In this document: positions 1-64,000 of the stretch, in pieces
Layout: the number at the start of each line of letters is the position of its first letter
How positions within the stretch are numbered: position 1 is the stretch's first letter
NCBI RefSeq assembly: GCF_030913635.1
Contig: NZ_CP133188.1
Location: 3,410,001 to 3,474,000 of the forward strand
From: Sedimentibacter sp. MB35-C1
GTDB lineage: Bacteria > Bacillota > Clostridia > Tissierellales > Sedimentibacteraceae
Reading direction: 5' to 3'
Length of the DNA stretch: 64,000 bases
Program-made: the position numbers and the translations under genes
Notes under the pieces: model-generated
Seen by the model: only the letters and a program-made list of their open reading frames with translations
What the model was told of the DNA's origin: nothing
Database searches by the model: none

Positions 1-635
1 ACCAACACCCAACTGCATGCCAAAATAACAAGCCTTAAACCGATGCCCGAAAACAAAGGAATTTCTGCGATTCCCTGTGCAACGCCTACAGTAAATGGAT
101 TAATAACTCCCGAAGTAAATCCTGCTGCTGCGCCTAAAGCTACAATGGCCATACCTACAATCGCATCGTATCCTAAAGCTCTGGCTAAGGCAATACCTAT
201 GGGAACAAATACTATTGCCTCCTCCGCCATACCTATTGTGGCACCTCCAATAGAAAAAACAATTATAAAAATCGGTATCATAAGACCTTCCATGCCTTTC
301 AGGCTTACGGCGATTTTGCTGATCCCAGCCTCTATAGCCCCTGTCTTATTCACGATGTTAAATGAACCTCCCACAATAAAAATAAAGAAAACTATGCTTT
401 GTGCCGCAGCAAGCCCTTTAGGAAAAGCTTTCAATACATCAAATACCTTTGCTGGGTTTGAATTCACCTGTGCGTAGGAATTAGGATCTACAACCATCCT
501 TCCTGTTTCCAATTCAACCTTTTGATACTGGCCTGCAGGTATCACATAAGTCAATAGTGCAACAATAATTATCATTGCAAACAAAATTACATAGGTATGA
601 GGCACCTTACCCTTCTTCTTCTTTTCTGTTACCAT
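1..635 (-). CDS. YfcC-family basic amino acid/C4-dicarboxylate-type carrier, partial (C-terminus outside window)
   Basis: Integral membrane carrier of the YfcC/DcuC-like group (arginine/ornithine or dicarboxylate type; substrate not decidable). The ATG at 635-633 follows a strong AAAGGAGGA site, and the frame stays open to the window edge, giving about 211 residues. A short Lys-rich N-terminus (MVTEKKKKGK) leads into a first membrane helix (VILFAMIIIVALLTYVIPAG), then an extracytoplasmic stretch and further hydrophobic helices. The motif GGATIGMAEEAIVFVPIG and the Gly-rich GAAAGFTSGVINPFTVG segment are typical of this family. It lies 193 nt downstream of the D-aminoacylase gene in the same direction, so it may import the substrate or export the product of that enzyme. 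Family call good; substrate inferred. Confidence 0.8.
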   Translation of the reverse strand, partial: MVTEKKKKGKVPHTYVILFAMIIIVALLTYVIPAGQYQKVELETGRMVVDPNSYAQVNSNPAKVFDVLKAFPKGLAAAQSIVFFIFIVGGSFNIVNKTGAIEAGISKIAVSLKGMEGLMIPIFIIVFSIGGATIGMAEEAIVFVPIGIALARALGYDAIVGMAIVALGAAAGFTSGVINPFTVGVAQGIAEIPLFSGIGLRLVILACSWVL

Positions 636-828
636 ATTAGTCCTCCTTTAAATTTTTACGAAAAATTATTAGATTGCTTTATTAATAAATATTAATGCAT
701 TCAGTGCTTCATTAATGATTTATATTAATTTTTAATCATATTATCATATTTTTATTCATCAAGCAAGCATTTTTTTCGAAAAATTTAAAGTTTTTTGTCA
801 TTTTAACGTAATTTTATACAAAGAATAT

Positions 829-2196
829 TTATGCTTCGCCTTTTTTGTAAAATTTCCCCAGCTTATTATTTATTGTCCTTCCATTTTCAATCGCAATCTT
901 TCCGCCTATCAACACATAGTCTATTCCTTGCGGTTTTTTCTGAGGATTTTGGAATGTTGCCTTGTCAATTATTGTATCATAATTAAATATTGTAATATCT
1001 GCATCACAGCCCTCTTTTATAATGCCTTTTCTTTTAAGCTTAAGACGTTTTGCCGGCATATAGGTCATTTTATAAATTGCATCAAAAAACTCCATCTTCT
1101 TTTCATCTCTCACATAGTGTCCAATAACTTTGGGAAATGTTCCGGCTCCTCTCGGATGTCCAGAGTGGTTTCTGTAAATACCGTCACTTGCTACCATAAC
1201 TAATGGATGGTTCAGTGCTTGTACTATTTCACTTTCATTCATAACATAGGCCACAACCAGCATGTTTGGGTATTCTTTTCTTGCTTTTTCAAATAAATCC
1301 TTGTCACAAAACATCCCTTTAAATGGTTCTTCTGTAAGCATTATAGAATCATAGTCCCTGTTCCACAGTTCAAGACATCCGTCATCAAATACCGCAGAGC
1401 CTATAAATGTACTGAAAGCATCATATGGATATGCATCTACTGTAATATCCTGGCCGCTTTCAGCAACTTTATCTATGAGATTCAAAGCTTCTGTCATATT
1501 ACCATATGCGCTGCAGCTTGATAGATGCGAAATCTGAAACGGTATGCTGCATTCTCTGCCTATATATGCCATTTCTTCTATGGCATCAAGCGCGTGTAAC
1601 GAATCTTTTCTGTAATGTGCAGCTAGTAGCAGATCATCCCGCCCTTTTATTTCTTTTGCTATTGCAATAGCTTCTTCTGCATCAATTCCGGGGCAGTACT
1701 CAAGTCCATATGAAATTCCTACAGCTCCAAAATCAACAGCCTTTTTTACCATAGACTGCATTGCCTCAATCTGACTCTTCGAAGACTTTTGATATATATC
1801 CGCGTTTCCTGCTTCTCTTCTTAAAAAATTGTGACCTATATAAGTCATATAATTTACCGGATTCCCATTTTCAGCAATAAAGTCATATAATTCCTCGATG
1901 CTTTGCCTGTTGTTTCCACAGTTGCCAGTTACGCATGTCGTTACCCCCATGCTCAGCATTGTTTCGGAAATATCATATTCTTTTTTACCTGTAAGAGAAA
2001 AGTCCTCCTCATGCATATGAATATCTATAAAACCTGGCGATACATGATGCCCGTCAGCATCTATCACTTTCTCTGATTCTTCATTAACGCTTCCTATGCA
2101 GTTAATTAATCCGTCTTTTATTCCTATGTCTCCCTCAATAATTTTTTTGTTTTCCACATCAATTATTTTTCCGTTCACAATTTTTAAATCTAACAT
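829..2196 (-). CDS. D-aminoacylase / N-acyl-D-amino-acid deacylase family amidohydrolase
   Basis: Amidohydrolase-superfamily enzyme, 455 aa, expected to hydrolyse the amide of an N-acyl (often D-) amino acid in the cytoplasm. The metal-binding HxH is visible at His60/His62 in PGFIDIHMHEED, followed by GVTTCVTGNCG whose Cys93 matches the metal-bridging cysteine of D-aminoacylases, and the late catalytic Asp in VMVASDGIYRNHSGHPRG. The N-terminal beta-sandwich segment (LKIVNGKIIDVENKKIIEGD) and its C-terminal return (GCDADITIFNYDTI) complete the usual fold. Length is a little under the common 480-530 aa. It starts with ATG after AAGGAGGGCGT and is the probable first gene of a unit with the YfcC-like carrier. 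Exact acyl and amino acid specificity is not readable. Confidence 0.85.
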   Translation of the reverse strand: MLDLKIVNGKIIDVENKKIIEGDIGIKDGLINCIGSVNEESEKVIDADGHHVSPGFIDIHMHEEDFSLTGKKEYDISETMLSMGVTTCVTGNCGNNRQSIEELYDFIAENGNPVNYMTYIGHNFLRREAGNADIYQKSSKSQIEAMQSMVKKAVDFGAVGISYGLEYCPGIDAEEAIAIAKEIKGRDDLLLAAHYRKDSLHALDAIEEMAYIGRECSIPFQISHLSSCSAYGNMTEALNLIDKVAESGQDITVDAYPYDAFSTFIGSAVFDDGCLELWNRDYDSIMLTEEPFKGMFCDKDLFEKARKEYPNMLVVAYVMNESEIVQALNHPLVMVASDGIYRNHSGHPRGAGTFPKVIGHYVRDEKKMEFFDAIYKMTYMPAKRLKLKRKGIIKEGCDADITIFNYDTIIDKATFQNPQKKPQGIDYVLIGGKIAIENGRTINNKLGKFYKKGEA

Positions 2197-2297
2197 ACGC
2201 CCTCCTTAAAATTTATTTATAAAATTTTTATCCCATACGCACCTTTATTAACTTCATTTAACATTTATTACAAATATGCAGTTGAAAATTACCATGG

Positions 2298-3677
2298 CTA
2301 TATTGATTCCAGCCAATTTTTTCCTGAATCTATTTGTCGTAAAACCTCTTTTGGAGCGGTACCTCCGTAAGAAATTCTTCCGTTTACACATCCTTCCATA
2401 CTTAAATCTGAAAGGAGATTTAAACTTAGTTTTTCATTTATTGATTTAAGTTCATTCTCTGTTAAATCAGAAAAATCCTTACTATGTTTTTCACAGTACA
2501 TTACCATTTTTCCCACAATTTCATGAGCCTCTCTAAATGGCATTCCATTTTTAACCAAGTGTTCTGCTGCATCTGTTGCATTCAAAAATCCCTTATTAAG
2601 ATGTTTTTTAATATTTTCCATATTAAATTCCGTCTTTTCAATCATTTTAGCCAAGATTAAAAGGCTCCTGTTAAGAGTATCCACCGTATCAAACAAGCCT
2701 TCTTTATCTTCTTGAAAATCCTTGTTATATGCAAGAGGAGTTCCTTTCATAACTGTCAAAAGCTGAACCAAATTTCCATAAACTCTTCCAGTCTTACCTC
2801 TGAGCAGTTCAGCCATATCAGGGTTTTTTTTCTGAGGCATAATGCTTGATCCTGTACAGAAGCTGTCATCAATTGATATATATGAAAATTCCTGTGAATT
2901 CCAGTAGACAAATTCCTCAGCCATGCGGCTTATATGCATCATGCATATGGAAGCAGAGCTCATCAACTCCAATAAATAGTCTCTGTCACTTACTGAATCC
3001 ATGGCATTTTCAGTTACATTGGCAAAATCCAGTAGTTCTGTTGTTCTGTGCCTGTTTATGGGAATCGTAGTACCAGCAAGAGCACACGAACCTAATGGAT
3101 TAAAGTCTGTTCTTTTATAACAGTCCGTCATCCTTTCCACGTCCCTTTTAAACATCTGGAAATACGCCATAAGATGAAACCCAACAGTAACCGGTTGTGC
3201 ATGCTGCATATGTGTAAAGCCGACCATTACTTTATCATAATATTTTTCTGACTTTTTAAGCAGTACATGTTCAATGTACTTTAGATTCTCTATTATTTCC
3301 TTAATCTCTTTTTTAACATAAAGCCTTGTATCCACTGCAACTTGATCATTTCTGCTTCTTGCAGTATGCAACTTTTTACCTGTATCTCCTAATCTGCTTA
3401 TCAATAAACCTTCAACTGCCATATGGATATCTTCATCATGAACGCTAAATTCTATTTTCCCGTTTTCTACTTCTGATTTAATATTGAGTAATTCTTTAAC
3501 AATTTTTTCCTTTTCTTCTTCTGATACTATTCCCTGCTCGCAAAGCATAGTCACATGTGCAATACTTCCCTGTATATCACAGTCATACAGTCTTTTATCA
3601 AAAAATATAGACGCATTGAATTCCTCAACAATCTTATCCATACCTTTTTCAAATCTTCCACTCCATAAGTTAGCCAA
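2298..3677 (-). CDS. argH: argininosuccinate lyase
   Basis: Last step of arginine biosynthesis: argininosuccinate to arginine plus fumarate, cytoplasmic homotetramer. The 459-aa product has normal family length, begins with the typical MANLWSGRF, and carries the fumarase/aspartase superfamily signature GSSIMPQKKNPD near residue 275 with the mobile catalytic Ser. HTARSRNDQVAVD is the second conserved block and TVGFHLMAY the third. argG is not adjacent in the window, so the gene is either solitary or part of a unit running into the D-aminoacylase and carrier genes downstream (about 100 nt gap). A link between argH and those two genes is only positional. Confidence 0.96.
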   Translation of the reverse strand: MANLWSGRFEKGMDKIVEEFNASIFFDKRLYDCDIQGSIAHVTMLCEQGIVSEEEKEKIVKELLNIKSEVENGKIEFSVHDEDIHMAVEGLLISRLGDTGKKLHTARSRNDQVAVDTRLYVKKEIKEIIENLKYIEHVLLKKSEKYYDKVMVGFTHMQHAQPVTVGFHLMAYFQMFKRDVERMTDCYKRTDFNPLGSCALAGTTIPINRHRTTELLDFANVTENAMDSVSDRDYLLELMSSASICMMHISRMAEEFVYWNSQEFSYISIDDSFCTGSSIMPQKKNPDMAELLRGKTGRVYGNLVQLLTVMKGTPLAYNKDFQEDKEGLFDTVDTLNRSLLILAKMIEKTEFNMENIKKHLNKGFLNATDAAEHLVKNGMPFREAHEIVGKMVMYCEKHSKDFSDLTENELKSINEKLSLNLLSDLSMEGCVNGRISYGGTAPKEVLRQIDSGKNWLESI

Positions 3678-3773
3678 TTTTTCTATCCCTTTCTAATATA
3701 TTAAATTCTAAATATAATTTTTAATTATTCATTATTTTGTTTATTATATCATATTACATTCATACTGCAAGCA

Positions 3774-3811
3774 AAAAAAATTGCCAGCTTTTTTTTGCTG
3801 ACAATTTTTTT
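3774..3811 (-). terminator. Rho-independent terminator of rubrerythrin gene
   Basis: Arms 3774-3788 and 3797-3811 pair over 15 nt with one mismatch; the loop is all T on the plus strand and the arms themselves supply A/U tracts on either side. It lies just beyond the rubrerythrin stop codon. Confidence 0.85.
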
Positions 3812-3824
3812 ATTGTTTATGATA

Positions 3825-4361
3825 TTAATATGCTTTAGTATACAATTCAAAATGCGCTTGCGGATGAGCACATACCGGACATACTTTAGGAGCTTCAGCT
3901 CCGTAATGCACATGGCCGCAGTTATCGCATATCCACACTGTTTCTCCTTCTCTTTTGAACACTTTTCCTGTTTTTATATTATCCAAAAGTGCAAGATATC
4001 TTTCTTCATGTCCTTTTTCTATTTTAGCAACAGCTTCAAACAGATAAGCTATTTTGTCAAATCCTTCTTCTTTTGCTACTTTTGCAAATGTTGCATACAT
4101 ATCCGTCCACTCATAATGTTCTCCTGCAGCAGCATCTTCTAAGTTCAAAGTTGTTTCACCAATTCCGTCATGCAGAAGCTTAAACCAGATTTTTGCGTGT
4201 TCTCTTTCATTTCTGGCAGTTTCTTCAAAATATTTTGAAATTTGCACATAACCGTCTTTTTTAGCTTTGCTTTGATAATATGTATATTTTACATGTGCCT
4301 GTGACTCGCCTGCAAATGCAGTCATTAAATTTTGCTCTGTTTTACTTCCTTTTAGTTCCAT
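3825..4361 (-). CDS. rbr: rubrerythrin
   Basis: Non-haem di-iron peroxidase that protects anaerobes from hydrogen peroxide. The 178-aa protein has an N-terminal ferritin-like four-helix domain with the diiron ligands visible as ExxH pairs ([27 protein letters not shown]) and a C-terminal rubredoxin-type FeS4 domain with two CxxC knuckles (ICDNC at about residue 144 and VCPVC at about 160). Monocistronic: its own terminator lies directly downstream and 130 nt of non-coding sequence upstream. Presence supports an anaerobic lifestyle. Confidence 0.97.
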
Positions 4362-4493
4362 AATACACCTCGTCTGATAATTTATTTATCCATAAGCCAA
4401 AGGCTGCGGATTTCTTTTGCCTGCAATTAATATAGCAGTTTTCTTAATTAAACCATTAGCATAACAATCTATATATACCCACAATTTAATACT

Positions 4494-4739
4494 TTAATCA
4501 CTAATTATACTATACATTTCTTTATAGGCATCTTTGACAACATGCTCAAGAACTTGTTCAACCTTAATTTTCATAGGTTTCGTTCCAAAAATTATCTCAA
4601 CTTCATCGCCTGCGACCACCTCTGTTCCGGGTTTAGCTGCTTTTCCATTAACAAGCACCCTTCCCTGTTCACAGGCTTCTTTAGCTACAGTTCTTCTTTT
4701 AATTATTCTAGCATTCTTTAAATATTTATCTATTCTCAT
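4494..4739 (-). CDS. rqcP: RNA-binding S4 domain protein, RqcP/YabO-like
   Basis: 81-residue protein consisting of a single S4 RNA-binding domain (MRIDKYLKNARIIKRRTVAKEACEQG... with the RVLVNGKAAKPGTEV core). In Bacillota this stand-alone S4 protein (RqcP, formerly YabO) works with RqcH on stalled 50S subunits to add C-terminal Ala tails in ribosome-associated quality control. It sits 66 nt downstream of prfA in the same orientation, i.e. with other translation genes. Assignment rests on size and domain alone; a generic Hsp15-like S4 protein is the alternative. Confidence 0.85.
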   Translation of the reverse strand: MRIDKYLKNARIIKRRTVAKEACEQGRVLVNGKAAKPGTEVVAGDEVEIIFGTKPMKIKVEQVLEHVVKDAYKEMYSIISD

Positions 4740-4805
4740 ACTATCCCCTGTTTGAATTTAAGGAACGGCTACAAAAAATATTTCCGTATCCGTTCCATAT
4801 ATTTA

Positions 4806-5876
4806 TTATTCAGCAATTTCTTTTAGTTTTTCTGCCTGGTCGGAAGTTAGTAAAGCTTCCAGCATTTCCGTTATATCTCCATCCAAGAATGAATCAAGTT
4901 TATACAGTGTCATTCCTATCCTGTGATCCGTAACTCTGCCCTGAGGGAAGTTATAAGTTCGTATTCTTTCGCTCCTGTCCCCAGAACCCACTTGACTCTT
5001 TCTCGCATCAGCAAGTTCTTTATTCTGCTCCTGCTGGTACAAGTCATAAAGTCTGGCTTTAAGCACCTTAAAAGCTTTATCCTTGTTCTTAAGCTGACTT
5101 TTTTCATCCTGACAGGATATAACTATTCCTGTCGGAATATGTGTAAGTCTTACCGCAGAGTCTGTTGTGTTTACACACTGCCCTCCGTTTCCTGACGAAC
5201 GGAAAACATCTACTCTTACATCATTTGGATTTATTTCAATATCTACATCATCAACCTCGGGAAGCACAGCTACCGTCGCAGATGAAGTATGAATTCTTCC
5301 GCTTGATTCGGTTGCCGGAACACGCTGAACCCTGTGCACTCCGCTTTCATATTTCAGCTTAGAATAAGCTCCCTTTCCTCTTATAGAGAATATAGCTTCC
5401 TTGTATCCTCCAACTCCCTGTTCATTTACAGAAATAAACTCTGTTTTCCATCCTTGTCTTTCTGCATATCTCAAGTACATTCTGAGTAAATCCCCGGCAA
5501 AAAGGCCCGCCTCATCACCGCCTACCCCGGCTCTTACTTCCACAATAACATCCCTGTCATCGTTGGGGTCCTTTGGCAGGAGAAGTATTTTTATTTCATT
5601 GCTGAGTTCATCTTCTTTTTCTGTGAGCTCCTTAACTTCTTCCTTTACCATTTCTCTGAAATCATCATCCAGCTTTTCATTGAGCATTTCTTTTGATTCC
5701 TTAAGCTGTGATGAAACATCCATATATTCATTGTATTTTGTAACCAATGGTTCAAGCTGAGCCTGCTCCTTCATTAATTTCTGAAGTTTCTGCGAATCGC
5801 TTAATGTTGCCGGGTCTGAAATTTTTTCGCTGATTTCTATATATTTATCTTTTAGAGCTTCCAATTTTTCTAACAT
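4806..5876 (-). CDS. prfA: peptide chain release factor 1
   Basis: Recognises UAA/UAG stop codons and triggers peptidyl-tRNA hydrolysis. 356 aa, normal length. The codon-recognition tripeptide is PAT ([10 protein letters not shown], near residue 188), which marks RF1 and not RF2; the catalytic GGQ loop is [17 protein letters not shown] near residue 230. An N-terminal coiled region ([18 protein letters not shown]) precedes it. The GGQ glutamine is the substrate of the PrmC methyltransferase encoded immediately downstream, a common firmicute arrangement. Confidence 0.97.
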
Positions 5877-6008
5877 TAAAATCTACCTTCCTGAATTCTT
5901 ATAATTTTTTATGTTTTTACCGCAAGGCTCTTCTCTAAATAATTGTTAACAACCTCATGGCTTCATCTCTATGTTAATCGTTTTTAGATATTTCTATAAT
6001 AAGCACAG

Positions 6009-6866
6009 CTATGTCATACCGGTAACTACTCTGTCGTTTCCGCTCAAATCCTTACTGCCTTCAATTGTTTTAAATATATTTGTACGATTTAAAATTTCTG
6101 TAACCTTTTGTTTTTGATCATACCCGATTTCTACAAAAAGCATTGCATTTTCTCCACGTATTTTATCAAACACTCTTATTATCTGCCTGTAATAGTCAAG
6201 CCCATCTTTTCCTCCGTCGAGAGCCAGCTTAGGCTCATACACAGAAACTTCTTCGGGAAGTGTCCTTATTATTTCTCTTTCTATATACGGTGGGTTAGAT
6301 ACAACAATATCATACTTTTTGCAGGCATCAAAATTAAAAATATCCGCTTTTAATGCCCTTACATTAGTAAGTCCATGTCTTTTTATATTAATACTTACCG
6401 TTTCAATTGCCGTATCACTGATATCCATTGCTGTAATATCTGCATTTTTAAGGTAGTATCCCAAGCTTACAGCAATTGCACCGCTTCCTGTACCTATATC
6501 AAGAATGTTTATATTTTTATTCTTCAGTTGCCCAGTATTAATAGTATCAATTATTTTTTCAACCAATACTTCTGTATCGGGTCTAGGTACGAGAACACCT
6601 TTTTGCACATAAAAATCCAGTCCCATAAATTCCTGAGAATTAGTCATATATTGAAGAGGATATCCCGAATTCCTTTTTTCAACCATATCGTAAAACTTTT
6701 CTGCAGTAATATCATCAACTTCTTTATTCCTGTTAACATGCAAATAAATCTTATCCTGCTTAAGCAGATGAGATAAGATTAGCTGCACATCAAGAAAAGG
6801 ATTGTTAAATTCCCTTTGCCTAATAATTTTAATTCCGTCTTTCAACAATTTTTCAATTGTTACCAT
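6009..6866 (-). CDS. prmC: peptide chain release factor N5-glutamine methyltransferase
   Basis: SAM-dependent methyltransferase that methylates the Gln of the GGQ motif in RF1/RF2. 285 aa. The SAM-binding motif I is ILDIGTGSGAIAVSL and the catalytic NPPY motif appears as VVSNPPYIE near residue 190, exactly as in PrmC; the N-terminal helical RF-binding domain ends in RPDTEVLVE. The gene overlaps the end of yqhQ by 7 nt, indicating translational coupling, and lies directly upstream of prfA (132 nt gap). Confidence 0.95.
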   Translation of the reverse strand: MVTIEKLLKDGIKIIRQREFNNPFLDVQLILSHLLKQDKIYLHVNRNKEVDDITAEKFYDMVEKRNSGYPLQYMTNSQEFMGLDFYVQKGVLVPRPDTEVLVEKIIDTINTGQLKNKNINILDIGTGSGAIAVSLGYYLKNADITAMDISDTAIETVSINIKRHGLTNVRALKADIFNFDACKKYDIVVSNPPYIEREIIRTLPEEVSVYEPKLALDGGKDGLDYYRQIIRVFDKIRGENAMLFVEIGYDQKQKVTEILNRTNIFKTIEGSKDLSGNDRVVTGMT

Positions 6867-7804
6867 GTATCATCTTCTCCGTTTTCCGGGATAACTCTTT
6901 CCATAGCTTTTATAGCCACTTCCATCATAGAATCATCCGGCTCCTTGGTAGTAATTTTTTGTATCTGAAAACCCGGATAAGTTATAATTTTTGTAAACAT
7001 GTTATCACTTTCGCATCTTCCCACATATCTGTTAAGCTCATACGATAACCCAGCTATGACAGGAAGCATTGAAATTCTAACAACAAGCCTCATTAGAGGA
7101 TTGGGCCATCCAAAAAATGAAAATACCAGTATGCTTATCAGCATGACATTTATCATAAAGCTGGTTCCGCATCTCGGATGAAGTGTAGAATATTTTCTTA
7201 CATTCTCTACTGTCAATTCCTCACCGTGCTCATAGCAGTGTATGGTTTTGTGCTCCGCACCGTGATACATAAAAACTCTTTTTATGTCATTAAGCTTAGA
7301 TACAGCATACACATAACCTACAAACATCAGAACCCTTATCAAGCCTTCAATCAAGTTCAACAAAAGTGTATTTTTTACCACATTTTTCAGTACATTTGTC
7401 AGCAGTGTCGGACCTAAAATGAATATGACCACAGAAAATATCAATGCTACTGCAACTGATACATAAATTACTGCAGTATCTGCCTTATCCTTAAATACTT
7501 TTCTTATAAATTTATCAAGAGCATCCTCTTCATAATCTTCACCGTAAAATTCAGCTGAATACATAAGCTCTTTCACTCCGCTTACAAGAGAGTCAATGAG
7601 CACAAAGCTTCCTCTTATTATAGGAAGTTTAAAGAATTTATGCTTAAATAACTGTTTTATTTCACTTTCTTTTATTTCAATCTCACCATCAGGTTTTCTC
7701 ACTGCAGTTGCAAGTTTTCCGGGACCCTTCATCATTATTCCTTCAATGAGAGCCTGACCGCCTATGCTGGTCTTTTTGACCTCTTTTTTTACTATATCGC
7801 TCAT
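6860..7804 (-). CDS. DUF1385 family membrane protein, YqhQ-like
   Basis: 314-aa membrane protein of the DUF1385 (YqhQ) family, function unknown. Conserved starting block is KTSIGGQALIEGIMMKGPGKLATAVR. At least four hydrophobic segments are visible (around residues 110-132, 142-165, 218-236 and 240-255), together with the family motif YHGAEHKTIHCYEHGEELTVENVRKY... rich in His/Cys/Glu, and TLHPRCGTSFM. In many firmicutes this gene lies next to prmC and prfA, as here. Role cannot be stated; the polar His/Cys motif between helices suggests a metal or redox site, which is inference. Confidence 0.9.
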   Translation of the reverse strand: MSDIVKKEVKKTSIGGQALIEGIMMKGPGKLATAVRKPDGEIEIKESEIKQLFKHKFFKLPIIRGSFVLIDSLVSGVKELMYSAEFYGEDYEEDALDKFIRKVFKDKADTAVIYVSVAVALIFSVVIFILGPTLLTNVLKNVVKNTLLLNLIEGLIRVLMFVGYVYAVSKLNDIKRVFMYHGAEHKTIHCYEHGEELTVENVRKYSTLHPRCGTSFMINVMLISILVFSFFGWPNPLMRLVVRISMLPVIAGLSYELNRYVGRCESDNMFTKIITYPGFQIQKITTKEPDDSMMEVAIKAMERVIPENGEDDTW

Positions 7805-7970
7805 TTTGTCCCCTTTTCATATACATTCAATGTATTATACAATTAATCCTCAAATTCTTCAAGTTTTTGTTTTTCTGCTAGATATTGCTTTAAAATCATA
7901 TTGCCGGCACATTGCAACTACATTTACTGCAAATTACATCTATAAATCCGAATATGAACAACAAAAATAC

Positions 7971-7999
7971 AAGCTTTGTAATTATAAATCACAAAGCTT
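7971..7999 (-). terminator. Terminator downstream of greA
   Basis: Perfect 9-bp arms (7971-7979 and 7991-7999, AAGCTTTGT/ACAAAGCTT) with a T-rich stretch following on the minus strand, directly after the greA stop codon. Confidence 0.75.
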
Positions 8000-8008
8000 A
8001 ATCTTTCT

Positions 8009-8482
8009 TTAATTCACTTCAAGAATTTCGTATTCTACAACACCGCCCGGAGATGAAACATTAATCTTTGTTCCTTTCTTTTTTCCAAGCAGCTCTGATC
8101 CAAGGGGCGATAAATTAGAAATTTTCCCTGCCACAGGATCTGCCTCTGTTGCTCCTACAATGTTATAATCTAGAATTTCATCAAATTCAATATCTCTTAG
8201 TTTAACTTTGCTGCCAATCTGGATTATATCTTTTGTTTTTTCGTTGTGCTTAACAACCTTTGCATTTTTTATAGTATATTCGAGAACGATTATTCTGGAC
8301 TCATTTTTATTCTGTTCTTCTTTGGATTCATGATATTCGGCATTTTCACTTAAATCGCCTTCTTTCATGGCTCCTTTTATTCTTTCTGAAATTTCATATC
8401 TCAATTTTGTTTTTCTGTTTTCAAGCTCGTCAAGAAGTTCTTGGTAGCCTTCTTCTGTAACCAGTATTTCTTTATTTTCCAT
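8009..8482 (-). CDS. greA: transcription elongation factor GreA
   Basis: Stimulates RNA cleavage in backtracked RNA polymerase. The chosen ATG at 8482-8480 gives 157 aa, the family norm, and is preceded by GGTGGG; an in-frame ATG 18 nt upstream would add six unrelated residues (MGIGGK). The N-terminal coiled coil (VTEEGYQELLDELENRKTKL) carries the acidic tip DLSENAEYHESKEEQ, with the Asp/Glu pair needed for cleavage activity, and the C-terminal FKBP-like domain ends in SPLGSELLGKKKG. Single-gene unit with its own terminator. Confidence 0.95.
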   Translation of the reverse strand: MENKEILVTEEGYQELLDELENRKTKLRYEISERIKGAMKEGDLSENAEYHESKEEQNKNESRIIVLEYTIKNAKVVKHNEKTKDIIQIGSKVKLRDIEFDEILDYNIVGATEADPVAGKISNLSPLGSELLGKKKGTKINVSSPGGVVEYEILEVN

Positions 8483-8780
8483 TTTCCCACCTATGCCCAT
8501 TGCTATTAATTTAAATTTTACTATACATTATATACTAAAAACAAAAAATTTCAATACTAATTTTTTAATCAACAGGATATTTTTTGTAGTTTCTTAAAAA
8601 GCCATACAAATAAAGCTTTAATACAATTGTCCTGCAAAAACATATCTTAAAACACAAAAAAGCCGGTTAAAGACAGTCCGCCATAAAATAGTATACCAAC
8701 ATATGCATATGGGCACTGCCAAGTAAAATATCTAAGGAAACAAGCACTATTTACAGTATCCATTAGATATAAGAGGATAC

Positions 8781-9380
8781 TCATGATGACAGCATATGGA
8801 ATATAGCATTTTTTATTTGGGCTTCTAGGGCTGTGTAATTCAGCTTGTCATGTGGAAAAGAGGATTTTTCCCGGCATAATGCGTCCACCAATATACAAGA
8901 AGCATAAACCTTTTCGGGAAGGTTATTAGAGAGAATATTATTTTTGTTTAATATATCAACAATTCCATACACATACTTATTTTCAAAATCACAAAAATGC
9001 TGATTAATTTTTTCATCTTCTATCATTACCATTCTCAATTGAGCTAAAGCCTGATTTGATGTTGCATACACTTCAATATATATTGAAATCCATCTCTCGA
9101 TAAAAATTGAAAGATTAAATGGTTGTTGCATGTCTTCTAATTTTTCAAATAAAGCATTTGAAAAAGAATTAAGATATTGTTCAAAGGCGGTAATGTATAT
9201 GTCGCGCTTATCCCTGAAATAGCTGTATAGCGCGCCGGTCGATACATTAGCACGTTTTGCAATTTCAATTGTATTTGTTCCATGATAGCCCTTTTCGCAA
9301 AATAGCTCAAAACCAGCATCTGAGATTTTGTTCATTTTCTCAATTGAACGCTTTTGGATAGGCTTCCGTATTTCCTTCAT
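8781..9380 (-). CDS. TetR/AcrR family transcriptional regulator
   Basis: 199-aa one-component repressor. N-terminal HTH: KMNKISDAGFELFCEKGYHGTNTIEIAKRANVSTGALYSYFRDKRDIY, a textbook TetR DNA-binding domain (residues about 14-62); the remainder is a helical ligand-binding domain without recognisable family. It is divergently transcribed from the nitroreductase gene, and the intergenic region holds two related palindromes (9424-9461 and 9487-9512), so it most probably represses itself and the nitroreductase. Ligand unknown; a toxic nitro- or quinone-like compound would fit the neighbour. Confidence 0.9.
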   Translation of the reverse strand: MKEIRKPIQKRSIEKMNKISDAGFELFCEKGYHGTNTIEIAKRANVSTGALYSYFRDKRDIYITAFEQYLNSFSNALFEKLEDMQQPFNLSIFIERWISIYIEVYATSNQALAQLRMVMIEDEKINQHFCDFENKYVYGIVDILNKNNILSNNLPEKVYASCILVDALCREKSSFPHDKLNYTALEAQIKNAIFHMLSS

Positions 9381-9423
9381 TCACCTCACCTCAACACTAA
9401 TTATATATTTATACAGACAGAAG

Positions 9424-9461
9424 GTCAATAGAATATGAAGTTTTATTCGTGTTCTATTGAC
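9424..9461. promoter_or_regulatory. Palindromic operator O1 (candidate TetR site)
   Basis: Two 16-nt arms, 9424-9439 and 9446-9461, match at 14 of 16 positions around the 6-nt centre GTTTTA. The outer ten bases (GTCAATAGAA/TTCTATTGAC) are perfect. The centre and inner bases recur in O2. Placed between the divergent tetR and nitroreductase starts. Confidence 0.7.
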
Positions 9462-9486
9462 GAAATCTCACATTGGTGCTATTATT

Positions 9487-9512
9487 AAAACACGAAGTTT
9501 TATTCGCGTTTT
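9487..9512. promoter_or_regulatory. Palindromic operator O2 (candidate TetR site)
   Basis: Arms 9487-9496 and 9503-9512 (AAAACACGAA/TTCGCGTTTT, one mismatch) around the same centre GTTTTA as O1. A 17-nt core is repeated between O1 and O2 with one difference (start-to-start distance 57 nt). O2 ends 16 nt before the nitroreductase ATG. Confidence 0.65.
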
Positions 9513-9528
9513 ATATGGAGGGAATATA

Positions 9529-10071
9529 ATGGATTTATTTGAATTGGCAAAAGCACGCTGTACCACGCGCGGATTTACAGACCAAAGCATTTCAAAATTT
9601 GATTTAGAAAGAATTCTGTCTGTTGGGCATGTTGCACCTACGGCCTGCAATCAACAGCCACAACGAATCATAGTTGTTCAAACCCCAAATAATCTATGTA
9701 AGGTTCAGAAAGCATATAAAATATTTGGCTCACGTTGTGTTCTAATTGTATGCCGAGATACAAGAAATGAGCTGATACGTCCATTTGATCAGAAATGTTC
9801 AGGAGATTTAGATATCGGTATTATTTGCGATCACATGATGCTGGCAGCTAGAGAGTTAAACATTGGAAGTGTGATGGTTGGCTTGTTTGACCCGAATGTA
9901 ATACGAAAGGAATTTAATATTCCAGGATACATAGAACCTACTGCATTGCTAATCTTGGGATATCCCAAAAAAGGGTTTCTGAATCCTGAACGCCATGCAA
10001 CCGAAAGGAAACCACTTTCAAACACCATAATGTATGAAAAATATGTAGACTGTACTAATTCGCAAATGTGA
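9529..10071 (+). CDS. nitroreductase family protein (FMN-dependent)
   Basis: 180-aa short nitroreductase-fold flavoprotein, the only plus-strand gene in the first 60 kb that is clearly real. Start chosen at the ATG 9529, 7 nt after GGAGGG; the frame is open further upstream, but that part runs through the operators. Conserved blocks: RCTTRGFTDQSISKFDLERIL (FMN phosphate Arg pair), PTACNQQPQRIIVV, and DIGIICDHMMLAARELNIGSVMVGLFDP. Reaction class is NAD(P)H-dependent reduction of nitroaromatics, quinones or similar, substrate unknown. Regulated most likely by the divergent TetR protein. Confidence 0.88.
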   Translation: MDLFELAKARCTTRGFTDQSISKFDLERILSVGHVAPTACNQQPQRIIVVQTPNNLCKVQKAYKIFGSRCVLIVCRDTRNELIRPFDQKCSGDLDIGIICDHMMLAARELNIGSVMVGLFDPNVIRKEFNIPGYIEPTALLILGYPKKGFLNPERHATERKPLSNTIMYEKYVDCTNSQM

Positions 10072-10182
10072 TGATTTGTTAAATGGAACGAGTTTACTTA
10101 CCGTAGTTTAGCAATCGAACACTTAGAATGAAATTGTACATCTAGTCATTGCCAAGCGGCGGTTTTCCTGCTTTGGCTTCAA

Positions 10183-10223
10183 ATCAAAAAGACACAGCTG
10201 CTTTACTGCTGTGTCTTTTTGAT
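10183..10223. terminator. Bidirectional terminator between nitroreductase and ilvE
   Basis: Perfect 16-nt arms (10183-10198 and 10208-10223; GC core GACACAGC flanked by A5/T5) with a 9-nt loop. Symmetric A/T tracts let it serve both convergent genes. Confidence 0.9.
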
Positions 10224-10267
10224 CGAACATATTGATGGTATTTATTCAGTTCTGATTTTATATATTC

Positions 10268-11290
10268 TTATAGAACTTTGTAAATCCATCCTTCCGGAGC
10301 TTTAATATCTCCCATCTGAATATTGTATAAAGTTTCATATAATTTCTTTGTAACAGGTCCTACTTCTGTTTCACTGTGGAATACGTGAAGTTTTCCTTTG
10401 TACTCAATGCCGCCTATTGGAGTAATAACAGCTGCAGTTCCGCACGCACCTGCTTCTTTAAAATTGTCAAGTTCATCTATAAATACATCTTCTTCTATTG
10501 CTTCCATTCCTAAGTATTCCCTGGAAACCTGCATAAGTGATATTCTGGTGATACTCGGCAGTATTGATGAAGATTTTGGTGTCACAAATTTATTATCCTT
10601 TGTAATTCCAAAAAAGTTTGCAGCTCCAACTTCATCAATTTTAGTATGTGTTGCAGGGTCAAGATAAATACAATCAGCAAATCCATTTTTTGCTGCATCA
10701 TTATGTGAATGAAGACTTGCCGCATAGTTTCCGCCAACCTTGATTTTTCCGGTTCCGTTAGGTGCAGCTCTGTCCTCGTCTGTTGTAGTAAAGTTAACAG
10801 GACTCATGCCTCCTTTGAAGTAAGGTCCAACCGGCATTCCGAAAATTCCGAATATATATTCTTCTGCAGGCTTTACACCTATATTGTCACCAACACCGAT
10901 CACAAACGGTCTTAAATAAAATGTTGCACCTGAGCCATACGGAGGTACCCACGCCTCATTTGCCTTTACAACCTGCATACATGCATCTACAAATTTTTCT
11001 ACAGGAACCTTAGGCATCATTATTTTCTCGCAGCTCGTCTGCATTCTCTTTGCATTTTCATCAGGTCTAAAAAGCTGAATTCCACCATCTTTTGTACCGT
11101 AAGCTTTCAGCCCCTCAAAACACTCCTGTCCGTAATGCAAGCATGTAGAACCTTCGCTTATTGATATTTTATTATCTTCAACAAGTTGTCCCTCATCCCA
11201 GCTTCCGTCTTTCCAGCGTGAAATATATCTTTTATCAGTCTTGATATAATTAAACCCCAGTTCAGACCACTTAATATCTTTTTTAGTCAT
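10268..11290 (-). CDS. ilvE: branched-chain amino acid aminotransferase
   Basis: PLP enzyme interconverting Leu/Ile/Val and their 2-oxo acids. 340 aa, the length of the longer (eukaryote-like, type II) BCAT class. Recognisable blocks: [23 protein letters not shown]-like [11 protein letters not shown], the PLP-lysine region [20 protein letters not shown], and [18 protein letters not shown]. Monocistronic, with strong terminators on both sides and a good AAAGGAGGTATAAACAA leader. No T-box or other leader element was seen upstream. Confidence 0.95.
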
Positions 11291-11377
11291 TTGTTTATAC
11301 CTCCTTTGTAATATAATTACAAACTAGTATACCCCTTGTGGACATGTTTTTCAAGCAATAAAATGTATAAACATAGA

Positions 11378-11410
11378 AAAAAACTGCTTCTCACCAAGAA
11401 GCAGTTTTTT
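11378..11410 (-). terminator. Terminator of the tdh-kbl operon
   Basis: Perfect 14-nt arms 11378-11391 and 11397-11410 (core CTGCTTCT/AGAAGCAG) with a 5-nt loop and a run of A on the plus strand, i.e. U on the transcript. Lies 40 nt after kbl. Confidence 0.92.
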
Positions 11411-11449
11411 ATATTTTAAGCAATTTTCGTCAAATAATTTCCCGGGTAA

Positions 11450-12640
11450 TTAAATTCCAAGCTCGGACTTAACTTCTTTAAACGCATTAATTGCAAAATC
11501 CAAATCGTCTTTGGAATGAGCTGCAGAAATCTGTGTCCTTATTCTCGCTTTTCCCTTTGGAACAACAGGATAATAGAATCCTATAGCATACACTCCCTTT
11601 TCCAGCAATTTTTCAGCCATTTTTTGAGAAAGCACAGCATCTCCAAGCATGATTGGAACTATAGGATGTTCGCTGTCGATTATTTCAAGTCCTATTTTTT
11701 TGATTTCCTGCCTGAAGTACTTTGTATTTTCCTCCAGCTTATCTCTGTACTGTGTACTTTCACTAAGCATCTCAAGAACTTTCAGCGACGCTCCCGCAAT
11801 CGCCGGCGCCAATGTATTTGAAAACAAATACGGCCTCGAACGCTGTCTCAGCAAATCTATTATTTCTTTTCTTCCGCTTGTATATCCACCGGATGCTCCT
11901 CCCAGAGCCTTACCTAAAGTTCCTGTTATAATATCGACTCTTCCTACTACATCTCTGTACTCATGAGTTCCTCTTCCCTTTTCGCCCACAAATCCCACAG
12001 CATGACTGTCATCAACCATTACCAGAGCATTGTATTTATCCGCCAAATCACAGATTCCTTTTAAATCAGCAACTATTCCGTCCATGGAGAACACTCCGTC
12101 TGTTGCGATAAGTTTCATGCGTGCTCCGTCTTTATCAGCCTGCATAAGCTGTTCTTCCAACGACTTCATATTGTTGTTTTTGTATCTGTATTTTTTTGCC
12201 TTGGCGAGTCTAACACCATCGATAATGCTAGCATGATTTAATTCATCACTTATTATTGCATCTTTATCCGTTGTTATTGTTTCAAATAAGCCGCCGTTTG
12301 CGTCAAATGCTGAAGAATACAAAATTGTATCTTCAGTTTTAAGAAATTCACTTAGTTTTTGCTCCAGCTGCTTATGTATCCCCTGTGTTCCGCATATAAA
12401 TCTAACAGAAGATAATCCATAGCCCCATGAATCATAGGCCTGTTTGGCCGCTTCAATAACATCCTTGTTATCCGAAAGCCCCAGGTAATTGTTTGCGCAC
12501 ATATTCAATACGCCTTCCACCATGGTTGTGTCTATTCTGCTTCTTTGAGGAGTTGTAATAATTCTCTCTTCCTTCCAAAGCCCGCTGTCCTTGATTTCTT
12601 GTAAAATGTCAGTATAAATTTGTTTTGATTCCTTATACAT
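11450..12640 (-). CDS. kbl: glycine C-acetyltransferase (2-amino-3-ketobutyrate CoA ligase)
   Basis: Cleaves 2-amino-3-oxobutyrate with CoA into glycine and acetyl-CoA, the second step of threonine catabolism. 396 aa, standard. PLP-lysine motif [15 protein letters not shown], and [21 protein letters not shown] and [12 protein letters not shown] blocks are all typical of the alpha-oxoamine synthase family; the C-terminal [15 protein letters not shown] fits Kbl. Only 17 nt separate it from tdh upstream, so the two form an operon making one complete pathway. Confidence 0.96.
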
Positions 12641-12657
12641 ATTTCACCTCTGAATAT

Positions 12658-13701
12658 TTATTTTTTCTCAGTCCAGTCCAGAATAACCTTTCCTGACTTT
12701 CCGCTTATCATGGCTTCAAAGCCTTTTTCAAACTCAGTGTAATGATATCTATGAGTTATAATTGGCGATATATCAAGTCCCGCCTTAATCATAGCCTGCA
12801 TTTTGTACCATGTTTCAAACATTTCCCTTCCGTAAATTCCTTTTATGTGAAGTCCGTTAAATACTACCTTGTTCCAGTCAATTGCCGTGTTTGTGTCCTG
12901 AAGTCCAAGCATTGCAATTTTGCCTCCGTGAGACATGTTATCAATAATTTGATTGAGTGCCACGTGATTACCCGACATCTCCATTCCCACATCAAATCCT
13001 TCTTTCATACCCAATTCACTCATTACATCACTCAGCTTTTCTTTAGCTGTGTTGACGGTTCTGAAATTCCCCATTTTAGCAGCCAGCTGAAGCCTGCTGT
13101 CATTAATATCAGTTATAACTATGAATCTCGCTCCGGCAAATTTTGAAATAGCTGCTGCCATAACACCTATTGGACCTGCGCCCGTAATAAGCACATCTTC
13201 TCCCAGAACATCAAATGAGAGGGCTGTATGAGCAGCATTGCCGAACGGATCAAAAATGCTGTATAATTCTTCCGGGAGTGATTTATCACAAAGCCAAATG
13301 TTAGTTGCAGGCAGTGTTACATATTCGGAGAAAATTCCTGTTCTGTTAACACCCACCCCCATTGTATCCTTGCACAGATGCCTTCTTCCCGCAAGACAGT
13401 TTCTGCATTTGCCGCATACTATATGACCTTCTCCCGATACCAAATCACCTGCGTACAAATCTTTAACACCTTTGCCTACTTCTACAATTTCACCTACAAA
13501 CTCATGACCGATTGTCATAGGAACCGGTATTGTATCTTGAGCCCATTTATTCCACTCATAAATGTGAACATCTGTTCCACATATTGAGGTTTTATGAAGT
13601 TTCACAAGAACTTCCCCTTCTTTGGGAGTAGGAACATCAACTTGTTCAAGCCATAAACCTTTTTCTTTGTATTTCTTTACAAGCGCATCCATTTTAGCCA
13701 T
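12658..13701 (-). CDS. tdh: L-threonine 3-dehydrogenase
   Basis: Zn-dependent medium-chain dehydrogenase oxidising threonine to 2-amino-3-oxobutyrate with NAD. 347 aa. Catalytic zinc ligands are in [12 protein letters not shown] and [12 protein letters not shown]; the structural zinc loop is [17 protein letters not shown] with four Cys; the Rossmann motif is [13 protein letters not shown]. First gene of tdh-kbl, preceded by a CTAGGAGGGTAAG-like site. Provides a route from threonine to glycine plus acetyl-CoA in a fermentative host. Confidence 0.96.
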
Positions 13702-13944
13702 ATACTTACCCTCCTAATAATAAAAAAACGTAACCATATCAAATAAATGATACTTCAAATTTGTTTCCATGTCAAGAGCCTGATTAGCAATTTGTATACA
13801 ATTCATAAACAGTATTTAGACATATTACAACATATTTATTTTCGTAATAATAAAAAAACTCGGTATTTATCCACCCAGCATACTCTTTTCAGTCTATATG
13901 AGACCTATATAATATATTTAATGCTTTGGACAAATACCAAGTAT

Positions 13945-14637
13945 CTACCACAAAATTTTTTTTAGTTTAAACCTTAAATAGTCGCTCGAAACACAGTGAA
14001 CAGAAATGTCATTAATAATACCCTCCCTGACATTTTTGTGCCCTTCTTCTCCATGAAGATGGCCATATATGCACACTTCGGCTCCGTACTCCTTAATTAT
14101 ATTAAAAAAATCGTTTGGAATGCCGTTAGAATCAAATGGAGGAAAATGCAGCATAACTATTTTTACGCCCTTGCTTTTTTTTGTCGCATCAAGAGAAATC
14201 TTAAGCCTGTTCATTTCTCTCATATAAATTTTTTCGTTTGAAATATCCTCCTGATGATCTTTTAATGTATCCCATCCTCTAGTTCCGCAAATAACAGCTC
14301 CGTCAAATTCATAACTGTTATTCTTTAAAAACTTGATTGTTTTCAATCCAAGGCCGTCCAATTTGCTGGCAGTAGCCCACCAATAATCATGATTTCCCTT
14401 GCCTATAATTTTAGTTCCCGGCAGTCCGTCTATTTTTTCCAAGTCCTCAACTGCCTCATCAAGCTTTGTTGCCCAAGAAATATCACCCGGAACCAAAACA
14501 AGATCCTCACAGCTGACGGTTTTTACCCAGTCATCAATGATTTTATTTTCATGGTTAATCCAATTGTCTCCAAAAATATTCATTGGTTTTTCATTTTTAC
14601 TGTCAAAATGCAAATCAGCTATTGCAAAAATTTTCAT
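13945..14637 (-). CDS. calcineurin-like metallophosphoesterase (COG1768-type)
   Basis: 230-aa metallophosphoesterase with a fully intact two-metal site: DLHFD (residues about 8-12), GDISWA, GNHDYWWA, a later His in MLHFPPFDS, and GHLHGEEGH. No extra domain. Substrate unknown; this small class is common in Clostridia. It lies 9 nt downstream of the YhaN-like ATPase in the same direction, so the three genes 18466 to 13945 look like one unit. Because the YhaO-like protein of this unit has lost several metal ligands, this enzyme is a candidate to supply nuclease or phosphoesterase activity, which is inference. Confidence 0.85.
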   Translation of the reverse strand: MKIFAIADLHFDSKNEKPMNIFGDNWINHENKIIDDWVKTVSCEDLVLVPGDISWATKLDEAVEDLEKIDGLPGTKIIGKGNHDYWWATASKLDGLGLKTIKFLKNNSYEFDGAVICGTRGWDTLKDHQEDISNEKIYMREMNRLKISLDATKKSKGVKIVMLHFPPFDSNGIPNDFFNIIKEYGAEVCIYGHLHGEEGHKNVREGIINDISVHCVSSDYLRFKLKKILW

Positions 14638-14646
14638 ATAATTTCC

Positions 14647-17373
14647 TTATAATTTTATGTAATTAAACTTAATATTCATTTGCTTAGTAAGTTCTGCCTC
14701 ACGTTCCTGGCAAGTAAAAAGTATAATCTGTCTTCTTTCACTTTCCTTTGCAAGCATTTCAAGTGAGTTTTTAAGCCTTCTCGTATCATACTGAACAAAA
14801 CTGTCATCAAATATTAGCGGAATGTTTTGGTTGCCGCTTAAAATATTCCCTAAACCTATGCGAAGTGACAGATACATCTGATCAAGCGTACCTCCACTCA
14901 GGCTTTCAAGCTCTATTCTCCTGTCTTTATTATCTTCCTCAACAACAGCGATATTCATATTTTCGTCAATAAGTACTTCGCTGTACCTGCCTCCGGTTAA
15001 ATATGAGAAATTGTCACTTATGGACTTCCTAAGCAAAGGCATAAAATCTCCCTTAATAGAATCGGATATTTTTATAATTCTGTCCGCCGCAACTTCAACA
15101 ACTTTTATTTTCTGTTTAAATGCATTAATTTTATTTTCGTAAAAGTCAATTTCTTCCTCTACTTCCGCGAGATTTCTTGCATTACTCTCAATTTCATCAA
15201 TTTCTTTAACTATATTGTCGACACTTTCCAACAGCTTTGATTTTTCATTTTCCAGCTTATATATGTTAAGCTGGTATTCTTTCTTTTCGATCTTTTTAAT
15301 TTCATAACTTTCAACATTTTTTGTTCTGCTTTTTAAGTCCTCAAAATCTTCGTCAACAAGTATCTTTTTAAGTATACTTTCCTTATAATCCTTATTATTT
15401 AGCAATTCGGTATATTTCTCGCTGTATTCCACCGCTTCTCTGAATGCTTCCAAATCTTCCATCGCATTACTTTCAAGTATTATTTCTAATCTTTTTTCTT
15501 CAAACTTAATTTCTTTCTCAAACTTAGCAAGTTTCTGATTCAATTGTTCTATTGATTCACTTAATTCTAATATGGCTTCCTTTACAGAGCCCACTCTTGC
15601 ATAAGCATTGTTCACTTCTTTTATATTTTCGGCGGATACTTCTTTTATATTCAATTTCGCAAGAATTTCCAAAAGGCTTTTCTCTAAATCATTCTTCTCC
15701 TGGATTGATGCATTTAATGACTCTGTATCGTAGCTGATAAGCCTGTTTTTTTCTTCATACATGCCTTTTTCTTTGTTAAGCTTATTGTATCGTTCTGTCA
15801 TTTCATCAAAATCATCGCATCCTTCCTGATCGACAATTTCCTGTTTTTCTTCTTCCATCCTGTTCAGAGAAATTGTATAGTCAGCAAATTCGCACTCCAT
15901 ACTGTCAATTTCATTCTTTGCGCTCTTTATTCTGTTTAGTACCGGTTTTGCAGTCAAAATGAATATAATTGCTATAAGTGCCGTCGCTGCAGCAGCGGAA
16001 ATATTTACGGACTCATTCAGTACATAGTATCGGTCAATAAAGTCCTTTATGTAAGTACTGTATTCAAAGCTTGCCCACCATACGCCTCCAATTGCAGCCG
16101 ACGCAATAATAAACAATAAAATCAAAGTTCCTGATTTTAATGATTTGTAGCTTTTCATTTTTTCATAATTGCTTTTGTCCAGAAAGATATTGGCAGCTTC
16201 CATTTTCCTGTTAATTTCTTCTACTTCACCGTAACTTCGTATGAAGCGATCTATTTCTTCTATGTTTATGCTACTGATGCTTTGTTTTCCCGCATCTATT
16301 TTCAACTTCAGGTCGTTTATTTTGGAAGTATTGTTTTTATAGTTTGCATAATCAATATTAATCTTGTCAATATCAAATTGCTCATCTATCTTATTGCAAA
16401 TATCTGCTTTAAGATTATCCAATTTTTCTTTTTTTTCTGCAAGCTCATCTTCAAGACTTCTTCTCTGGCTGTACATTAAATTTAATGCACTTTCAATTTT
16501 AACCGCCTCTTTAAAATCAGCATCAGAATAATTCTTCAGTTCTTCCTCAGAAAAGTGCGATAGCTTATCATTTATGTCATTCAGTTCATTTTGGACAGGC
16601 TCTGCTCTTAAGAACTTGTCCTTGTCTATTGAAAGTTCATACTCCGCAATCTGCCTGTTAAGCTCCTGTATACGTATATCAAGCTCTTGTATTTTGCTTC
16701 CCGTCTTTTTCTTTTCCATAGCGAGAAACATAACCTGACGTTTAGCGTTTATTGAGTTTTCTCTTGAATTTTTAAGTTCGTTTAATCTCAACGAATATTG
16801 ACCGAGAAGAGTTTTATCGTTATTTTCATCTCCGGCTTCTTCCTTAACACTGTTCAGTCTGTGAAGTATTCTCTCCAAAGAAATAGTTTCATCTCTTGTC
16901 TTGCTCAAATTGATTATTTTGTTTTTTAGTTCGCCAGCCAGCTCCTTTTCAGTCTTGTTTCCCAGCTGCCTCACACTGACAGTATTTCTGAATGAAATTT
17001 TATTCATATTGAAAAAGTGTTCACCGGGGCTAGTTATTGTTTTTTCCTGCATTTCAGAATCGTCAGTCGACTTATTGAAAACCTGTGTTGTTCCCAAAAG
17101 AAAATCTCTTGCAACAAGATACTTTTCTCCACTTAAGTCCCTTAGTCCCAAAGACCCTTTGTATAGATTGCTGTCCCACGGCTTATATTTATCGTACCTG
17201 GCGAACCCTAGTTCATCTTCGTCAAACCCGTAAAGAGCAGCTTCTATAAAATTATGCACCGTACTTTTACCCGCTTCATTTTCACCATATATAATATTGA
17301 ATTTATTCTCAAAGTACAGCCGTTTGTATACAAATTTTCCAAATGCTCTTAAATGCAATTTATTTATATACAT
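14647..17373 (-). CDS. YhaN-like SMC/SbcC-type AAA ATPase with two membrane segments
   Basis: 908-aa ABC-type DNA-repair ATPase of the YhaN group. N-terminal Walker A GENEAGKST at residues 30-38; long coiled coils; a central pair of hydrophobic helices (about 412-434 and 455-478) that replaces the SbcC zinc hook, as in YhaN; then coiled coil back to a C-terminal half with signature ESLSGGTLDQMYLSLRIGL and Walker B PLIFDDSFVQYD. Together the halves form one ATPase head. It begins 1 nt after the yhaO-like gene, so translation is coupled. Expected role with YhaO: processing DNA ends at the membrane. Confidence 0.87.
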   Translation of the reverse strand: MYINKLHLRAFGKFVYKRLYFENKFNIIYGENEAGKSTVHNFIEAALYGFDEDELGFARYDKYKPWDSNLYKGSLGLRDLSGEKYLVARDFLLGTTQVFNKSTDDSEMQEKTITSPGEHFFNMNKISFRNTVSVRQLGNKTEKELAGELKNKIINLSKTRDETISLERILHRLNSVKEEAGDENNDKTLLGQYSLRLNELKNSRENSINAKRQVMFLAMEKKKTGSKIQELDIRIQELNRQIAEYELSIDKDKFLRAEPVQNELNDINDKLSHFSEEELKNYSDADFKEAVKIESALNLMYSQRRSLEDELAEKKEKLDNLKADICNKIDEQFDIDKINIDYANYKNNTSKINDLKLKIDAGKQSISSINIEEIDRFIRSYGEVEEINRKMEAANIFLDKSNYEKMKSYKSLKSGTLILLFIIASAAIGGVWWASFEYSTYIKDFIDRYYVLNESVNISAAAATALIAIIFILTAKPVLNRIKSAKNEIDSMECEFADYTISLNRMEEEKQEIVDQEGCDDFDEMTERYNKLNKEKGMYEEKNRLISYDTESLNASIQEKNDLEKSLLEILAKLNIKEVSAENIKEVNNAYARVGSVKEAILELSESIEQLNQKLAKFEKEIKFEEKRLEIILESNAMEDLEAFREAVEYSEKYTELLNNKDYKESILKKILVDEDFEDLKSRTKNVESYEIKKIEKKEYQLNIYKLENEKSKLLESVDNIVKEIDEIESNARNLAEVEEEIDFYENKINAFKQKIKVVEVAADRIIKISDSIKGDFMPLLRKSISDNFSYLTGGRYSEVLIDENMNIAVVEEDNKDRRIELESLSGGTLDQMYLSLRIGLGNILSGNQNIPLIFDDSFVQYDTRRLKNSLEMLAKESERRQIILFTCQEREAELTKQMNIKFNYIKL

Positions 17374-17374
17374 G

Positions 17375-18466
17375 CTAATTTACCACCTTTTCTTTGCGCA
17401 GAACATCAAGACCGAGTTTGAATGCCTGCTGCTCAATTTTGTCATTCTGATTTTCGAACTGCATCTTATAACTTTCGACTATGTTGAATTCATTGTGTTC
17501 ATACACTTTATCTTCTGGATTTTTATAAATATAGTTTTCTTCAAATTCTATGTAATAAAAAAATTGCTTCGCTTCATCCTCAATTTCTTCCATAGATACA
17601 TCTGTATTCACAGTTCCTGAAAGTTCAATTTTAACATAATCCTTAATATTCGAAAATGTATCACCAGAAAATTTGATTAAATCTAATATTTTGTTGAAAC
17701 TGTAGCTGACATCTAACTCTATGGGACGCGTAATAAATCTTCTTTTTGCCATTGGACAAATATTGTATTCCGTATTCTTTTTTTCAAGAGTTCCTTTAAC
17801 AATACCATGCTCTTCTGTTTCGTCAAACCCAAGCGGTTCTGGACTTCCGCAATAAACTGCGTTGGATCTTGATGCAATGAAGTTGTGTTTCCCTCCCAGA
17901 GCACAATAATCAAATTTATTTTTTATTATATCTATATTTACCGGAAGCAGTTTTGATTCTGTTTCTATATCGCAACACAGCAACAGCACATTAATTTTAT
18001 CCTCATCAACAGAAATATCATATACCGCCTGAGTTTTATGGTTATACTCATGGTTGTCCCAGCTCATGGAATAGATGCACACATTAGTATCGCTGAAATT
18101 AATCTTTTCAATAGATTCCGTATTCTTTACAATATATACATTTTTCGGCCACTGAGCATATTCATACATGCTATTAATATTGTATGGATCACTTTTGCCG
18201 CATGTTATTATAACTCTTGTATCAGGAATCGACCCAAATTTCTGCGATATGCGCTTAATGCTTTTGAAATCAATGTATTCACCTTCAGTCAAATCTCCTG
18301 CAATAAACAAATATTCAGTTTTTTCAAGCTTCGCTGTTTTTACTATTTCTTCAAAAGTATCCCAAATTTCCTGTCTTCTCTTTTTCCGTTCCTTTAAACT
18401 AAAATTAGTAATTTCGAATTTTTTCCCTAAATGTATGTCTGACGTATGAATAAATTTAATTTTCAT
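17375..18466 (-). CDS. YhaO/SbcD-like exonuclease subunit with degenerate metal site
   Basis: 363-aa partner of the YhaN-like ATPase by position and fold: N-terminal HTSDIHLGKKF (Asp10, His12) and AGDLTEG (Asp58) match the first two metallophosphoesterase motifs. The third motif, GNHD in active enzymes, reads GKSD here (residues 90-93), the His-containing strand reads LLLCCDIE, and the GHxH motif reads GGKH (191-194). Several metal ligands are therefore missing, so nuclease activity is doubtful although the frame is intact. Start ATG follows AAGGGGAGC. First gene of the three-gene unit. Confidence 0.8.
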   Translation of the reverse strand: MKIKFIHTSDIHLGKKFEITNFSLKERKKRRQEIWDTFEEIVKTAKLEKTEYLFIAGDLTEGEYIDFKSIKRISQKFGSIPDTRVIITCGKSDPYNINSMYEYAQWPKNVYIVKNTESIEKINFSDTNVCIYSMSWDNHEYNHKTQAVYDISVDEDKINVLLLCCDIETESKLLPVNIDIIKNKFDYCALGGKHNFIASRSNAVYCGSPEPLGFDETEEHGIVKGTLEKKNTEYNICPMAKRRFITRPIELDVSYSFNKILDLIKFSGDTFSNIKDYVKIELSGTVNTDVSMEEIEDEAKQFFYYIEFEENYIYKNPEDKVYEHNEFNIVESYKMQFENQNDKIEQQAFKLGLDVLRKEKVVN

Positions 18467-18833
18467 GGGTGCTCCCCTTATCCGATGTTTTTTGTCCGCA
18501 GTCAGAATACGTCTGACTGTTATGTCAAGGCTTTTTTACTAAATCTTCTTCCACATTATTCTATCACAGAAAATTCTTTCATTCAATAATTTATATACTC
18601 CTTTATTAAGTACGCGGCTTCAATAGCTATTTAATCGGCAAATATAAGGAGATACCATGATTAGGCATCAACACTGTGATACGCAATATACAATTGGTTT
18701 ATTCTAAAAAGCATAAGCACACTGAAGCAATTCATCTTGAAATTTGAATAAAAAAACAAGACTTTTCACTTTTTGCGAAATATCTTGTTACTTAATATAA
18801 TTCTAGTATTTATAAATTTATTTAAATAATTTT
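18467..18833. other. Intergenic region between yhaO-like and gntR genes
   Basis: 367 nt without a supported gene. It holds the yhaO promoter side at its left end and the gntR terminator (18755-18789) at its right end; nothing else recognised. Confidence 0.6.
18755..18789 (-). terminator. Terminator of first GntR gene
   Basis: Arms 18755-18769 and 18775-18789 pair at 12 of 15 positions, with AACAAGA/TCTTGTT perfect at the base and a run of A on the plus strand just outside (U-tract of the transcript). Confidence 0.75.
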
Positions 18834-19511
18834 TTATATATTTTCATTTAAATTAATGTAATAAATCATACGATCTTTAATATTCGTAATATGCTTTTTC
18901 ATACAAGCTTCAGACAATAAGATATCCTGTTTTTTAATTTGTTCATATAATTCCTTGTGTTCAACTAATACATCAGGTATCGTCTTTTCAAATGTTGTGG
19001 CATTTAAATATCGTCTGCAGTTATCTACTATCATTGATAATTGACTTTCCAAATATGAATTACTACTTATTCTGGCAATTGTTTCATGAAATTCCGAATC
19101 TAGTGTTAAAAATTCTTGATTATTTTTATTTTTCCTTTTACATGTTAATTCTGTTTTATATAGAATATACTCTAATTGCTTTAAGTCATCTTCTGTTCTT
19201 AATTCCGCAGCTAATTTAACCGAATAACATTCCAACAATTCGCGGACATTTAACAAATCTGTTGCTTCTTTTTGTGACAAGCTTTTAACAAACGTTCCTT
19301 TTCCTGGTATCATTTCAATCAAACCATCGTTTATCAAACTATTTAGCGCTGTTCTTATGGGAGTTCTAGATACCCCCAATTGCTCTGAAATACTTTCTAC
19401 AGTTATTAATTCACCTGGTTTTAGCTCAAGTTGAATAATTGCTTTTTTTAATATTTCATAGGTTTTTTCAGACAATGTACCAGTTGTCTTTATCTGAGGC
19501 AGTTGCAACAT
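18834..19511 (-). CDS. GntR family regulator, FadR/FCD subfamily
   Basis: 225 aa. N-terminal winged HTH (TYEILKKAIIQLELKPGELITVESISEQLGVSRTPIRTALNSLINDGLIE) followed by an all-helical FCD effector domain with the metal-binding pattern Asp/His in LDSEFHETIA and His in VEHKELYEQI. FCD regulators usually sense organic acids. It lies downstream of and in the same direction as the catabolic island 28522-19975, separated by its own spacing, and with the second GntR (29118-29798) brackets that island. Either or both may bind the TGTATAC palindromes found there. Confidence 0.92.
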   Translation of the reverse strand: MLQLPQIKTTGTLSEKTYEILKKAIIQLELKPGELITVESISEQLGVSRTPIRTALNSLINDGLIEMIPGKGTFVKSLSQKEATDLLNVRELLECYSVKLAAELRTEDDLKQLEYILYKTELTCKRKNKNNQEFLTLDSEFHETIARISSNSYLESQLSMIVDNCRRYLNATTFEKTIPDVLVEHKELYEQIKKQDILLSEACMKKHITNIKDRMIYYINLNENI

Positions 19512-19974
19512 AATGTATCATCCTTTCTCGCTCTTTTATACATATTTCTCTTTAATTAATAGGCCTCATAGAGTTGAGCAAAACAGCCTATTGAGTATAG
19601 CTCTTAATACTCTGCAATTCTAAATTATACACTCTTGGAAGATGGTATTATAAATTGAAAGGTCAGCAGAATGACCAATTAAAGAAAGTTCTTTAAGACT
19701 TGATAGCCTTGAAATCAACAAAGTTTATATAGCAGCTATATGCTCATATTTTAGAAATACTGTAGCAAGCGTTCTGCAAAAAGTCAAGGGTTTAACCCAT
19801 CTTTTGCCTAATGATAGCAGACAAACAACTTTCAGACTCTGTTTCACCCAGATGAAGCAACCCTGCATATAAAATGTCCAATTACACATATACTCAATTA
19901 TACATTTGCATTCGTTTACAGTCAAGCAAAATGGGAGCTGCAGCAAAACAAAAATAGCTGCAGCTCCTTATTTA
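19512..19974. other. Intergenic region downstream of the catabolic operon
   Basis: 463 nt. Contains a terminator at 19934-19967. A 73-codon minus-strand frame (19725-19946) has no recognisable domain, no good ribosome binding site and an unusual Cys/Trp-rich composition; it may be an old insertion-sequence scrap but is not called as a gene. Confidence 0.5.
19934..19967 (-). terminator. Terminator of the TRAP/LarA-like/hydroxyacid dehydrogenase operon
   Basis: Perfect 11-bp GC-rich arms GGAGCTGCAGC (19934-19944) and GCTGCAGCTCC (19957-19967), 12-nt A-rich loop, 8 nt after the dehydrogenase stop codon. Confidence 0.85.
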
Positions 19975-20949
19975 TTATTTATTTACTCTATTTTCAGGTT
20001 CTTGTCCATTTAATACGCGAATTGCTTCTTCACATGCTCTTCTTCTCAATTCTTCAAACGAATCTCTAGTAAAGAAAGCTGCGTGCGGTGTAATTATAAG
20101 ATTATCTAGTGTAAATAATTCATTTTCAACTGGTAAAGGTTCAGTCTCCGTTACATCTATTGCAGCTCCTGCTATAACTTTATTTTTTAATGCTTCATAT
20201 AAATCTTTTTCTTTGATAAGTGGGCCTCTGCCAGTATTAATAACAAATGCAGTCGGTTTCATCTTTTTAAACACTTCCAGATTAAACATATGTTTTGTTT
20301 CAGGCGTTAGAGGAGTGTTTATAGACATTACGTCAGCTTCTCTTACAACAGTATCAAAGTCAACCAGTTCTACTCCCATCTCTTCAGCCACCTTTGGATC
20401 AACATATGGATCTGTTGCAATAATTCTGAACCCAAATGGCTTTGCCTTTTTAGCAACTAACTTTGCAATTCTTCCAAATCCAAATATACCAAGAGTTTGT
20501 GTTGAAAATCTTCTCATCGGAGGAAAACCGGTAACTGTATGAACACTTTGAATATCCCAAATGCCTTTTCTTGTATGTTCATTATAAGTATTTGTATGTC
20601 TTAATATTGTCATCATAAGAGCAAGGGTATAATCAGATACTTCCTGTATACTATAGTCTGGTATATTGCAAACTGCGATTTCTTTTTTCTTAGCAGTTGC
20701 CAAATCAATGGTATCATATCCTATGCCTTGTCTTACAATAACCTTGCATTTATTCATGGATTCTATTATATCTTTAGTAATTTTTTTATCCGCGGTAATA
20801 ACTGCATCTGCATCAACTACTTCTTTTAAAAATGTTTCATTATCATCATTAGGTACAAATTTTAATTGAAAGCTTGCTTTTTCTATTAATTCCTTTTCAT
20901 AAGCAGGATCGGTTATTAATACGCTGCTTACAACAATCTTTTTACTCAT
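19975..20949 (-). CDS. D-isomer-specific 2-hydroxyacid dehydrogenase family protein
   Basis: NAD(P)-dependent oxidoreductase, 324 aa, of the D-2-hydroxyacid dehydrogenase/phosphoglycerate dehydrogenase-like fold. NAD motif GIFGFGRIAKLVAKKAKPFG; catalytic Arg in NTGRGPLIKEKDL, Glu in DVTETEPLP and His in ITPHAAFFTRDS are all present. It is the last gene of the island, 15 nt after the RocB-like gene. With the aminotransferase two genes upstream it could reduce a 2-oxo acid to a D-2-hydroxy acid, or run in reverse to oxidise an imported hydroxy acid. Substrate unknown. Confidence 0.88.
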   Translation of the reverse strand: MSKKIVVSSVLITDPAYEKELIEKASFQLKFVPNDDNETFLKEVVDADAVITADKKITKDIIESMNKCKVIVRQGIGYDTIDLATAKKKEIAVCNIPDYSIQEVSDYTLALMMTILRHTNTYNEHTRKGIWDIQSVHTVTGFPPMRRFSTQTLGIFGFGRIAKLVAKKAKPFGFRIIATDPYVDPKVAEEMGVELVDFDTVVREADVMSINTPLTPETKHMFNLEVFKKMKPTAFVINTGRGPLIKEKDLYEALKNKVIAGAAIDVTETEPLPVENELFTLDNLIITPHAAFFTRDSFEELRRRACEEAIRVLNGQEPENRVNK

Positions 20950-20963
20950 TTTATTTTCTCCTT

Positions 20964-22625
20964 CTATTCGTGCAGTAATTTTGTTATAAATAAGTCTATA
21001 AACAACGGAGCTTTATAGAATAAGTCTTCTTTATTAACTCTTTCAGTATATTTGTGCAAATCTACTCCCCAAGGCCCTATATTTATAACTGGCATTGACA
21101 CATCTTTAATTTCTTCTAATGGAATATAATAAACATCTTTCCACATAAGCATGTTGTTTTCTATATAGTCAATATCTCTTTGCTCTGATACGAACATTGC
21201 GTAGCTTAAGTCAGATATTCCCGTATAATAATTTTGCACTACAATTTCTTCATTAAAATTATCTTTAGAATATTCTTTTAATTGTTCTATAATTTCATTA
21301 ATCTTTTTTGACTTCTCGCCAAGCATCATATTATTTGTACTTGGATAATATGGTGGAGTAAGTGCTAAAATCACACATGGATTTAAGTCTTTCACATATT
21401 CCAGTGTTTTTTCAATTATAATGTTTGCAGCCTCTATTGTTGATACTTCATTATTATTGAATTTTTCTTTAACTTCTGCCATTACCTTAATATATGCCTC
21501 TTCAAATTCTTTTCCTGAATCTCTTAAAGCATCTTTATACAGCTCAGAATAGAATTTTACTTTTGGCTCCCAATTTAATCTTTGATACTCAAGTCCAGAC
21601 ATCTCAGTATATTTTTTGTAGCTTTCATTTAATTCTTCAACTACTGTTTCAAAAGCCTTAACGCTTATTTTCTTCAACTCTCCCATTAATTCCATAGGAG
21701 TTTTTTCCAATGGAAGAATACTCATGTAGCCGCATGTAGCCTTTGGTAAAGATACATCGTATACAGTCTTCCTATCCTTGTGATATAACCATGTAGGAGC
21801 AGGATTTGTTGTATTTCCTTTTCTTTCAAGAAAATTAGGATTCAATTCAGTTTTCCTGATTATTTCAGCAAGAATATTTATAGGGTTAATTCCTTGATAA
21901 ACGTATCCTACATGAGTAAGCTTACCTCTAACATAGACTACAGGCATTATTTTACCTATTGAACCATCGTACCAAGTTGGTTTTGATTCATCATCGCGTT
22001 CATGCGGCTCACAATTTATCATTAGTTTATAATCTAAACCATATTTATCTTTTAATTCTTTTAATTTAAGTGCTCCAGCTCTCATACCAGCTGATAAATT
22101 TTCTTCATCTGGCACAGAGAGAAGAACAATATTACCCTTAAAGTTTTTATCTTTGCTGTATTCCTCTATTAATGAAAGCTGAATCGCTCCACCGCCCTTC
22201 ATGTCGGCAACGCCACGACCAAATATCCATTTATCACTTAATAAATCTTCTTTCATTTTCTTAGGAAGCTCAATAGTAGTATTTTTGAATGCTTTTTCTA
22301 CCTCGTACGGCTTTAAGCAAAACGGTTCAAAAACTCCATAATCCTTAGTTTCAACGCAATCATTGTGATGTATGAATACAATAGTGTCGTTACCTTGTCC
22401 TTTTAATAGGCACCATGAAACCTTTCTGCCTATGTAGTCACCAGGTATGTCATAGAAACCACAGTTCTCTGGATTTTCCTTAAAATATTCAACTTTATTA
22501 AACCAGTTCTCATAAAATTTCTCTATGTTTAATTCCAATTTGGAATTAGTATCACTTCTTGTACCTACAAAATCTAATAAATTTGTTTCAATTGTATTTT
22601 TTAAATTATTTATATTAATAGTCAT
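20964..22625 (-). CDS. M20 family hydrolase, RocB-like
   Basis: 553-aa zinc hydrolase of the M20 peptidase family in the long RocB (arginine utilisation) subgroup. Metal-site blocks: VFIHHNDCVE, FGRGVADMKGGGAIQLSLIEEY with the metal Asp, VPDEENLSAGMRAGA with catalytic Glu-Glu, and NCEPHERDD. RocB is assigned to arginine/ornithine catabolism by genetics in bacilli, its exact reaction being unsettled. Here it sits between an aminotransferase and a hydroxyacid dehydrogenase, so amide or N-acyl bond hydrolysis releasing an amino acid for transamination is a reasonable inference. Confidence 0.85.
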   Translation of the reverse strand: MTININNLKNTIETNLLDFVGTRSDTNSKLELNIEKFYENWFNKVEYFKENPENCGFYDIPGDYIGRKVSWCLLKGQGNDTIVFIHHNDCVETKDYGVFEPFCLKPYEVEKAFKNTTIELPKKMKEDLLSDKWIFGRGVADMKGGGAIQLSLIEEYSKDKNFKGNIVLLSVPDEENLSAGMRAGALKLKELKDKYGLDYKLMINCEPHERDDESKPTWYDGSIGKIMPVVYVRGKLTHVGYVYQGINPINILAEIIRKTELNPNFLERKGNTTNPAPTWLYHKDRKTVYDVSLPKATCGYMSILPLEKTPMELMGELKKISVKAFETVVEELNESYKKYTEMSGLEYQRLNWEPKVKFYSELYKDALRDSGKEFEEAYIKVMAEVKEKFNNNEVSTIEAANIIIEKTLEYVKDLNPCVILALTPPYYPSTNNMMLGEKSKKINEIIEQLKEYSKDNFNEEIVVQNYYTGISDLSYAMFVSEQRDIDYIENNMLMWKDVYYIPLEEIKDVSMPVINIGPWGVDLHKYTERVNKEDLFYKAPLFIDLFITKLLHE

Positions 22626-22648
22626 TTAATGCACCCCGCTTATTTAAA

Positions 22649-23818
22649 TTATAGTTTACCCAAAGCTGTCTTAATTTTATCACACGCTTCAATAATATCC
22701 TCATAGGAACGGCAATATGCTAGTCTAACATGGCCTTTTCCATAATCACCAAATGATGTTCCCGGTACACCTACTACACCTGCTTCTTCCATTAAATAAT
22801 TACAGAAGTCTTTTTCTGACATTCCGAATGATGTTATATCAGGGAAAGCATAAAAAGCACCTTTTGGTTTTATCATTTTTAATCCGTCAATCTTTGTAAA
22901 GGCTTCATATAAATAGTCACCTCTTCTTTTAAATTCCTTTACCATGCTGTCTATAAACTCGTCACCATTTTTAAAAGCTTCTACTGCACCCCATTGAGCA
23001 AATGCTGTTGCACAAGTTGAAAAATTTTGATGAACTTTATTTATATATTTTATAGCATTTGCTGATCCTAATACATAACCTATTCTCCAACCTGTCATTG
23101 AAAAAGATTTAGAAGTTGATTTAACTACTAAAGTTCTGTCCCTCATGTCTTCTAAAGTTGAAATAGAAACATGTTTTTCGCCATATATAAACTCATCATA
23201 ACATTCATCAGATATAACAATTAAATCATTTGCTTTTGCTAAATCAGCAATTTTTTCTAAATTTTCCTTATTCAAAACATATCCTGCAGGATTGTTAGGG
23301 GAATTAATTAAAAGCATCTTTGTTTTAGGTGTAATTCTGTCTTTAATTCTATCTACATTTAATTCCCAATTTTCTGACATAAGTACAGGAACTTCTACTA
23401 ACTTTACTCCCGCAATAATTGCCTGCTCTTTATATGCTGAAAAGTATGGGCTTGGACAAATGATTTCGTCACCCGGATTCATCATTGTAAGCATTATAAC
23501 TCCAATAGCCTCGGCAGCTCCACTCGTTACACTTATTTCAGTTTCATAATCGTATTTTAATCCAAAGCGTCTTTCTTCCTTTTCTATAATAGCCTTTCTT
23601 AAAGGCTCTATCCCATTAATGTCAGTATAATGTACTTGCCCTTTATCTAATGCTAACTTTACTGCTTCCTTTGCAAAGTCAGGAGAATCAAAATCCGGCC
23701 GTCCTATTTCCATGTGTATTATTCTCTTACCTTGTTCTTCTAATCTGTTCGCCTTTGCAAAGATTTCATACAATCCTCCAAAAGGCATTGCTTCTAACCT
23801 GTCATTACAAGCTATCAT
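22649..23818 (-). CDS. class I/II pyridoxal-phosphate aminotransferase
   Basis: 389-aa fold-type I aminotransferase close to the aspartate aminotransferase I-gamma group. The PLP lysine lies in VVKSTSKSFSMTGWRIGY; other blocks are SVTSGAAEAIGVIM, LLINSPNNPAGYVLNKENL and VISDECYDEFIYG; the final Arg that binds the alpha-carboxylate is in GHVRLAYCRSYEDI. Start ATG follows AGGAGGAAGTAAA. First gene after the 170-nt region with the TGTATACATGTATACA palindrome, so probably the first gene of a unit with rocB-like and dehydrogenase genes. Substrate not determined. Confidence 0.92.
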   Translation of the reverse strand: MIACNDRLEAMPFGGLYEIFAKANRLEEQGKRIIHMEIGRPDFDSPDFAKEAVKLALDKGQVHYTDINGIEPLRKAIIEKEERRFGLKYDYETEISVTSGAAEAIGVIMLTMMNPGDEIICPSPYFSAYKEQAIIAGVKLVEVPVLMSENWELNVDRIKDRITPKTKMLLINSPNNPAGYVLNKENLEKIADLAKANDLIVISDECYDEFIYGEKHVSISTLEDMRDRTLVVKSTSKSFSMTGWRIGYVLGSANAIKYINKVHQNFSTCATAFAQWGAVEAFKNGDEFIDSMVKEFKRRGDYLYEAFTKIDGLKMIKPKGAFYAFPDITSFGMSEKDFCNYLMEEAGVVGVPGTSFGDYGKGHVRLAYCRSYEDIIEACDKIKTALGKL

Positions 23819-23880
23819 TTTACTTCCTCCTAATTTTATTTATAGATTAATATTTTTGAAAATGCTATTTTATTAATTAT

Positions 23881-23896
23881 TGTATACATGTATACA
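23881..23896. promoter_or_regulatory. Perfect 16-bp palindrome, candidate GntR operator 1
   Basis: TGTATACATGTATACA, followed at 23903-23914 by the half-site-like TGTATACTAATG. It lies about 60 nt upstream of the aminotransferase start. The same pair of elements occurs upstream of dctP. FCD-type GntR proteins commonly bind TTGTATACAA-like sites. Confidence 0.7.
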
Positions 23897-23988
23897 TGGA
23901 TATGTATACTAATGTTTTGCTAAGGAAGCTGTTGCTTATCAACATTAACATTAATTTCAGTATATTAATTACTTCACATGCACACAAC

Positions 23989-25299
23989 TTATATACATAA
24001 GTTTCCATTTTCGTCAAAAGTAAATTCCTCTGGATCGCTTAAGATTTTTATATTAGGGTTAATTTTAGCTTCATCGAGATGAGCTTCAGAAATATAAATT
24101 TCATCTAATTGCAAAGAGTTTTTAATTCTAATAATTTTAGGATTATTCTTATCGCTGTCAACTGTAGTCCTAAGAGCAATTTGAATTGCTTCCTTATCTG
24201 ACTTTAAAATCATTGGAATTTTGCTTCCTTTAATTGTTGTAGCTGTTATTGCATTTGGGTATGTCATTTCTAAATCTATCTTGTCGAAAAGCCTCTTTGT
24301 TATAGCATCAGCCCCTCCAATTCCAACAGCACTTCCATGACTTTCATCTGACAAATCAAGAACAACAACATTTTCAGCGCTTATACCTCCTGATGCATAA
24401 GGTGTTGCAAAAGTACCTGTTATATTTGGATCCATTCCATCCCCACTAAAGTTTTTCCCAATTTTATCAACTACTAAAACATCTGTTTTTTCAAAATAAA
24501 TTTTTGGCATGTTTTTACGTGCCTCATTCAGCAATTCAGGCTCTTTTTCTTCAATTTCATCTGGACCCAAGGCCACTAAGCGCCTTGTTTCATCATATGG
24601 ATTCTCTAAAATAGCAAGCCCGCATATTATGGGAGCATTAGCTATAATTGATTTCCCAAAAAGATATACATTTTTCTTCATATTTTTGAATCCTTTTTCA
24701 TGGCACACCTCAGCACCATGCTGCTTGCCAAGCCCAATTGCCATCATTTTCATTAAACCACTTTCATAATTACCTCTAAAGCAAGTGTGTGGCTTTACCC
24801 TGCCGCATACTATGATTCCATCAGATTCTGCTGCATATCTGTCAATAAAAACACTTACACCTTCCTCATTTTTACATATTTCAATGGTTTCCATCGATGA
24901 ATAAATTGGACATCCTATATATTTTTCAGTAACGCCATATCCTTCAATTAACTTCTTTTGGCCTTCTGCTGTAGCACCGCCGTGACTTCCCATTGCTGGT
25001 ATAACAAAAGGCCTTGCCCCAACTTTCTTGCAATAATCCACTATGCTTTTTATAATCAAAGCTATATTGGAGATTCCGCGGCTTCCACAAGTTATACAGA
25101 TCCTTTTGCCTTCAGAAATAGAATTATTAAATTTATCCTGACTAAGCAGCTTATCAACTTCAGAAGAAATATTAGATGTATCCAACTTTTCACAATTAAA
25201 TATTTGTTGCACTTTCACCATTTTAGGTAGCTTTACATCCCTAGCTAATTTAGATACAACACTCATTGTTTTCTCCGTTTTATATATTCGTAAATCCAA
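23989..25299 (-). CDS. LarA-like (DUF2088, lactate racemase domain) protein
   Basis: 436 aa, related to the nickel-pincer 2-hydroxyacid racemase LarA. Recognisable blocks are CGSRGISNIALIIKSIVDY, VIPAMGSHGGATAEGQKKL, GRVKPHTCFRGNYESGLMKM followed by the Lys-containing AIGLGKQHGAEVCH. LarA-family members racemise or epimerise 2-hydroxy acids and need LarB/C/E to make the cofactor; none of those is in this window. The neighbouring hydroxyacid dehydrogenase and TRAP importer suit a hydroxy acid substrate. The C-terminal third is less conserved. Whether this subgroup carries the nickel pincer is unknown. Confidence 0.75.
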   Translation of the reverse strand: MDLRIYKTEKTMSVVSKLARDVKLPKMVKVQQIFNCEKLDTSNISSEVDKLLSQDKFNNSISEGKRICITCGSRGISNIALIIKSIVDYCKKVGARPFVIPAMGSHGGATAEGQKKLIEGYGVTEKYIGCPIYSSMETIEICKNEEGVSVFIDRYAAESDGIIVCGRVKPHTCFRGNYESGLMKMMAIGLGKQHGAEVCHEKGFKNMKKNVYLFGKSIIANAPIICGLAILENPYDETRRLVALGPDEIEEKEPELLNEARKNMPKIYFEKTDVLVVDKIGKNFSGDGMDPNITGTFATPYASGGISAENVVVLDLSDESHGSAVGIGGADAITKRLFDKIDLEMTYPNAITATTIKGSKIPMILKSDKEAIQIALRTTVDSDKNNPKIIRIKNSLQLDEIYISEAHLDEAKINPNIKILSDPEEFTFDENGNLCI

Positions 25300-25312
25300 A
25301 TTACAAAAATTT

Positions 25313-25492
25313 TTAATTAATATCTCTATTGTATTGTTTTATCCACTTATTCAATAAATACATAGAAACTTCATATTCTTCAGTTATGTCTTTCTTTTTC
25401 ATTCCGCCATAATACAATTGAACTACCCTATCTTTATAAACATCAGTATAGATAAATCTGTGTTTTGTATTTTTTGTTCCGTTCATATACAT
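25313..25492 (-). pseudogene. IS3-type OrfA (HTH_Tnp_1) remnant
   Basis: 59-codon frame with a good start (AGAGGTATGTATATG) encoding a helix-turn-helix of the IS3 OrfA type: DVYKDRVVQLYYGGMKKKDI, then ITEEYEVSMYLLNKWIKQYN. It stops right after the recognition helix, and no OrfB follows. It sits in the gap between dctM and the LarA-like gene, in the direction of the operon. Most likely a decayed insertion sequence; a free-standing mini-HTH protein is possible but less likely. Confidence 0.6.
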
Positions 25493-25586
25493 ACCTCTAA
25501 CAAATGAAAATTTTGGTTTGTTTTGTCAACGAAAAGCAGAGATCAGCAACTCTCCGCTTTCCAACTAACCATACATTATACAGCGC

Positions 25587-26870
25587 TTACCCTCTCATTA
25601 AATATACTAAAAACATTGAAATATCTGGGATAAATGTAATAAGTAACAGACAAACAACCATGGAAATCAGAAACGGAATTGCTGCCTTTGCTATATTTTC
25701 ATATCGCATATTTGCAACTGCCGATGCTACGAACAAATTAGCCCCATACGGAGGAGTAACAAAACCTATTGCAAGTGCTACTGTCATAAAAATACCAAAA
25801 TGAATAGGATCAACTCCCATTGATTTTACTAATGGTAAAAATACAGGTGTTAATATCAAGCATGAAGATATATTGTCAACAAAGCACCCAACGACTAAAA
25901 GGATTACAAGAATTAACAGTTTCATTACTATATCGCTGGAAATAGCAGATCCTAAGAACGCTCCAATTGTAACTGGTATCTGTTCAACAGAGAGATATGA
26001 TGCAAATGCCATTGAAAAACCAATTGCAAGACCAGTCATACCATTTAAATCTGCAGTTGCTTTTAATGAATCAATCCAAATTTTCCATGTAAGTTCTTTG
26101 TATATAAATATACCGGCAAATAACGAATATACAATTGCCACTACAGATGCCTCTGTAGGCGTAAACACACCACCATAAATACCGCCAAGTATAATAACAG
26201 GAGCCATCAGAGCCCAGAAAGAATCTTTAAAAACTTTAAAGAAACTCAAATCTGATTTTTCTCTCTCTTTTCCCCTGTATCCTCGCTTTTTGCTTATGAA
26301 GTAAGCTACAGCTACTAATGCTATTCCAATCAATAGACCAGGAATAATTCCTGCAATAAATATGTCCCCTATTGAAGCTCCTGCCACAACTCCGTATACA
26401 ACAAATGGTATACTTGGAGGAATAACCACCCCTATTGTGCCAGCAACGGCCGTAAGTCCTGTTGAAAAGCTCTTCTCATATCCCCTATTTTCCATTTCTG
26501 GGATCATAATAGAGCCTATAGCAGAAACTGTTGCAGGTCCCGAACCTGAAATGGCTGCAAAGAACATACATGACACAACATTTACAATTGCTAAGCCTCC
26601 AGTTATTTTACCGAAAGCATAGTCAGCTAAATTTACAATTCTCTTGGCAATTCCGCCTAAAGCCATTAGATTCCCTGCTAACATAAAGAACGGTATTGCC
26701 AGTAATGCAAAAGAATCAAGTCCGGCAAATACATTTTGACTAATCATAGATAATGGTATGTTAGTAAATTCTTTCATTATTATCAATGTAGCTAAGCCCA
26801 GCGATACACCTATCGGCAATGTTAAAGTAGCAAAAACCAATAAAAGGACAAATAATAATGCGGTTTCCAT
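25587..26870 (-). CDS. dctM: TRAP transporter large permease, DctM
   Basis: 427-aa, about twelve-helix membrane subunit of a tripartite ATP-independent periplasmic transporter, which drives solute uptake with a sodium gradient. Family blocks: LLAIPFFMLAGNLMALGGIAKRI, GSGPATVSAIGSIMIPEM, and VVIPPSIPFVVYG, GCFVDNISSCLILTPVFLP near the end. Overlaps the last base of dctQ (26870), so the two permeases are translated together. In Gram-positive hosts the binding protein (DctP) is a lipoprotein, as found here. Confidence 0.95.
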   Translation of the reverse strand: METALLFVLLLVFATLTLPIGVSLGLATLIIMKEFTNIPLSMISQNVFAGLDSFALLAIPFFMLAGNLMALGGIAKRIVNLADYAFGKITGGLAIVNVVSCMFFAAISGSGPATVSAIGSIMIPEMENRGYEKSFSTGLTAVAGTIGVVIPPSIPFVVYGVVAGASIGDIFIAGIIPGLLIGIALVAVAYFISKKRGYRGKEREKSDLSFFKVFKDSFWALMAPVIILGGIYGGVFTPTEASVVAIVYSLFAGIFIYKELTWKIWIDSLKATADLNGMTGLAIGFSMAFASYLSVEQIPVTIGAFLGSAISSDIVMKLLILVILLVVGCFVDNISSCLILTPVFLPLVKSMGVDPIHFGIFMTVALAIGFVTPPYGANLFVASAVANMRYENIAKAAIPFLISMVVCLLLITFIPDISMFLVYLMRG

Positions 26871-27358
26871 TATACTGCTACCTCCTCTTTTAATAATTTA
26901 ATTAGATTCTGTACGAGTCTAATATTCATTAATGTAGCCCCTACCGGTATAGCCATATACGCATACACCATAGGAAGTTGCATTGCAGGAGACTTTTGGC
27001 CGAATGAAGCAATTCTCATTGCAACTTCATATCCTTGATAAATTACAAAGCATCCAAATGCAAACCAAATAACTATAACAACTACTTCTAGTATCCTATT
27101 TGCTTTAGCACTTAACAAATCTTTAAGCACTGTAACTCTTATATGTGTACCATTTTTTGTACAATAGCTGATGCCAATCCAAAGCTGCCATATAAATATG
27201 TATCTTGCAAGTTCTTCTGACCAAGTTAATGAATTTTTAAACACATAACGAAACACAACCTGCATAAAAAGCAATGCAACACTGAAGCAAAAGGATGGTA
27301 ATAAAAATATTTCTTCAAAATTATTTAATATTTTTAAAAACTTTTTCAAGATATACAC
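26870..27358 (-). CDS. dctQ: TRAP transporter small permease, DctQ
   Basis: 162 aa with four predicted helices (about residues 16-36, 50-68, 88-108, 129-147) and the family signature VVFRYVFKNSLTWSEELARYIFIWQLWIG. DctQ pairs with DctM to form the membrane part of the transporter. Begins about 110 nt after dctP, across a hairpin. Confidence 0.93.
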   Translation of the reverse strand: MYILKKFLKILNNFEEIFLLPSFCFSVALLFMQVVFRYVFKNSLTWSEELARYIFIWQLWIGISYCTKNGTHIRVTVLKDLLSAKANRILEVVVIVIWFAFGCFVIYQGYEVAMRIASFGQKSPAMQLPMVYAYMAIPVGATLMNIRLVQNLIKLLKEEVAV

Positions 27359-27408
27359 CTCAATTAAATTTTGCTCTCTGCCTTTGCAGAAGATTTGATT
27401 AATAAAAT

Positions 27409-27441
27409 AATAGCTACAAGCTACATAAAGCTGTAGCTATT
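27409..27441 (-). promoter_or_regulatory. Hairpin between dctP and dctQ
   Basis: 10-bp perfect arms AATAGCTACA (27409-27418) and TGTAGCTATT (27432-27441). A partial terminator or mRNA stabiliser at this place would give more binding protein than permease, as is usual for such transporters. Confidence 0.6.
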
Positions 27442-27469
27442 ATAAAAAGATTAAATTTTTACTAGAATA

Positions 27470-28522
27470 TTATTTTCCGTATTTTGCGTCAACTTCTCTT
27501 GCTGCATCTATAATTTCTTTTCCAGCTACAGCTTCCATTTCGTCATATACTACCATTGCAGCTTCTTTAAATTTTGCCTTTTCTTCATCAGAAACTTCGT
27601 AAACATCTACACCAGCTTTTTTAATTTCTTCTATTAGTTCATTTTCGGATTTAGTATTTTCAGCTCTCTGCCATTCTGTTGCTACTTGAGATGCTTCTGT
27701 AATTGCTTGCTGAATTTCAGGAGGAAGCCCTTGCCACCATTGCTCTGACACTATAACTGCTGTTGCTGCATAGTTTTGTTCCAAGCGTAAATAATACTTG
27801 ATTGGTTCATAAAGCTTGTTTGTGTATGTTAGCACTACACCATTGTCATGACCTTCTACTGTTTTCTGCTGTAATGCAGTATAAAGTTCTGAAAATGCCA
27901 TTGGAGTCGGATTAGATCCAAACGATTTAAACATGCTTAAATATATAGGAGATTCCATAACTCTCATCTTAACACCACTCATATCTTCTAAAGAGTTAAT
28001 CTTTTTATCAACAGTAGCTATGTTTCTAAATGAATTTTCCATGTAAGTTATTACTCTCAATCCTTTACTTGGTAAATTTTTAGCTAGCATCTGCCCAAAT
28101 TCACCATCCAACGCTGCATATGCTGTTTCCTTATTTCTAAAAAGAAATGGAAGTTCTGAAGCATTACATGCTGGATCAAAGTTTGCCACTACAGAAAGCG
28201 GTGCAACATCCGCCTCAAGTGTACCAAGCTGCATTGCTTCCAACAGCTGACGATCTCCACCCAAAACTCCGTTGTTATAAACTTCCACTTTAACTTTTCC
28301 ATTAGTTCTTTTTTCAACTTCAGGTTTAAATACTTCATGCAACACTGCGCCGCTTGGAGAACTGTCTGGGACAGTAGTTGCTATCTTTAATACTATAGGT
28401 TCATCTGCGCTTATTTCTTGGCTTTCATTTTTTGTCTCCGAACCTGTTTTTGCATCTTGACTGCATGCAGCCAAAGAAAATACCATTGTAAGTGCGAGCA
28501 AAATTGATATTACTTTTTTCAT
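27470..28522 (-). CDS. dctP: TRAP transporter substrate-binding lipoprotein, DctP
   Basis: 350 aa. Lipoprotein signal MKKVISILLALTMVFSLAAC with the lipobox LAAC (Cys20), then a Ser/Thr/Glu linker and the DctP fold: LKIATTVPDSSPSGAVLHEV, VYNNGVLGGDRQLLEAMQLG, the carboxylate-binding Arg region SGVKMRVMESPIYLSMFKSF, and FSELYTALQQKTVEGHDNG. The Arg in KMRVM normally salt-bridges a substrate carboxylate, so a carboxylic acid ligand is expected. First gene of the transporter unit; preceded by a 595-nt region with two TGTATAC elements. Confidence 0.95.
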   Translation of the reverse strand: MKKVISILLALTMVFSLAACSQDAKTGSETKNESQEISADEPIVLKIATTVPDSSPSGAVLHEVFKPEVEKRTNGKVKVEVYNNGVLGGDRQLLEAMQLGTLEADVAPLSVVANFDPACNASELPFLFRNKETAYAALDGEFGQMLAKNLPSKGLRVITYMENSFRNIATVDKKINSLEDMSGVKMRVMESPIYLSMFKSFGSNPTPMAFSELYTALQQKTVEGHDNGVVLTYTNKLYEPIKYYLRLEQNYAATAVIVSEQWWQGLPPEIQQAITEASQVATEWQRAENTKSENELIEEIKKAGVDVYEVSDEEKAKFKEAAMVVYDEMEAVAGKEIIDAAREVDAKYGK

Positions 28523-28770
28523 GATAACCCTCCAAATATTTAAAATTTAAATTTATCAATTATAGTTTATAGTTATATATTATTAAACGTTTGTATATTA
28601 AATTTCCTCCTCCCTTCTGCAGCTTGTCCAATTAAATATATAACTTTTCTATTTGTAAATGTTTTCTTACTGCTTTTAAAAAAATATTTCATCTTTTAAT
28701 TATAAATACACTTATTTATGACAACATTTTCATTAATTATAGTCCAGCTTAAATAATTTGTCAACAACAA

Positions 28771-28786
28771 TTGTATACAAGTATAC
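28771..28786. promoter_or_regulatory. Candidate GntR operator 2 upstream of dctP
   Basis: TTGTATACAAGTATAC contains both TTGTATACAA and GTATACAAGTATAC dyads and matches the palindrome at 23881-23896. A further TGTATACTAATA at 28999-29010 repeats, with one change, the element at 23903-23914. Confidence 0.65.
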
Positions 28787-29046
28787 GTATATCTTTTATT
28801 TAACATATTCCATTTTTCAATTAAATGCTTATTTTTTAAGATTACGGGTTTAATATTTTATTATTTGTTTCAAATTACCATAATCATTGTGTACTTTATG
28901 TCAATCTTTTAGTTAAATAAAAATTTGCATATTTTTCCTTTAAATAGCCATTTAATTCTAAAATAAGTATTATTTAGGTTATTTTTTTAGTTTTTTAATG
29001 TATACTAATATGCATTTTATCAAATTTTTAAATATTTGCATAAAAA

Positions 29047-29097
29047 AATGTTTGCAAATTTATTTTATAAAACCTATAAAGTAAATTTGCAAACATT
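29047..29097 (-). terminator. Terminator of second GntR gene
   Basis: Perfect 16-bp arms 29047-29062 and 29082-29097 with a run of A on the plus strand (29042-29048), i.e. a U-tract in the transcript, 20 nt after the stop codon. Confidence 0.9.
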
Positions 29098-29117
29098 CAA
29101 TTTAGATTCCAGCTATT

Positions 29118-29798
29118 CTAACTTCTATTTATTAAAGATAACACAATTCCATCCTTGATAACATTTAAATGTTCTTTCATATATTTTTCTGCCGCCATGC
29201 TGTCTCTTTTTTCAATTGCACCTAAAATGCTTCTATGTTCAGACACAGTCAATTTTATGCGGTTTATTATACAAGCATAATGGTTATAGCGGTAATAAAG
29301 CTCGTTGATTTTCATAATTTCATTTTTTAACAACTTGTTATGAGAGAACTCAGCAACTGCTAAGTGAAAACTTCTATCGATAATCATAAAATCTCTAGTA
29401 TATACTTCCATATTTTGAGACATTAAATCTTGCATTTCTAGCATATCTTTAAGTTTTTCTATTTCACTATCAGTACAATTTAATGTTGCCAGCTTAACGG
29501 AAAGTAATTCTAAACTTTCTCTTACCTGAAATATTTCGAAATAGTTATCTATTGAAAGATCTGCGACAAAGGTGCTCTTATTAGGAGTAATTTCAACTAG
29601 TGATTCCATTGCAAGCCTCTGCAAGGCAGACCTAATAGGTGTACGACTAATACCAAGTAATTCACTTAAATCAGTCTCTGTAATAATTTCTTTCGGTTTT
29701 AATTCAAGAGTTAATATTAGCTCCTTTATAATGTCATAAGCCGTAACCGACAAATTATTACTATTTACCTTATTTTTTTTTATTTTAATATCAATCAT
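29118..29798 (-). CDS. GntR family regulator, FadR/FCD subfamily
   Basis: 226 aa, same architecture as the regulator at 18834-19511 but clearly diverged: HTH in TAYDIIKELILTLELKPKEIITETDLSELLGISRTPIRSALQRLAMESLVE, FCD domain with IDRSFHLAVAEFSHN and VSEHRSILGAI supplying the metal-site Asp/His residues. Located directly upstream of the TRAP operon in the same direction, hence the first candidate to control it through the TGTATAC elements. Its own upstream region was cut 100 nt away by the composite transposon (boundary 29911), which may have altered its promoter. Confidence 0.92.
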   Translation of the reverse strand: MIDIKIKKNKVNSNNLSVTAYDIIKELILTLELKPKEIITETDLSELLGISRTPIRSALQRLAMESLVEITPNKSTFVADLSIDNYFEIFQVRESLELLSVKLATLNCTDSEIEKLKDMLEMQDLMSQNMEVYTRDFMIIDRSFHLAVAEFSHNKLLKNEIMKINELYYRYNHYACIINRIKLTVSEHRSILGAIEKRDSMAAEKYMKEHLNVIKDGIVLSLINRS

Positions 29799-29901
29799 AA
29801 CCCCACCAATAAAATGTTTTCCTAAATTTTTATAAAATTTTAAAAATCCATATTATATTTATAATAATATAACATTAATTTATTCTATTGTCAATTAATG
29901 A

Positions 29902-29910
29902 GACCAATTG
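29902..29910. repeat. Left 9-bp target-site duplication of composite element
   Basis: GACCAATTG, directly outside the left ISLre2-like end. An identical 9-mer is directly outside the right end at 46449-46457. Confidence 0.75.
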
Positions 29911-30981
29911 GAAAGTGTCAAGTTACTTTCGGAAAATAAAAACAATAAATCCCCTTAGTAAAATTAAGCACCACGAATAGACTTAAGAAATTCACTCATT
30001 TGTGTTCTTTTGCCTATATTAATAATTTCTAAATTATCAAGTGTCTCATTTATTGAAACATTTAATTTCTTTTTCACTACACGCTTATCAAGTTCTTTGA
30101 TTTTTCTTTCTTTAATTTCTGATTGTTTCTTGAGTTTCATTAAATCATAAACCTTGCCACCGTTCTTCTTGTAAGCCCTTAATCGGGCCATTTGGTCAGC
30201 TCCAATTTCACTCCAACCCATAGGCCTAGAACTAAGTCTATTTGATAGGATATGGCTCACGTGTCCTTCTGCACTGCAGCCAACATAATCTAGGTTGTAT
30301 TGATTTCTTATTCCTTCCCAGTTATTCATAATATATCTGCGTGATTCAAGTACTGATTTTCTTTTTCTTCCGGTTTCTGTACAATCTAATATTACCTCAA
30401 ATAGATCATTTACCCATTCTTTCTTTCCCTTATTTACGTATCCCCACATTACAGGTGTTGTATAGGGTATGTGCGCTGTAGCTTGTTTTATATATTTTGA
30501 TAAATGAAATCTATCTAACACATAGATGCTTTTGTCTATCCAATTTAAGCCATCTTTTATCCAATTAGCGCCATCTCCTGATAAATACACCTTTTCTATT
30601 TTATCTGTATCATAATATTTGTATATGTAGTCAGCTACTTCTAACCAAAGCTGTTCATTATTGTTGTTATATAACCCTGTAAAATATCTTGGATTTATCA
30701 GAGCATTTCTATTTTTACTTTCGCTTCTTAAACCTTCATGTACATAAATCAATTTCATCTGTTTGTTAGTTCCATCTTGCATTGCTACATGATCTTCATC
30801 TGCTTCTACATACAGGATTTTCAATTCCGATTTCTTATCTAACTTCTTTTTATAAACCGTCTTTTCTACAGCACTATTTTCTATTTTGTCTAGCTTTCTT
30901 ATGTTGTTCAGCGTGATACTTAATCTTAACATAAAGGGCTATTCTTTTCTTGTTTTTTTCCTACAGTAATTTTACACTAAG
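29911..30981 (-). mobile_element. ISLre2-family insertion sequence, left copy, internally deleted
   Basis: Both ends are present: left end starting GAAAGTGTCAAGTTACTTTC and right end finishing TACAGTAATTTTACACTAAG, which are imperfect inverted repeats of one another. Compared with the right copy about 490 bp are missing, from just inside the right end to codon 155 of the transposase. Confidence 0.88.
29964..30932 (-). pseudogene. ISLre2-family (UPF0236-type) transposase, N-terminally deleted
   Basis: 322-codon frame whose last 314 residues match residues 156-469 of the intact transposase at 44941-46350 with scattered substitutions. The first eight residues (MLRLSITL) come from the non-coding IS end fused in frame by the 490-bp deletion. 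Catalytic-region blocks such as VYLSGDGANWIKDGLNWI and DRFHLSKYIKQATAHIP remain, but the N-terminal DNA-binding third is gone, so it should be inactive by itself. The ends could still be moved in trans by the intact copy. Confidence 0.9.
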
Positions 30982-31074
30982 AAAAACAGTGTTGATATGA
31001 AAAAGGATACAGAATGAATACAAGAATAGATGGAAAGACAGCAATTCTATTGGAGGAACAGCCTAATGTAAAAA

Positions 31075-31503
31075 GTGACTGATGAAGAACTAATCGTTGT
31101 TCAGGCATACAATGATGGAGGACGGGCTACAGCATATAATTTGCTGCGTAGTCAATATGGGATAAAGAATCCCTACTTCGTAATGAAAAGAATCGAGAAG
31201 AATCCAAAATTCGTGTACAACAATGAAAATGACCGCTATCTGCTGCATGACGAATCACAGACTGACGATGTTTTCATGAGCATGGAGAAACTCTGCTCCC
31301 CAATGGCTTCACAGCATTCTAATTTACCATAAAAAACGCCAATTGATAGGCGTCCTGCTGAAATGAAAAAACTTATCCATGACCTGCTGGGAGATCGCCT
31401 ATTGGAGCTTAGCAGATACATTACATTGGAATCATCATCAAGGTCAATGATAATTGACCAGACTTCATTAAAAAGAGATGGATATCAAATCAGTATGTAC
31501 TAG
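31075..31503 (+). pseudogene. IS accessory protein gene (possibly IS66-type) with in-frame stop
   Basis: Reading from GTG 31075 (MTDEELIVVQAYNDGGRATA, then YNLLRSQYGIKNPYFVMKRI) the frame meets TAA at 31330 after 85 codons, then continues in the SAME frame for 56 more codons (PAEMKKLIHDLLGDRLLELS to DGYQISMY) to TAG at 31501. The two halves read as one protein of about 142 residues, so a nonsense mutation has killed it. I associate this protein type from memory with IS66-like elements; family assignment is uncertain. No transposase follows. Confidence 0.55.
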
Positions 31504-31508
31504 CATGT

Positions 31509-31615
31509 GGGTCAATTCTAAGTGTGAACAACAGAAATCACAACTAAATCTGATCCACCTAGTTCAAATCTAAGATGGGTCAAATTTAAGTGAAAAAGCG
31601 GGTCAATTTTACTTG
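31509..31615. repeat. Three GGGTCAA-type repeats resembling IS21-family ends
   Basis: GGGTCAATTCTAAGTG (31509-31524), GGGTCAAATTTAAGTG (31577-31592) and GGGTCAATTTTACTTG (31600-31615). Multiple short terminal repeats of this type are typical of IS21-family ends; no istA/istB is present. Confidence 0.45.
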
Positions 31616-31904
31616 ACAATCAACAGTTTATCACGCTTGGCTTTACCGGTGATAAATAGAAAATTGGGCAATCAATTTTTGACCGCCCAATCACCGTATA
31701 AAGAACAGCAAGCGTTTAGGTCGCACCCCTGCGTTGCCTTTATTTATGCTGTATCTTTAGTATTTTCACTTATGAATTTTTTAATCCAAAAATCCATTTA
31801 CACGTAATTTGTTACACTCCCTAGGCTAAAGTGTTACAAAAATGCTTGACCACAACAACTTTTGTGCAAATATAGTTTTTTAGGCTCCATTGTAAATTCG
31901 AACT

Positions 31905-33719
31905 TTATTTATAGTAATTTGCTTGTGCTTCGTAAAACTTGGCATAATCACTATTCTTATACATTAGATCTTTGTGAAGTCCTGTCGCATGTACCTTATT
32001 GTTTTTTAAATAAACTATTTGATCTGCGTAAGAGGCACAAGTCAACCTATGTGAAATAAATATAATAATCTTGTTTGGGAATATTTTCTTTAAATTTCTC
32101 AAAAGTTCATCTTCTGCTATCGGATCCAGTGCTGCTGATGGCTCATCCATAATTAGTATATCGGTATCTTTATATAATGCTCTTGCTAATGCTAGTTTTT
32201 GATTTTCACCACCAGACAGTATTATTCCATCATCATAAAATATTTTCTCTAAATTTGATTTTAGTCCATTTGGAAGAGCTTTTACTTTTTTATATAATCC
32301 AACTCTTATAAGACAACTATTTATTTTATCATTAATGAACTTATCTTTTTCATCATATTCATCTAAAATAATGTTTTCGGCAATTGTAAAAGCATAATGA
32401 TTAAAATCTTGAACAACCATACTAAATTTCTTTCTATATTCTATACAATTAATTTCATTAATCGGTTTATCATTTAAATATATGATCCCTTCTGTTGGTT
32501 CATACAATCTACTTATTAAATTGATTAAAGTTGTTTTTCCCGAGCCATTTTCCCCTACTATAACATATAACTTTCCAGACTCAAAAGTACAATTAATATC
32601 TTCGAGGATTTTACAATTTGACCCTTCATACCCGAAATTAATATTTTCTAATCGAATTTTATTGAATGCTTCGAGTTTTGGTGAATCTTGATCAGAACTC
32701 TTTTTTTCCTTCTTAAAATCTAATTTCTCTATTTTACCTTCTAATTCCATAAACTCCTTAAATGACGCAATATATTTTCCATTTATATTTAATTGTGTAA
32801 AAAAACTTACAAATGTTAAAATCGAACCAGATAATTGATTTGTGGCTGCAAAGTATTGTGTAAAACCTCCAATAGAAATTTGACCTTTAAAAGTTAAAAA
32901 TGCTAAATATAGCAATATTCCATTACTTTTTATATTTTCGAGCAATATACTAATAATTTTAATCCTTAAACTCCATGAGTGTACTCTACTTAATCTTTCT
33001 TTTAGTTTATTAAATAATTTACCATGCTTTTCTATAATGAAATTAGAAAAATTGTATAATCGTATTTCTTTAGCACAATTCTTATCACCAATTAGCCTAA
33101 TGTAATAATTTAATAATCTTATTAAATACATCGTATCTTCTCTTTGTGAAATATACCAGTTCTCAGTCTTAAGATTAAGAAATACCGAGAGTAATGCAAA
33201 TACTATTATAATAAAAGATAACCATATATTTGCACCTGATATGATAATTGATGTAGATATAATTAAAACTATACTAGTTAAAGAATTAAAAAAACTATTT
33301 ACAGCATTAGTACCAATACCTTTGTTAATAATATCATTAGCTAAAGCAATTTTTTGATGTGTTTCAGGTAGGTCAAGTTGCGCCATATCTAAAGTCGCAA
33401 CTTTTTTATTAATTAACATTAAAAAATGTAAAGAATATAAATAATTATTTACATTTATGTATTTTTCTTGTAATACCGATATAACAAATGATGTAGTCAT
33501 TAAAATAATAAAATAAAACATTATATATTGAAATATCAATCTAAAATTACCCTTTATTAGCAATTCATCTATAATTAATTTAGGTATAACTATAGATGCT
33601 AATGGTAACAAACCATTTAATAATGAAATAATAGATTGTGCTATAATATATGATTTGCTGAACTCATAAATATATTTCATGTAAAAAAAGTTATTTTTCA
33701 GATTATTTAATATATTCAT
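31905..33719 (-). CDS. ABC exporter (fused membrane and ATPase domains), RiPP cluster
   Basis: 604-aa half-transporter of the type IV exporter fold: six-helix membrane domain over residues 1-320 and nucleotide-binding domain after about 350. Walker A VGENGSGKTTLI, Q-loop VVQDFNHYAF, signature LSGGENQKLALARAL, Walker B DILIMDEPSAALD and H-loop FISHRLTCA are all intact. There is no N-terminal C39 peptidase domain, so it does not itself remove a leader. Last gene of the cluster; most likely exports the mature peptide and may also give self-protection. 146 nt separate it from the binding-protein gene. Confidence 0.9.
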   Translation of the reverse strand: MNILNNLKNNFFYMKYIYEFSKSYIIAQSIISLLNGLLPLASIVIPKLIIDELLIKGNFRLIFQYIMFYFIILMTTSFVISVLQEKYINVNNYLYSLHFLMLINKKVATLDMAQLDLPETHQKIALANDIINKGIGTNAVNSFFNSLTSIVLIISTSIIISGANIWLSFIIIVFALLSVFLNLKTENWYISQREDTMYLIRLLNYYIRLIGDKNCAKEIRLYNFSNFIIEKHGKLFNKLKERLSRVHSWSLRIKIISILLENIKSNGILLYLAFLTFKGQISIGGFTQYFAATNQLSGSILTFVSFFTQLNINGKYIASFKEFMELEGKIEKLDFKKEKKSSDQDSPKLEAFNKIRLENINFGYEGSNCKILEDINCTFESGKLYVIVGENGSGKTTLINLISRLYEPTEGIIYLNDKPINEINCIEYRKKFSMVVQDFNHYAFTIAENIILDEYDEKDKFINDKINSCLIRVGLYKKVKALPNGLKSNLEKIFYDDGIILSGGENQKLALARALYKDTDILIMDEPSAALDPIAEDELLRNLKKIFPNKIIIFISHRLTCASYADQIVYLKNNKVHATGLHKDLMYKNSDYAKFYEAQANYYK

Positions 33720-33865
33720 AAAAAGATTTATTACTCCTCATTTAATTTAGCTTAAGTTTGATTTACATATTGATTTTAATTATAGGTACAGTTTTCCATT
33801 AATAAAAAATTTTATTTTCTGTCATATTCTTTTTACAATATACTTATTACTTTGTAGCATAATAA

Positions 33866-35476
33866 TCAGTTATTAATATTTAAAATACAATTTTTTAGAA
33901 TTAAATTACCCAGAGCATCGCACTTTAAATTACCTATTATTTTATCATTGAATAAATAACAGTTTCTATAATGATAAATTGGTATTGCAGGTAATTTTTC
34001 AATTAAAATCTTCTCTGCATTTATTAAATGTTGGTCTCTTAACTCATCTTGTGTTATGAAAGTACTTGCTATCTCATTTTCAAAGTATTCATTATACCAC
34101 CTGTTTTTATCTTTAGAACTATTACTAAAATTCAAAAAAAATGTCATAGGGTCATTAAAATCTGCTGTATATGACATCGTAATCAATTCAAACTTACCGG
34201 TGTTACCTATATTCATTAGCTCTTCAAACTCAACTACTTTGAGATTAACCTTTATATCCAAATTATTTTCAAGCATATTTTTTATGATATTCCCATAATT
34301 TTCATTACCTGTAGTTAGTTCAACTATCTGAATAGCATTAATGTTTCTAGTTCTAGTAATATTTAATAATTGCTTAGCTTTTTCTAAATCAACATTATCT
34401 AGATAATCTGCTTTTTTACGTTTCTCTTCAAAGGTAGTGTCATCACTTAGTTTCATATTTGGTGGAATTATACCATATGACTGTACACTATCCAAATAAA
34501 AATTGTTACAGTAATACTCACGATCTATAGCGTAAGAAAAGGCCTTCCGTAAATTCAAATCATTAAACGGAGTAATTTTTGTATTAAATACTATATATGA
34601 AGTTCCTATATATCTTGAGTATAATACTCCATCTCCTTCTATGATTCCATTTGGATAGATCTCCATTATATGAACCTCATTATTATTAAACATCTTATCT
34701 AAATTTCCACCATGTGTATTGATTAAACACTTAATAAATTGCAATTTAACATTTTCTTTATCATAATAGTAATTATTCTTAGATAATAGAACATGCGAAT
34801 CAGGCTCATAAGAATAAAGTTTAAATGGCCCATTTGAAATACATGTTTTTGGATTTGTTTCCCATCCTTCTATTACATTTTCAATTATATCTTTTCTTAC
34901 AGGTAAAAATTGCGGCATGGTTAAAATATCTAGAAAGTATGGTACAGGTTCATTAAGTTCTATCTCTAGAGTATATTCATCTATAGCTTTCACTCTAATG
35001 TCATCTTTACTTCCTATTCCGTTAATGTATTTATCTGCACCTTTGATATATACTTCAAACAATTTAGATACATTATCATCTTGTTCACATGCTCTTTTCA
35101 AACTATATTCAAAGTCGTATGCTGTTACATTCTTTCCATCAGACCATCTTGCATCCTTTCTTAATTTAAAAGTATAAATTGTATTCTCTATTCCTTCAGA
35201 ATTTGAAGAGACTGAAATCTTTTTTGCTACACCTAACTCATAACCGTTCTCACCTAGTACAGTTAATCCTTCAAATAATTGGCGATTGATATCTGCTACA
35301 ACGCTACTGTTAGATAAATGTGGATCCCAGGTTGTAAGCTTGCTTGATGTTAAGTTCCATAGTAAAGTATTATTTAATTCAGAACTAACTTCCTTAAAAT
35401 AATTATTATTACAACTTGTTATAAATAAACTCAATATTGAACATAAAAAAGGTAAAAATATCTTTATCTTTTTCAT
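33866..35476 (-). CDS. oligopeptide-binding lipoprotein (SBP family 5, OppA-like)
   Basis: 536 aa. Signal peptide with lipobox (FLPFLCSILSLFITSC, Cys22), then the family 5 binding-protein fold: TSSKLTTWDPHLSNSSVVAD, LFEGLTVLGENGYELGVAKK, TFKLRKDARWSDGKNVTAYD and DREYYCNNFYLDSVQSYG. It should bind a peptide outside the membrane. No cognate Opp permease or ATPase is present in the window, so it either uses the host Opp system or acts alone. In this cluster it could capture the RRNPP-type pheromone for import or sequester the RiPP as immunity; both are inference. Confidence 0.9.
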   Translation of the reverse strand: MKKIKIFLPFLCSILSLFITSCNNNYFKEVSSELNNTLLWNLTSSKLTTWDPHLSNSSVVADINRQLFEGLTVLGENGYELGVAKKISVSSNSEGIENTIYTFKLRKDARWSDGKNVTAYDFEYSLKRACEQDDNVSKLFEVYIKGADKYINGIGSKDDIRVKAIDEYTLEIELNEPVPYFLDILTMPQFLPVRKDIIENVIEGWETNPKTCISNGPFKLYSYEPDSHVLLSKNNYYYDKENVKLQFIKCLINTHGGNLDKMFNNNEVHIMEIYPNGIIEGDGVLYSRYIGTSYIVFNTKITPFNDLNLRKAFSYAIDREYYCNNFYLDSVQSYGIIPPNMKLSDDTTFEEKRKKADYLDNVDLEKAKQLLNITRTRNINAIQIVELTTGNENYGNIIKNMLENNLDIKVNLKVVEFEELMNIGNTGKFELITMSYTADFNDPMTFFLNFSNSSKDKNRWYNEYFENEIASTFITQDELRDQHLINAEKILIEKLPAIPIYHYRNCYLFNDKIIGNLKCDALGNLILKNCILNINN

Positions 35477-35514
35477 ATTAACTTTTTACTCCTCTTTCCA
35501 TATTTTTATTTTTT

Positions 35515-36234
35515 TCATTTACCAATTGCAAATAAATATATTGGATATTCATTTATTGGCAGCCTTAGAACACTTTTTAACTTTTCATCTTTAAAACCAC
35601 CAATTCCAACAATACCTATTTTATTTTTTGTAGCCATCAAATATAAATTCTGACCAATATGCCCAGCATCTATGAAAACATATCTATATCCCCTATCACC
35701 ATACTTAGAAATAGTTCTATTAAAATCCGCACAAAGACAAATTATTGCAGATGTATTATATATAAATGGTTGATTTAAGCAGTAATTAACAATGTCATCT
35801 ATAGTCATCTCAATATCATTAGTATATTCTAAATACTTTTTTTTTCGGTTGTAATGATATACTCCCTTTTCTAATTCTTTAATACTATTATTAATAATAT
35901 GAATTTCAATAGGGTATCTTGCTCCAGCTGACGGTACTGTATTATTTAAAGAAGAGTTATAATCAAAAGTACTATATGCCCAAATTAACAAATCTGATAA
36001 TTCCTTTAAATGTATTGAATTATTATCAAAATCTCTTTTACTTTTTCTTTTTAATAATACGTCTTTTAGATCATCTTTAGTATGATTAATGTCTTGATTT
36101 AAATAAATTATTTCTTTAGAATTATAATAATTTTCTTTTATTTCTTTTTCGTAGTTAGCACTTGGGTCATAATCCAGGTAAAAATCGGAAATAGATGTAT
36201 GTTTATGAAATGTTCGCCAAATATTATTGTTCAT
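35515..36234 (-). CDS. SagB-type dehydrogenase (azoline oxidase), RiPP cluster
   Basis: FMN-dependent nitroreductase-like protein, 239 aa, of the SagB type that oxidises thiazolines/oxazolines to thiazoles/oxazoles. Start at ATG 36234, placed 8 nt after AGGGGG; an upstream TTG would add six residues overlapping that site. Family blocks: LLKRKSKRDF near residue 64, the hallmark NTVPSAGARYPIEIHI near 110, then KGVYHYN, CADFNRTISKYGDRGYRY and DAGHIGQNLYLMATKN. 25 nt after the YcaO gene. Its presence argues that azoles and not only azolines are made. Confidence 0.9.
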   Translation of the reverse strand: MNNNIWRTFHKHTSISDFYLDYDPSANYEKEIKENYYNSKEIIYLNQDINHTKDDLKDVLLKRKSKRDFDNNSIHLKELSDLLIWAYSTFDYNSSLNNTVPSAGARYPIEIHIINNSIKELEKGVYHYNRKKKYLEYTNDIEMTIDDIVNYCLNQPFIYNTSAIICLCADFNRTISKYGDRGYRYVFIDAGHIGQNLYLMATKNKIGIVGIGGFKDEKLKSVLRLPINEYPIYLFAIGK

Positions 36235-36259
36235 TAATAAGCCCCCTAACAACTTAATA

Positions 36260-37570
36260 TTATAAAAATGGATGTGGAAAATAATTTATGCCACTTATAT
36301 GTTTGTAATTACTAAACAATTCATTTGCCTGGAATAATCTTCGACCACCAAGGTACATATAATTGCTGCTTATATCCAGACTTAACAAATCAGGTATAAT
36401 AGCTTGGACAATATTGAAACCAAGGTGTTTGACATCTCTTGTAGTAATATCACAATAATAAGATGTTATGCCATGCATATTTAATTTTTCAACACACTCA
36501 TCAATTAATTTTTTATTACTCTTATTATTATTTTCTTCGTATCTCAATTTCAAATCTTTATATTTAATTTTATCTCCTGCAATTAAGAAATTAGCCTCAT
36601 CCCATACATTAGAACTCATGAATATCTTAATTCGTTCGTGCAATTCGTTAATTGTATTATAATTTGTATCGCCATTGAACCTATTATAGTTTTTTAAATT
36701 TATCATAACCAAATTTGCTAAAGAGTCTAATACAGATATTATAGCTTTCCTATATGTAGATTTTGTTGATGAGTCAATTAATATATTTTTATAATTTGAG
36801 TTTCTATTGTATAACACTCCAATTATTGTTGGGATACCGTACTCCATTTCAGCTTTAATTAGCCATACTTCCATATTTGATTTAAAAAACTTTTCTAACA
36901 TATTACTAATTACATCATCATCAATTGTACTAATGTCTATGTGTGGAAATGATATCTTCTTTTTCCATGTCATTATAAATGAATCTCTTTCTATTACTTC
37001 ATAAATAGCAGTAAGAATTGCATCTTCAAGAGTTTCCCCACAAGCTTGACCAGTAGAAATATTATAGTTAATGCTAAACTTTTCAACATGATTTAAATAT
37101 ACTAATTCAGCTGGAACTAATACATCATCGTTGTTAAATAGATTCTTACACCAAATCCAATAAAGAGTTGTATTTTTATTAATCCTTTTAAATGGAAAAT
37201 CCTTTTGTTGTAGTTGTTCTTCTGAAAAAAATGAGAATTCTTTAATATGTGTACATTTATAACCTTGTTCAGTAAGCTGATTATAGCTCCCTTGAATTAA
37301 ATTATCATAATTTATGTTAAGCGCTGCATATCTCTCTAAGCATTCACCTAGGCATTTTGACAATGCTACAGTTTCATCAAAACTAGTACCACCACATACT
37401 ACAGTATAACGTTTATTCCTATCTTCATTATCCGCTAATAATTTTGGATTATTAATAACTCCTACGTAATGAATAAATTCAGGAATTACATCATTTACTT
37501 TTCTAGATACATTTTTTACTATACCCGTTTTGCTATTTACTATATAATCATATTTATCTATTATATCCAT
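36260..37570 (-). CDS. YcaO cyclodehydratase (SagD-like), RiPP cluster
   Basis: 436-aa YcaO-domain ATPase that activates backbone amides so Cys/Ser/Thr side chains close to azolines. The ATP-binding glutamates lie in SFDETVALSKCLGECLERYA (about residues 63-82) and STGQACGETLEDAILTAIYE followed by VIERDSF (about 166-190). The C-terminus ends PHPFL, matching the Pro-rich terminus that is needed in azoline-forming YcaO proteins. The partner E1-like protein is encoded separately just upstream, as in SagC/SagD. Substrate is expected to be the Cys-rich precursor at 40038-40295. Confidence 0.93.
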   Translation of the reverse strand: MDIIDKYDYIVNSKTGIVKNVSRKVNDVIPEFIHYVGVINNPKLLADNEDRNKRYTVVCGGTSFDETVALSKCLGECLERYAALNINYDNLIQGSYNQLTEQGYKCTHIKEFSFFSEEQLQQKDFPFKRINKNTTLYWIWCKNLFNNDDVLVPAELVYLNHVEKFSINYNISTGQACGETLEDAILTAIYEVIERDSFIMTWKKKISFPHIDISTIDDDVISNMLEKFFKSNMEVWLIKAEMEYGIPTIIGVLYNRNSNYKNILIDSSTKSTYRKAIISVLDSLANLVMINLKNYNRFNGDTNYNTINELHERIKIFMSSNVWDEANFLIAGDKIKYKDLKLRYEENNNKSNKKLIDECVEKLNMHGITSYYCDITTRDVKHLGFNIVQAIIPDLLSLDISSNYMYLGGRRLFQANELFSNYKHISGINYFPHPFL

Positions 37571-37634
37571 ATCGCTTTGTCTCCTTTATAGTTTAGATAA
37601 TAAATAACTCCCTAAATTATTATTGAAATATTAG

Positions 37635-38549
37635 CTAACTACATATTTGACATTGTGGATTATATAATATTCTATTATAATTTGTTTTATAATTTTTTAG
37701 ATCAATTTCAAGTTCTTTACCTATCAAATTGCAACTTTCATCAGCAAAGTAAAACTTAAAAATTTCTAAAGATATTAATTTGCTAGTTATTTTATAAAAG
37801 AATGTAGGATACAATATTCTTTGATTATTTATATTATAATACTCCTTCATATAATATTTTTCCAAATCAATAAATTCATAATTATTTATTTTTCTTAATT
37901 CCAAACAATTTAGGCAAGGTGTTTCATGTGGCATAATAATCGGACCTATTATTGCGTATAAATTTTTAAAATGACTAAAGAGGAAGGATATATTATTCTC
38001 CAAACATTTTTTATTAATAAACTTACATAAATTTATATTGAAAACACTATCATAACAGATTACTAAGTCAATCTTATTGTTTTCTATAATTCTTGATATA
38101 TCTTCTAAATCATTAGTGTTATATTTCAATTCAAAATTTATTATATTATTAAAACCGATTTCTCTTAAATCTTCATTTAAAAAATTAACTGTTAATGAAC
38201 TACCTAGAATTAATAACTTTATTTCATTCACATTGAAAATGTTATCATGATTAATCTTTGCAAATTGTTGCATAAATTCATACACATCCGAATTAATTGT
38301 ATCTACTTCAATTTGCTCAATTAAAACCTTTTTATCTACAAGTTTAGTAAATAATTCATTTATATCTTCGTAATTATACTTTTTTGTAAACTGTTCTTTT
38401 GTCGCTCCTAATTTAAAAAAATTAGTAATATCTACTATAATGTCTATATTTTCAGTTTTTATTTCAATAACATCTAACGGAGTTTTAATAATAATTCTAT
38501 TATCTTCAATAACTCGAACTGAAATAAATTTGTTAAGTATATAATTCAT
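37635..38549 (-). CDS. E1/ThiF-like TOMM leader-binding protein (SagC-like), RiPP cluster
   Basis: 304 aa. N-terminal part (residues 1-100) should be the peptide-recognition region that docks the precursor leader; then a Rossmann-like segment LLILGSSLTVNFLNEDLREI. A zinc clamp is visible as PCLNCLELRK and, at the extreme C-terminus, PQCQICS (two CxxC). No adenylation residues are obvious, which fits the SagC/Ocin-ThiF class whose job is to present substrate to YcaO. The gene starts 12 nt after the radical SAM gene and precedes YcaO. Confidence 0.83.
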   Translation of the reverse strand: MNYILNKFISVRVIEDNRIIIKTPLDVIEIKTENIDIIVDITNFFKLGATKEQFTKKYNYEDINELFTKLVDKKVLIEQIEVDTINSDVYEFMQQFAKINHDNIFNVNEIKLLILGSSLTVNFLNEDLREIGFNNIINFELKYNTNDLEDISRIIENNKIDLVICYDSVFNINLCKFINKKCLENNISFLFSHFKNLYAIIGPIIMPHETPCLNCLELRKINNYEFIDLEKYYMKEYYNINNQRILYPTFFYKITSKLISLEIFKFYFADESCNLIGKELEIDLKNYKTNYNRILYNPQCQICS

Positions 38550-38561
38550 CTTTGCCTCCTA

Positions 38562-39974
38562 TTAATTTATATTAAGTGGGATCCATTTATTTATTTTATT
38601 GTTAAAAACACTTTCACCATAAACTTTCTCAATTAACGTAGGTTCTTTTTCACATATCATTGCATATAATGCTATTGTAATTTCAAACCATGACCTTCTT
38701 AAGTTACATAACTCATGATTGGTTTTATTTATCGAATTACCTTCCAACAAGTTTTCATGCATACATCCACCCTTACATAAATTAAATGCCCAACAATCCT
38801 TACAATTCATTAATACATCATTTAATCTATTATAATAATAACTTTGCATTGTTGTAATTAAATCATTATCTACTCCTCTAACTACATTTCCTAATTTGTA
38901 CGTGCTGTCACCAACAAATCTATGGCAATGGTATATGTCTCCATTAGTGTCTATTGCAATTGATCTCAGGCCAGCTCCACAGTATGAATTATCTATATTG
39001 TTGTATATTTTTCCATAATTAAAAAAGTTTATATTTAGAAACTCTTTTCCTGCCAGTATATTATTTAAAACATCTTCAGCAATCATTTTACAATTACCAA
39101 TAAGTTTATTAATATCATCTTTATTTAATTTTTCATCCTCATCACTTGTTGAAATCGGAATAGAAATCAAATTTTTATAACCACTTGTTTTAAAAAAGTC
39201 ATAAGTATTCTTATAATCAACATCATTTTTTGTAATAGTGTTTCTAATAACAATATCAGACATATCCTGCTGTAAATATTCATCTATATTACTTTTGACT
39301 TTATCATAAGAACCTATTCCATTCTCAAATTTTCGGTTATAATCTTGTTTTTCTTTACTACCATCTAAACTTAACATTATTTTAGTTCCAAGATCATTTA
39401 ATAATGAATATATTTTATTATTCATCACAGTACCATTAGTAGTTATAGAAAATCTGCAATTACTTAACTTCTGTAATTTTACATAACTCTTTATATATTC
39501 AATAAGTTCTATATTTAAAAGAGGTTCACCACCAAACAATGAAATTGTAGGAACAGTCTTTTCATCTAAATTATTAAATAATAAATCAACTGATGATTTA
39601 ACAACATCTTTACTCATATTATTAGTTTTATATAGATTTTTTTCATAGCAATATTTACATCTTAAATTACAATTGTTTGTCAAAAATAAAGAAATCGTCG
39701 AAATCTGAAATTTTGAATTATGGTTATTTAATGAAGGTTTTCCATTAGAGATTATTCCTTTATCACATAAGAATTTTATAAATTTTTTCTTTCTTTCAAC
39801 AATGTCTATATCAAATCTTTCTTTATCATGTTCATCTAAAGTATTATTTAGTATTTTCTCAGAAAGCTCATCAATACTGAATATAAAATTAGTATTATAA
39901 TCAAAAGCATATTTTCTATTAAACATATTAAAAAAATGCAGATTTGTTTCAACTATAGTATTTATATAAATCAC
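38562..39974 (-). CDS. radical SAM/SPASM peptide maturase, RiPP cluster
   Basis: 470 aa. Residues 1-90 look like a precursor-binding (PqqD/RRE-like) region; the SAM-binding CNLRCKYC motif has Cys102, Cys106 and Cys109; SLFGGEPLLN is the GGE motif; the C-terminal SPASM domain has SYCGAGLRSIAIDTNGDIYH, CHRFVGD, then NCKDCWAFNLCKGGC. Such enzymes form thioether (sactionine/ranthionine) or other crosslinks on peptides. The GTG start lies inside the sequence GAAGAGGTGA, so the true start is uncertain (next ATG is codon 17). First gene after the precursor. Possibly related to the clostridial Cys-rich-peptide maturase group described by Haft and Basu; to be tested. Confidence 0.9.
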   Translation of the reverse strand: MIYINTIVETNLHFFNMFNRKYAFDYNTNFIFSIDELSEKILNNTLDEHDKERFDIDIVERKKKFIKFLCDKGIISNGKPSLNNHNSKFQISTISLFLTNNCNLRCKYCYEKNLYKTNNMSKDVVKSSVDLLFNNLDEKTVPTISLFGGEPLLNIELIEYIKSYVKLQKLSNCRFSITTNGTVMNNKIYSLLNDLGTKIMLSLDGSKEKQDYNRKFENGIGSYDKVKSNIDEYLQQDMSDIVIRNTITKNDVDYKNTYDFFKTSGYKNLISIPISTSDEDEKLNKDDINKLIGNCKMIAEDVLNNILAGKEFLNINFFNYGKIYNNIDNSYCGAGLRSIAIDTNGDIYHCHRFVGDSTYKLGNVVRGVDNDLITTMQSYYYNRLNDVLMNCKDCWAFNLCKGGCMHENLLEGNSINKTNHELCNLRRSWFEITIALYAMICEKEPTLIEKVYGESVFNNKINKWIPLNIN

Positions 39975-40001
39975 CTCTTCTTTAACTATTTCTTAATTTG
40001 T

Positions 40002-40033
40002 AATTAGCAGCTGTAATTTTACAGCTGCTAATT
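40002..40033 (-). promoter_or_regulatory. Perfect hairpin between precursor and maturase genes
   Basis: 15-nt arms 40002-40016 and 40019-40033 (core AGCAGCTGTAA) are perfect with only 2 nt between. No U-tract follows on the transcript, so it is more likely a stabiliser/processing element or leaky terminator keeping precursor mRNA in excess. Confidence 0.75.
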
Positions 40034-40037
40034 AGTC

Positions 40038-40295
40038 CTAATATGTATGCGCATTTGGTGTTATTCCAATTGAATTTGGACATACTGATGGCGGCCAGTC
40101 TTCTATACATCCATCACAACATGCTGGCGGCACATCACAACAACCAGGAGTACAAGCACCCGAACAACCTCCTCCACATGGATCCGGATCATGACTTAAT
40201 GGTCCAATCAAATTATTGATATTCTCACTTAGCGATTCCATTGTAAAGTTTATTAATTTATTAGAGTTATAATCTTTAACACTCATTACCTTCAC
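40038..40295 (-). CDS. Cys-rich RiPP precursor peptide
   Basis: 85 codons after a very strong site (AAAGGGGGTGAAGGTAATG). Residues 1-35 form a leader without Cys (LINFTMESLSENINNLIGPL). Residues 36-85 are the core: Cys at 40, 44, 48, 52, 53, 59, 60, 63 and 72, with four equal 4-residue steps at 40/44/48/52, then CC-x5-CC-x2-C-x8-C. Gly, Ala, Pro, Asp fill the gaps, with Pro-Pro at 56-57 and 68-69 and a Cys-free tail ending HTY. No homologue recognised by eye. Position directly upstream of radical SAM, E1-like, YcaO and SagB genes makes it their substrate. Cys could become thiazoles, thioether bridges, or a mixture. Confidence 0.88.
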   Translation of the reverse strand: MKVMSVKDYNSNKLINFTMESLSENINNLIGPLSHDPDPCGGGCSGACTPGCCDVPPACCDGCIEDWPPSVCPNSIGITPNAHTY

Positions 40296-40549
40296 CCCCT
40301 TTCAAATATAATTTCTTTCAGATAAACTGAAAGTATTTAAATAATTTCAATTAATAGATTCTTATATATAATAAGTTTTTAATTGAGATTATTTATTTTT
40401 AAGAAAATAATTATACATTCATTTAATTTCATTATGTTGAAGTCAAATTCTATTATATAAATTAACTTTGAAATTTAGGCATTACTTGTTTTTACGTTTC
40501 CACCAAAAAATTATGCCTTTTATCTAAACGAATTAATAACGTTTTCATA

Positions 40550-40600
40550 ATTGTAGCATGCTTTTGACTTTTTGTCACTATATATTTTCATTTTAGTGAC
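40550..40600 (-). promoter_or_regulatory. Candidate promoter and operator of the RiPP operon
   Basis: On the minus strand: -35 GTGACA (40578-40573), 17-nt spacer, extended -10 TGCTACAAT with TACAAT at 40555-40550. A dyad GTCACTA (40574-40580)/TAGTGAC (40594-40600) with 13-nt centre overlaps the -35, where an RRNPP-type regulator could act. The box GTGACAAAAA recurs upstream of the pheromone gene. Confidence 0.55.
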
Positions 40601-40676
40601 TTTTATTAAATGTAATTGTACTTATTATTAAACCAAAATATATAATATATTAAAGGTTCAAAAATATTGTTGGGAT

Positions 40677-40700
40677 AAAAAAACTGCCTATTTTAGGCAG
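40677..40700 (-). terminator. Terminator after the pheromone-like gene
   Basis: CTGCCTA (40684-40690)/TAGGCAG (40694-40700), 3-nt loop, with seven A on the plus strand just outside giving a U-tract. Confidence 0.88.
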
Positions 40701-40716
40701 CTCACTTATTAATATA

Positions 40717-40872
40717 TTAAATTTTAATGTTCATTGAATTGATTATTATACCTATTCCTGGTGGGTCACTAAATATTCCAATCTCTTTTGAATTCTTACC
40801 AATAATTATAGAACAAATCAATACAGCGCAGATCACAATTAAGCCTACTGTTTTTAGCTTTTTTTTGAACAT
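40717..40872 (-). CDS. putative secreted pheromone pro-peptide of an RRNPP quorum-sensing pair
   Basis: 51 codons. ATG 40872 is 9 nt after GGGGG; another ATG at 40879 lies in a different, short frame. The product has KKKLK at positions 3-7, a hydrophobic stretch TVGLIVICAVLICSIIIG (8-25) as Sec signal, and a C-terminal part with SDPPGIGIII near residues 35-44 that could hold the mature peptide. Size, architecture and position (98 nt downstream of and co-directional with an HTH-TPR regulator) are those of Phr/PapR/NprX-type signals. It has its own promoter and terminator. The mature sequence is not known. Confidence 0.72.
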   Translation of the reverse strand: MFKKKLKTVGLIVICAVLICSIIIGKNSKEIGIFSDPPGIGIIINSMNIKI

Positions 40873-40911
40873 ATAACATATCCCCCAAATTATATTTTTT
40901 TATTATTTAAA

Positions 40912-40961
40912 ATTATAACATAAACACTTATTGTATTCAATAATTTTCTAGTTTTTGTCAC
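40912..40961 (-). promoter_or_regulatory. Candidate promoter of the pheromone-like gene with shared upstream box
   Basis: Minus strand: -35 TTGAAT (40940-40935), 17-nt spacer, extended -10 TGTTATAAT with TATAAT at 40917-40912. GTGACAAAAA at 40961-40952, 11 nt upstream of the -35, is the same 10-mer that overlaps the RiPP operon -35. Confidence 0.58.
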
Positions 40962-40970
40962 AATTATGCA

Positions 40971-42239
40971 TTATATTATGTGACCCGTCAAAATATTTTT
41001 GGCTTTTTTTATGTCGTTTTCATCTAAGTATATAAGGCACAACTTACTCGATATGTCAATTATTTCCTTATAATCCTTCCTTACTTTTGCAATATTTAAA
41101 ACTTTTAAATAAATATTTTCTAGTTTTTTTATATCTCCTGTTTTTTTATGAATATCTATTATTAAATAATATCCCTTTAGCTCATATTCGAAATCCTTAT
41201 GTTTTTTAGCTAAATCAATTCCAAGGTTTATTAAAATTAGTGCTTCGTCATTTTTATTTTGCATAATTAAAATATTAGCCTTATCAATTAACGACTTAGC
41301 TAAATTTTCAATATCTATTTCTGTTCTAATTTTTTGGGATACTTCTAAACATTTTAAAGCTTTTTCATATTCAAAGTATTCACAATATAATAAACCTATA
41401 TTATCATAAACATATGCTGCATCTGAACTTTTATCATTATTTAAGTATACTAACAAATTTTCATAAATATTTAAGGCTTTATCAAATTCTTTTAAATCCC
41501 TATAATTGTTAGCCTTAATTACGCTAGCATACACATAATTAGTATCCTCTATGTCTTTATCACATAAAATTAAAAATTCATTAATATATTTAATCGATGA
41601 TTTAAAATTATATAGCTTTCTATAACATAAAGATATGTTATAAATTGAATTTTTACGTGTCAATAAATCATCATTTAAAATTGCTGAAGAGTATGCCATA
41701 TTAAAGAATTCTAAAGCCTCTGCATAATACAATTCATTCATCTTACATAAACCTAAACGATTAAATATATAAGATTCATTCTTCTTATCAGTAATATTAA
41801 TATTGTTTAGTGCTTTTACATAGTAAATTGCTGCTTTAGAATATTCCTTATAATTAAAATAATAGTCTCCCTTTTTAATGCAAGCACATATGCCAACATC
41901 AATTAAATTAAACTTAACTGAAACATCAAAGGCGAAATCAATAGTTTCTAAATTCGGATTATCTTTTAACTTGTTTAAACAATATTGCCTAGCCTCTTCT
42001 TCTTGAGTCATTAATAAATTTGATTCATCAATATGTAAATTTATTTTTAACTCATTTGCTCTGTTATTAAATTTCTCGGCTAAATATCTAGCCGTCTCTA
42101 TACTTAATCCTCTTTTACCATTTTCAATCATACTAATAAAATTTCTTTTAACCTTCTTACCCTGCAAGTCATATTGCTTTAAGTTTAATAATTTTCTAAT
42201 CTTTTTTATTCTCTGCCCAGGAGTCAAAAATTCGTTCAT
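40971..42239 (-). CDS. HTH-TPR transcriptional regulator of the RRNPP (NprR/PlcR-like) type
   Basis: 422 aa from the ATG at 42239, 6 nt after AGAAGGTG (a GTG 9 nt upstream overlaps that site). N-terminal XRE HTH: GQRIKKIRKLLNLKQYDLQG, ISMIENGKRGLSIETARYLA (residues about 5-60). From about residue 105 on, a run of helical TPR repeats: KGDYYFNYKEYSKAAIYYVK, YIFNRLGLCKMNELYYAEAL, YVYDNIGLLYCEYFEYEKAL, LIDKANILIMQNKNDEALIL and others. This is the receptor architecture of intracellular-pheromone regulators; the adjacent pro-peptide gene strengthens the call. Likely activates or represses the RiPP operon and the pheromone gene according to imported peptide. Confidence 0.88.
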   Translation of the reverse strand: MNEFLTPGQRIKKIRKLLNLKQYDLQGKKVKRNFISMIENGKRGLSIETARYLAEKFNNRANELKINLHIDESNLLMTQEEEARQYCLNKLKDNPNLETIDFAFDVSVKFNLIDVGICACIKKGDYYFNYKEYSKAAIYYVKALNNINITDKKNESYIFNRLGLCKMNELYYAEALEFFNMAYSSAILNDDLLTRKNSIYNISLCYRKLYNFKSSIKYINEFLILCDKDIEDTNYVYASVIKANNYRDLKEFDKALNIYENLLVYLNNDKSSDAAYVYDNIGLLYCEYFEYEKALKCLEVSQKIRTEIDIENLAKSLIDKANILIMQNKNDEALILINLGIDLAKKHKDFEYELKGYYLIIDIHKKTGDIKKLENIYLKVLNIAKVRKDYKEIIDISSKLCLIYLDENDIKKAKNILTGHII

Positions 42240-42316
42240 AGTAAGCACCTTCTATCTTTGGCGATTTTTATTATTATATTATAACACATCTTAATGACTT
42301 TATATAAAACATGGAC

Positions 42317-42339
42317 TTGTGTCAATAGAATAGACACAA
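42317..42339. promoter_or_regulatory. TTGTGTC/GACACAA dyad upstream of the regulator gene
   Basis: 7-bp perfect arms (42317-42323, 42333-42339) with a 9-nt centre. TTGACA on the minus strand (42325-42320), a possible -35 for the regulator, overlaps one arm. It could instead be part of the terminal repeat of the IS3-like fragment that ends nearby; the two cannot be separated by eye. Confidence 0.4.
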
Positions 42340-42363
42340 AAAGTTTAATTTTTTTGACACCAC

Positions 42364-42858
42364 TCATGCAGCATCATGAGCAGCCTGTGGAGTCATATAA
42401 TTTATAGCACCATGAATCCTTTTACGGTTGTACCAGGATTCAATATATTCAAATATTACCTTGCGGGCAACATTAAAATCAAAATATTTGTGATGGTTTA
42501 CTTCTTCCTTTTTAAGTATGGAATGAAAAGATTCAATACATGCATTATCGTAGGGGTTTCCTTTTCTACTAAAGGAATGAATAATTTCTTTTGAGGATAA
42601 ATAGTCCTCAAATAAATGACTTGTGTACTGCGTACCTAAGTCACTGTGCAGAATAATGCCTTTTGTATTTTTAATATTTAAGCAAGCATATTTAACTGCT
42701 TTTACAGCTAATTCGGCTGTCATAGAAGTATCGTATGCGTAACCAATAATTTTCTTACTATGAAAATCCATAACAGAAGCTAAATAGGTCGAACCATTTT
42801 TTATGGTATATATATAGATTATATCAGTGCACCATTTCTGGTTTATGGCGGTAGCTTT
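42364..42858 (-). pseudogene. IS3-family transposase OrfB, C-terminal fragment 1
   Basis: 164 codons of an integrase-type (DDE) catalytic domain, open from codon KATAINQKWCTDIIYIYTIK at 42858 to the stop at 42364. First Asp in KWCTD, second in ILHSDLGTQYTS, Glu in NACIESFHSILKKEEV. The N-terminal half of OrfB and all of OrfA are missing. It ends head-to-head against a second IS3-type fragment at the A/T-rich junction 42856-42865. Confidence 0.85.
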
Positions 42859-42862
42859 TTAA

Positions 42863-43303
42863 AAAGATGGAACGATGCGCTATAATTGCACCATAATTGA
42901 TTTATATGACTGCAGTGTTGTTGCAACACTCAATGACAGCCATATTACAGCAGGTCTGGCAATTAATACTCTTAAAATTGCTTTAAAAAGATATAAGCCC
43001 GGCAAAGGAATCATTCTTCACAGCGATCAGGGAACACAATTTACTTCAAAGGATTTTAATGAATTCTGCATAAAATATCATATTCAGCAAAGCATGAGCC
43101 GTGCAGATTGTCCATATGACAATGCACCTATGGAACGGTTTTATAATACGCTTAAAAATGAACATTTTAATTTGTATTCCTTCCGCTCTCAGGCAGAACT
43201 TGATAAAGGAATATATGATTTCATTTATGTTAAATATAACCACCTAAGGCCTCATTCATATAACAATGGGCTTACCCCTTATGCTGCTCGTTGTGCCGCT
43301 TAA
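42863..43303 (+). pseudogene. IS3-family transposase OrfB, C-terminal fragment 2
   Basis: C-terminal part of a different IS3 OrfB: from KDGTMRYNCTIIDLYDCSVV through ILHSDQGTQFTSKDFNEF and NAPMERFYNTLKNEHFN to the stop at 43303. The first catalytic Asp is lost with the N-terminal part. The IS end presumably lies at about 43322-43350, whose sequence recurs in degenerate form at 31831-31859. Confidence 0.85.
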
Positions 43304-43617
43304 CAAAAATTTTATACACTGGTGTTACAATTTTGCTTGACTAGGACAACATTTAACTAATTCTTTATCCCTGTCCCAACATGTATGCTACAATATGAAC
43401 CTTCTTCATTTAATTAATTTCCTTATCTCTTAAAACTACTCTTGCTTAATGTCCTTTAATCTTTTATAATCTCAAGTTCTTCTATCTCTAGTGCTTCTCT
43501 ACTTAGATCAATTTATTTTGAATACAATCCTTTACCTGCTTGCCGTAATATTTTTGCTGTCTTTTATTCCCTCTTATAAGTTCCTATCACTCAATGTTCT
43601 TCAAGTTTTTCACATTA
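43304..43617. other. Gap with IS3-like end only
   Basis: 314 nt. The IS3-like end (43322-43350) is the only recognisable item; the rest shows no frame or hairpin worth calling. Confidence 0.5.
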
Positions 43618-44502
43618 TTAAAAGTTTAACTTTTCTTCTAAAAAAACTTTCCATCCATTTCTAAAGTCATCTACTTTAATATTTAATACACCATCAATAT
43701 CGCCTTGATGTACTAATAGTTCTATAAGTTTTTCCCTTCCATATGTTTTAATAATGTATTCAACCATGCTATACCCGTATGTGTATCTGCCTTCACTCAA
43801 ATTTAGTATATATAAGTCTGGCAATCCTTTTTCAATCATTTCCTTGTAATACGCTTTACTATAATCCCTATCCTGAGCTAAGTATTTGGCTGTTCCTTCC
43901 CATAACCAATCAATTTGGGCATTGCCGCCTGTTAAAGCCATTGTTGCAATATGTGTAAACTCATGTACCAAAACCCTTTTTAAGTCAATTGTATAACCAG
44001 ATTTATCTTTTATAGTAAAATAAATAGTATCACTTTTTATTGAAACCCCCATAAAGTTTATGTTCATATCATCAGGGTCGAATTTTAATTCATCAATTAC
44101 TGCTAATCTAATCTTTTCATATTCATCATACATATGTATTTTTACTTTAGGCATTTTTGTTTCATCTACATTTAAAAATTCCAAAACTCTATAATACTCT
44201 TCTTCCAATATTTTAATAGAATTAGATGCATATAACTTATTCGATTGATTGTTTGAGTTGTAGTACACCTCAAAATGATCGCTTACCAGATATTCATTAA
44301 ATATATTGCCTGCTCTGTCTTCAAAATAACCTTTTTTATCAATTTCTTCTTGCTTATTTATGTAGTCATATCCATATACATTATCATAACTATTAATACC
44401 TTCATCTTGATTTACTTCATTAAAATTACTACTTTTAGAATTGCATCCTGAAATAAAAATACATATTAAAAAACAATAAAACATTTTTTTAATTATACTC
44501 AC
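43618..44502 (-). CDS. lipoprotein with peptidase MA-like (HExxH) metallohydrolase domain
   Basis: 294 aa. Signal peptide and lipobox (MFYCFLICIFISGC, Cys20), a charged linker, then a gluzincin-like domain with HEFTHIA as the HExxH zinc motif (about residue 180) and WLWEGTAKYLA supplying the third-ligand Glu helix. Anchored outside the membrane. It lies inside the composite element but is separated from the RiPP operon by IS3 fragments. Extracellular proteolysis of pheromone or of the RiPP leader is conceivable but unproven; it could equally be unrelated cargo. Confidence 0.85.
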   Translation of the reverse strand: MSIIKKMFYCFLICIFISGCNSKSSNFNEVNQDEGINSYDNVYGYDYINKQEEIDKKGYFEDRAGNIFNEYLVSDHFEVYYNSNNQSNKLYASNSIKILEEEYYRVLEFLNVDETKMPKVKIHMYDEYEKIRLAVIDELKFDPDDMNINFMGVSIKSDTIYFTIKDKSGYTIDLKRVLVHEFTHIATMALTGGNAQIDWLWEGTAKYLAQDRDYSKAYYKEMIEKGLPDLYILNLSEGRYTYGYSMVEYIIKTYGREKLIELLVHQGDIDGVLNIKVDDFRNGWKVFLEEKLNF

Positions 44503-44887
44503 CTTTTTATCCCCTTCTTTTTAGTTCGCAATATATTAGGCATGTTAAGTGCAAATCCCCCTGATTATTACTGCCTTCTATATGCTGAATCTGGAATCAA
44601 ATTAGTCAAAGGAAATGAACTATCGTAATAGAAAAACTTATTCGGTACCACTTTGTTGTTATTTCCAAAATATCTCCGTCTTTAACTTCTATTTCATTAC
44701 TCTTAGTTCCAAATTGAATAGCTTTTATATTAGCTTTATCATTAGGAAGTTCAACTACATGTAATAATTAATATATAATATATGATAGTACCTCTTTTCA
44801 TGAACTCCTCCCATAATAATTACGAATCTACCATATCATTAAATTATAATTCATTTTTAAATAATTGGCAAATATTGATAAAAATAT
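44503..44887. other. Gap containing a possible coding remnant
   Basis: 385 nt. A minus-strand frame open over 44606-44767 without a start reads like protein (VVELPNDKANIKAIQFGTKS, then NEIEVKDGDILEITTKWYRI) and may be the tail of a lost gene. Nothing else recognised. Confidence 0.35.
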
Positions 44888-46448
44888 GAAAGTGTCAAGT
44901 TACTTTCGGAAAATAAAAACAATAAATCCCCTTAGTAAAATTAAGCACCACGAATAGACTTAAGAAATTCACTCATTTGTGTTCTTTTGCCTATATTAAT
45001 AATTTCTAAATTATCAAGTGTCTCATTTATTGAAACATTTAATTTCTTTTTCACTACACGCTTATCAAGTTCTTTGATTTTTCTTTCTTTAAACTCCGAT
45101 TGTTTCTTGAGTTTTATTAAGTCATAAACCTTGCCACCATTCTTCTTGTAAACCCGTAATCGGGCCATTTGATCAGCTCCAACTTCACTCCAACCCATAG
45201 GTCTAGAACTAAGCCTATCTGATAGAATATGACTCACATGCCCTTCTGCACTGCAGCCAACATAATCTAGGTTGTATTGATTTCTTATTCCTTCCCAGTT
45301 ATTCATAATATATCTGCGTGATTCAAGTACTGAATTTCTTTTCGTTACGTTTTCTGTACAATCTAATATTTCTTCAAATAAATCACTTACCCATTCTTTC
45401 TTTCCTTTATTTACGTATCCCCACATTACAGGTGTTGTATAGGGTATATGTGCTGTAGCTTGTTTTATATATTTTGATAAATGGAATCTATCTAACACAT
45501 AGATACTTTTGTCTATCCAATTTAAGCCCTCTTTTATCCAATTAGCGCCATCTCCTGATAAATACACCCTTTCTATTTTATCTGTATCATAATATTTGTA
45601 TATGTAGTCAGCTACTTCTAACCAAAGCTGTTCATTATTATTGTTATATAATCCTGTAAAATATCTTGGATTTATTAGAGCATTTCTATTTTTACCTTCG
45701 TTTTTTAACCCTTCATGTACATAAATCAATTTCATCTGTTTGTTAGTTCCATCTTGCATTGCTACATGATCTTCATCCGCTTCTACATACAGAAGTTTCG
45801 CTTCCGATTTCTTATCTGCCTTCTTTTTATAAACCGTCTTTTCTACAGCACTATTTTCTATTTCATCTAGTTTTCTTATGTTGTTCATAACGGTTTGATT
45901 GCTAAACTCTTGATCTGGAACGCTATTCCTTCCACTTTTACTGTATGAAACATCTATTGCTCTTTCAATAAGCTGGGATTGAAGCATCATATCCATTCTT
46001 TCATGTACTTCTATTCCTAAGAAATCATCTGAAAGATATTTGTATTCTCCTGTTTTTTTATTCTTGTAATAGGTCCTCTTATATTTTACATCTCCAAATA
46101 TTGTGCTATATGTTTTTTCCATGTTCCTTTTTTCAACATACCACTCTCTTTTTTGCTTCCCCGTTTGTCGTATGCTTTCTTCACATGTATCAAACAAAAC
46201 TTTTATTAATTTTACTCCTACATCATTTAGTGTGCGCTTTGTATTTTCAATGTATTCTGGTATCTTATCAGTTCCGGTTAATACATTTTCTAAATTTTTT
46301 ATTGTTTCTTCAGTGATTTTTTTTGTAATATCGTGTATAATGGTTTCCATAGAATAGTCCTTTCTTCTGTTAGATTTTGCGTGATACTTAATCTTAACAT
46401 AAGGGCTATTCTTTTCTTGTTTTTTTCCTACAGTAATTTTACACTAAG
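44888..46448 (-). mobile_element. ISLre2-family insertion sequence, right copy, apparently intact
   Basis: 1561 bp. Left end GAAAGTGTCAAGTTACTTTC and right end finishing TTTTACACTAAG; as inverted repeats the ends agree at most positions over about 22 bp (AGTGTCAAGTTAC against AGTGTAAAATTAC, then GGAAAA on both). Carries one full-length transposase gene. Only its outer flank (46449-46457) is shared with the other copy. Confidence 0.9.
44941..46350 (-). CDS. ISLre2-family transposase (UPF0236 type), full length
   Basis: 469 aa, uninterrupted. N-terminal third contains KTYSTIFGDVKYKRTYYKNK typical of this transposase group; catalytic region has LLYVEADEDHVAMQ, VYLSGDGANWIKEGLNWIDK and VLDRFHLSKYIKQATAHIPY; the C-terminal part ends NIGKRTQMSEFLKSIRGA. 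Except for the N-terminus, it is nearly identical to the deleted copy at 29964-30932. Likely source of activity for mobilising the whole 16.5-kb unit. Confidence 0.93.
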   Translation of the reverse strand: METIIHDITKKITEETIKNLENVLTGTDKIPEYIENTKRTLNDVGVKLIKVLFDTCEESIRQTGKQKREWYVEKRNMEKTYSTIFGDVKYKRTYYKNKKTGEYKYLSDDFLGIEVHERMDMMLQSQLIERAIDVSYSKSGRNSVPDQEFSNQTVMNNIRKLDEIENSAVEKTVYKKKADKKSEAKLLYVEADEDHVAMQDGTNKQMKLIYVHEGLKNEGKNRNALINPRYFTGLYNNNNEQLWLEVADYIYKYYDTDKIERVYLSGDGANWIKEGLNWIDKSIYVLDRFHLSKYIKQATAHIPYTTPVMWGYVNKGKKEWVSDLFEEILDCTENVTKRNSVLESRRYIMNNWEGIRNQYNLDYVGCSAEGHVSHILSDRLSSRPMGWSEVGADQMARLRVYKKNGGKVYDLIKLKKQSEFKERKIKELDKRVVKKKLNVSINETLDNLEIINIGKRTQMSEFLKSIRGA

Positions 46449-46457
46449 GACCAATTG
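46449..46457. repeat. Right 9-bp target-site duplication of composite element
   Basis: GACCAATTG, identical to 29902-29910. The following GAAAGTGTCA (46458-46467) equals the first ten bases of the IS end. Confidence 0.75.
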
Positions 46458-46487
46458 GAAAGTGTCACTTTTTCGTAAGCATTTTTT

Positions 46488-46532
46488 AAATAAGTGAACA
46501 CAATAATAATAGTTTAATATGTTCACTTATTT
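46488..46532 (-). terminator. Terminator of the crp/fnr-type gene
   Basis: 13-bp arms AAATAAGTGAACA (46488-46500)/TGTTCACTTATTT (46520-46532) overlapping the stop codon, with a T-run on the plus strand at 46482-46487 only; U-tract weak. Confidence 0.65.
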
Positions 46533-47223
46533 AATCTGAAAGCTCCTTGAGCGTATCCATATCAATTATTCTTACTGTCGAACGATGTACCTCTATAATA
46601 TTTTCTTGTTGCATCTTCGAAAATTCCCTTGACAGTGACGGTCTTTTAACATTAAGAAAATCTGCCAGCTCCTGCCTGTTCATAGGCATGTCAAACATAA
46701 CTGAATTGTTCTTTTTATGAAGCGTCAACAAATACATGGCTATTCTTCCTCTAAGCGTTTCCGTATTCAATATATGCATTTTATTATTAAGCACTACAAT
46801 TTTATCCGCAAGAATCGAAAGCATATTATTTATAAGGATTTTATGAAAATTGCAAACCTCTCTGCACATGGTAAAAAACACGTAGTACGGTAAAATAAGG
46901 GCCTTGCTGTTTCCTGAGCTTACCAAGTCATAGGGCAATTCCTTTGATGACGAAAATGCTAGGGCTTCTCCGAACAGATCATTTCGCTCAAGGGTAGTTA
47001 CAATGGCTCTTGTTCCGTTAAATTTCCACGATACCAGATTAAACTGCCCCTCAAGAATTATACCAAGCTTTTTTACATTATCATCTTTTTGAAATACAAT
47101 CTGATTATCCTTGTATTCCTCCACTCTAGCTTTGCCGCATTTCAATATCTGTCTTATCTCAGCTTTACTTATATTATTAAAAAGCTGATTGTCCTTAATT
47201 ATATCTATTACTTCGTACATCAT
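46531..47223 (-). CDS. Crp/Fnr family transcriptional regulator
   Basis: 230 aa. N-terminal cyclic-nucleotide-binding-like barrel (NIVFQKDD-type block, LGIILEGQFNLVSW, ERNDLFGEALAFSS) and C-terminal HTH_Crp (DMPMNRQELADFLNVKRPSL, SREFSKMQQENII). No N-terminal Cys cluster as in oxygen-sensing Fnr; scattered Cys at 28, 118 and 122 only. Start ATG (47223 or 3 nt later) follows GGAGGTGAA. It lies just downstream of the citrate-lyase-type operon but after a terminator, and has a perfect 16-bp palindrome in its leader, so it is probably autoregulated and may control the operon. Confidence 0.9.
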   Translation of the reverse strand: MMYEVIDIIKDNQLFNNISKAEIRQILKCGKARVEEYKDNQIVFQKDDNVKKLGIILEGQFNLVSWKFNGTRAIVTTLERNDLFGEALAFSSSKELPYDLVSSGNSKALILPYYVFFTMCREVCNFHKILINNMLSILADKIVVLNNKMHILNTETLRGRIAMYLLTLHKKNNSVMFDMPMNRQELADFLNVKRPSLSREFSKMQQENIIEVHRSTVRIIDMDTLKELSD

Positions 47224-47231
47224 TTCACCTC

Positions 47232-47247
47232 CGTAACATATGTTACG
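47232..47247. promoter_or_regulatory. Perfect 16-bp palindrome, candidate Crp/Fnr-type autoregulatory site
   Basis: CGTAACATATGTTACG, only 9 nt upstream of the regulator start. The core GTAACA-N2-TGTTAC has the spacing of PrfA-type boxes (TTAACA-N2-TGTTAA), which also belong to the Crp/Fnr family. No second copy was seen by eye elsewhere in the operon. Confidence 0.65.
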
Positions 47248-47309
47248 TATCTTACTTTTATTTTAATACATAAAACTAAGTAAGTAAAGAGTATTTTAGA
47301 AAATAAAAA

Positions 47310-47340
47310 ATAAGAGGCTTGCACTATACAAACCTCTTAT
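47310..47340 (-). terminator. Terminator of the citrate-lyase-type operon
   Basis: 12-nt arms 47310-47321 and 47329-47340 with one mismatch and six A just outside on the plus strand. Located 13 nt after citXG. Confidence 0.85.
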
Positions 47341-47352
47341 ATGCTAAAACAC

Positions 47353-48759
47353 TTATACACTAGTGTTTTGATTCATTTCTTTTTCGATAAAATAAATAAA
47401 GTATGTTATTGCAAGCAAATCAGCGCATCCCCCCGGACTTATGTTTAAACGCATAAACTCCACATCCATTTCATTTATATCAGACATAGAAATGCTGTCA
47501 ATCCCTTCGCTGATCAATTTCCTTGCCATAATTTGAACTCTTTTTTGTGTTTCAATGTCTGCCCTTGAAATTATATTTGTATCCTTCACATTAGCAATCA
47601 GATTAAGCAATACCACAACTCCTGCATCATTTGATGAAAAACCATTGTTTATTAATATTTTTAATACAGGTATGCCGTATTTTCTCACCGATGCGAAGCC
47701 GTTCGCGGCTTCTCCTCTAATTCCGGATATTTTATATCTTGCATATAGCCGCTCTCCGTAGGTCCTTGCGTTATCTGGTGTTATATTTTGAAAATCATCC
47801 ATAACTTTTTGTGTCATCTGCCTTGCAGTTTCAAAAATACCTTCAGTTTCTATTGCAGAACCGTTACCGTACATATATCCCAAGGCTGCACACAATACAC
47901 CCATAGAAAATATAATTCCCTTATGAGTATTAACATTATTTGTTGCTGCAAGCATCTGATCCTCGGCTCTCATTCCCATATATCTTATTCTTTCAAATAA
48001 TTTTTGAGGAGTTTCCCCATGATATTCAGCTCCCATCAACACAAATTCTCTGAAAAACGGAATAAGCACAGATGAACTGTCTATAAAGGAATATAAGTCC
48101 ATATCTTTATGAGAGCCGTTATTTGCCCTGTCTACAAGTCCCGGCTTAGGCGTTGCAATAACTTCGTACATTAAAGCACGGCAGGCGAAAGTTGAGCACA
48201 AATCAGCAAATTGAAGGTTGAAATACTCCGTCATTATTTCAATTATCCTTAATAAAAGATCTTTACCTGAATGCTTTCTGCTCCTGGCACAGGCATGTGC
48301 AATGTCGTTGCACAATATGCAGCTTCTGCTTTCATAACCCACATCTTCTCTTGATAACTTGCAGCCATTTTTATCAATTACGTCAATGTCAAAAATTCTC
48401 CCCAACTCACAGCAGTTTTCAATTTCAACCATAAGTTCTTTAATGTAACCAGAGTTTCCTTCTGCGGCAACGAAAAATTCAAACCCAGTCTTAGACAGAC
48501 AGTCTTCTTGGTATTTCATTTCTATATTGTGTCGCCTGAGATGATTTTTGATTAGTTTTTTCCCTTCTTTAAATGTTCTGGCCGCAAGGGGAAATGTTTT
48601 ATTTGCTCCTGGTATATTAAGAGTAAATGAGACAAGAGTCATATTGTATCGAGCCAAAATATACTGCTGTCTTGAAACTCTCCTTTCTCTCGCATCTAAC
48701 ATTTCTGCCATAGTAACTTGTTCGCATTTAACTGTTTCTTTGAGGTTTATTCCCGACAT
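47353..48759 (-). CDS. citXG: CitX-CitG fusion: holo-citrate-lyase synthase plus triphosphoribosyl-dephospho-CoA synthase
   Basis: 468 aa. Residues about 10-165 are CitX-like (MAEMLDARERRVSRQQYILA, LARYNMTLVSFTLNIPG, GRIFDIDVI), which transfers the prosthetic group to the acyl carrier subunit. The rest is CitG-like (YEVIATPKPGLVDRANNGSH, AATNNVNTHKGIIFSMGVLC, GEAANGFASVRKYGIPVL), which makes the dephospho-CoA prosthetic-group precursor. Fused in one chain as in some other bacteria. Its start overlaps citC by 32 nt. Last gene of the operon. Confidence 0.93.
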   Translation of the reverse strand: MSGINLKETVKCEQVTMAEMLDARERRVSRQQYILARYNMTLVSFTLNIPGANKTFPLAARTFKEGKKLIKNHLRRHNIEMKYQEDCLSKTGFEFFVAAEGNSGYIKELMVEIENCCELGRIFDIDVIDKNGCKLSREDVGYESRSCILCNDIAHACARSRKHSGKDLLLRIIEIMTEYFNLQFADLCSTFACRALMYEVIATPKPGLVDRANNGSHKDMDLYSFIDSSSVLIPFFREFVLMGAEYHGETPQKLFERIRYMGMRAEDQMLAATNNVNTHKGIIFSMGVLCAALGYMYGNGSAIETEGIFETARQMTQKVMDDFQNITPDNARTYGERLYARYKISGIRGEAANGFASVRKYGIPVLKILINNGFSSNDAGVVVLLNLIANVKDTNIISRADIETQKRVQIMARKLISEGIDSISMSDINEMDVEFMRLNISPGGCADLLAITYFIYFIEKEMNQNTSV

Positions 48760-49798
48760 CTCCGCTCCTTATTCTTTCGGCAATCTCCATTCCTTTTTTA
48801 CTCATTAAAAATTCATATGTGGACTTAGGAACAATTTTTTTAATCTCCTCATATCTTCCTTCTGTCATGAGCTTTCTGACTCCGGATGCACTAACAGGAT
48901 GATTATTTTCTTCATATCTTTTTATTTCAATGACTTCTATTCCATACTTCCTAAGAAATTCCTTCATTTGTGTATTATATGACGCCGTCACTACATCAAA
49001 AGGTTCCGTACCTACAAATCTTTTACTAATATTCAATTCTTTAGCAAAATATTCACAAAAAATAGTCAAATCCAAAATACAATTAATATCTCCAGCCTTA
49101 TATTTATCCTTTATAAAATATGTGGGAAATGTTGCTGAGGAAATTAAATAATCTGATGTAGGATGAACAACTACATTGTTTAAATGCTTCACTCCTTCTT
49201 TTACCAGCTTATACCTTATGCTTGAAGGAAATGCGCTTTTATCTTCGGACACAACAAAAATATGGAGATTATCGCATTGTTTCGCTGCAGTTTCAACCAA
49301 GTACAAATGACCTTTGGTGAACGGGTTACAGTTAACTATTATCGCCCCTGTATCCATAACCAATTTTTCACCAGCTGAGGATTTCAGAGAATTAACATAC
49401 TCTGAAATCCCATTTTTCTTGTTTTCCATCAGCACAACATCTTCTGTCTCAGCTATAATATAAAATCCCAAGTCTCTAAATATACTCTTATTTCCTGTCT
49501 TTGTAAACAAAAATAGATGGCCGTGGTTTTTACTTATTGCATATGACACTAGGCTTGTAACAACTTTGGCAGACAGTCCTTCTCCCTGATACATTTGAGA
49601 AACCGCTATGCATTTTAATACATTGCCTTCAACAGAGCCGGTTGCGGCAATATTGCCCTTGCTGTCGCAAAAATTTATGGTGTATTCTATGCCATCATCA
49701 TAGCTAAGCTGCTCCGTAGCTAGGAATTTCTTCAGTTTTAAAAGCTTATTCCCACTAAAAGGGTAGCCGTATTCTTCATAAAACATTTCAGAACTCAT
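48728..49798 (-). CDS. citC: [citrate (pro-3S)-lyase] ligase
   Basis: Acetylates the prosthetic group of the lyase acyl carrier protein using ATP and acetate, activating the enzyme. 356 aa: N-terminal GNAT-like domain (CIAVSQMYQGEGLSAKVVTS) and C-terminal nucleotidyltransferase domain with GAIIVNCNPFTKGHLYLVET (HxGH-type site) and SASGVRKLMTEG. Between citF (13 nt) and citXG (32-nt overlap). Usually citC precedes citDEF; here it follows them. Confidence 0.94.
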   Translation of the reverse strand: MSSEMFYEEYGYPFSGNKLLKLKKFLATEQLSYDDGIEYTINFCDSKGNIAATGSVEGNVLKCIAVSQMYQGEGLSAKVVTSLVSYAISKNHGHLFLFTKTGNKSIFRDLGFYIIAETEDVVLMENKKNGISEYVNSLKSSAGEKLVMDTGAIIVNCNPFTKGHLYLVETAAKQCDNLHIFVVSEDKSAFPSSIRYKLVKEGVKHLNNVVVHPTSDYLISSATFPTYFIKDKYKAGDINCILDLTIFCEYFAKELNISKRFVGTEPFDVVTASYNTQMKEFLRKYGIEVIEIKRYEENNHPVSASGVRKLMTEGRYEEIKKIVPKSTYEFLMSKKGMEIAERIRSGDVGNKPQRNS

Positions 49799-49811
49799 AC
49801 TTTACCTTTTT

Positions 49812-51218
49812 TTATTTAAGTGTATTTTTAATGGTGTCAATTATTGTTCCGTCCCTGTAAATTACATTTCCCACAACTTTATCGCCCATTACTACATTCT
49901 TTGGTACACCTGTAATTTTTTCAGCTATATTCTTTAACTCATGTATGTCAACTACAGGCAGATTTGCTTCCTCCAGCCTTGTCTTTAGATCTTGTCTTAG
50001 TGGGTTTACGGCGATTCCGCGCTGTGTAACCAGTACATCAACAGTATTTCCCGGTGTTGAAACACAAAGCACCTTATCCACAACTATTGACAGCCTTGCT
50101 CGAGTAAGAGGCGCTACAATCATGGTTAATTTAGCCCCTGCTGCAGTATCGCTGTGTCCGCCTGATCCTCCCATTATATACCCGTTTGAATCTGTATGAA
50201 CATTAACGTTAAAATTCGTGTCAATTTGTGTTGCTCCCAGAATCACAACATCCAGACTGTCAACTATGGCACTTTTTGTTGTAGGGCTTGCATAATGGGA
50301 CGCCGTTACCTCTCTGTGAGCAGGATTGTCTCGCAACGACTGTACTGCTTTTAAATCAAAGCACTGAACATCCATCAATGCTTTGAAGCATCCTGCTTCA
50401 AGCATATCAACCAGGTAACCTGTTATTCCTCCCATTCCAAAACTTCCCTTAATATTTTCTTTCAGCATAAGATCCTTAAGGTATTTAGCAGCTGCCAGTG
50501 ATGCACCTCCGGCCCCTGTTTGAAAAGAAAATCCATCCTTCAAAAGCCCTGAATGCTGAATAACCTTTGTAGCGTATGATGCCATCATAAGTCCCACCGG
50601 ATCTTTGGTAATTTTTGTTGTTCCAGATACTATCCCCGACGGATCACCTATTTTATCTACACACACAACATAATCTACATACGTCTCAGATATTGAAAAG
50701 TCTGAAAGAGGATAGTCAACAAGATTATCCGTAATTACAACCACCTTGTCTGCATACATTGCATCCGCAAACGCATATCCTAAGGAACCGCATGCTGATT
50801 TGCCGTATTTTCCTGAACAGTTTCCCATGCAGTCAGATGTAGGAGCGGCTATAAAGGCTACGTCTATTGGTGTTTTTCCTGTCTCAATATCGCTTGGTCT
50901 TCCTCCATGGCTCCTGAAATTCACCGGTTTATCCATAATTCCTGATGAAATTTCTCTGCCTACGACAGCTCCCATGTAGTTTACCTCAAGCCCTGTAACA
51001 ACTTTATTTTTAATGTGTTTCACAAGCGGTGCGTGTGTATCAAAAACTGAGCTTGCATTTACAGTAATATCTTTCAAGCCTAAGTCCGCAATTTCATCCA
51101 TAACCATATTTATTACATAATCTCCGTTTCTTAAATGGTGGTGGAAAGAAATGCGCATTCCGTCCTTTAGTCCGCTTAATTTAACCGCTTCCTTCAAGCT
51201 GCTTACAATCTTGTTCAT
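49812..51218 (-). CDS. citF: citrate lyase alpha subunit (citrate:acetyl-ACP transferase)
   Basis: 468 aa, somewhat shorter than the roughly 500-aa average because the N-terminus is short (MNKIVSSLKEAVKLSGLKDG). CoA-transferase-like blocks: ISFHHHLRNGDYVINMVMDE, VNFRSHGGRPSDIETG, AFIAAPTSDCMGNCSGKYGK and DSNGYIMGGSGGHSDTAAGA. Exchanges acetyl on the acyl carrier protein for the hydroxy acid. Overlaps citE by one base (TAATG). A citramalate lyase alpha subunit would look the same at this level. Confidence 0.93.
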   Translation of the reverse strand: MNKIVSSLKEAVKLSGLKDGMRISFHHHLRNGDYVINMVMDEIADLGLKDITVNASSVFDTHAPLVKHIKNKVVTGLEVNYMGAVVGREISSGIMDKPVNFRSHGGRPSDIETGKTPIDVAFIAAPTSDCMGNCSGKYGKSACGSLGYAFADAMYADKVVVITDNLVDYPLSDFSISETYVDYVVCVDKIGDPSGIVSGTTKITKDPVGLMMASYATKVIQHSGLLKDGFSFQTGAGGASLAAAKYLKDLMLKENIKGSFGMGGITGYLVDMLEAGCFKALMDVQCFDLKAVQSLRDNPAHREVTASHYASPTTKSAIVDSLDVVILGATQIDTNFNVNVHTDSNGYIMGGSGGHSDTAAGAKLTMIVAPLTRARLSIVVDKVLCVSTPGNTVDVLVTQRGIAVNPLRQDLKTRLEEANLPVVDIHELKNIAEKITGVPKNVVMGDKVVGNVIYRDGTIIDTIKNTLK

Positions 51219-52084
51219 TATAAAACACCTCCCAATGCCTTTGCCGCTTCCAAAGTCTGACGCGCTCTTTCAACTATTGGAGCATCTATCATTTTTCCTC
51301 TGAGGGATATGGCACCTTTTCCCTGTTCTTTTGCAATTCTGATTATATCCATAACTTCTTTCGAATATTCAATTTCTTCAACAGTAGGACTGAACACTTC
51401 ATTTATAGCCATTACATGCCTTGGAGAAATTGCTGCCTTTCCTGTGAATCCCAGGCTTTTAGCAAATTCTGCATCTTTTTTTAAGCCTTCCTCGTCTTCC
51501 ACGTCTGTAAAAGGAGTGTCGTATGCATCAACACCTGCAGCTCTTGCAGCAGTAACAATTCTTCCTCTGCTATAGAAAATCTCATCACCCTTCTTTGTGC
51601 GCTTACACCTTAGATCAGCTGTCAAATCTTCTGCTCCTAAGAAAATAGCCTTAACCCTGTCGCTTGAAGCAGCTATTTCATAAGCATTTTCAACACCCAA
51701 TGCAGTTTCAATAAGTGCAATAATAGACACAGGATTATCTATGCCGTGTTTTTTTTCAACTTTTTTTATGTAATCCTCAACAACCTCTATATCCTTATGA
51801 CTGCATACCTTCGGAGGCATGATCATATGCGGTCTTAGCGGAATTATTTCATCAAGATCAGCTTTCCAAAAATTCGTATCAATAGAATTAATTCTTATTA
51901 TTATCTCGCAATTTCCATAGTTTAGATATTTCATTGCATTTCGCACCAATATACGTGCCGAATCTTTTTCAGCCGGAGATACTGCATCCTCCAGATCAAA
52001 AATTATGCTGTCTGCTCCCAGTGTATCAGCATTTAACAGCATACCTGCATTATTTCCCGGCATAAAAAGCATACTTCGTCTCAT
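51218..52084 (-). CDS. citE: citrate lyase beta subunit (citryl-ACP lyase)
   Basis: 288-aa HpcH/HpaI-fold lyase that splits the acyl-ACP to acetyl-ACP plus oxo acid (oxaloacetate from citryl, pyruvate from citramalyl). Starts RRSMLFMPGNNAGMLLNADT; metal site in DSIIFDLEDAV, ALIETALGVENAYEIA and FLGAEDLTADL. Coupled to citD and citF by one-base overlaps on each side. Confidence 0.95.
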   Translation of the reverse strand: MRRSMLFMPGNNAGMLLNADTLGADSIIFDLEDAVSPAEKDSARILVRNAMKYLNYGNCEIIIRINSIDTNFWKADLDEIIPLRPHMIMPPKVCSHKDIEVVEDYIKKVEKKHGIDNPVSIIALIETALGVENAYEIAASSDRVKAIFLGAEDLTADLRCKRTKKGDEIFYSRGRIVTAARAAGVDAYDTPFTDVEDEEGLKKDAEFAKSLGFTGKAAISPRHVMAINEVFSPTVEEIEYSKEVMDIIRIAKEQGKGAISLRGKMIDAPIVERARQTLEAAKALGGVL

Positions 52085-52356
52085 TAGTCATCCGCTCCTT
52101 CCGCTCTTCTTAAAGCTGTTTCAACTCTTGCTCTTATGGCACATTCCACAGCTCCTCTGTCTTTAAGCTGAATTTTTATATTTTGAATATCCATATCGCT
52201 TAATACTTCTCTTACTGTTTTTTCAATTTCCTCACCAAACTGGTTGTATACAATTGACTCAAGCTCAAGTTCAATCCCATCCTCATTTGGCTCCACCATT
52301 ACATATATATCGCTTGATTCCAGCGTTCCAGCTGAAGCACTTCTATTAATTTTCAT
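52084..52356 (-). CDS. citD: citrate lyase gamma subunit (acyl carrier protein)
   Basis: 90 aa from the ATG at 52356, which follows AAGGAAGG by 7 nt; an upstream ATG would put that site inside the gene. Begins MKINRSASAGTLESSD, so the prosthetic-group serine is Ser14 exactly as in characterised CitD. First of the tightly coupled citDEF block. Confidence 0.94.
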   Translation of the reverse strand: MKINRSASAGTLESSDIYVMVEPNEDGIELELESIVYNQFGEEIEKTVREVLSDMDIQNIKIQLKDRGAVECAIRARVETALRRAEGADD

Positions 52357-52463
52357 AATATCGCCTTCCTTCATATGTATTATATTTCACTCAAAAAACA
52401 ATGCGTTAAAATACTTGTTAATAATGATAATTCACATGGAAATTATCCATGCATGTAAAAAAG

Positions 52464-52970
52464 CTATTGCTGCTCTTTCATTTTTGCGCGAAACAAAGGT
52501 TTTATGCCGCCTGCATTCAATATTTTCATAGCATATTCCCCTATTTTTTCACCGTTAAGAACCTCTCCGCTGCTCACAAGCGTAACTGTTCCTTCTTTGA
52601 TGCTTACTTCAATTTCGTCTCCATCATTAAGTCTGCTGCTAATACCCTTGCACACAATCAGCGGAAGCCCAAGATTTATTGAATTTCTAAAAAAAATACG
52701 CGCAAATGAATCTGCAATCACACAGCTTGCCCCCATATTCAAAAGCGAAATAGGCGCATGCTCTCTGCTTGAGCCGCATCCAAAATTTGTACCGGCAACT
52801 ATTACATCACCTTTTCTAAAATTTTTTGCTATATTTTCATCAACACCCGCAAGACAATGAGATCCCACTTCTTCAGGATTTACAAGTTCAAGAAATCTTC
52901 CAGGGTAAATTTGGTCTGTGTCTATGTTGTTTCCCAGAACAATAACTTTCCCTCTTAATTTATCTTCCAT
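52464..52970 (-). CDS. LeuD-like small subunit of an aconitase-family hydro-lyase
   Basis: 168 aa from the ATG after AGGAGGAATT (52970). Swivel-domain blocks: VIVLGNNIDTDQIYPGRFLE, GDVIVAGTNFGCGSSREHAP, and SFARIFFRNSINLGLPLIVC. Forms a heterodimer with the large subunit whose gene it overlaps by 16 nt. Placed inside a citrate-lyase-type operon and without leuA/leuB, so leucine synthesis is unlikely; mesaconase (mesaconate to citramalate), homologous by subunit make-up, or an aconitase-like role are better candidates. Confidence 0.85.
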   Translation of the reverse strand: MEDKLRGKVIVLGNNIDTDQIYPGRFLELVNPEEVGSHCLAGVDENIAKNFRKGDVIVAGTNFGCGSSREHAPISLLNMGASCVIADSFARIFFRNSINLGLPLIVCKGISSRLNDGDEIEVSIKEGTVTLVSSGEVLNGEKIGEYAMKILNAGGIKPLFRAKMKEQQ

Positions 52971-54229
52971 AATTCCTCCTGCTTTAAATTGCATGGATTA
53001 GTCAGATATCCGGTTAGTGCCGTTGCAGCGACTGTAGCCGGAGACGCAAGAAATACCTTTGACTTGTTGCTCCCCATACGTCCGGGAAAATTTCTGTTTG
53101 AAGCAGTAACACACACCTCGCCAGGGGCCAACACTCCTTCATGAGCACTTAAACACGGACCGCATCCGGGAGTCGAAATTGCAGCACCTGCATTTATGCA
53201 ATCTTGCAGGTACCCATTTTTCATGCATTCCATCATAACTTCCGTGGATGCCGGTATAACGATAAGTCTAATATTGTCTGATATTTTTTTACCTCTCAAT
53301 ATATCCGCCGCTGCCTTAATATCCTCTGTTCTTCCCCCAGTGCATGTTCCAATGAAGCATTGGTTAACTTTAATTCTTTCCACCTCATCTACAGAAAACA
53401 CATTATCAACACTGTGCGGGACTGCAACCTGAGGAGTTAAATCCGAAATATCAAATTTATGGCATTCGCTGTACACGAAATCATCATCCGTACATTGAAC
53501 CTCAAACGGTCTTACTGCTCTTTTGTTCACATAATCAAGAACTTTTTGGTTCGGCTGCATGTATGCTGTCTTGGCTCCCATTTCCACAGCCATGTTGCAT
53601 AAAACCATTCTACCCGGTACATCCAGCTGCTCTATATAGCTTCCTGTAAAATCTATTGCCTTGTAAACAGCTCCATCAGCCTTAATTTTTCCCATAAGAT
53701 ATAACACGACATCTTTTGGCATGACACCTTCTTTCGGAGTGCCGTCAATTCTTATTTCAATTATTTCAGGCACTCTAAACCACAGCTCGCCTGAAATCAT
53801 AATTGTTGCCATGTCGGTTGCTCCAACACCGGTTCCCATGGCGCCAAAAGCCCCGTGGGTCGTCGTATGTGAATCAGTAGCTACCACAATTGCACCCGGA
53901 TATATTAAACCTGCCTCGGGCATAACTTGGTGGCACACGCCGGCATTTATATCAAAATGATAAGTCAGATCATTCTCATTTGCAAATTCTCTCATTTCCT
54001 TATGAATCTGTGCTGACTTAATAGTCGGAGCAGGAGCATAATGGTCGAATACAAAGGCGAGTCTCTCTTTATCCCAAACTTTTTTCCCATTCATTTCTCT
54101 GAACGAATAGATTGTTTGAAGATACAAGTCGTTTACTTCCGCAAAATCAATTTTTGCAGTCACAATTTCGCCAGTTTTCACGACGTTCTTTCCACTATTT
54201 TTTGCAAGTATTTTTTCAATAGCATGCAT
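52955..54229 (-). CDS. LeuC-like large subunit of an aconitase-family hydro-lyase
   Basis: 424 aa with the three 4Fe-4S cysteines in QCFIGTCTGGRTEDIK and STPGCGPCLSAHEGV; substrate loops VVATDSHTTTHGAFGAMGTG and ASNRNFPGRMGS are intact. Same size class as archaeal/clostridial isopropylmalate isomerase-like large subunits. Together with the small subunit it hydrates/dehydrates a hydroxy-di- or tricarboxylate. Neighbouring lyase, 2HCT carrier and malic enzyme suggest citramalate/mesaconate or citrate/isocitrate. Confidence 0.88.
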   Translation of the reverse strand: MHAIEKILAKNSGKNVVKTGEIVTAKIDFAEVNDLYLQTIYSFREMNGKKVWDKERLAFVFDHYAPAPTIKSAQIHKEMREFANENDLTYHFDINAGVCHQVMPEAGLIYPGAIVVATDSHTTTHGAFGAMGTGVGATDMATIMISGELWFRVPEIIEIRIDGTPKEGVMPKDVVLYLMGKIKADGAVYKAIDFTGSYIEQLDVPGRMVLCNMAVEMGAKTAYMQPNQKVLDYVNKRAVRPFEVQCTDDDFVYSECHKFDISDLTPQVAVPHSVDNVFSVDEVERIKVNQCFIGTCTGGRTEDIKAAADILRGKKISDNIRLIVIPASTEVMMECMKNGYLQDCINAGAAISTPGCGPCLSAHEGVLAPGEVCVTASNRNFPGRMGSNKSKVFLASPATVAATALTGYLTNPCNLKQEELWKIN

Positions 54230-54282
54230 AATAATTTCTCCTTTAATTTGTGTTAATATATACCGCTTCTAAGCTATGCAAG

Positions 54283-54305
54283 AAGCCCACCATAAAGGTG
54301 AGCTT
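54283..54305 (-). promoter_or_regulatory. Hairpin between transporter and LeuC-like genes
   Basis: AAGCCCACC (54283-54291)/GGTGAGCTT (54297-54305), one G-U type mismatch, 5-nt loop. Without a clear U-tract; could be a partial terminator separating transporter from lyase genes. Confidence 0.5.
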
Positions 54306-54330
54306 GATTATAAAATTGTTTTGTAGATAT

Positions 54331-55617
54331 TTAGAAAAATATAGGTATCAAGAATGTCGCAAAGAGTATTATGAATGCTCCTCCAAGCCTTGATGAAATC
54401 TGGGCAAATGGCATCAATTCCATTCTGTCAGATGCTGTTAAAACTGCAACGTCTCCTGTTCCTCCCATATTTGCCATACATAATCCAGCTGTAATAGCAG
54501 CTTCTATTGGATAGAAACCAACTAATTTTCCTACCAGCGCTGTTCCAACTGTAGCTCCTAAAATAACTAAGAAGCAAAGAACAAGGTAAATAGGTGTGAA
54601 AGCTGAAATAACCTGACCTAAATCTGTGTAAGCTATACCGATTCCCATAAGTAATGCTGAAGTCCAGTTGGCTGCAACAAATTTATACCATGTTGAACAT
54701 GCTTTTTCGTATTCCTGTGGTACAAGATTGATTATCTTTGCTATAGCAACTGAAATTATCATCCATGCGTATGGGTGTATATCCAGACCTACATAATTTT
54801 TCATCAGGTATGCCACTATCTGTCCAAATGTGAAAAATGTTGTTGCTATTACAACTCCAATTCCAAAATCCTTTAATGTAAACTCTACTTTTTCTTCTTG
54901 GAATTTAAGTTCTTCTTCTCCTATGTCCATAAGCTTTCCGTTGCCGCTGAGTTTAGGATATTTTTTCCCTAATCTGTTAAGAAGTCCTCCGAATACAATT
55001 GCTATAGCATTTCCCAGAGCAACTGCCGGAACAAGCTTTGACAATATTGTTTCAGATGGAACTCCCAGTCCTCCGGAGAAAACTTCTGCTATAGGAACAG
55101 CACCGGCACCCATGCCGCCGCCCATTATAGGAATACCAATGTACGCAATTGATTCTGCCGGCGATTGGCCGAATGCAAGGCCTCCTAGTGCAACGAATCC
55201 CATGGCTACAAGAACTCCTCCTAGTATACAAGGTAAGTATCTTATTGCCGCTTTGATAAGAAGTTTTTTATTCATTCCAAGAATAGAACCTGTTATAAGT
55301 GCAGCTATATAGAAGTTAAGGAACCCGCCGCCTTTCATAAATGTCGTTACATTTTCAGTAACAGCTTCAGGAATTACATTGTAATACACCATCGCTGCAG
55401 AACCGAATATAATAACAATCGGGCCTCCTCCAAAAAATGTTTTAACTATAGGTGTATTGTTTCCGATTACATCTAATAGAGCTCCAACTACCATCATAAA
55501 TGCAAATGCTCCGATCATGCCGCTGGGCAGCACGCCTAAAATTATAGCTACAATAATTACTGCAAGTAATGTAAAATAAACCGGAAGGTTCATTCCCATT
55601 ATTTTGTATTCTTTCAT
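54331..55617 (-). CDS. 2-hydroxycarboxylate transporter family (CitS/MaeN-like) carrier
   Basis: 428-aa sodium-coupled symporter of the 2HCT family. The hallmark re-entrant GGxG loops are seen as IPIMGGGMGAGAVPIAEVFS and CMANMGGTGDVAVLTASDRM; eleven or so hydrophobic helices. 2HCT members carry citrate, malate, lactate or related hydroxy acids, so this supplies the operon substrate. 36 nt after the malic enzyme gene. Regulation probably by the two-component system upstream. Confidence 0.93.
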   Translation of the reverse strand: MKEYKIMGMNLPVYFTLLAVIIVAIILGVLPSGMIGAFAFMMVVGALLDVIGNNTPIVKTFFGGGPIVIIFGSAAMVYYNVIPEAVTENVTTFMKGGGFLNFYIAALITGSILGMNKKLLIKAAIRYLPCILGGVLVAMGFVALGGLAFGQSPAESIAYIGIPIMGGGMGAGAVPIAEVFSGGLGVPSETILSKLVPAVALGNAIAIVFGGLLNRLGKKYPKLSGNGKLMDIGEEELKFQEEKVEFTLKDFGIGVVIATTFFTFGQIVAYLMKNYVGLDIHPYAWMIISVAIAKIINLVPQEYEKACSTWYKFVAANWTSALLMGIGIAYTDLGQVISAFTPIYLVLCFLVILGATVGTALVGKLVGFYPIEAAITAGLCMANMGGTGDVAVLTASDRMELMPFAQISSRLGGAFIILFATFLIPIFF

Positions 55618-55653
55618 AACATCCTCCTATTAAGTTATTTATAACAAAAATAA

Positions 55654-56826
55654 TTATATTCTTGCTGATCCCGATTTTTTTGCTGCTTCTTGAATTGCCT
55701 TTGCAACTACAGAAGCAACTCCTTTGTCCAATGCACTTGGAATTATGTTTTCTTCGTTTAGTTCATCAGCTCCGATATAGTCTGCAATAGCATGTGCAGC
55801 AGCCAGCTTCATTTCAAGATTGATTTCTCTGGCTCTTACATCCAGCGCTCCCCTAAACACTCCCGGGAAAACAAGAACATTATTAATTTGGTTCGGAAAA
55901 TCAGAGCGTCCTGTTCCTATTACTCTTGCTCCTGCTTGTTTTGCAAGGTCTGGCATTATTTCCGGTGTAGGATTTGCCATTGCAAGTATTATTGGGTCAA
56001 CAGCCATAGACTTAACCATCTCAGGCTTAACAACATCTGCTGAAGAAACTCCTATAAATACATCTGCATTTACCATAACATCAGCCAATGTTCCTTTTTC
56101 ATTTTTAGGATTCGTAAACTTAGCTAAACTATTTTTAGCATCATTCATTCTTTCACGTCCTATATACAGCGCACCTGTTCTATCGCAAGCGACAATATTT
56201 TTTGCGCCTGCTGCCGTTAACAGTGTTGCAATTGCAGTGCCTGCAGCTCCCGCTCCGTTTATTATAATTTTTAAGTCCTCTATTTTTTTTCCTATAATTT
56301 TTAATGCATTTATTAAACCTGCTAAAACAACTATTGCTGTTCCGTGCTGATCATCATGAAACACTGGAATATCCAGTTCCTTTTTCAATCTTTCCTCTAT
56401 TTCAAAACATCTCGGAGCAGATATATCCTCTAGGTTTATTCCTCCAAATCCAGGGGCAATAAGCTTTACAGTCTTAACAATTTCATCTGCATCTTGGGAA
56501 TCAACACAAATAGGAAATGCATCAACATCGGCAAATTCCTTGAATAATATGGATTTTCCTTCCATAACCGGAAGAGCTGCTTTAGGACCGATATTCCCCA
56601 ATCCAAGCACCGCAGAACCGTCAGTAACTACGGCAACTATGTTACCCTTTGATGTATATTTATATACATCATCTTCGTTTTCATGGATTTTCCTGCACGG
56701 CTCAGCAACGCCTGGAGTGTATGCAAGACTAAGATCCTCTCTCGTCTCAACCTTAATTTTTGAGATAACTTCAATTTTTCCTTTAGTTTTTTCATGTAAC
56801 TTTAAGCTTTCTTCAAAATAGTTCAA
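55654..56826 (-). CDS. malic enzyme (NAD(P)-dependent, decarboxylating)
   Basis: 390-aa short bacterial malic enzyme, malate to pyruvate plus CO2. Blocks: LSLAYTPGVAEPCRKI (catalytic Tyr), VVTDGSAVLGLGNIGP, FHDDQHGTAIVVLAGL (metal Asp pair), INGAGAAGTAIATLL (dinucleotide fold) and FPNQINNVLVFPGVFRGALD. In the operon it handles malate taken up by the 2HCT carrier or oxaloacetate from the lyase after reduction. Good AAAGGAGGAAAAC site before the ATG. Confidence 0.95.
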   Translation of the reverse strand: MNYFEESLKLHEKTKGKIEVISKIKVETREDLSLAYTPGVAEPCRKIHENEDDVYKYTSKGNIVAVVTDGSAVLGLGNIGPKAALPVMEGKSILFKEFADVDAFPICVDSQDADEIVKTVKLIAPGFGGINLEDISAPRCFEIEERLKKELDIPVFHDDQHGTAIVVLAGLINALKIIGKKIEDLKIIINGAGAAGTAIATLLTAAGAKNIVACDRTGALYIGRERMNDAKNSLAKFTNPKNEKGTLADVMVNADVFIGVSSADVVKPEMVKSMAVDPIILAMANPTPEIMPDLAKQAGARVIGTGRSDFPNQINNVLVFPGVFRGALDVRAREINLEMKLAAAHAIADYIGADELNEENIIPSALDKGVASVVAKAIQEAAKKSGSARI

Positions 56827-57005
56827 CCGTTTTCCTCCTTGCCTTCAATGAAAAATTACTACTAATACTAACATTCCAATTCCTTGTTGTAAATATTCCG
56901 GTATTTTAAAAAGTATTGTTCATTAAGTTAATTTTGATATATTATTGACAAATTATCACAATGCTTTATATTAGCTAAGTGAGCATTCAAATTTATGATT
57001 TTCAA

Positions 57006-57062
57006 CATAAAGTTAAAGGTCTGCTGTTCCTACAAAAGGAACAGCAGACCTTTAACTTTATG
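57006..57062. terminator. Perfect 25-bp hairpin between response regulator and malic enzyme genes
   Basis: Arms 57006-57030 and 57038-57062 are perfectly complementary over 25 nt with a 7-nt loop. It follows the response-regulator gene by 8 nt. U-tract is weak, so termination plus mRNA protection are both possible. Confidence 0.75.
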
Positions 57063-57070
57063 TGATCATG

Positions 57071-57772
57071 TTATTTTTTCTTACACTTATATTTATGCTG
57101 AGGCCGACCAATTTTACCGTACTCAATCAGCTTCTCAACCTTTCCTTCCTTTTCCATATACTCAAGATATTTTCTTACGGTAACTCTTGCAACTGTTGAT
57201 TTTTCTGATACTTCTTCAGCCGTTAAAAATTCTCCTGCTGATGAACTACATATCTCCTTCCAAATAATATTGTAGGTATATTTATTAATTCCCTTTTCGT
57301 ATTCCCTTTCTTCACAACTGTTTTTATTATCATTCAACGCAACATTTTTTGATATATATCTATCAAGCATCTTTTGTTCAATTGTATCAAGGTCATTTAT
57401 TTTGTTATACCTTTGTTTGTAATTATTCAATGCCTCTTCAAATCGTTCAAATGTGAAAGGCTTAATAAGATAATCCACAGCACCGTATCTGAATGCTTCT
57501 TGAACCATATTACTTGTCTTATCAGCTGTTATAAGTATTACATCAACTTCCATTTCTTTTCTTCTCAGCCACTTCAGAAAATCAATACCATTTTCTTTAG
57601 GCAGGTAAATATCCAGAAGAACCAGATCCACATTGCTTTGCCTAACATATTCCTGAGCTTCTGATATGTTTGCAGCAGCTTTAGCCAAATGAAATCCATT
57701 AATTTTTAAAAGGAATTTTGAATTTATGTCCCTTACCATAGGGTCATCTTCTAAAATCAAAACATCAATCAT
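57071..57772 (-). CDS. CitB/DcuR-type response regulator
   Basis: About 233 aa; start taken at the ATG 57772 preceded by GGTGATG (an in-frame ATG 12 nt upstream is possible). Receiver domain MIDVLILEDDPMVRDINSKF with phosphoacceptor Asp in VDLVLLDIYLP and Lys in DYLIKPFTFE; C-terminal winged HTH (LTAEEVSEKSTVARVTVRKY, LEYMEKEGKVEKLIEYGKIG, RPQHKYK) of the CitB family. Overlaps the histidine kinase gene. Should activate the malic enzyme/2HCT/lyase genes directly downstream. Confidence 0.92.
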   Translation of the reverse strand: MIDVLILEDDPMVRDINSKFLLKINGFHLAKAAANISEAQEYVRQSNVDLVLLDIYLPKENGIDFLKWLRRKEMEVDVILITADKTSNMVQEAFRYGAVDYLIKPFTFERFEEALNNYKQRYNKINDLDTIEQKMLDRYISKNVALNDNKNSCEEREYEKGINKYTYNIIWKEICSSSAGEFLTAEEVSEKSTVARVTVRKYLEYMEKEGKVEKLIEYGKIGRPQHKYKCKKK

Positions 57773-59354
57773 TTTCATCACCATCTTTTGTTGGTATTTC
57801 TATGTGCCACGAAGTGCCTTTATCTGTTGACAAAGTTATTTCACCATTTGCATTTTCAATAATATTTTTGACTATATAAAGTCCAAACCCTCTCTGCCCA
57901 GACTTAGTACTGAAGTTTCTCTCGTATATTTTTTCTTTTATATCCTCCGGTACTCCAGGCCCATTATCTTTTATGTCAATGATTACTCTATCATCATCCT
58001 CAGACATTTTAAAAAGTATTTTTCCGGTTCCGTCAACACTTACTGCATCAAGAGAATTTTCAATTAAATTACCGATTACCGAGCTTAAATCATCATCATT
58101 TAAATGTTCCGGTACCTTGTTTAAAAAAGATGACTTATCAATTTCTAATTTAATTCTTAGCTCTTCTGCTTTATAATATTTTGCAAGAAGAATTGCAGCA
58201 ATATTTATATTTTTAATTCTTCCTGTTATTGTACTGGTCACATCATTTCCTCTGCTTGACGCATTGGAAATATATTTAATGGCCTCATCATATTCCTCAA
58301 GCTGAATTAAGCCGGAAATTGTGTGTAGTTTATTCATAAACTCATGGTTTTGAGCTCTCAGAGACCATGCCATTTTTTGTATTCCTGTCAGTTCTTCAGC
58401 TATTCTTTTCACAGCCGTCAAATCTCTGAAGTTTATTACCTGACCTATTATATGATTTTTATCATCTTTCAATACATTGTACTTGCATAAAACAGTCACA
58501 CCAGGCCTTATTTTAACTTCAAAATCCTCGATGTTATTTTCATCGTTCATTAACCTGTTTGTATCTTCCAGGTTGATAAACACATTAATATTTCTGTTCA
58601 TGTCTTTTCGAGTCAACCCAAGTATTTTTGCTGCCTCCTTATTGAATTGAATCAGATTTCCCTTTTCATCCAGAGTTATAATGCCTTCTTTAACATTTTC
58701 AAGTATGGCATCATTCTGCTTTAGCAGCAACGTTATTTCTCTGGGTTCCATGCCTAGAATTTCATACTTTATATTGGTAGTTAATATGTAAGCACAGCAT
58801 ATGCCTAAAACCAACCCTATTAGTATAAAAGGCACAAACTGCTCGGTCTTGGCAAATGTCTCCTTGTTTATCTCAACAAGAGTACTTCCTACGCAAACCG
58901 CCCCCACCTGAATCCCATCTTTATAAACAGGTGAAAAAGCCCTCAAAGATTTGCCTAATGACCCAACAGCACTGGAGATATACCTAGAAGGTTCTGTCAG
59001 CACTCTGCCTTCATCTCCCCCTTCAAATTCTTTTCCTATTTTCTCCTTAACCGGATGTGTAAGCCTTAATCTGTCCATTCCGAATACAGTAATAAAATCT
59101 ACATTGGTTTCAGATCGAATTTCTTCAATATGCTCATTTAGTTCCTCATTTGTAAAATTTTCATATCCGTCTAAACAGTCTATGACCATATAGTCCTCTG
59201 ATGCATATACAGCAATATTCATAAGCTTTTCTTCAAGCTCATCCGTTAAAATTATTCTCATTTGGTGATAAGAAAGAAATGTCATACTGCCTAATGAAAA
59301 AATCAATATTATCACAAAGAAAATTGTTATTTGTGTTCCTAATTTCATTTTCAT
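57765..59354 (-). CDS. CitA/DcuS-type sensor histidine kinase
   Basis: 529 aa. TM1 about residues 9-28, extracytoplasmic PAS-like (sCache) sensor 30-172 with the C4/C6-acid-type YKDGIQVGAVCVGSTL strand, TM2 about 175-194, cytoplasmic PAS (NDAILENVKEGIITLDEKGN), SpoOB-type phosphoacceptor helix RAQNHEFMNKLHTISGLIQL, and HATPase with N-box NLIENSLDAV, IKDNGPGVPEDIK and QRGFGLYIVKNI. Senses external citrate, malate or a related acid by family analogy. Confidence 0.93.
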   Translation of the reverse strand: MKMKLGTQITIFFVIILIFSLGSMTFLSYHQMRIILTDELEEKLMNIAVYASEDYMVIDCLDGYENFTNEELNEHIEEIRSETNVDFITVFGMDRLRLTHPVKEKIGKEFEGGDEGRVLTEPSRYISSAVGSLGKSLRAFSPVYKDGIQVGAVCVGSTLVEINKETFAKTEQFVPFILIGLVLGICCAYILTTNIKYEILGMEPREITLLLKQNDAILENVKEGIITLDEKGNLIQFNKEAAKILGLTRKDMNRNINVFINLEDTNRLMNDENNIEDFEVKIRPGVTVLCKYNVLKDDKNHIIGQVINFRDLTAVKRIAEELTGIQKMAWSLRAQNHEFMNKLHTISGLIQLEEYDEAIKYISNASSRGNDVTSTITGRIKNINIAAILLAKYYKAEELRIKLEIDKSSFLNKVPEHLNDDDLSSVIGNLIENSLDAVSVDGTGKILFKMSEDDDRVIIDIKDNGPGVPEDIKEKIYERNFSTKSGQRGFGLYIVKNIIENANGEITLSTDKGTSWHIEIPTKDGDEND

Positions 59355-59390
59355 TTATTGTTCATCCTTTAGTAATTTAATCTTCCGGAA

Positions 59391-60128
59391 TTAATATTCT
59401 ACATATTTTAAAAAAAGTGCTTTTGGAGGGGCCATCGGCCCTGCCTTCTCTCTTTTTTTGGCATCTAAAATGGATGCAACATCTTCTCTGTTTAACTTAC
59501 CCTTTCCCGCTTCAATAAGCGTACCTAGGATAATTCTAACCATATTCCACAAAAAACCGTTCCCGTTTACATCTATTTCAACACTGCCGTCTTGTTCTTC
59601 TATATTAATATAATTAATAGTCCTTACTGTTGATTTTGTTTTTGATTTTAAAGTTGTAAAACTTTGAAAATCATGGGTTCCCACTAATACTTCAGAACAC
59701 TCCCTCATTTTCCCCAAATCAAGCTTCTGGTCAATATTATGCACATACCTTCTTTCAAATACATTTTTAGATGCACCGTTATTAATTTTGTACATATAAG
59801 TCTTTGACAATATATTGTACCTTGAATGAAATCTTTCACTTGCATTTTTAATAGATAGTAGAGCTATATCATCAGGCAATTTCTCATTAATGTACACCAG
59901 CATTTCATCTACACTCAGTTTTGAAAGCGTATGGAAATTTGCAGTATAATTTAAAGCATGTACTCCCGCATCAGTCCTTCCGCAGCCTATAAGCTGAACA
60001 TCTTCTCCTGTCATATCAGATAGTATATCTTCCAGTCTCCCCTGTATTGTATTAACATTTTTATTCTGCTTCTGCCATCCTTTGTAACGTGAACCATCAT
60101 ACTGAATAATCATCTTTACATTTCTCAT
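59391..60128 (-). CDS. truA: tRNA pseudouridine synthase A
   Basis: Makes pseudouridine at positions 38-40 of tRNA anticodon stems. 245 aa from the ATG at 60128, which has GGAG 6 nt upstream; an ATG 15 nt earlier is weaker. Catalytic Asp motif GCGRTDAGVHALNYTANFH, plus KMIIQYDGSRYKGWQKQ and GNGFLWNMVRIILGTLIEAG. Follows the histidine kinase gene by position only (same strand, upstream). Confidence 0.96.
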   Translation of the reverse strand: MRNVKMIIQYDGSRYKGWQKQNKNVNTIQGRLEDILSDMTGEDVQLIGCGRTDAGVHALNYTANFHTLSKLSVDEMLVYINEKLPDDIALLSIKNASERFHSRYNILSKTYMYKINNGASKNVFERRYVHNIDQKLDLGKMRECSEVLVGTHDFQSFTTLKSKTKSTVRTINYINIEEQDGSVEIDVNGNGFLWNMVRIILGTLIEAGKGKLNREDVASILDAKKREKAGPMAPPKALFLKYVEY

Positions 60129-60422
60129 ATTTTTCTCCGTCATTTAGTAACACCTATTATATATTATTTTACGAAAAATACAAATAGCTAATTTGATGGA
60201 TCACTGTTTATCAATTACTACAGCAAAGAAAACCATTCGAACTATTAACATGTATAAAAAATTAGGCAGATATCTTTAAGATTCGGAGTGATTAGGAAGC
60301 CTCTATAAAAAAACGTTTTAGCAAAATAACATGAAACTATCAGCTTTTTTGGTTGCCTTTAGGTTGATTAAGTGATAACATTCATTCTAGTATCATATTA
60401 ATTACAACTAATGGAGAAAAAA

Positions 60423-62069
60423 ATGTTAAAACAGTATTTTCAAGATTTAAAGCTTGAGTTCAAAGGATACAACGGCAAAAAACTGTCTCAAGACATTATG
60501 GCAGGATTGACAGTAACAGCTGTGGCACTTCCTTTGGCACTGGCTTTTGGTGTAAGCTCCGGAGCGGATGCAGCTTCGGGGCTTATTACGGCAATAATAG
60601 CCGGACTTCTTATAGGTGGACTTTCCGGAGCTTCATATCAAATTTCCGGGCCTACGGGAGCCATGTCAGCAATACTTATGTCTCTTGCCGTTAAAAACGG
60701 AATGGATGGCGTCTTCTTGGCCGGATTTTTATCCGGAGTAATATTGCTCATTGCAGCCGCCTTTCGTTTTGGAAAGCTTGTGTCATTCATACCATCTCCG
60801 GTTATAACCGGATTTACCTCAGGCATTGCCGTAATAATAGCGCTGGGACAGGTGGATAACTTCTTCGGCACAGTTTCCAAGGGAGAAAATGCATTGCAAA
60901 AGCTTTTATCTTACGGAGAGTTGGGATTTTCGCCAAATCTTTACGCAGTGATGTTTGGGTTGCTGGTAATTTTAGTAATGGTTGCATGGCCTAAGAAATG
61001 GAATGCAAAATTTCCGTCTTCTCTTGCAGGTATTATAATTGCACTGGCTGTTAACTGGGCTTTAAAATTGCCGGTTGCTGTTGTTGGTGATATACCGAAA
61101 ACTTTGTTGTCTGAAAACAGGCTTACATTTGACGTCATAACCTTATCAAATGTTTCCAACATGATAAGCCCTGCAATTAGCATCGCAATGCTTGGAATGA
61201 TTGAAAGCCTTCTTTGCGGAGCCTCTGCCGGCAAGATGAAAAACGAGAAGCTCAATGCTGACAGAGAACTTATTGCTCAGGGTATAGGAAATGCCATTAT
61301 CCCTTTTCTGGGAGGTGTTCCTGCAACTGCAGCGATTGCCCGTACAAGCGTCGCTATTAAATCAGGCGGACAGACAAGGCTGGTAAGCATTATTCATTCT
61401 GTCGGGCTTCTTGCGTCAATGTTTTTGCTGGGCTCAGTAATGTCTGTAATTCCTCTGTCTGCTCTTGCAGGAGTTCTTATGGTTACTGCTTGGCGCATGA
61501 ACGAATGGAATGAAATAAATTATATCTTCAGCAAAAAATTTGCAAATGCTATTCTAGAATTTGTCATAACTATGGTTGCAACAGTTATGTTTGACCTGAC
61601 CGTTGCTATTTTAATAGGAGTGTTCATGGGGATAATGATATTTGTAGTAAAAAACAGCCAGCTAAAAGTTGATGTAAGCGACGTGGATCTTGACAGAATA
61701 AAAGGCCACAAGATAATGTCAGATCACAAAACCACAAAAATTATGTACATTACAGGGCCGCTTTTCTTTATGACAAAGGATAAGCTTGAGCAAGTTACAT
61801 TTAATTCTCTTAATGCAGACAACATTATAATTTCAATGAGAGCTGTAACCAGCATCGATGAGTCTGCTGTTGGAGAATTTAAGGAAGTTGTGAAAAAGGC
61901 AGCTGAAAATGGAGCCTGCATTATGTTTTGCGGAGTTCAAGAAAATGTGATGGATATGTTCCAACGCTCTGGAATGAAAGAACTCATAGGCGAAGAATGT
62001 TTTTTCTGGGACGCAATTGAAGCACTCAGATATTTAAGTATAATACAGAACAGCGAAATCGCAATATAA
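60423..62069 (+). CDS. SulP family anion transporter with STAS domain
   Basis: 548 aa from the ATG 60423 after GGAG; an ATG 12 nt earlier contains that site. Membrane domain residues about 20-400 with typical DIMAGLTVTAVALPLALAFG, GPTGAMSAILMSLAV, SPVITGFTSGIAVIIALGQV and FLGGVPATAAIARTSVAIKS; C-terminal STAS domain (about 435-545) with ISMRAVTSIDESAVGEF. Transports sulfate, bicarbonate, or a dicarboxylate; substrate not readable. One of the few plus-strand genes; ends at a terminator shared with pckG. Confidence 0.93.
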   Translation: MLKQYFQDLKLEFKGYNGKKLSQDIMAGLTVTAVALPLALAFGVSSGADAASGLITAIIAGLLIGGLSGASYQISGPTGAMSAILMSLAVKNGMDGVFLAGFLSGVILLIAAAFRFGKLVSFIPSPVITGFTSGIAVIIALGQVDNFFGTVSKGENALQKLLSYGELGFSPNLYAVMFGLLVILVMVAWPKKWNAKFPSSLAGIIIALAVNWALKLPVAVVGDIPKTLLSENRLTFDVITLSNVSNMISPAISIAMLGMIESLLCGASAGKMKNEKLNADRELIAQGIGNAIIPFLGGVPATAAIARTSVAIKSGGQTRLVSIIHSVGLLASMFLLGSVMSVIPLSALAGVLMVTAWRMNEWNEINYIFSKKFANAILEFVITMVATVMFDLTVAILIGVFMGIMIFVVKNSQLKVDVSDVDLDRIKGHKIMSDHKTTKIMYITGPLFFMTKDKLEQVTFNSLNADNIIISMRAVTSIDESAVGEFKEVVKKAAENGACIMFCGVQENVMDMFQRSGMKELIGEECFFWDAIEALRYLSIIQNSEIAI

Positions 62070-62081
62070 AGTATAAAATAT

Positions 62082-62120
62082 AAAAAAGTGGAAAGTACAT
62101 GCAGTACATTCCACTTTTTT
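62082..62120. terminator. Bidirectional terminator after sulP gene
   Basis: Arms 62082-62093 (A6GTGGAA) and 62109-62120 (TTCCACT6) with an inner GTAC/GTAC pair; T-run on the plus side. Confidence 0.9.
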
Positions 62121-62143
62121 TATATTCACTTAGTCAATAAACT

Positions 62144-62169
62144 AAATCCGGCAGGTACCTGCCGGATTT
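62144..62169 (-). terminator. Terminator of pckG (perfect 26-bp palindrome)
   Basis: Uninterrupted 26-nt palindrome with 13-nt half AAATCCGGCAGGT; as RNA it folds with GUAC as loop. Eight nt beyond the pckG stop codon. U-tract short. Confidence 0.75.
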
Positions 62170-62176
62170 CTAAATA

Positions 62177-63970
62177 CTATGCGATAGATGGTTCTCTTGA
62201 ATTGGACAAATTCTTCTTTAATGTGTTAAGCTCTGCTTTTAATTCCTCTGGAAGCCTGCTTCCTATTTTGTTGTAAAATTCTTCAATGCTCTTAACATCA
62301 TCCATCCATGAATCTATATCAATTGTAAGCAATTCATCTAGCACTTCATTTGAAATACCCAGTTCTTCTCTATTAATATCTTCTACTTTCGGAACGTATC
62401 CTATGGAAGAAGCCTCTGCATCAACCTTGTTTTCGCATCTCCTAATTATCCACTCAAGCACTCTGAAGTTTTCTCCAAAGCCTGGCCACATAAATTCGCC
62501 TCTATCATTAGTTCTAAACCAATTAACATGGAATATTTTAGGAGGGTTGCTCAATTTTTTACCTATTTCAAGCCAATGCTCGAAATAATCTCCCATATGG
62601 TATCCACAGAATGGAAGCATAGCCATAGGGTCTCTTCTTACAACTCCTGTTTTTCCTGCAGCTGCAGCAGTTGTTTCTGATGCAAGTGTTGATCCTACAA
62701 ACACGCCGTGCTGCCAGCTTCTTGATTGATATACCAGAGGAGCAGTCTTAGCGCGTCTTCCACCGAATATTACTGCAGAAATAGGCACTCCTTCAGGTGA
62801 TTCCCATTCTTTTGAAATACATGGGCAGTTTTTAGCAGGAGCTGTGAATCTTGAATTCGGATGAGCTCCTCTTTCCCCTGATTTCTTGCCGTTCCATGGG
62901 TTACCCTGCCAATCCAACGCATTTTCCGGCGGGTTGTTGTCCATTCTTTCCCACCATACAGTATCATCATCTAAATTATAGGCAACATTTGTAAATATTG
63001 AATTTTTCTTCGATGACATTAAAGCATTATAATTTGATTTTTCGCTTGTACCCGGAGCAACTCCGAAAAATCCGGCTTCAGGATTTATTGCCCAAAGTCT
63101 ACCGTCTTCTTTTATCTTAAGCCAAGCTATATCGTCACCAACTGTCCATACCTTGTATCCCTTTTTCCTGTACAACTCTGGAGGTATAAGCATAGCAAGG
63201 TTCGTTTTTCCGCATGCCGAAGGGAATGCAGCAGCTATATATTTTACTTCTTTCTTAGGATTTTCAATTCCCAAGATCAGCATATGTTCTGCCATCCATC
63301 CTTCTTTCCATCCCTGGAATGATGCAATTCTGAGAGCAAAACATTTTTTCCCCAGCAATACGTTACCTCCGTATGCTGAATTGCATGACCAGATTGTATT
63401 ATCCTCAGGAAAATGGAATATATATCTTTTGTCTATATCAAGAGTGCACTTGCCGTGGAGTCCTCTTACAAAGTCATTGGAATCTCCCAATGTATCCAAT
63501 ACTTTCTTTCCTACTCTCGTCATTATATTCATACTTAAAACCACATAGATTGAATCAGTAATTTCAAATCCTATCTTTGAAAATGGTGAACCTATAGGTC
63601 CCATTGAATATGGAATAATATACATAGTTCTACCATTCATTGAATTTGCAAAGATCTCCCTGCCAAGCTTGTATGCATCTTCTGGACTTTTCCAATTATT
63701 AGTAGGACCCGCATTCTCTTTGCTTTTTGTACATATGTACGTTTTGTCCTCCATGCGGGCAACATCATCCTTCTGTGAACGATGATAATAGCATCCGGGA
63801 TATTTTTCCTTATTTAAAGCAATCATTTCTCCTGTTTGGCAGCCTTCCCTGCGCAGTATGTCTAATTGTTCCTCGCTTCCGTCAATCCACATAACTTTAG
63901 CTGGTTTTGTCAATGATACGACATCGTCTACCCATTTTAGAACATTTACATTCGAAGTTAGTTTTTGCAT
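62177..63970 (-). CDS. pckG: phosphoenolpyruvate carboxykinase (GTP)
   Basis: Interconverts oxaloacetate and PEP with GTP/GDP. 597 aa, normal for the GTP class. P-loop AAFPSACGKTNLAML with the hyper-reactive Cys, metal/substrate loops YGGNVLLGKKCFALRIA, WTVGDDIAWLK and SWQHGVFVGSTLASETTAAA, and GENFRVLEWIIRR near the C-terminus. Complete: start ATG 63970 with upstream TAGGAGTGC. Connects the oxaloacetate made or used by the citrate/malate genes to PEP, though it is separately transcribed. Confidence 0.97.
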   Translation of the reverse strand: MQKLTSNVNVLKWVDDVVSLTKPAKVMWIDGSEEQLDILRREGCQTGEMIALNKEKYPGCYYHRSQKDDVARMEDKTYICTKSKENAGPTNNWKSPEDAYKLGREIFANSMNGRTMYIIPYSMGPIGSPFSKIGFEITDSIYVVLSMNIMTRVGKKVLDTLGDSNDFVRGLHGKCTLDIDKRYIFHFPEDNTIWSCNSAYGGNVLLGKKCFALRIASFQGWKEGWMAEHMLILGIENPKKEVKYIAAAFPSACGKTNLAMLIPPELYRKKGYKVWTVGDDIAWLKIKEDGRLWAINPEAGFFGVAPGTSEKSNYNALMSSKKNSIFTNVAYNLDDDTVWWERMDNNPPENALDWQGNPWNGKKSGERGAHPNSRFTAPAKNCPCISKEWESPEGVPISAVIFGGRRAKTAPLVYQSRSWQHGVFVGSTLASETTAAAAGKTGVVRRDPMAMLPFCGYHMGDYFEHWLEIGKKLSNPPKIFHVNWFRTNDRGEFMWPGFGENFRVLEWIIRRCENKVDAEASSIGYVPKVEDINREELGISNEVLDELLTIDIDSWMDDVKSIEEFYNKIGSRLPEELKAELNTLKKNLSNSREPSIA

Positions 63971-64000
63971 TTTAGCACTCCTAAAATTATTAATTATGTT

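Follow-up and report, generated by a model that had tools for sequence, protein, structure and literature searches.

Gene content of the cluster

We analyzed a stretch of 64,000 nt from Sedimentibacter sp. MB35-C1, referred to below as the window, and found seven co-directional genes on the minus strand, running from position 40286 down to 31905. From the 5' end, these encode a precursor peptide, a radical SAM/SPASM enzyme, an E1-like protein, a YcaO protein, a SagB-type dehydrogenase, an OppA-like lipoprotein and an ABC transporter. A first-pass annotation of this DNA had placed these genes within 31905..40295, and every gene that it named was found there.

The precursor (40038..40286, minus strand) has 82 aa. 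Its first 36 residues contain no Cys and are the putative leader, while nine Cys follow at residues 37, 41, 45, 49, 50, 56, 57, 60, and 69. The ATG at 40286, which gives the 82-aa form and is preceded by what appeared by eye to be a ribosome-binding site (AAAGGGGGTGA), is more probably the start than the GTG at 40295. We shuffled the dinucleotides of the island 200 times and obtained no ORF of 40-110 aa with at least nine Cys; shuffling the whole window gave such ORFs in 6 of 60 cases, and 3 of the 211 ORFs of this size in the real window reach nine Cys. Because of these shuffle results, the precursor was called from its position, ribosome-binding site and neighbors, and not from its Cys count alone. 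By eye, the core lacks a Cys/Ser/Thr run like that of the G109 peptide, and a streptolysin-like product was rejected. We also discarded a leader motif that had seemed by eye to be common to other precursors, since its score was reached in 454 and 179 of 1000 shuffles for two G416 peptides, 568 of 1000 for a G995 peptide, and 146 of 1000 for the SCIFF peptide.

Putative azole enzymes

The YcaO protein (36260..37570, minus strand) is a SagD-type cyclodehydratase that scored 248.6 bits on TIGR03604 (cut-off 219.25) and aligned with MusD and TruD across the conserved E...ERD region. A C-terminal PxPxP motif is expected of the YcaO in TOMM clusters. Here the C-terminus is PHPFL, without the last proline, while the relatives L019 and L036 end in PHPFP and L034 in PHPLP. 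As the family cut-off was exceeded, we take PHPFL as a deviation inside the YcaO family. The SagB-type dehydrogenase (35515..36252, minus strand), which scored 119.9 bits on TIGR03605 (cut-off 78.4) and matched McbC (E 1.3e-7), would serve as an azoline oxidase. It starts with TTG, and an in-frame ATG lies six codons downstream.

The E1/MccB-like protein (37635..38549, minus strand) is the candidate leader-binding partner. It has CxxC pairs that probably form a Zn site and matches MccB (6om4) over residues 99-303 (E 4.8e-7). It reached 35.2 bits on TIGR03882, slightly under the cut-off of 36.9, and 39.4 bits on TIGR03603 against a cut-off of 187.65. The NCBIfam comparison proposed with the first-pass annotation thus bore out the family membership of YcaO and SagB and left the E1-like protein slightly short.

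Radical SAM/SPASM enzyme

The radical SAM/SPASM enzyme (38562..39974, minus strand; start codon uncertain) has a CNLRCKYC motif and SPASM Cys recognized by eye. It scored 74.6 bits on PF04055 (cut-off 29.5) and 21.8 bits on the SPASM model PF13186 (cut-off 21.5). It aligned with CteB (5wgg) over residues 12-432 (domain E 4.2e-44), covering an N-terminal region that we take to be the CteB leader-binding domain. Among the 25 NCBIfam models listed, of 79 matched, it was under the cut-off of every one, including PapB (NF047865, 252.5 bits, cut-off 340) and SCIFF (TIGR03974, 192.9 bits, cut-off 425). The SCIFF pair of the same genome sits elsewhere, and its ScfB scored 633.9 bits on TIGR03974 and 286.9 bits on the PapB model. 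A PapB identity was therefore rejected, as the genome's own SCIFF maturase outscores the cluster enzyme on that model. The CX3D/E spacing of PapA is absent from the precursor core, in which the Cys to Asp/Glu spacings are X0, X1, X2, X4, X5, and X6 only; PapB accepts spacings of n = 0-6 in vitro.

The closest relative of the enzyme (36% identity, in G416) is flanked by two small peptides, both with a C-terminal CDPC followed by five or six residues. In a 23-row tree that includes one gene twice (L074 and L059), the enzyme grouped with its G416 relative and with four Clostridia MAG enzymes; the support of 94/93 was under the bar of the program and came with a long-branch warning, and we take the grouping as a hint only.

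Relatives and known systems

We searched genome contigs, viral contigs and plasmids and found no other cluster with exactly this gene set. The radical SAM enzyme (P0006) retrieved six loci from the genome contigs, with relatives 24-33% identical and no tblastn match to the azole genes. Three scans of viral contigs (with P0005, P0004, and P0006) gave no close homolog of the whole cluster, nor did the plasmids (61 YcaO records and 34 E1 records). The two plasmid neighborhoods examined, L018 and L027, contained no radical SAM gene by annotation or motif. With no close relative of the entire cluster in these searches, conservation lends no support to the precursor or to the enzyme pairing.

A comparable azole cluster is L018, a SagBCD-type TOMM cluster on an L. 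plantarum plasmid, which has E1 (24% identity), YcaO (29%) and SagB (34%) genes in the same order, and ABC transporter genes. It differs in having an insulinase-family gene and in having no radical SAM gene by annotation or motif. The cluster resembles those of ranthipeptides (SCIFF/CteB and PapB freyrasin) in its Cys-rich precursor and in a radical SAM/SPASM enzyme of CteB-like extent, but differs from them in scoring below the PapB and SCIFF cut-offs, in lacking CX3D/E spacing and in its added azole genes.

Azoles and radical SAM chemistry occur on one peptide in thiopeptides. The pairing of YcaO with radical SAM enzymes is likewise an established idea, known from Itf, P. gulae BGC8 and nostatin A. 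In Itf of Bacteroides thetaiotaomicron, the YcaO ItfB is accompanied by the radical SAM enzyme ItfD and makes a C-terminal amidine, and an amidine-type product like Itf is predicted for BGC8 (PMC10352776, PMC11002830). As far as these accounts describe them, both share with our cluster one precursor, a YcaO with a SPASM radical SAM enzyme, and an ABC exporter. They differ in their C39-type peptidase transporters, whereas our cluster has no C39 and a precursor with nine Cys, and in their amidine chemistry, whereas the SagD-type YcaO, E1-like protein and SagB point to azoles here. Nostatin A carries azoles and is modified by a radical SAM epimerase and a predicted radical SAM methyltransferase (PMC11583998). 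This matches the azoles and radical SAM chemistry predicted here for one peptide, but the radical SAM enzymes of nostatin A, as that account presents them, are not of the SPASM cross-linking type. The earlier statement that no characterized product is known with this set thus holds within what we searched, although the concept itself is already in print.

Prediction of a hybrid product

The cluster is real, and from its gene set we predict a hybrid azole/radical SAM peptide that probably undergoes both modifications. This had been proposed in the first-pass annotation and is the best reading, because both enzyme sets and one precursor lie in a single gene run, because the CteB alignment of the radical SAM enzyme begins at residue 12 and takes in the N-terminal region, and because the E1-like protein is similar to the leader-binding type. 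The more specific proposal of a thioether or C-C link is not supported by the family scores, with the enzyme under the ScfB, PapB and CcpM cut-offs.

An unlikely alternative is a linear azol(in)e-containing peptide, with thiazoles made by YcaO, the E1-like protein and SagB, and the radical SAM enzyme acting elsewhere, catalyzing another step (e.g., epimerization) or being inactive. In its favor, YcaO and SagB exceed their cut-offs, the radical SAM enzyme is under every NCBIfam cut-off listed, and the core has no CX3D/E pattern. We examined 15 other SagD-YcaO loci, several of them cut by contig ends: 14 had no tblastn relative of the radical SAM enzyme and 10 had no ORF with a radical SAM motif, while 5 carried radical SAM genes, only one with a SPASM-like motif. 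Against this, the radical SAM gene lies directly between the precursor and E1 genes, the enzyme keeps its cluster motifs and aligns with CteB including the N-terminal region, and its closest relative sits between the two small CDPC peptides described above.

A product matured by the radical SAM enzyme only, with YcaO degenerate or altering the backbone in some other way, seems quite improbable. The PHPFL terminus and the slight shortfall of the E1-like protein would fit such a case, but YcaO exceeds the SagD cut-off with its E...ERD region kept, and azoline oxidation is favored by the presence of a SagB that exceeds its own cut-off.

Lipoprotein and exporter

The OppA-like peptide-binding lipoprotein (33866..35476, minus strand) scored 219.1 bits on SBP_bac_5 (cut-off 32.4), has the lipobox ITSC by eye, and matched OppA (8are, E 6.7e-61) and PrgZ (4faj, E 2.9e-37). 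Instead of being an antimicrobial, the product might bind or scavenge metal through its Cys/azole core and be recaptured by the lipoprotein. The nine Cys would be in keeping with this, as would weak NikA and CntA matches of the lipoprotein, far under cut-off, but the best PDB relatives of the lipoprotein bind oligopeptides and dipeptides and the cluster encodes no permease, which leaves this reading little probability. The ABC transporter (604 aa; 31905..33719, minus strand) scored 103.3 bits on ABC_tran (cut-off 25), and no C39 peptidase match was listed for it. No leader peptidase was found among the operon genes.

Composite transposon

A composite transposon of 16.5 kb, which had not been noted before, carries the cluster and is bounded by two transposase elements of the same orientation. 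The left IS (29911..30981, minus strand), presumably ISLre2-like and with a UPF0236/PF06782 transposase, is internally deleted, and its ORF (29964-30932) encodes a shortened transposase of 322 aa against 469 aa for that of the right IS (44888..46448, minus strand; ORF 44941-46350). A 9-bp target-site duplication, GACCAATTG, adjoins the IS boundaries at 29902..29910 and 46449..46457, and this 9-mer occurs nowhere else in the window on either strand. The length of 9 bp is set by the IS boundary; the start of the IS matches the old flank in sequence, which carries the identity on to 19 bp. An empty site was found in a sister species, and G405 has one divergent copy of the target site. Related IS copies on both sides of the cargo, the duplicated target and the empty site are together what a composite transposon should show. 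GC content is 25.6%, compared with 34.2% and 37.4% in the flanks. The cargo also includes a lipoprotein metallopeptidase-like protein with an HEFTH motif (43618..44502, minus strand; Peptidase_MA_2 27.2 bits, under the cut-off of 32.4), possibly an external peptidase.

Candidate signaling module

Also new is an RRNPP-like receptor with a propeptide and a shared palindrome. RRNPP systems are recognized by a receptor of 250-500 aa with TPRs and an adjacent small propeptide, at -60 to 400 bp, that SignalP predicts to be secreted (PMC10075063). The regulator found here (40971..42248, minus strand; in-frame ATG at 42239) has 425 aa, with HTH_19 (33.4 bits) and TPR_12 (48.5 bits, E 1e-12) both over cut-off, and a weak match to Rap-type 6t3h (E 0.0043). 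The 51-aa propeptide ORF (40717..40872, minus strand), a candidate signal peptide, follows 98 bp after the receptor gene. It has a basic N-terminus, a hydrophobic core and a short tail, and no Pfam match. Its candidate secretion signal was judged by hydropathy, with a 15-residue peak of 3.24 that starts at residue 10.

The palindrome GTCAC-N17/18-GTGACAAAAA is common to the regions upstream of the propeptide and the precursor. In the copy upstream of the precursor (40574..40600, N17), the right arm overlaps a promoter-like site at its -35-like GTGACA, and the copy upstream of the propeptide ORF (40957..40984, N18) extends into the regulator gene at its 3' end. Two palindromes in the window compare with 0.05 expected, and two were reached in 0 of 100 shuffles, the pattern having been picked after both sites had been seen. 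Genome-wide, the arms occur at 3 places against 5 in a reversed control, which is no excess. Promoter-like sites numbered 114 compared with 94.4 in shuffles (sd 10.1), only about two standard deviations over. A terminator-like hairpin 3' of the propeptide ORF (40681..40703, minus strand), one of 4 in the region against 1.9 expected, may separate the signal and precursor transcripts.

Tryglysin is reportedly a streptococcal RaS-RiPP under Rgg/SHP quorum-sensing control. Our cluster would resemble the Rgg/SHP RaS-RiPPs in placing a radical SAM RiPP under quorum-sensing control, and differs in its regulator branch, host, azole genes, and location of the module on a composite transposon.

Proposed mechanism and implications

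Taken together, the composite transposon probably carries a hybrid RiPP cluster that is under quorum control. The genes and their arrangement, the YcaO and SagB family assignments, the transposon ends, the empty site and the common palindrome are observed; from them we infer the chemistry, the order of steps, the pairing of signal and regulator, the role of the OppA-like protein and any biological activity. The 51-aa propeptide would be secreted, trimmed and, at sufficient cell density, re-imported, possibly after capture of the processed propeptide by the lipoprotein of the cluster. It would then bind the TPR regulator, which would act at the two GTCAC-N17/18-GTGAC sites to drive the RiPP operon together with the signal gene. 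Two proteins would bind the precursor leader: the E1-like protein and, through its N-terminal domain, the radical SAM enzyme. YcaO would cyclodehydrate some Cys to thiazolines, those after Gly or Ala (C41, C45, C49, C56, and C60) being best placed, and SagB would oxidize these to thiazoles. The radical SAM/SPASM enzyme would cross-link the remaining Cys, most likely as thioethers. The ABC transporter would export the product, and a peptidase from outside the operon would cut the leader.

A bolder reading, which we offer tentatively, is a transposable "social" cassette with its own pheromone, receptor, operators and possible pheromone-binding lipoprotein, a nine-Cys precursor matured into a new class of peptide that bears both thiazoles and radical cross-links, and an exporter. 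If so, a single transposition would equip a naive host with a peptide product under density control. If both enzyme sets share the core, its Cys would be divided between competing azole and thioether chemistries, and leader sharing and the ordering of steps would be directly testable in a seven-gene cluster. The signal module and palindromes would offer a handle for switching the cluster on, and the transposon ends with the empty site of the sister species show how a peptide cluster of this kind can be mobilized whole.

Gene content of the cluster

The first-pass annotation had proposed a hybrid RiPP cluster in which azole machinery and a radical SAM maturase act on one Cys-rich peptide. All of its claimed genes were found in the window (G000:C1:3410001-3474000; the genome is a single contig of 3.62 Mb). 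They lie on the minus strand, running from 40286 down to 31905, and encode in turn the precursor, a radical SAM/SPASM enzyme, an E1-like protein, YcaO, SagB, an OppA-like lipoprotein and an ABC transporter. The cluster is real and well delimited. In NCBIfam, the YcaO (TIGR03604, 248.6 bits, cut-off 219.25) and SagB (TIGR03605, 119.9 bits, cut-off 78.4) assignments held, while the E1-like protein (TIGR03882, 35.2 bits versus 36.9; TIGR03603, 39.4 versus 187.65) and the radical SAM enzyme fell below the cut-offs. Pfam domains above cut-off were radical SAM, SPASM, YcaO, nitroreductase, SBP_bac_5 and ABC_tran; the ThiF match of the E1-like protein, at 23.0 bits, stayed under its cut-off of 28.1. 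Residues 99-303 of this protein match MccB, SagB matches McbC (E 1.3e-7), and YcaO matches MusD, TruD and LynD, with the MusD and TruD alignments spanning the E...ERD stretch. The ABC transporter had no match to a C39 peptidase, which leaves leader removal unaccounted for by the genes of the operon.

Precursor peptide and radical SAM enzyme

The precursor (82 aa) probably starts at the ATG at 40286, which by eye is preceded by AAAGGGGGTGA. Residues 1-36 are free of Cys and are followed by nine Cys (37, 41, 45, 49, 50, 56, 57, 60 and 69). Azole formation usually prefers Cys placed after Gly or Ala, and five of the nine (41, 45, 49, 56 and 60) directly follow one of these residues. The Cys-to-Asp/Glu spacings in the peptide are X0, X1, X2, X4, X5 and X6, with the X3 of the CX3D/E type absent. 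The natural peptide of PapB carries CX3D, and n = 0-6 was tolerated in vitro, according to PMC9413430. When the island that carries the cluster was shuffled 200 times, no ORF of 40-110 aa with at least nine Cys arose. Such ORFs arose in 6 of 60 whole-window shuffles, and 3 of the 211 ORFs of 40-110 aa in the real window reach this number, so the Cys count by itself is not decisive.

The radical SAM/SPASM enzyme, P0006 (38562..39974, minus strand), aligns over residues 12-432 with CteB (5wgg, domain E 4.2e-44), whose N-terminal part is its leader-binding domain. Its best NCBIfam model was PapB (NF047865, 252.5 bits, cut-off 340), and it reached no cut-off among the best 25 of 79 matched models. 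The second relative in this genome belongs to a SCIFF pair (locus L021), with a SCIFF-like peptide recognized by eye and ScfB scoring 633.9 bits on TIGR03974. With 286.9 bits, this ScfB outscores P0006 on the PapB model, so PapB as the top match of P0006 means little. A match at E ≤1e-35 occurred in 208 of 248 genomes of the order. Among those looked at further, the model identifies one (L075) as a SCIFF maturase, and eleven other loci group with the two ScfB rows in the tree.

Besides itself, the nearest match of P0006 is in genome G416 (36% identity, E 3.9e-68). There (locus L073, 6303-10255), two similar small peptides, ending in ICDPCGVAPH and VCDPCMRGGM, lie on either side of the relative, and a further gene with a radical SAM motif (603 aa) is found downstream; no SagD YcaO match was found in that genome. 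In another genome, G995, the relative exceeds the PapB cut-off (389.1 bits) and is preceded by a peptide of 52 aa in which several CX3D can be seen by eye. Judged from sequence, P0006 falls in a neighbour group without characterized members. Thioether formation is the likeliest chemistry that we infer for it, and the proposed mixed azole and radical SAM chemistry on the cluster's precursor is predicted with moderate confidence. Separately, short radical SAM/SPASM-like enzymes (360-376 aa) without the N-terminal extension were seen at four loci (L003, L004, L005 and L008) from MAGs titled Clostridia; a small protein (131-236 aa) containing hydrophobic stretches follows each of them.

Distribution of the YcaO and radical SAM pairing

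At E ≤1e-20, SagD YcaO was found in 12 of the 249 genomes from the order and in 5 of 391 in a sample of the class, with the own genome counted in both; no YcaO match at 1e-10 was found in the 24 other genomes searched from the genus. We compared all 15 other SagD loci (11 from the order and four from the class), several of which end at contig edges. A P0006 relative (tblastn, E 0.01) was present in one, L034 of genome G109. At least one radical SAM-motif ORF was detected by a wide motif scan in five (two in L019, three each in L034, L055 and L056, and one, at a contig end, in L036), which makes the pairing with YcaO less surprising. Among these five, the SPASM-like CX2CX5CX3C spacing was found only in a radical SAM ORF of L034.

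In L034 (9601-17092), genes for SagB, an E1-like protein and YcaO are accompanied by a SPASM-like enzyme and two more radical SAM genes, with a small peptide bearing PGSCCCCGGSTC ahead. This cluster is another design within the same class that combines azole and radical SAM genes. Two membrane-protease-like genes were also noticed by eye in this cluster. L036 (1-3025, a 3-kb contig of G364) carries fragments of YcaO that contain ambiguous bases, a SagB sharing 38% identity with that of the window, a gene that by eye is M50-like and the opening 68 codons of a radical SAM gene; the remaining cluster lies off the contig. L019 (G432, same order) encodes a fused E1-YcaO of 728 aa (2423-4609) with radical SAM-motif ORFs on both sides. 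L055 (G860) and L056 (G861), from two genomes of one genus, are alike in layout: three consecutive radical SAM-motif ORFs (stop-free frames of 552-594 aa) immediately precede a SagD-type YcaO, itself a weak match, and a pair of ABC transporter genes. The YcaO of the window ends in PHPFL, its relatives in L019 and L036 in PHPFP and that in L034 in PHPLP. With P0005, another window protein, as query, 6 of 398 genomes in a phylum sample matched, one being the own genome (E values of the remaining five, 7e-11 to 3.6e-4), and a P0006 relative or radical SAM motif was absent from all five other loci. SagD YcaO and radical SAM genes thus recur side by side, but the radical SAM types differ from that of P0006. 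Among the loci compared, the exact gene set was found only in the window.

Clusters with YcaO and radical SAM enzymes are already in print. They include Itf, in which the YcaO forms an amidine, and P. gulae BGC8, for which an amidine and thioethers are predicted (PMC10352776, PMC11002830), TfuA-YcaO clusters annotated as ranthipeptide-producing (PMC8120280), and nostatin A, which combines azoles with a radical SAM epimerase and a predicted methyltransferase (PMC11583998). The main text of a TOMM survey (PMC4603692) contains neither 'radical SAM' nor 'SPASM', and an Rgg/RaS-RiPP review (PMC13361665) neither 'YcaO' nor 'azole'. Full-text literature searches, which covered few subscription papers, returned no paper in which a SagB/E1/SagD-YcaO set and a SPASM cross-linking enzyme share a single precursor.

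A putative peptide signal upstream of the cluster

Upstream of the cluster lies a gene for a 425-aa protein with HTH and TPR domains in Pfam (40971..42248, minus strand). It is followed after 98 bp by an ORF of 51 aa (40717..40872, minus strand) with a basic N-terminus and a hydrophobic core. In length, TPR content and adjacency of the putative propeptide, the pair agrees with RRNPP systems as set out in PMC10075063. The best PDB sequence relatives of the regulator are kinesin-light-chain-like TPR proteins (E 5e-5), and a Rap-type protein matches at E 0.0043. A terminator-like hairpin (40703-40681) follows the 51-aa ORF; the region has four such sites versus 1.9 expected. Promoter-like sites numbered 114 versus 94.4 in shuffles (sd 10.1), about two standard deviations above.

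The regions ahead of the 51-aa ORF and of the precursor share a palindrome, GTCAC-N17/18-GTGACAAAAA, which occurs twice in the window versus 0.05 expected (two sites in 0 of 100 shuffles). Because the pattern was picked after both sites had been seen, and genome-wide it occurs at 3 places versus 5 for the reversed control, this evidence is one of placement and not of count. Relatives of the OppA-like lipoprotein include PrgZ, a pheromone binder (E 2.9e-37); general peptide binders score better.

The cluster and regulator pair in a composite transposon

In the sister species (G405), the flanking Crp (C29:30365-31054) and GntR (31248-31925) genes, 95% and 99% identical to those of the window, are about 190 bp apart; in the window they are 16.7 kb apart. 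The alignment breaks at 29920/46454, with 94% and 93% identity outside. GACCAATTG occurs at 29902 and 46449 and at no other window position on either strand, both copies lying directly outside two UPF0236 transposase elements (29911..30981 and 44888..46448) in the same orientation. The identical stretch at the element ends extends to 19 bp, since the element opens with bases that match the old flank; counted from the point where the two element copies start agreeing, the duplication is 9 bp. The elements are ISLre2-like, and ISLre2 makes a 9-bp duplication. The left element is internally deleted (matching query 1-1024 and 1497-1585 of 1585), and an additional copy lies at 2519124 (98%, query 22-1585). 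GC content is 25.6% in the RiPP genes, 27.7% in the island and 34.2% and 37.4% in the flanks.

The element is a composite transposon that carries, along with the RiPP cluster and the regulator pair, two oppositely oriented integrase-core (rve) pieces immediately upstream of the regulator (42364-42771 and 42875-43303) and a metallopeptidase-like lipoprotein gene with an HEFTH motif (43618-44502; Pfam match below cut-off). This lipoprotein could cleave the exported peptide or the putative propeptide extracellularly. The mobile, signal-linked packaging of the cluster is the strongest new fact.
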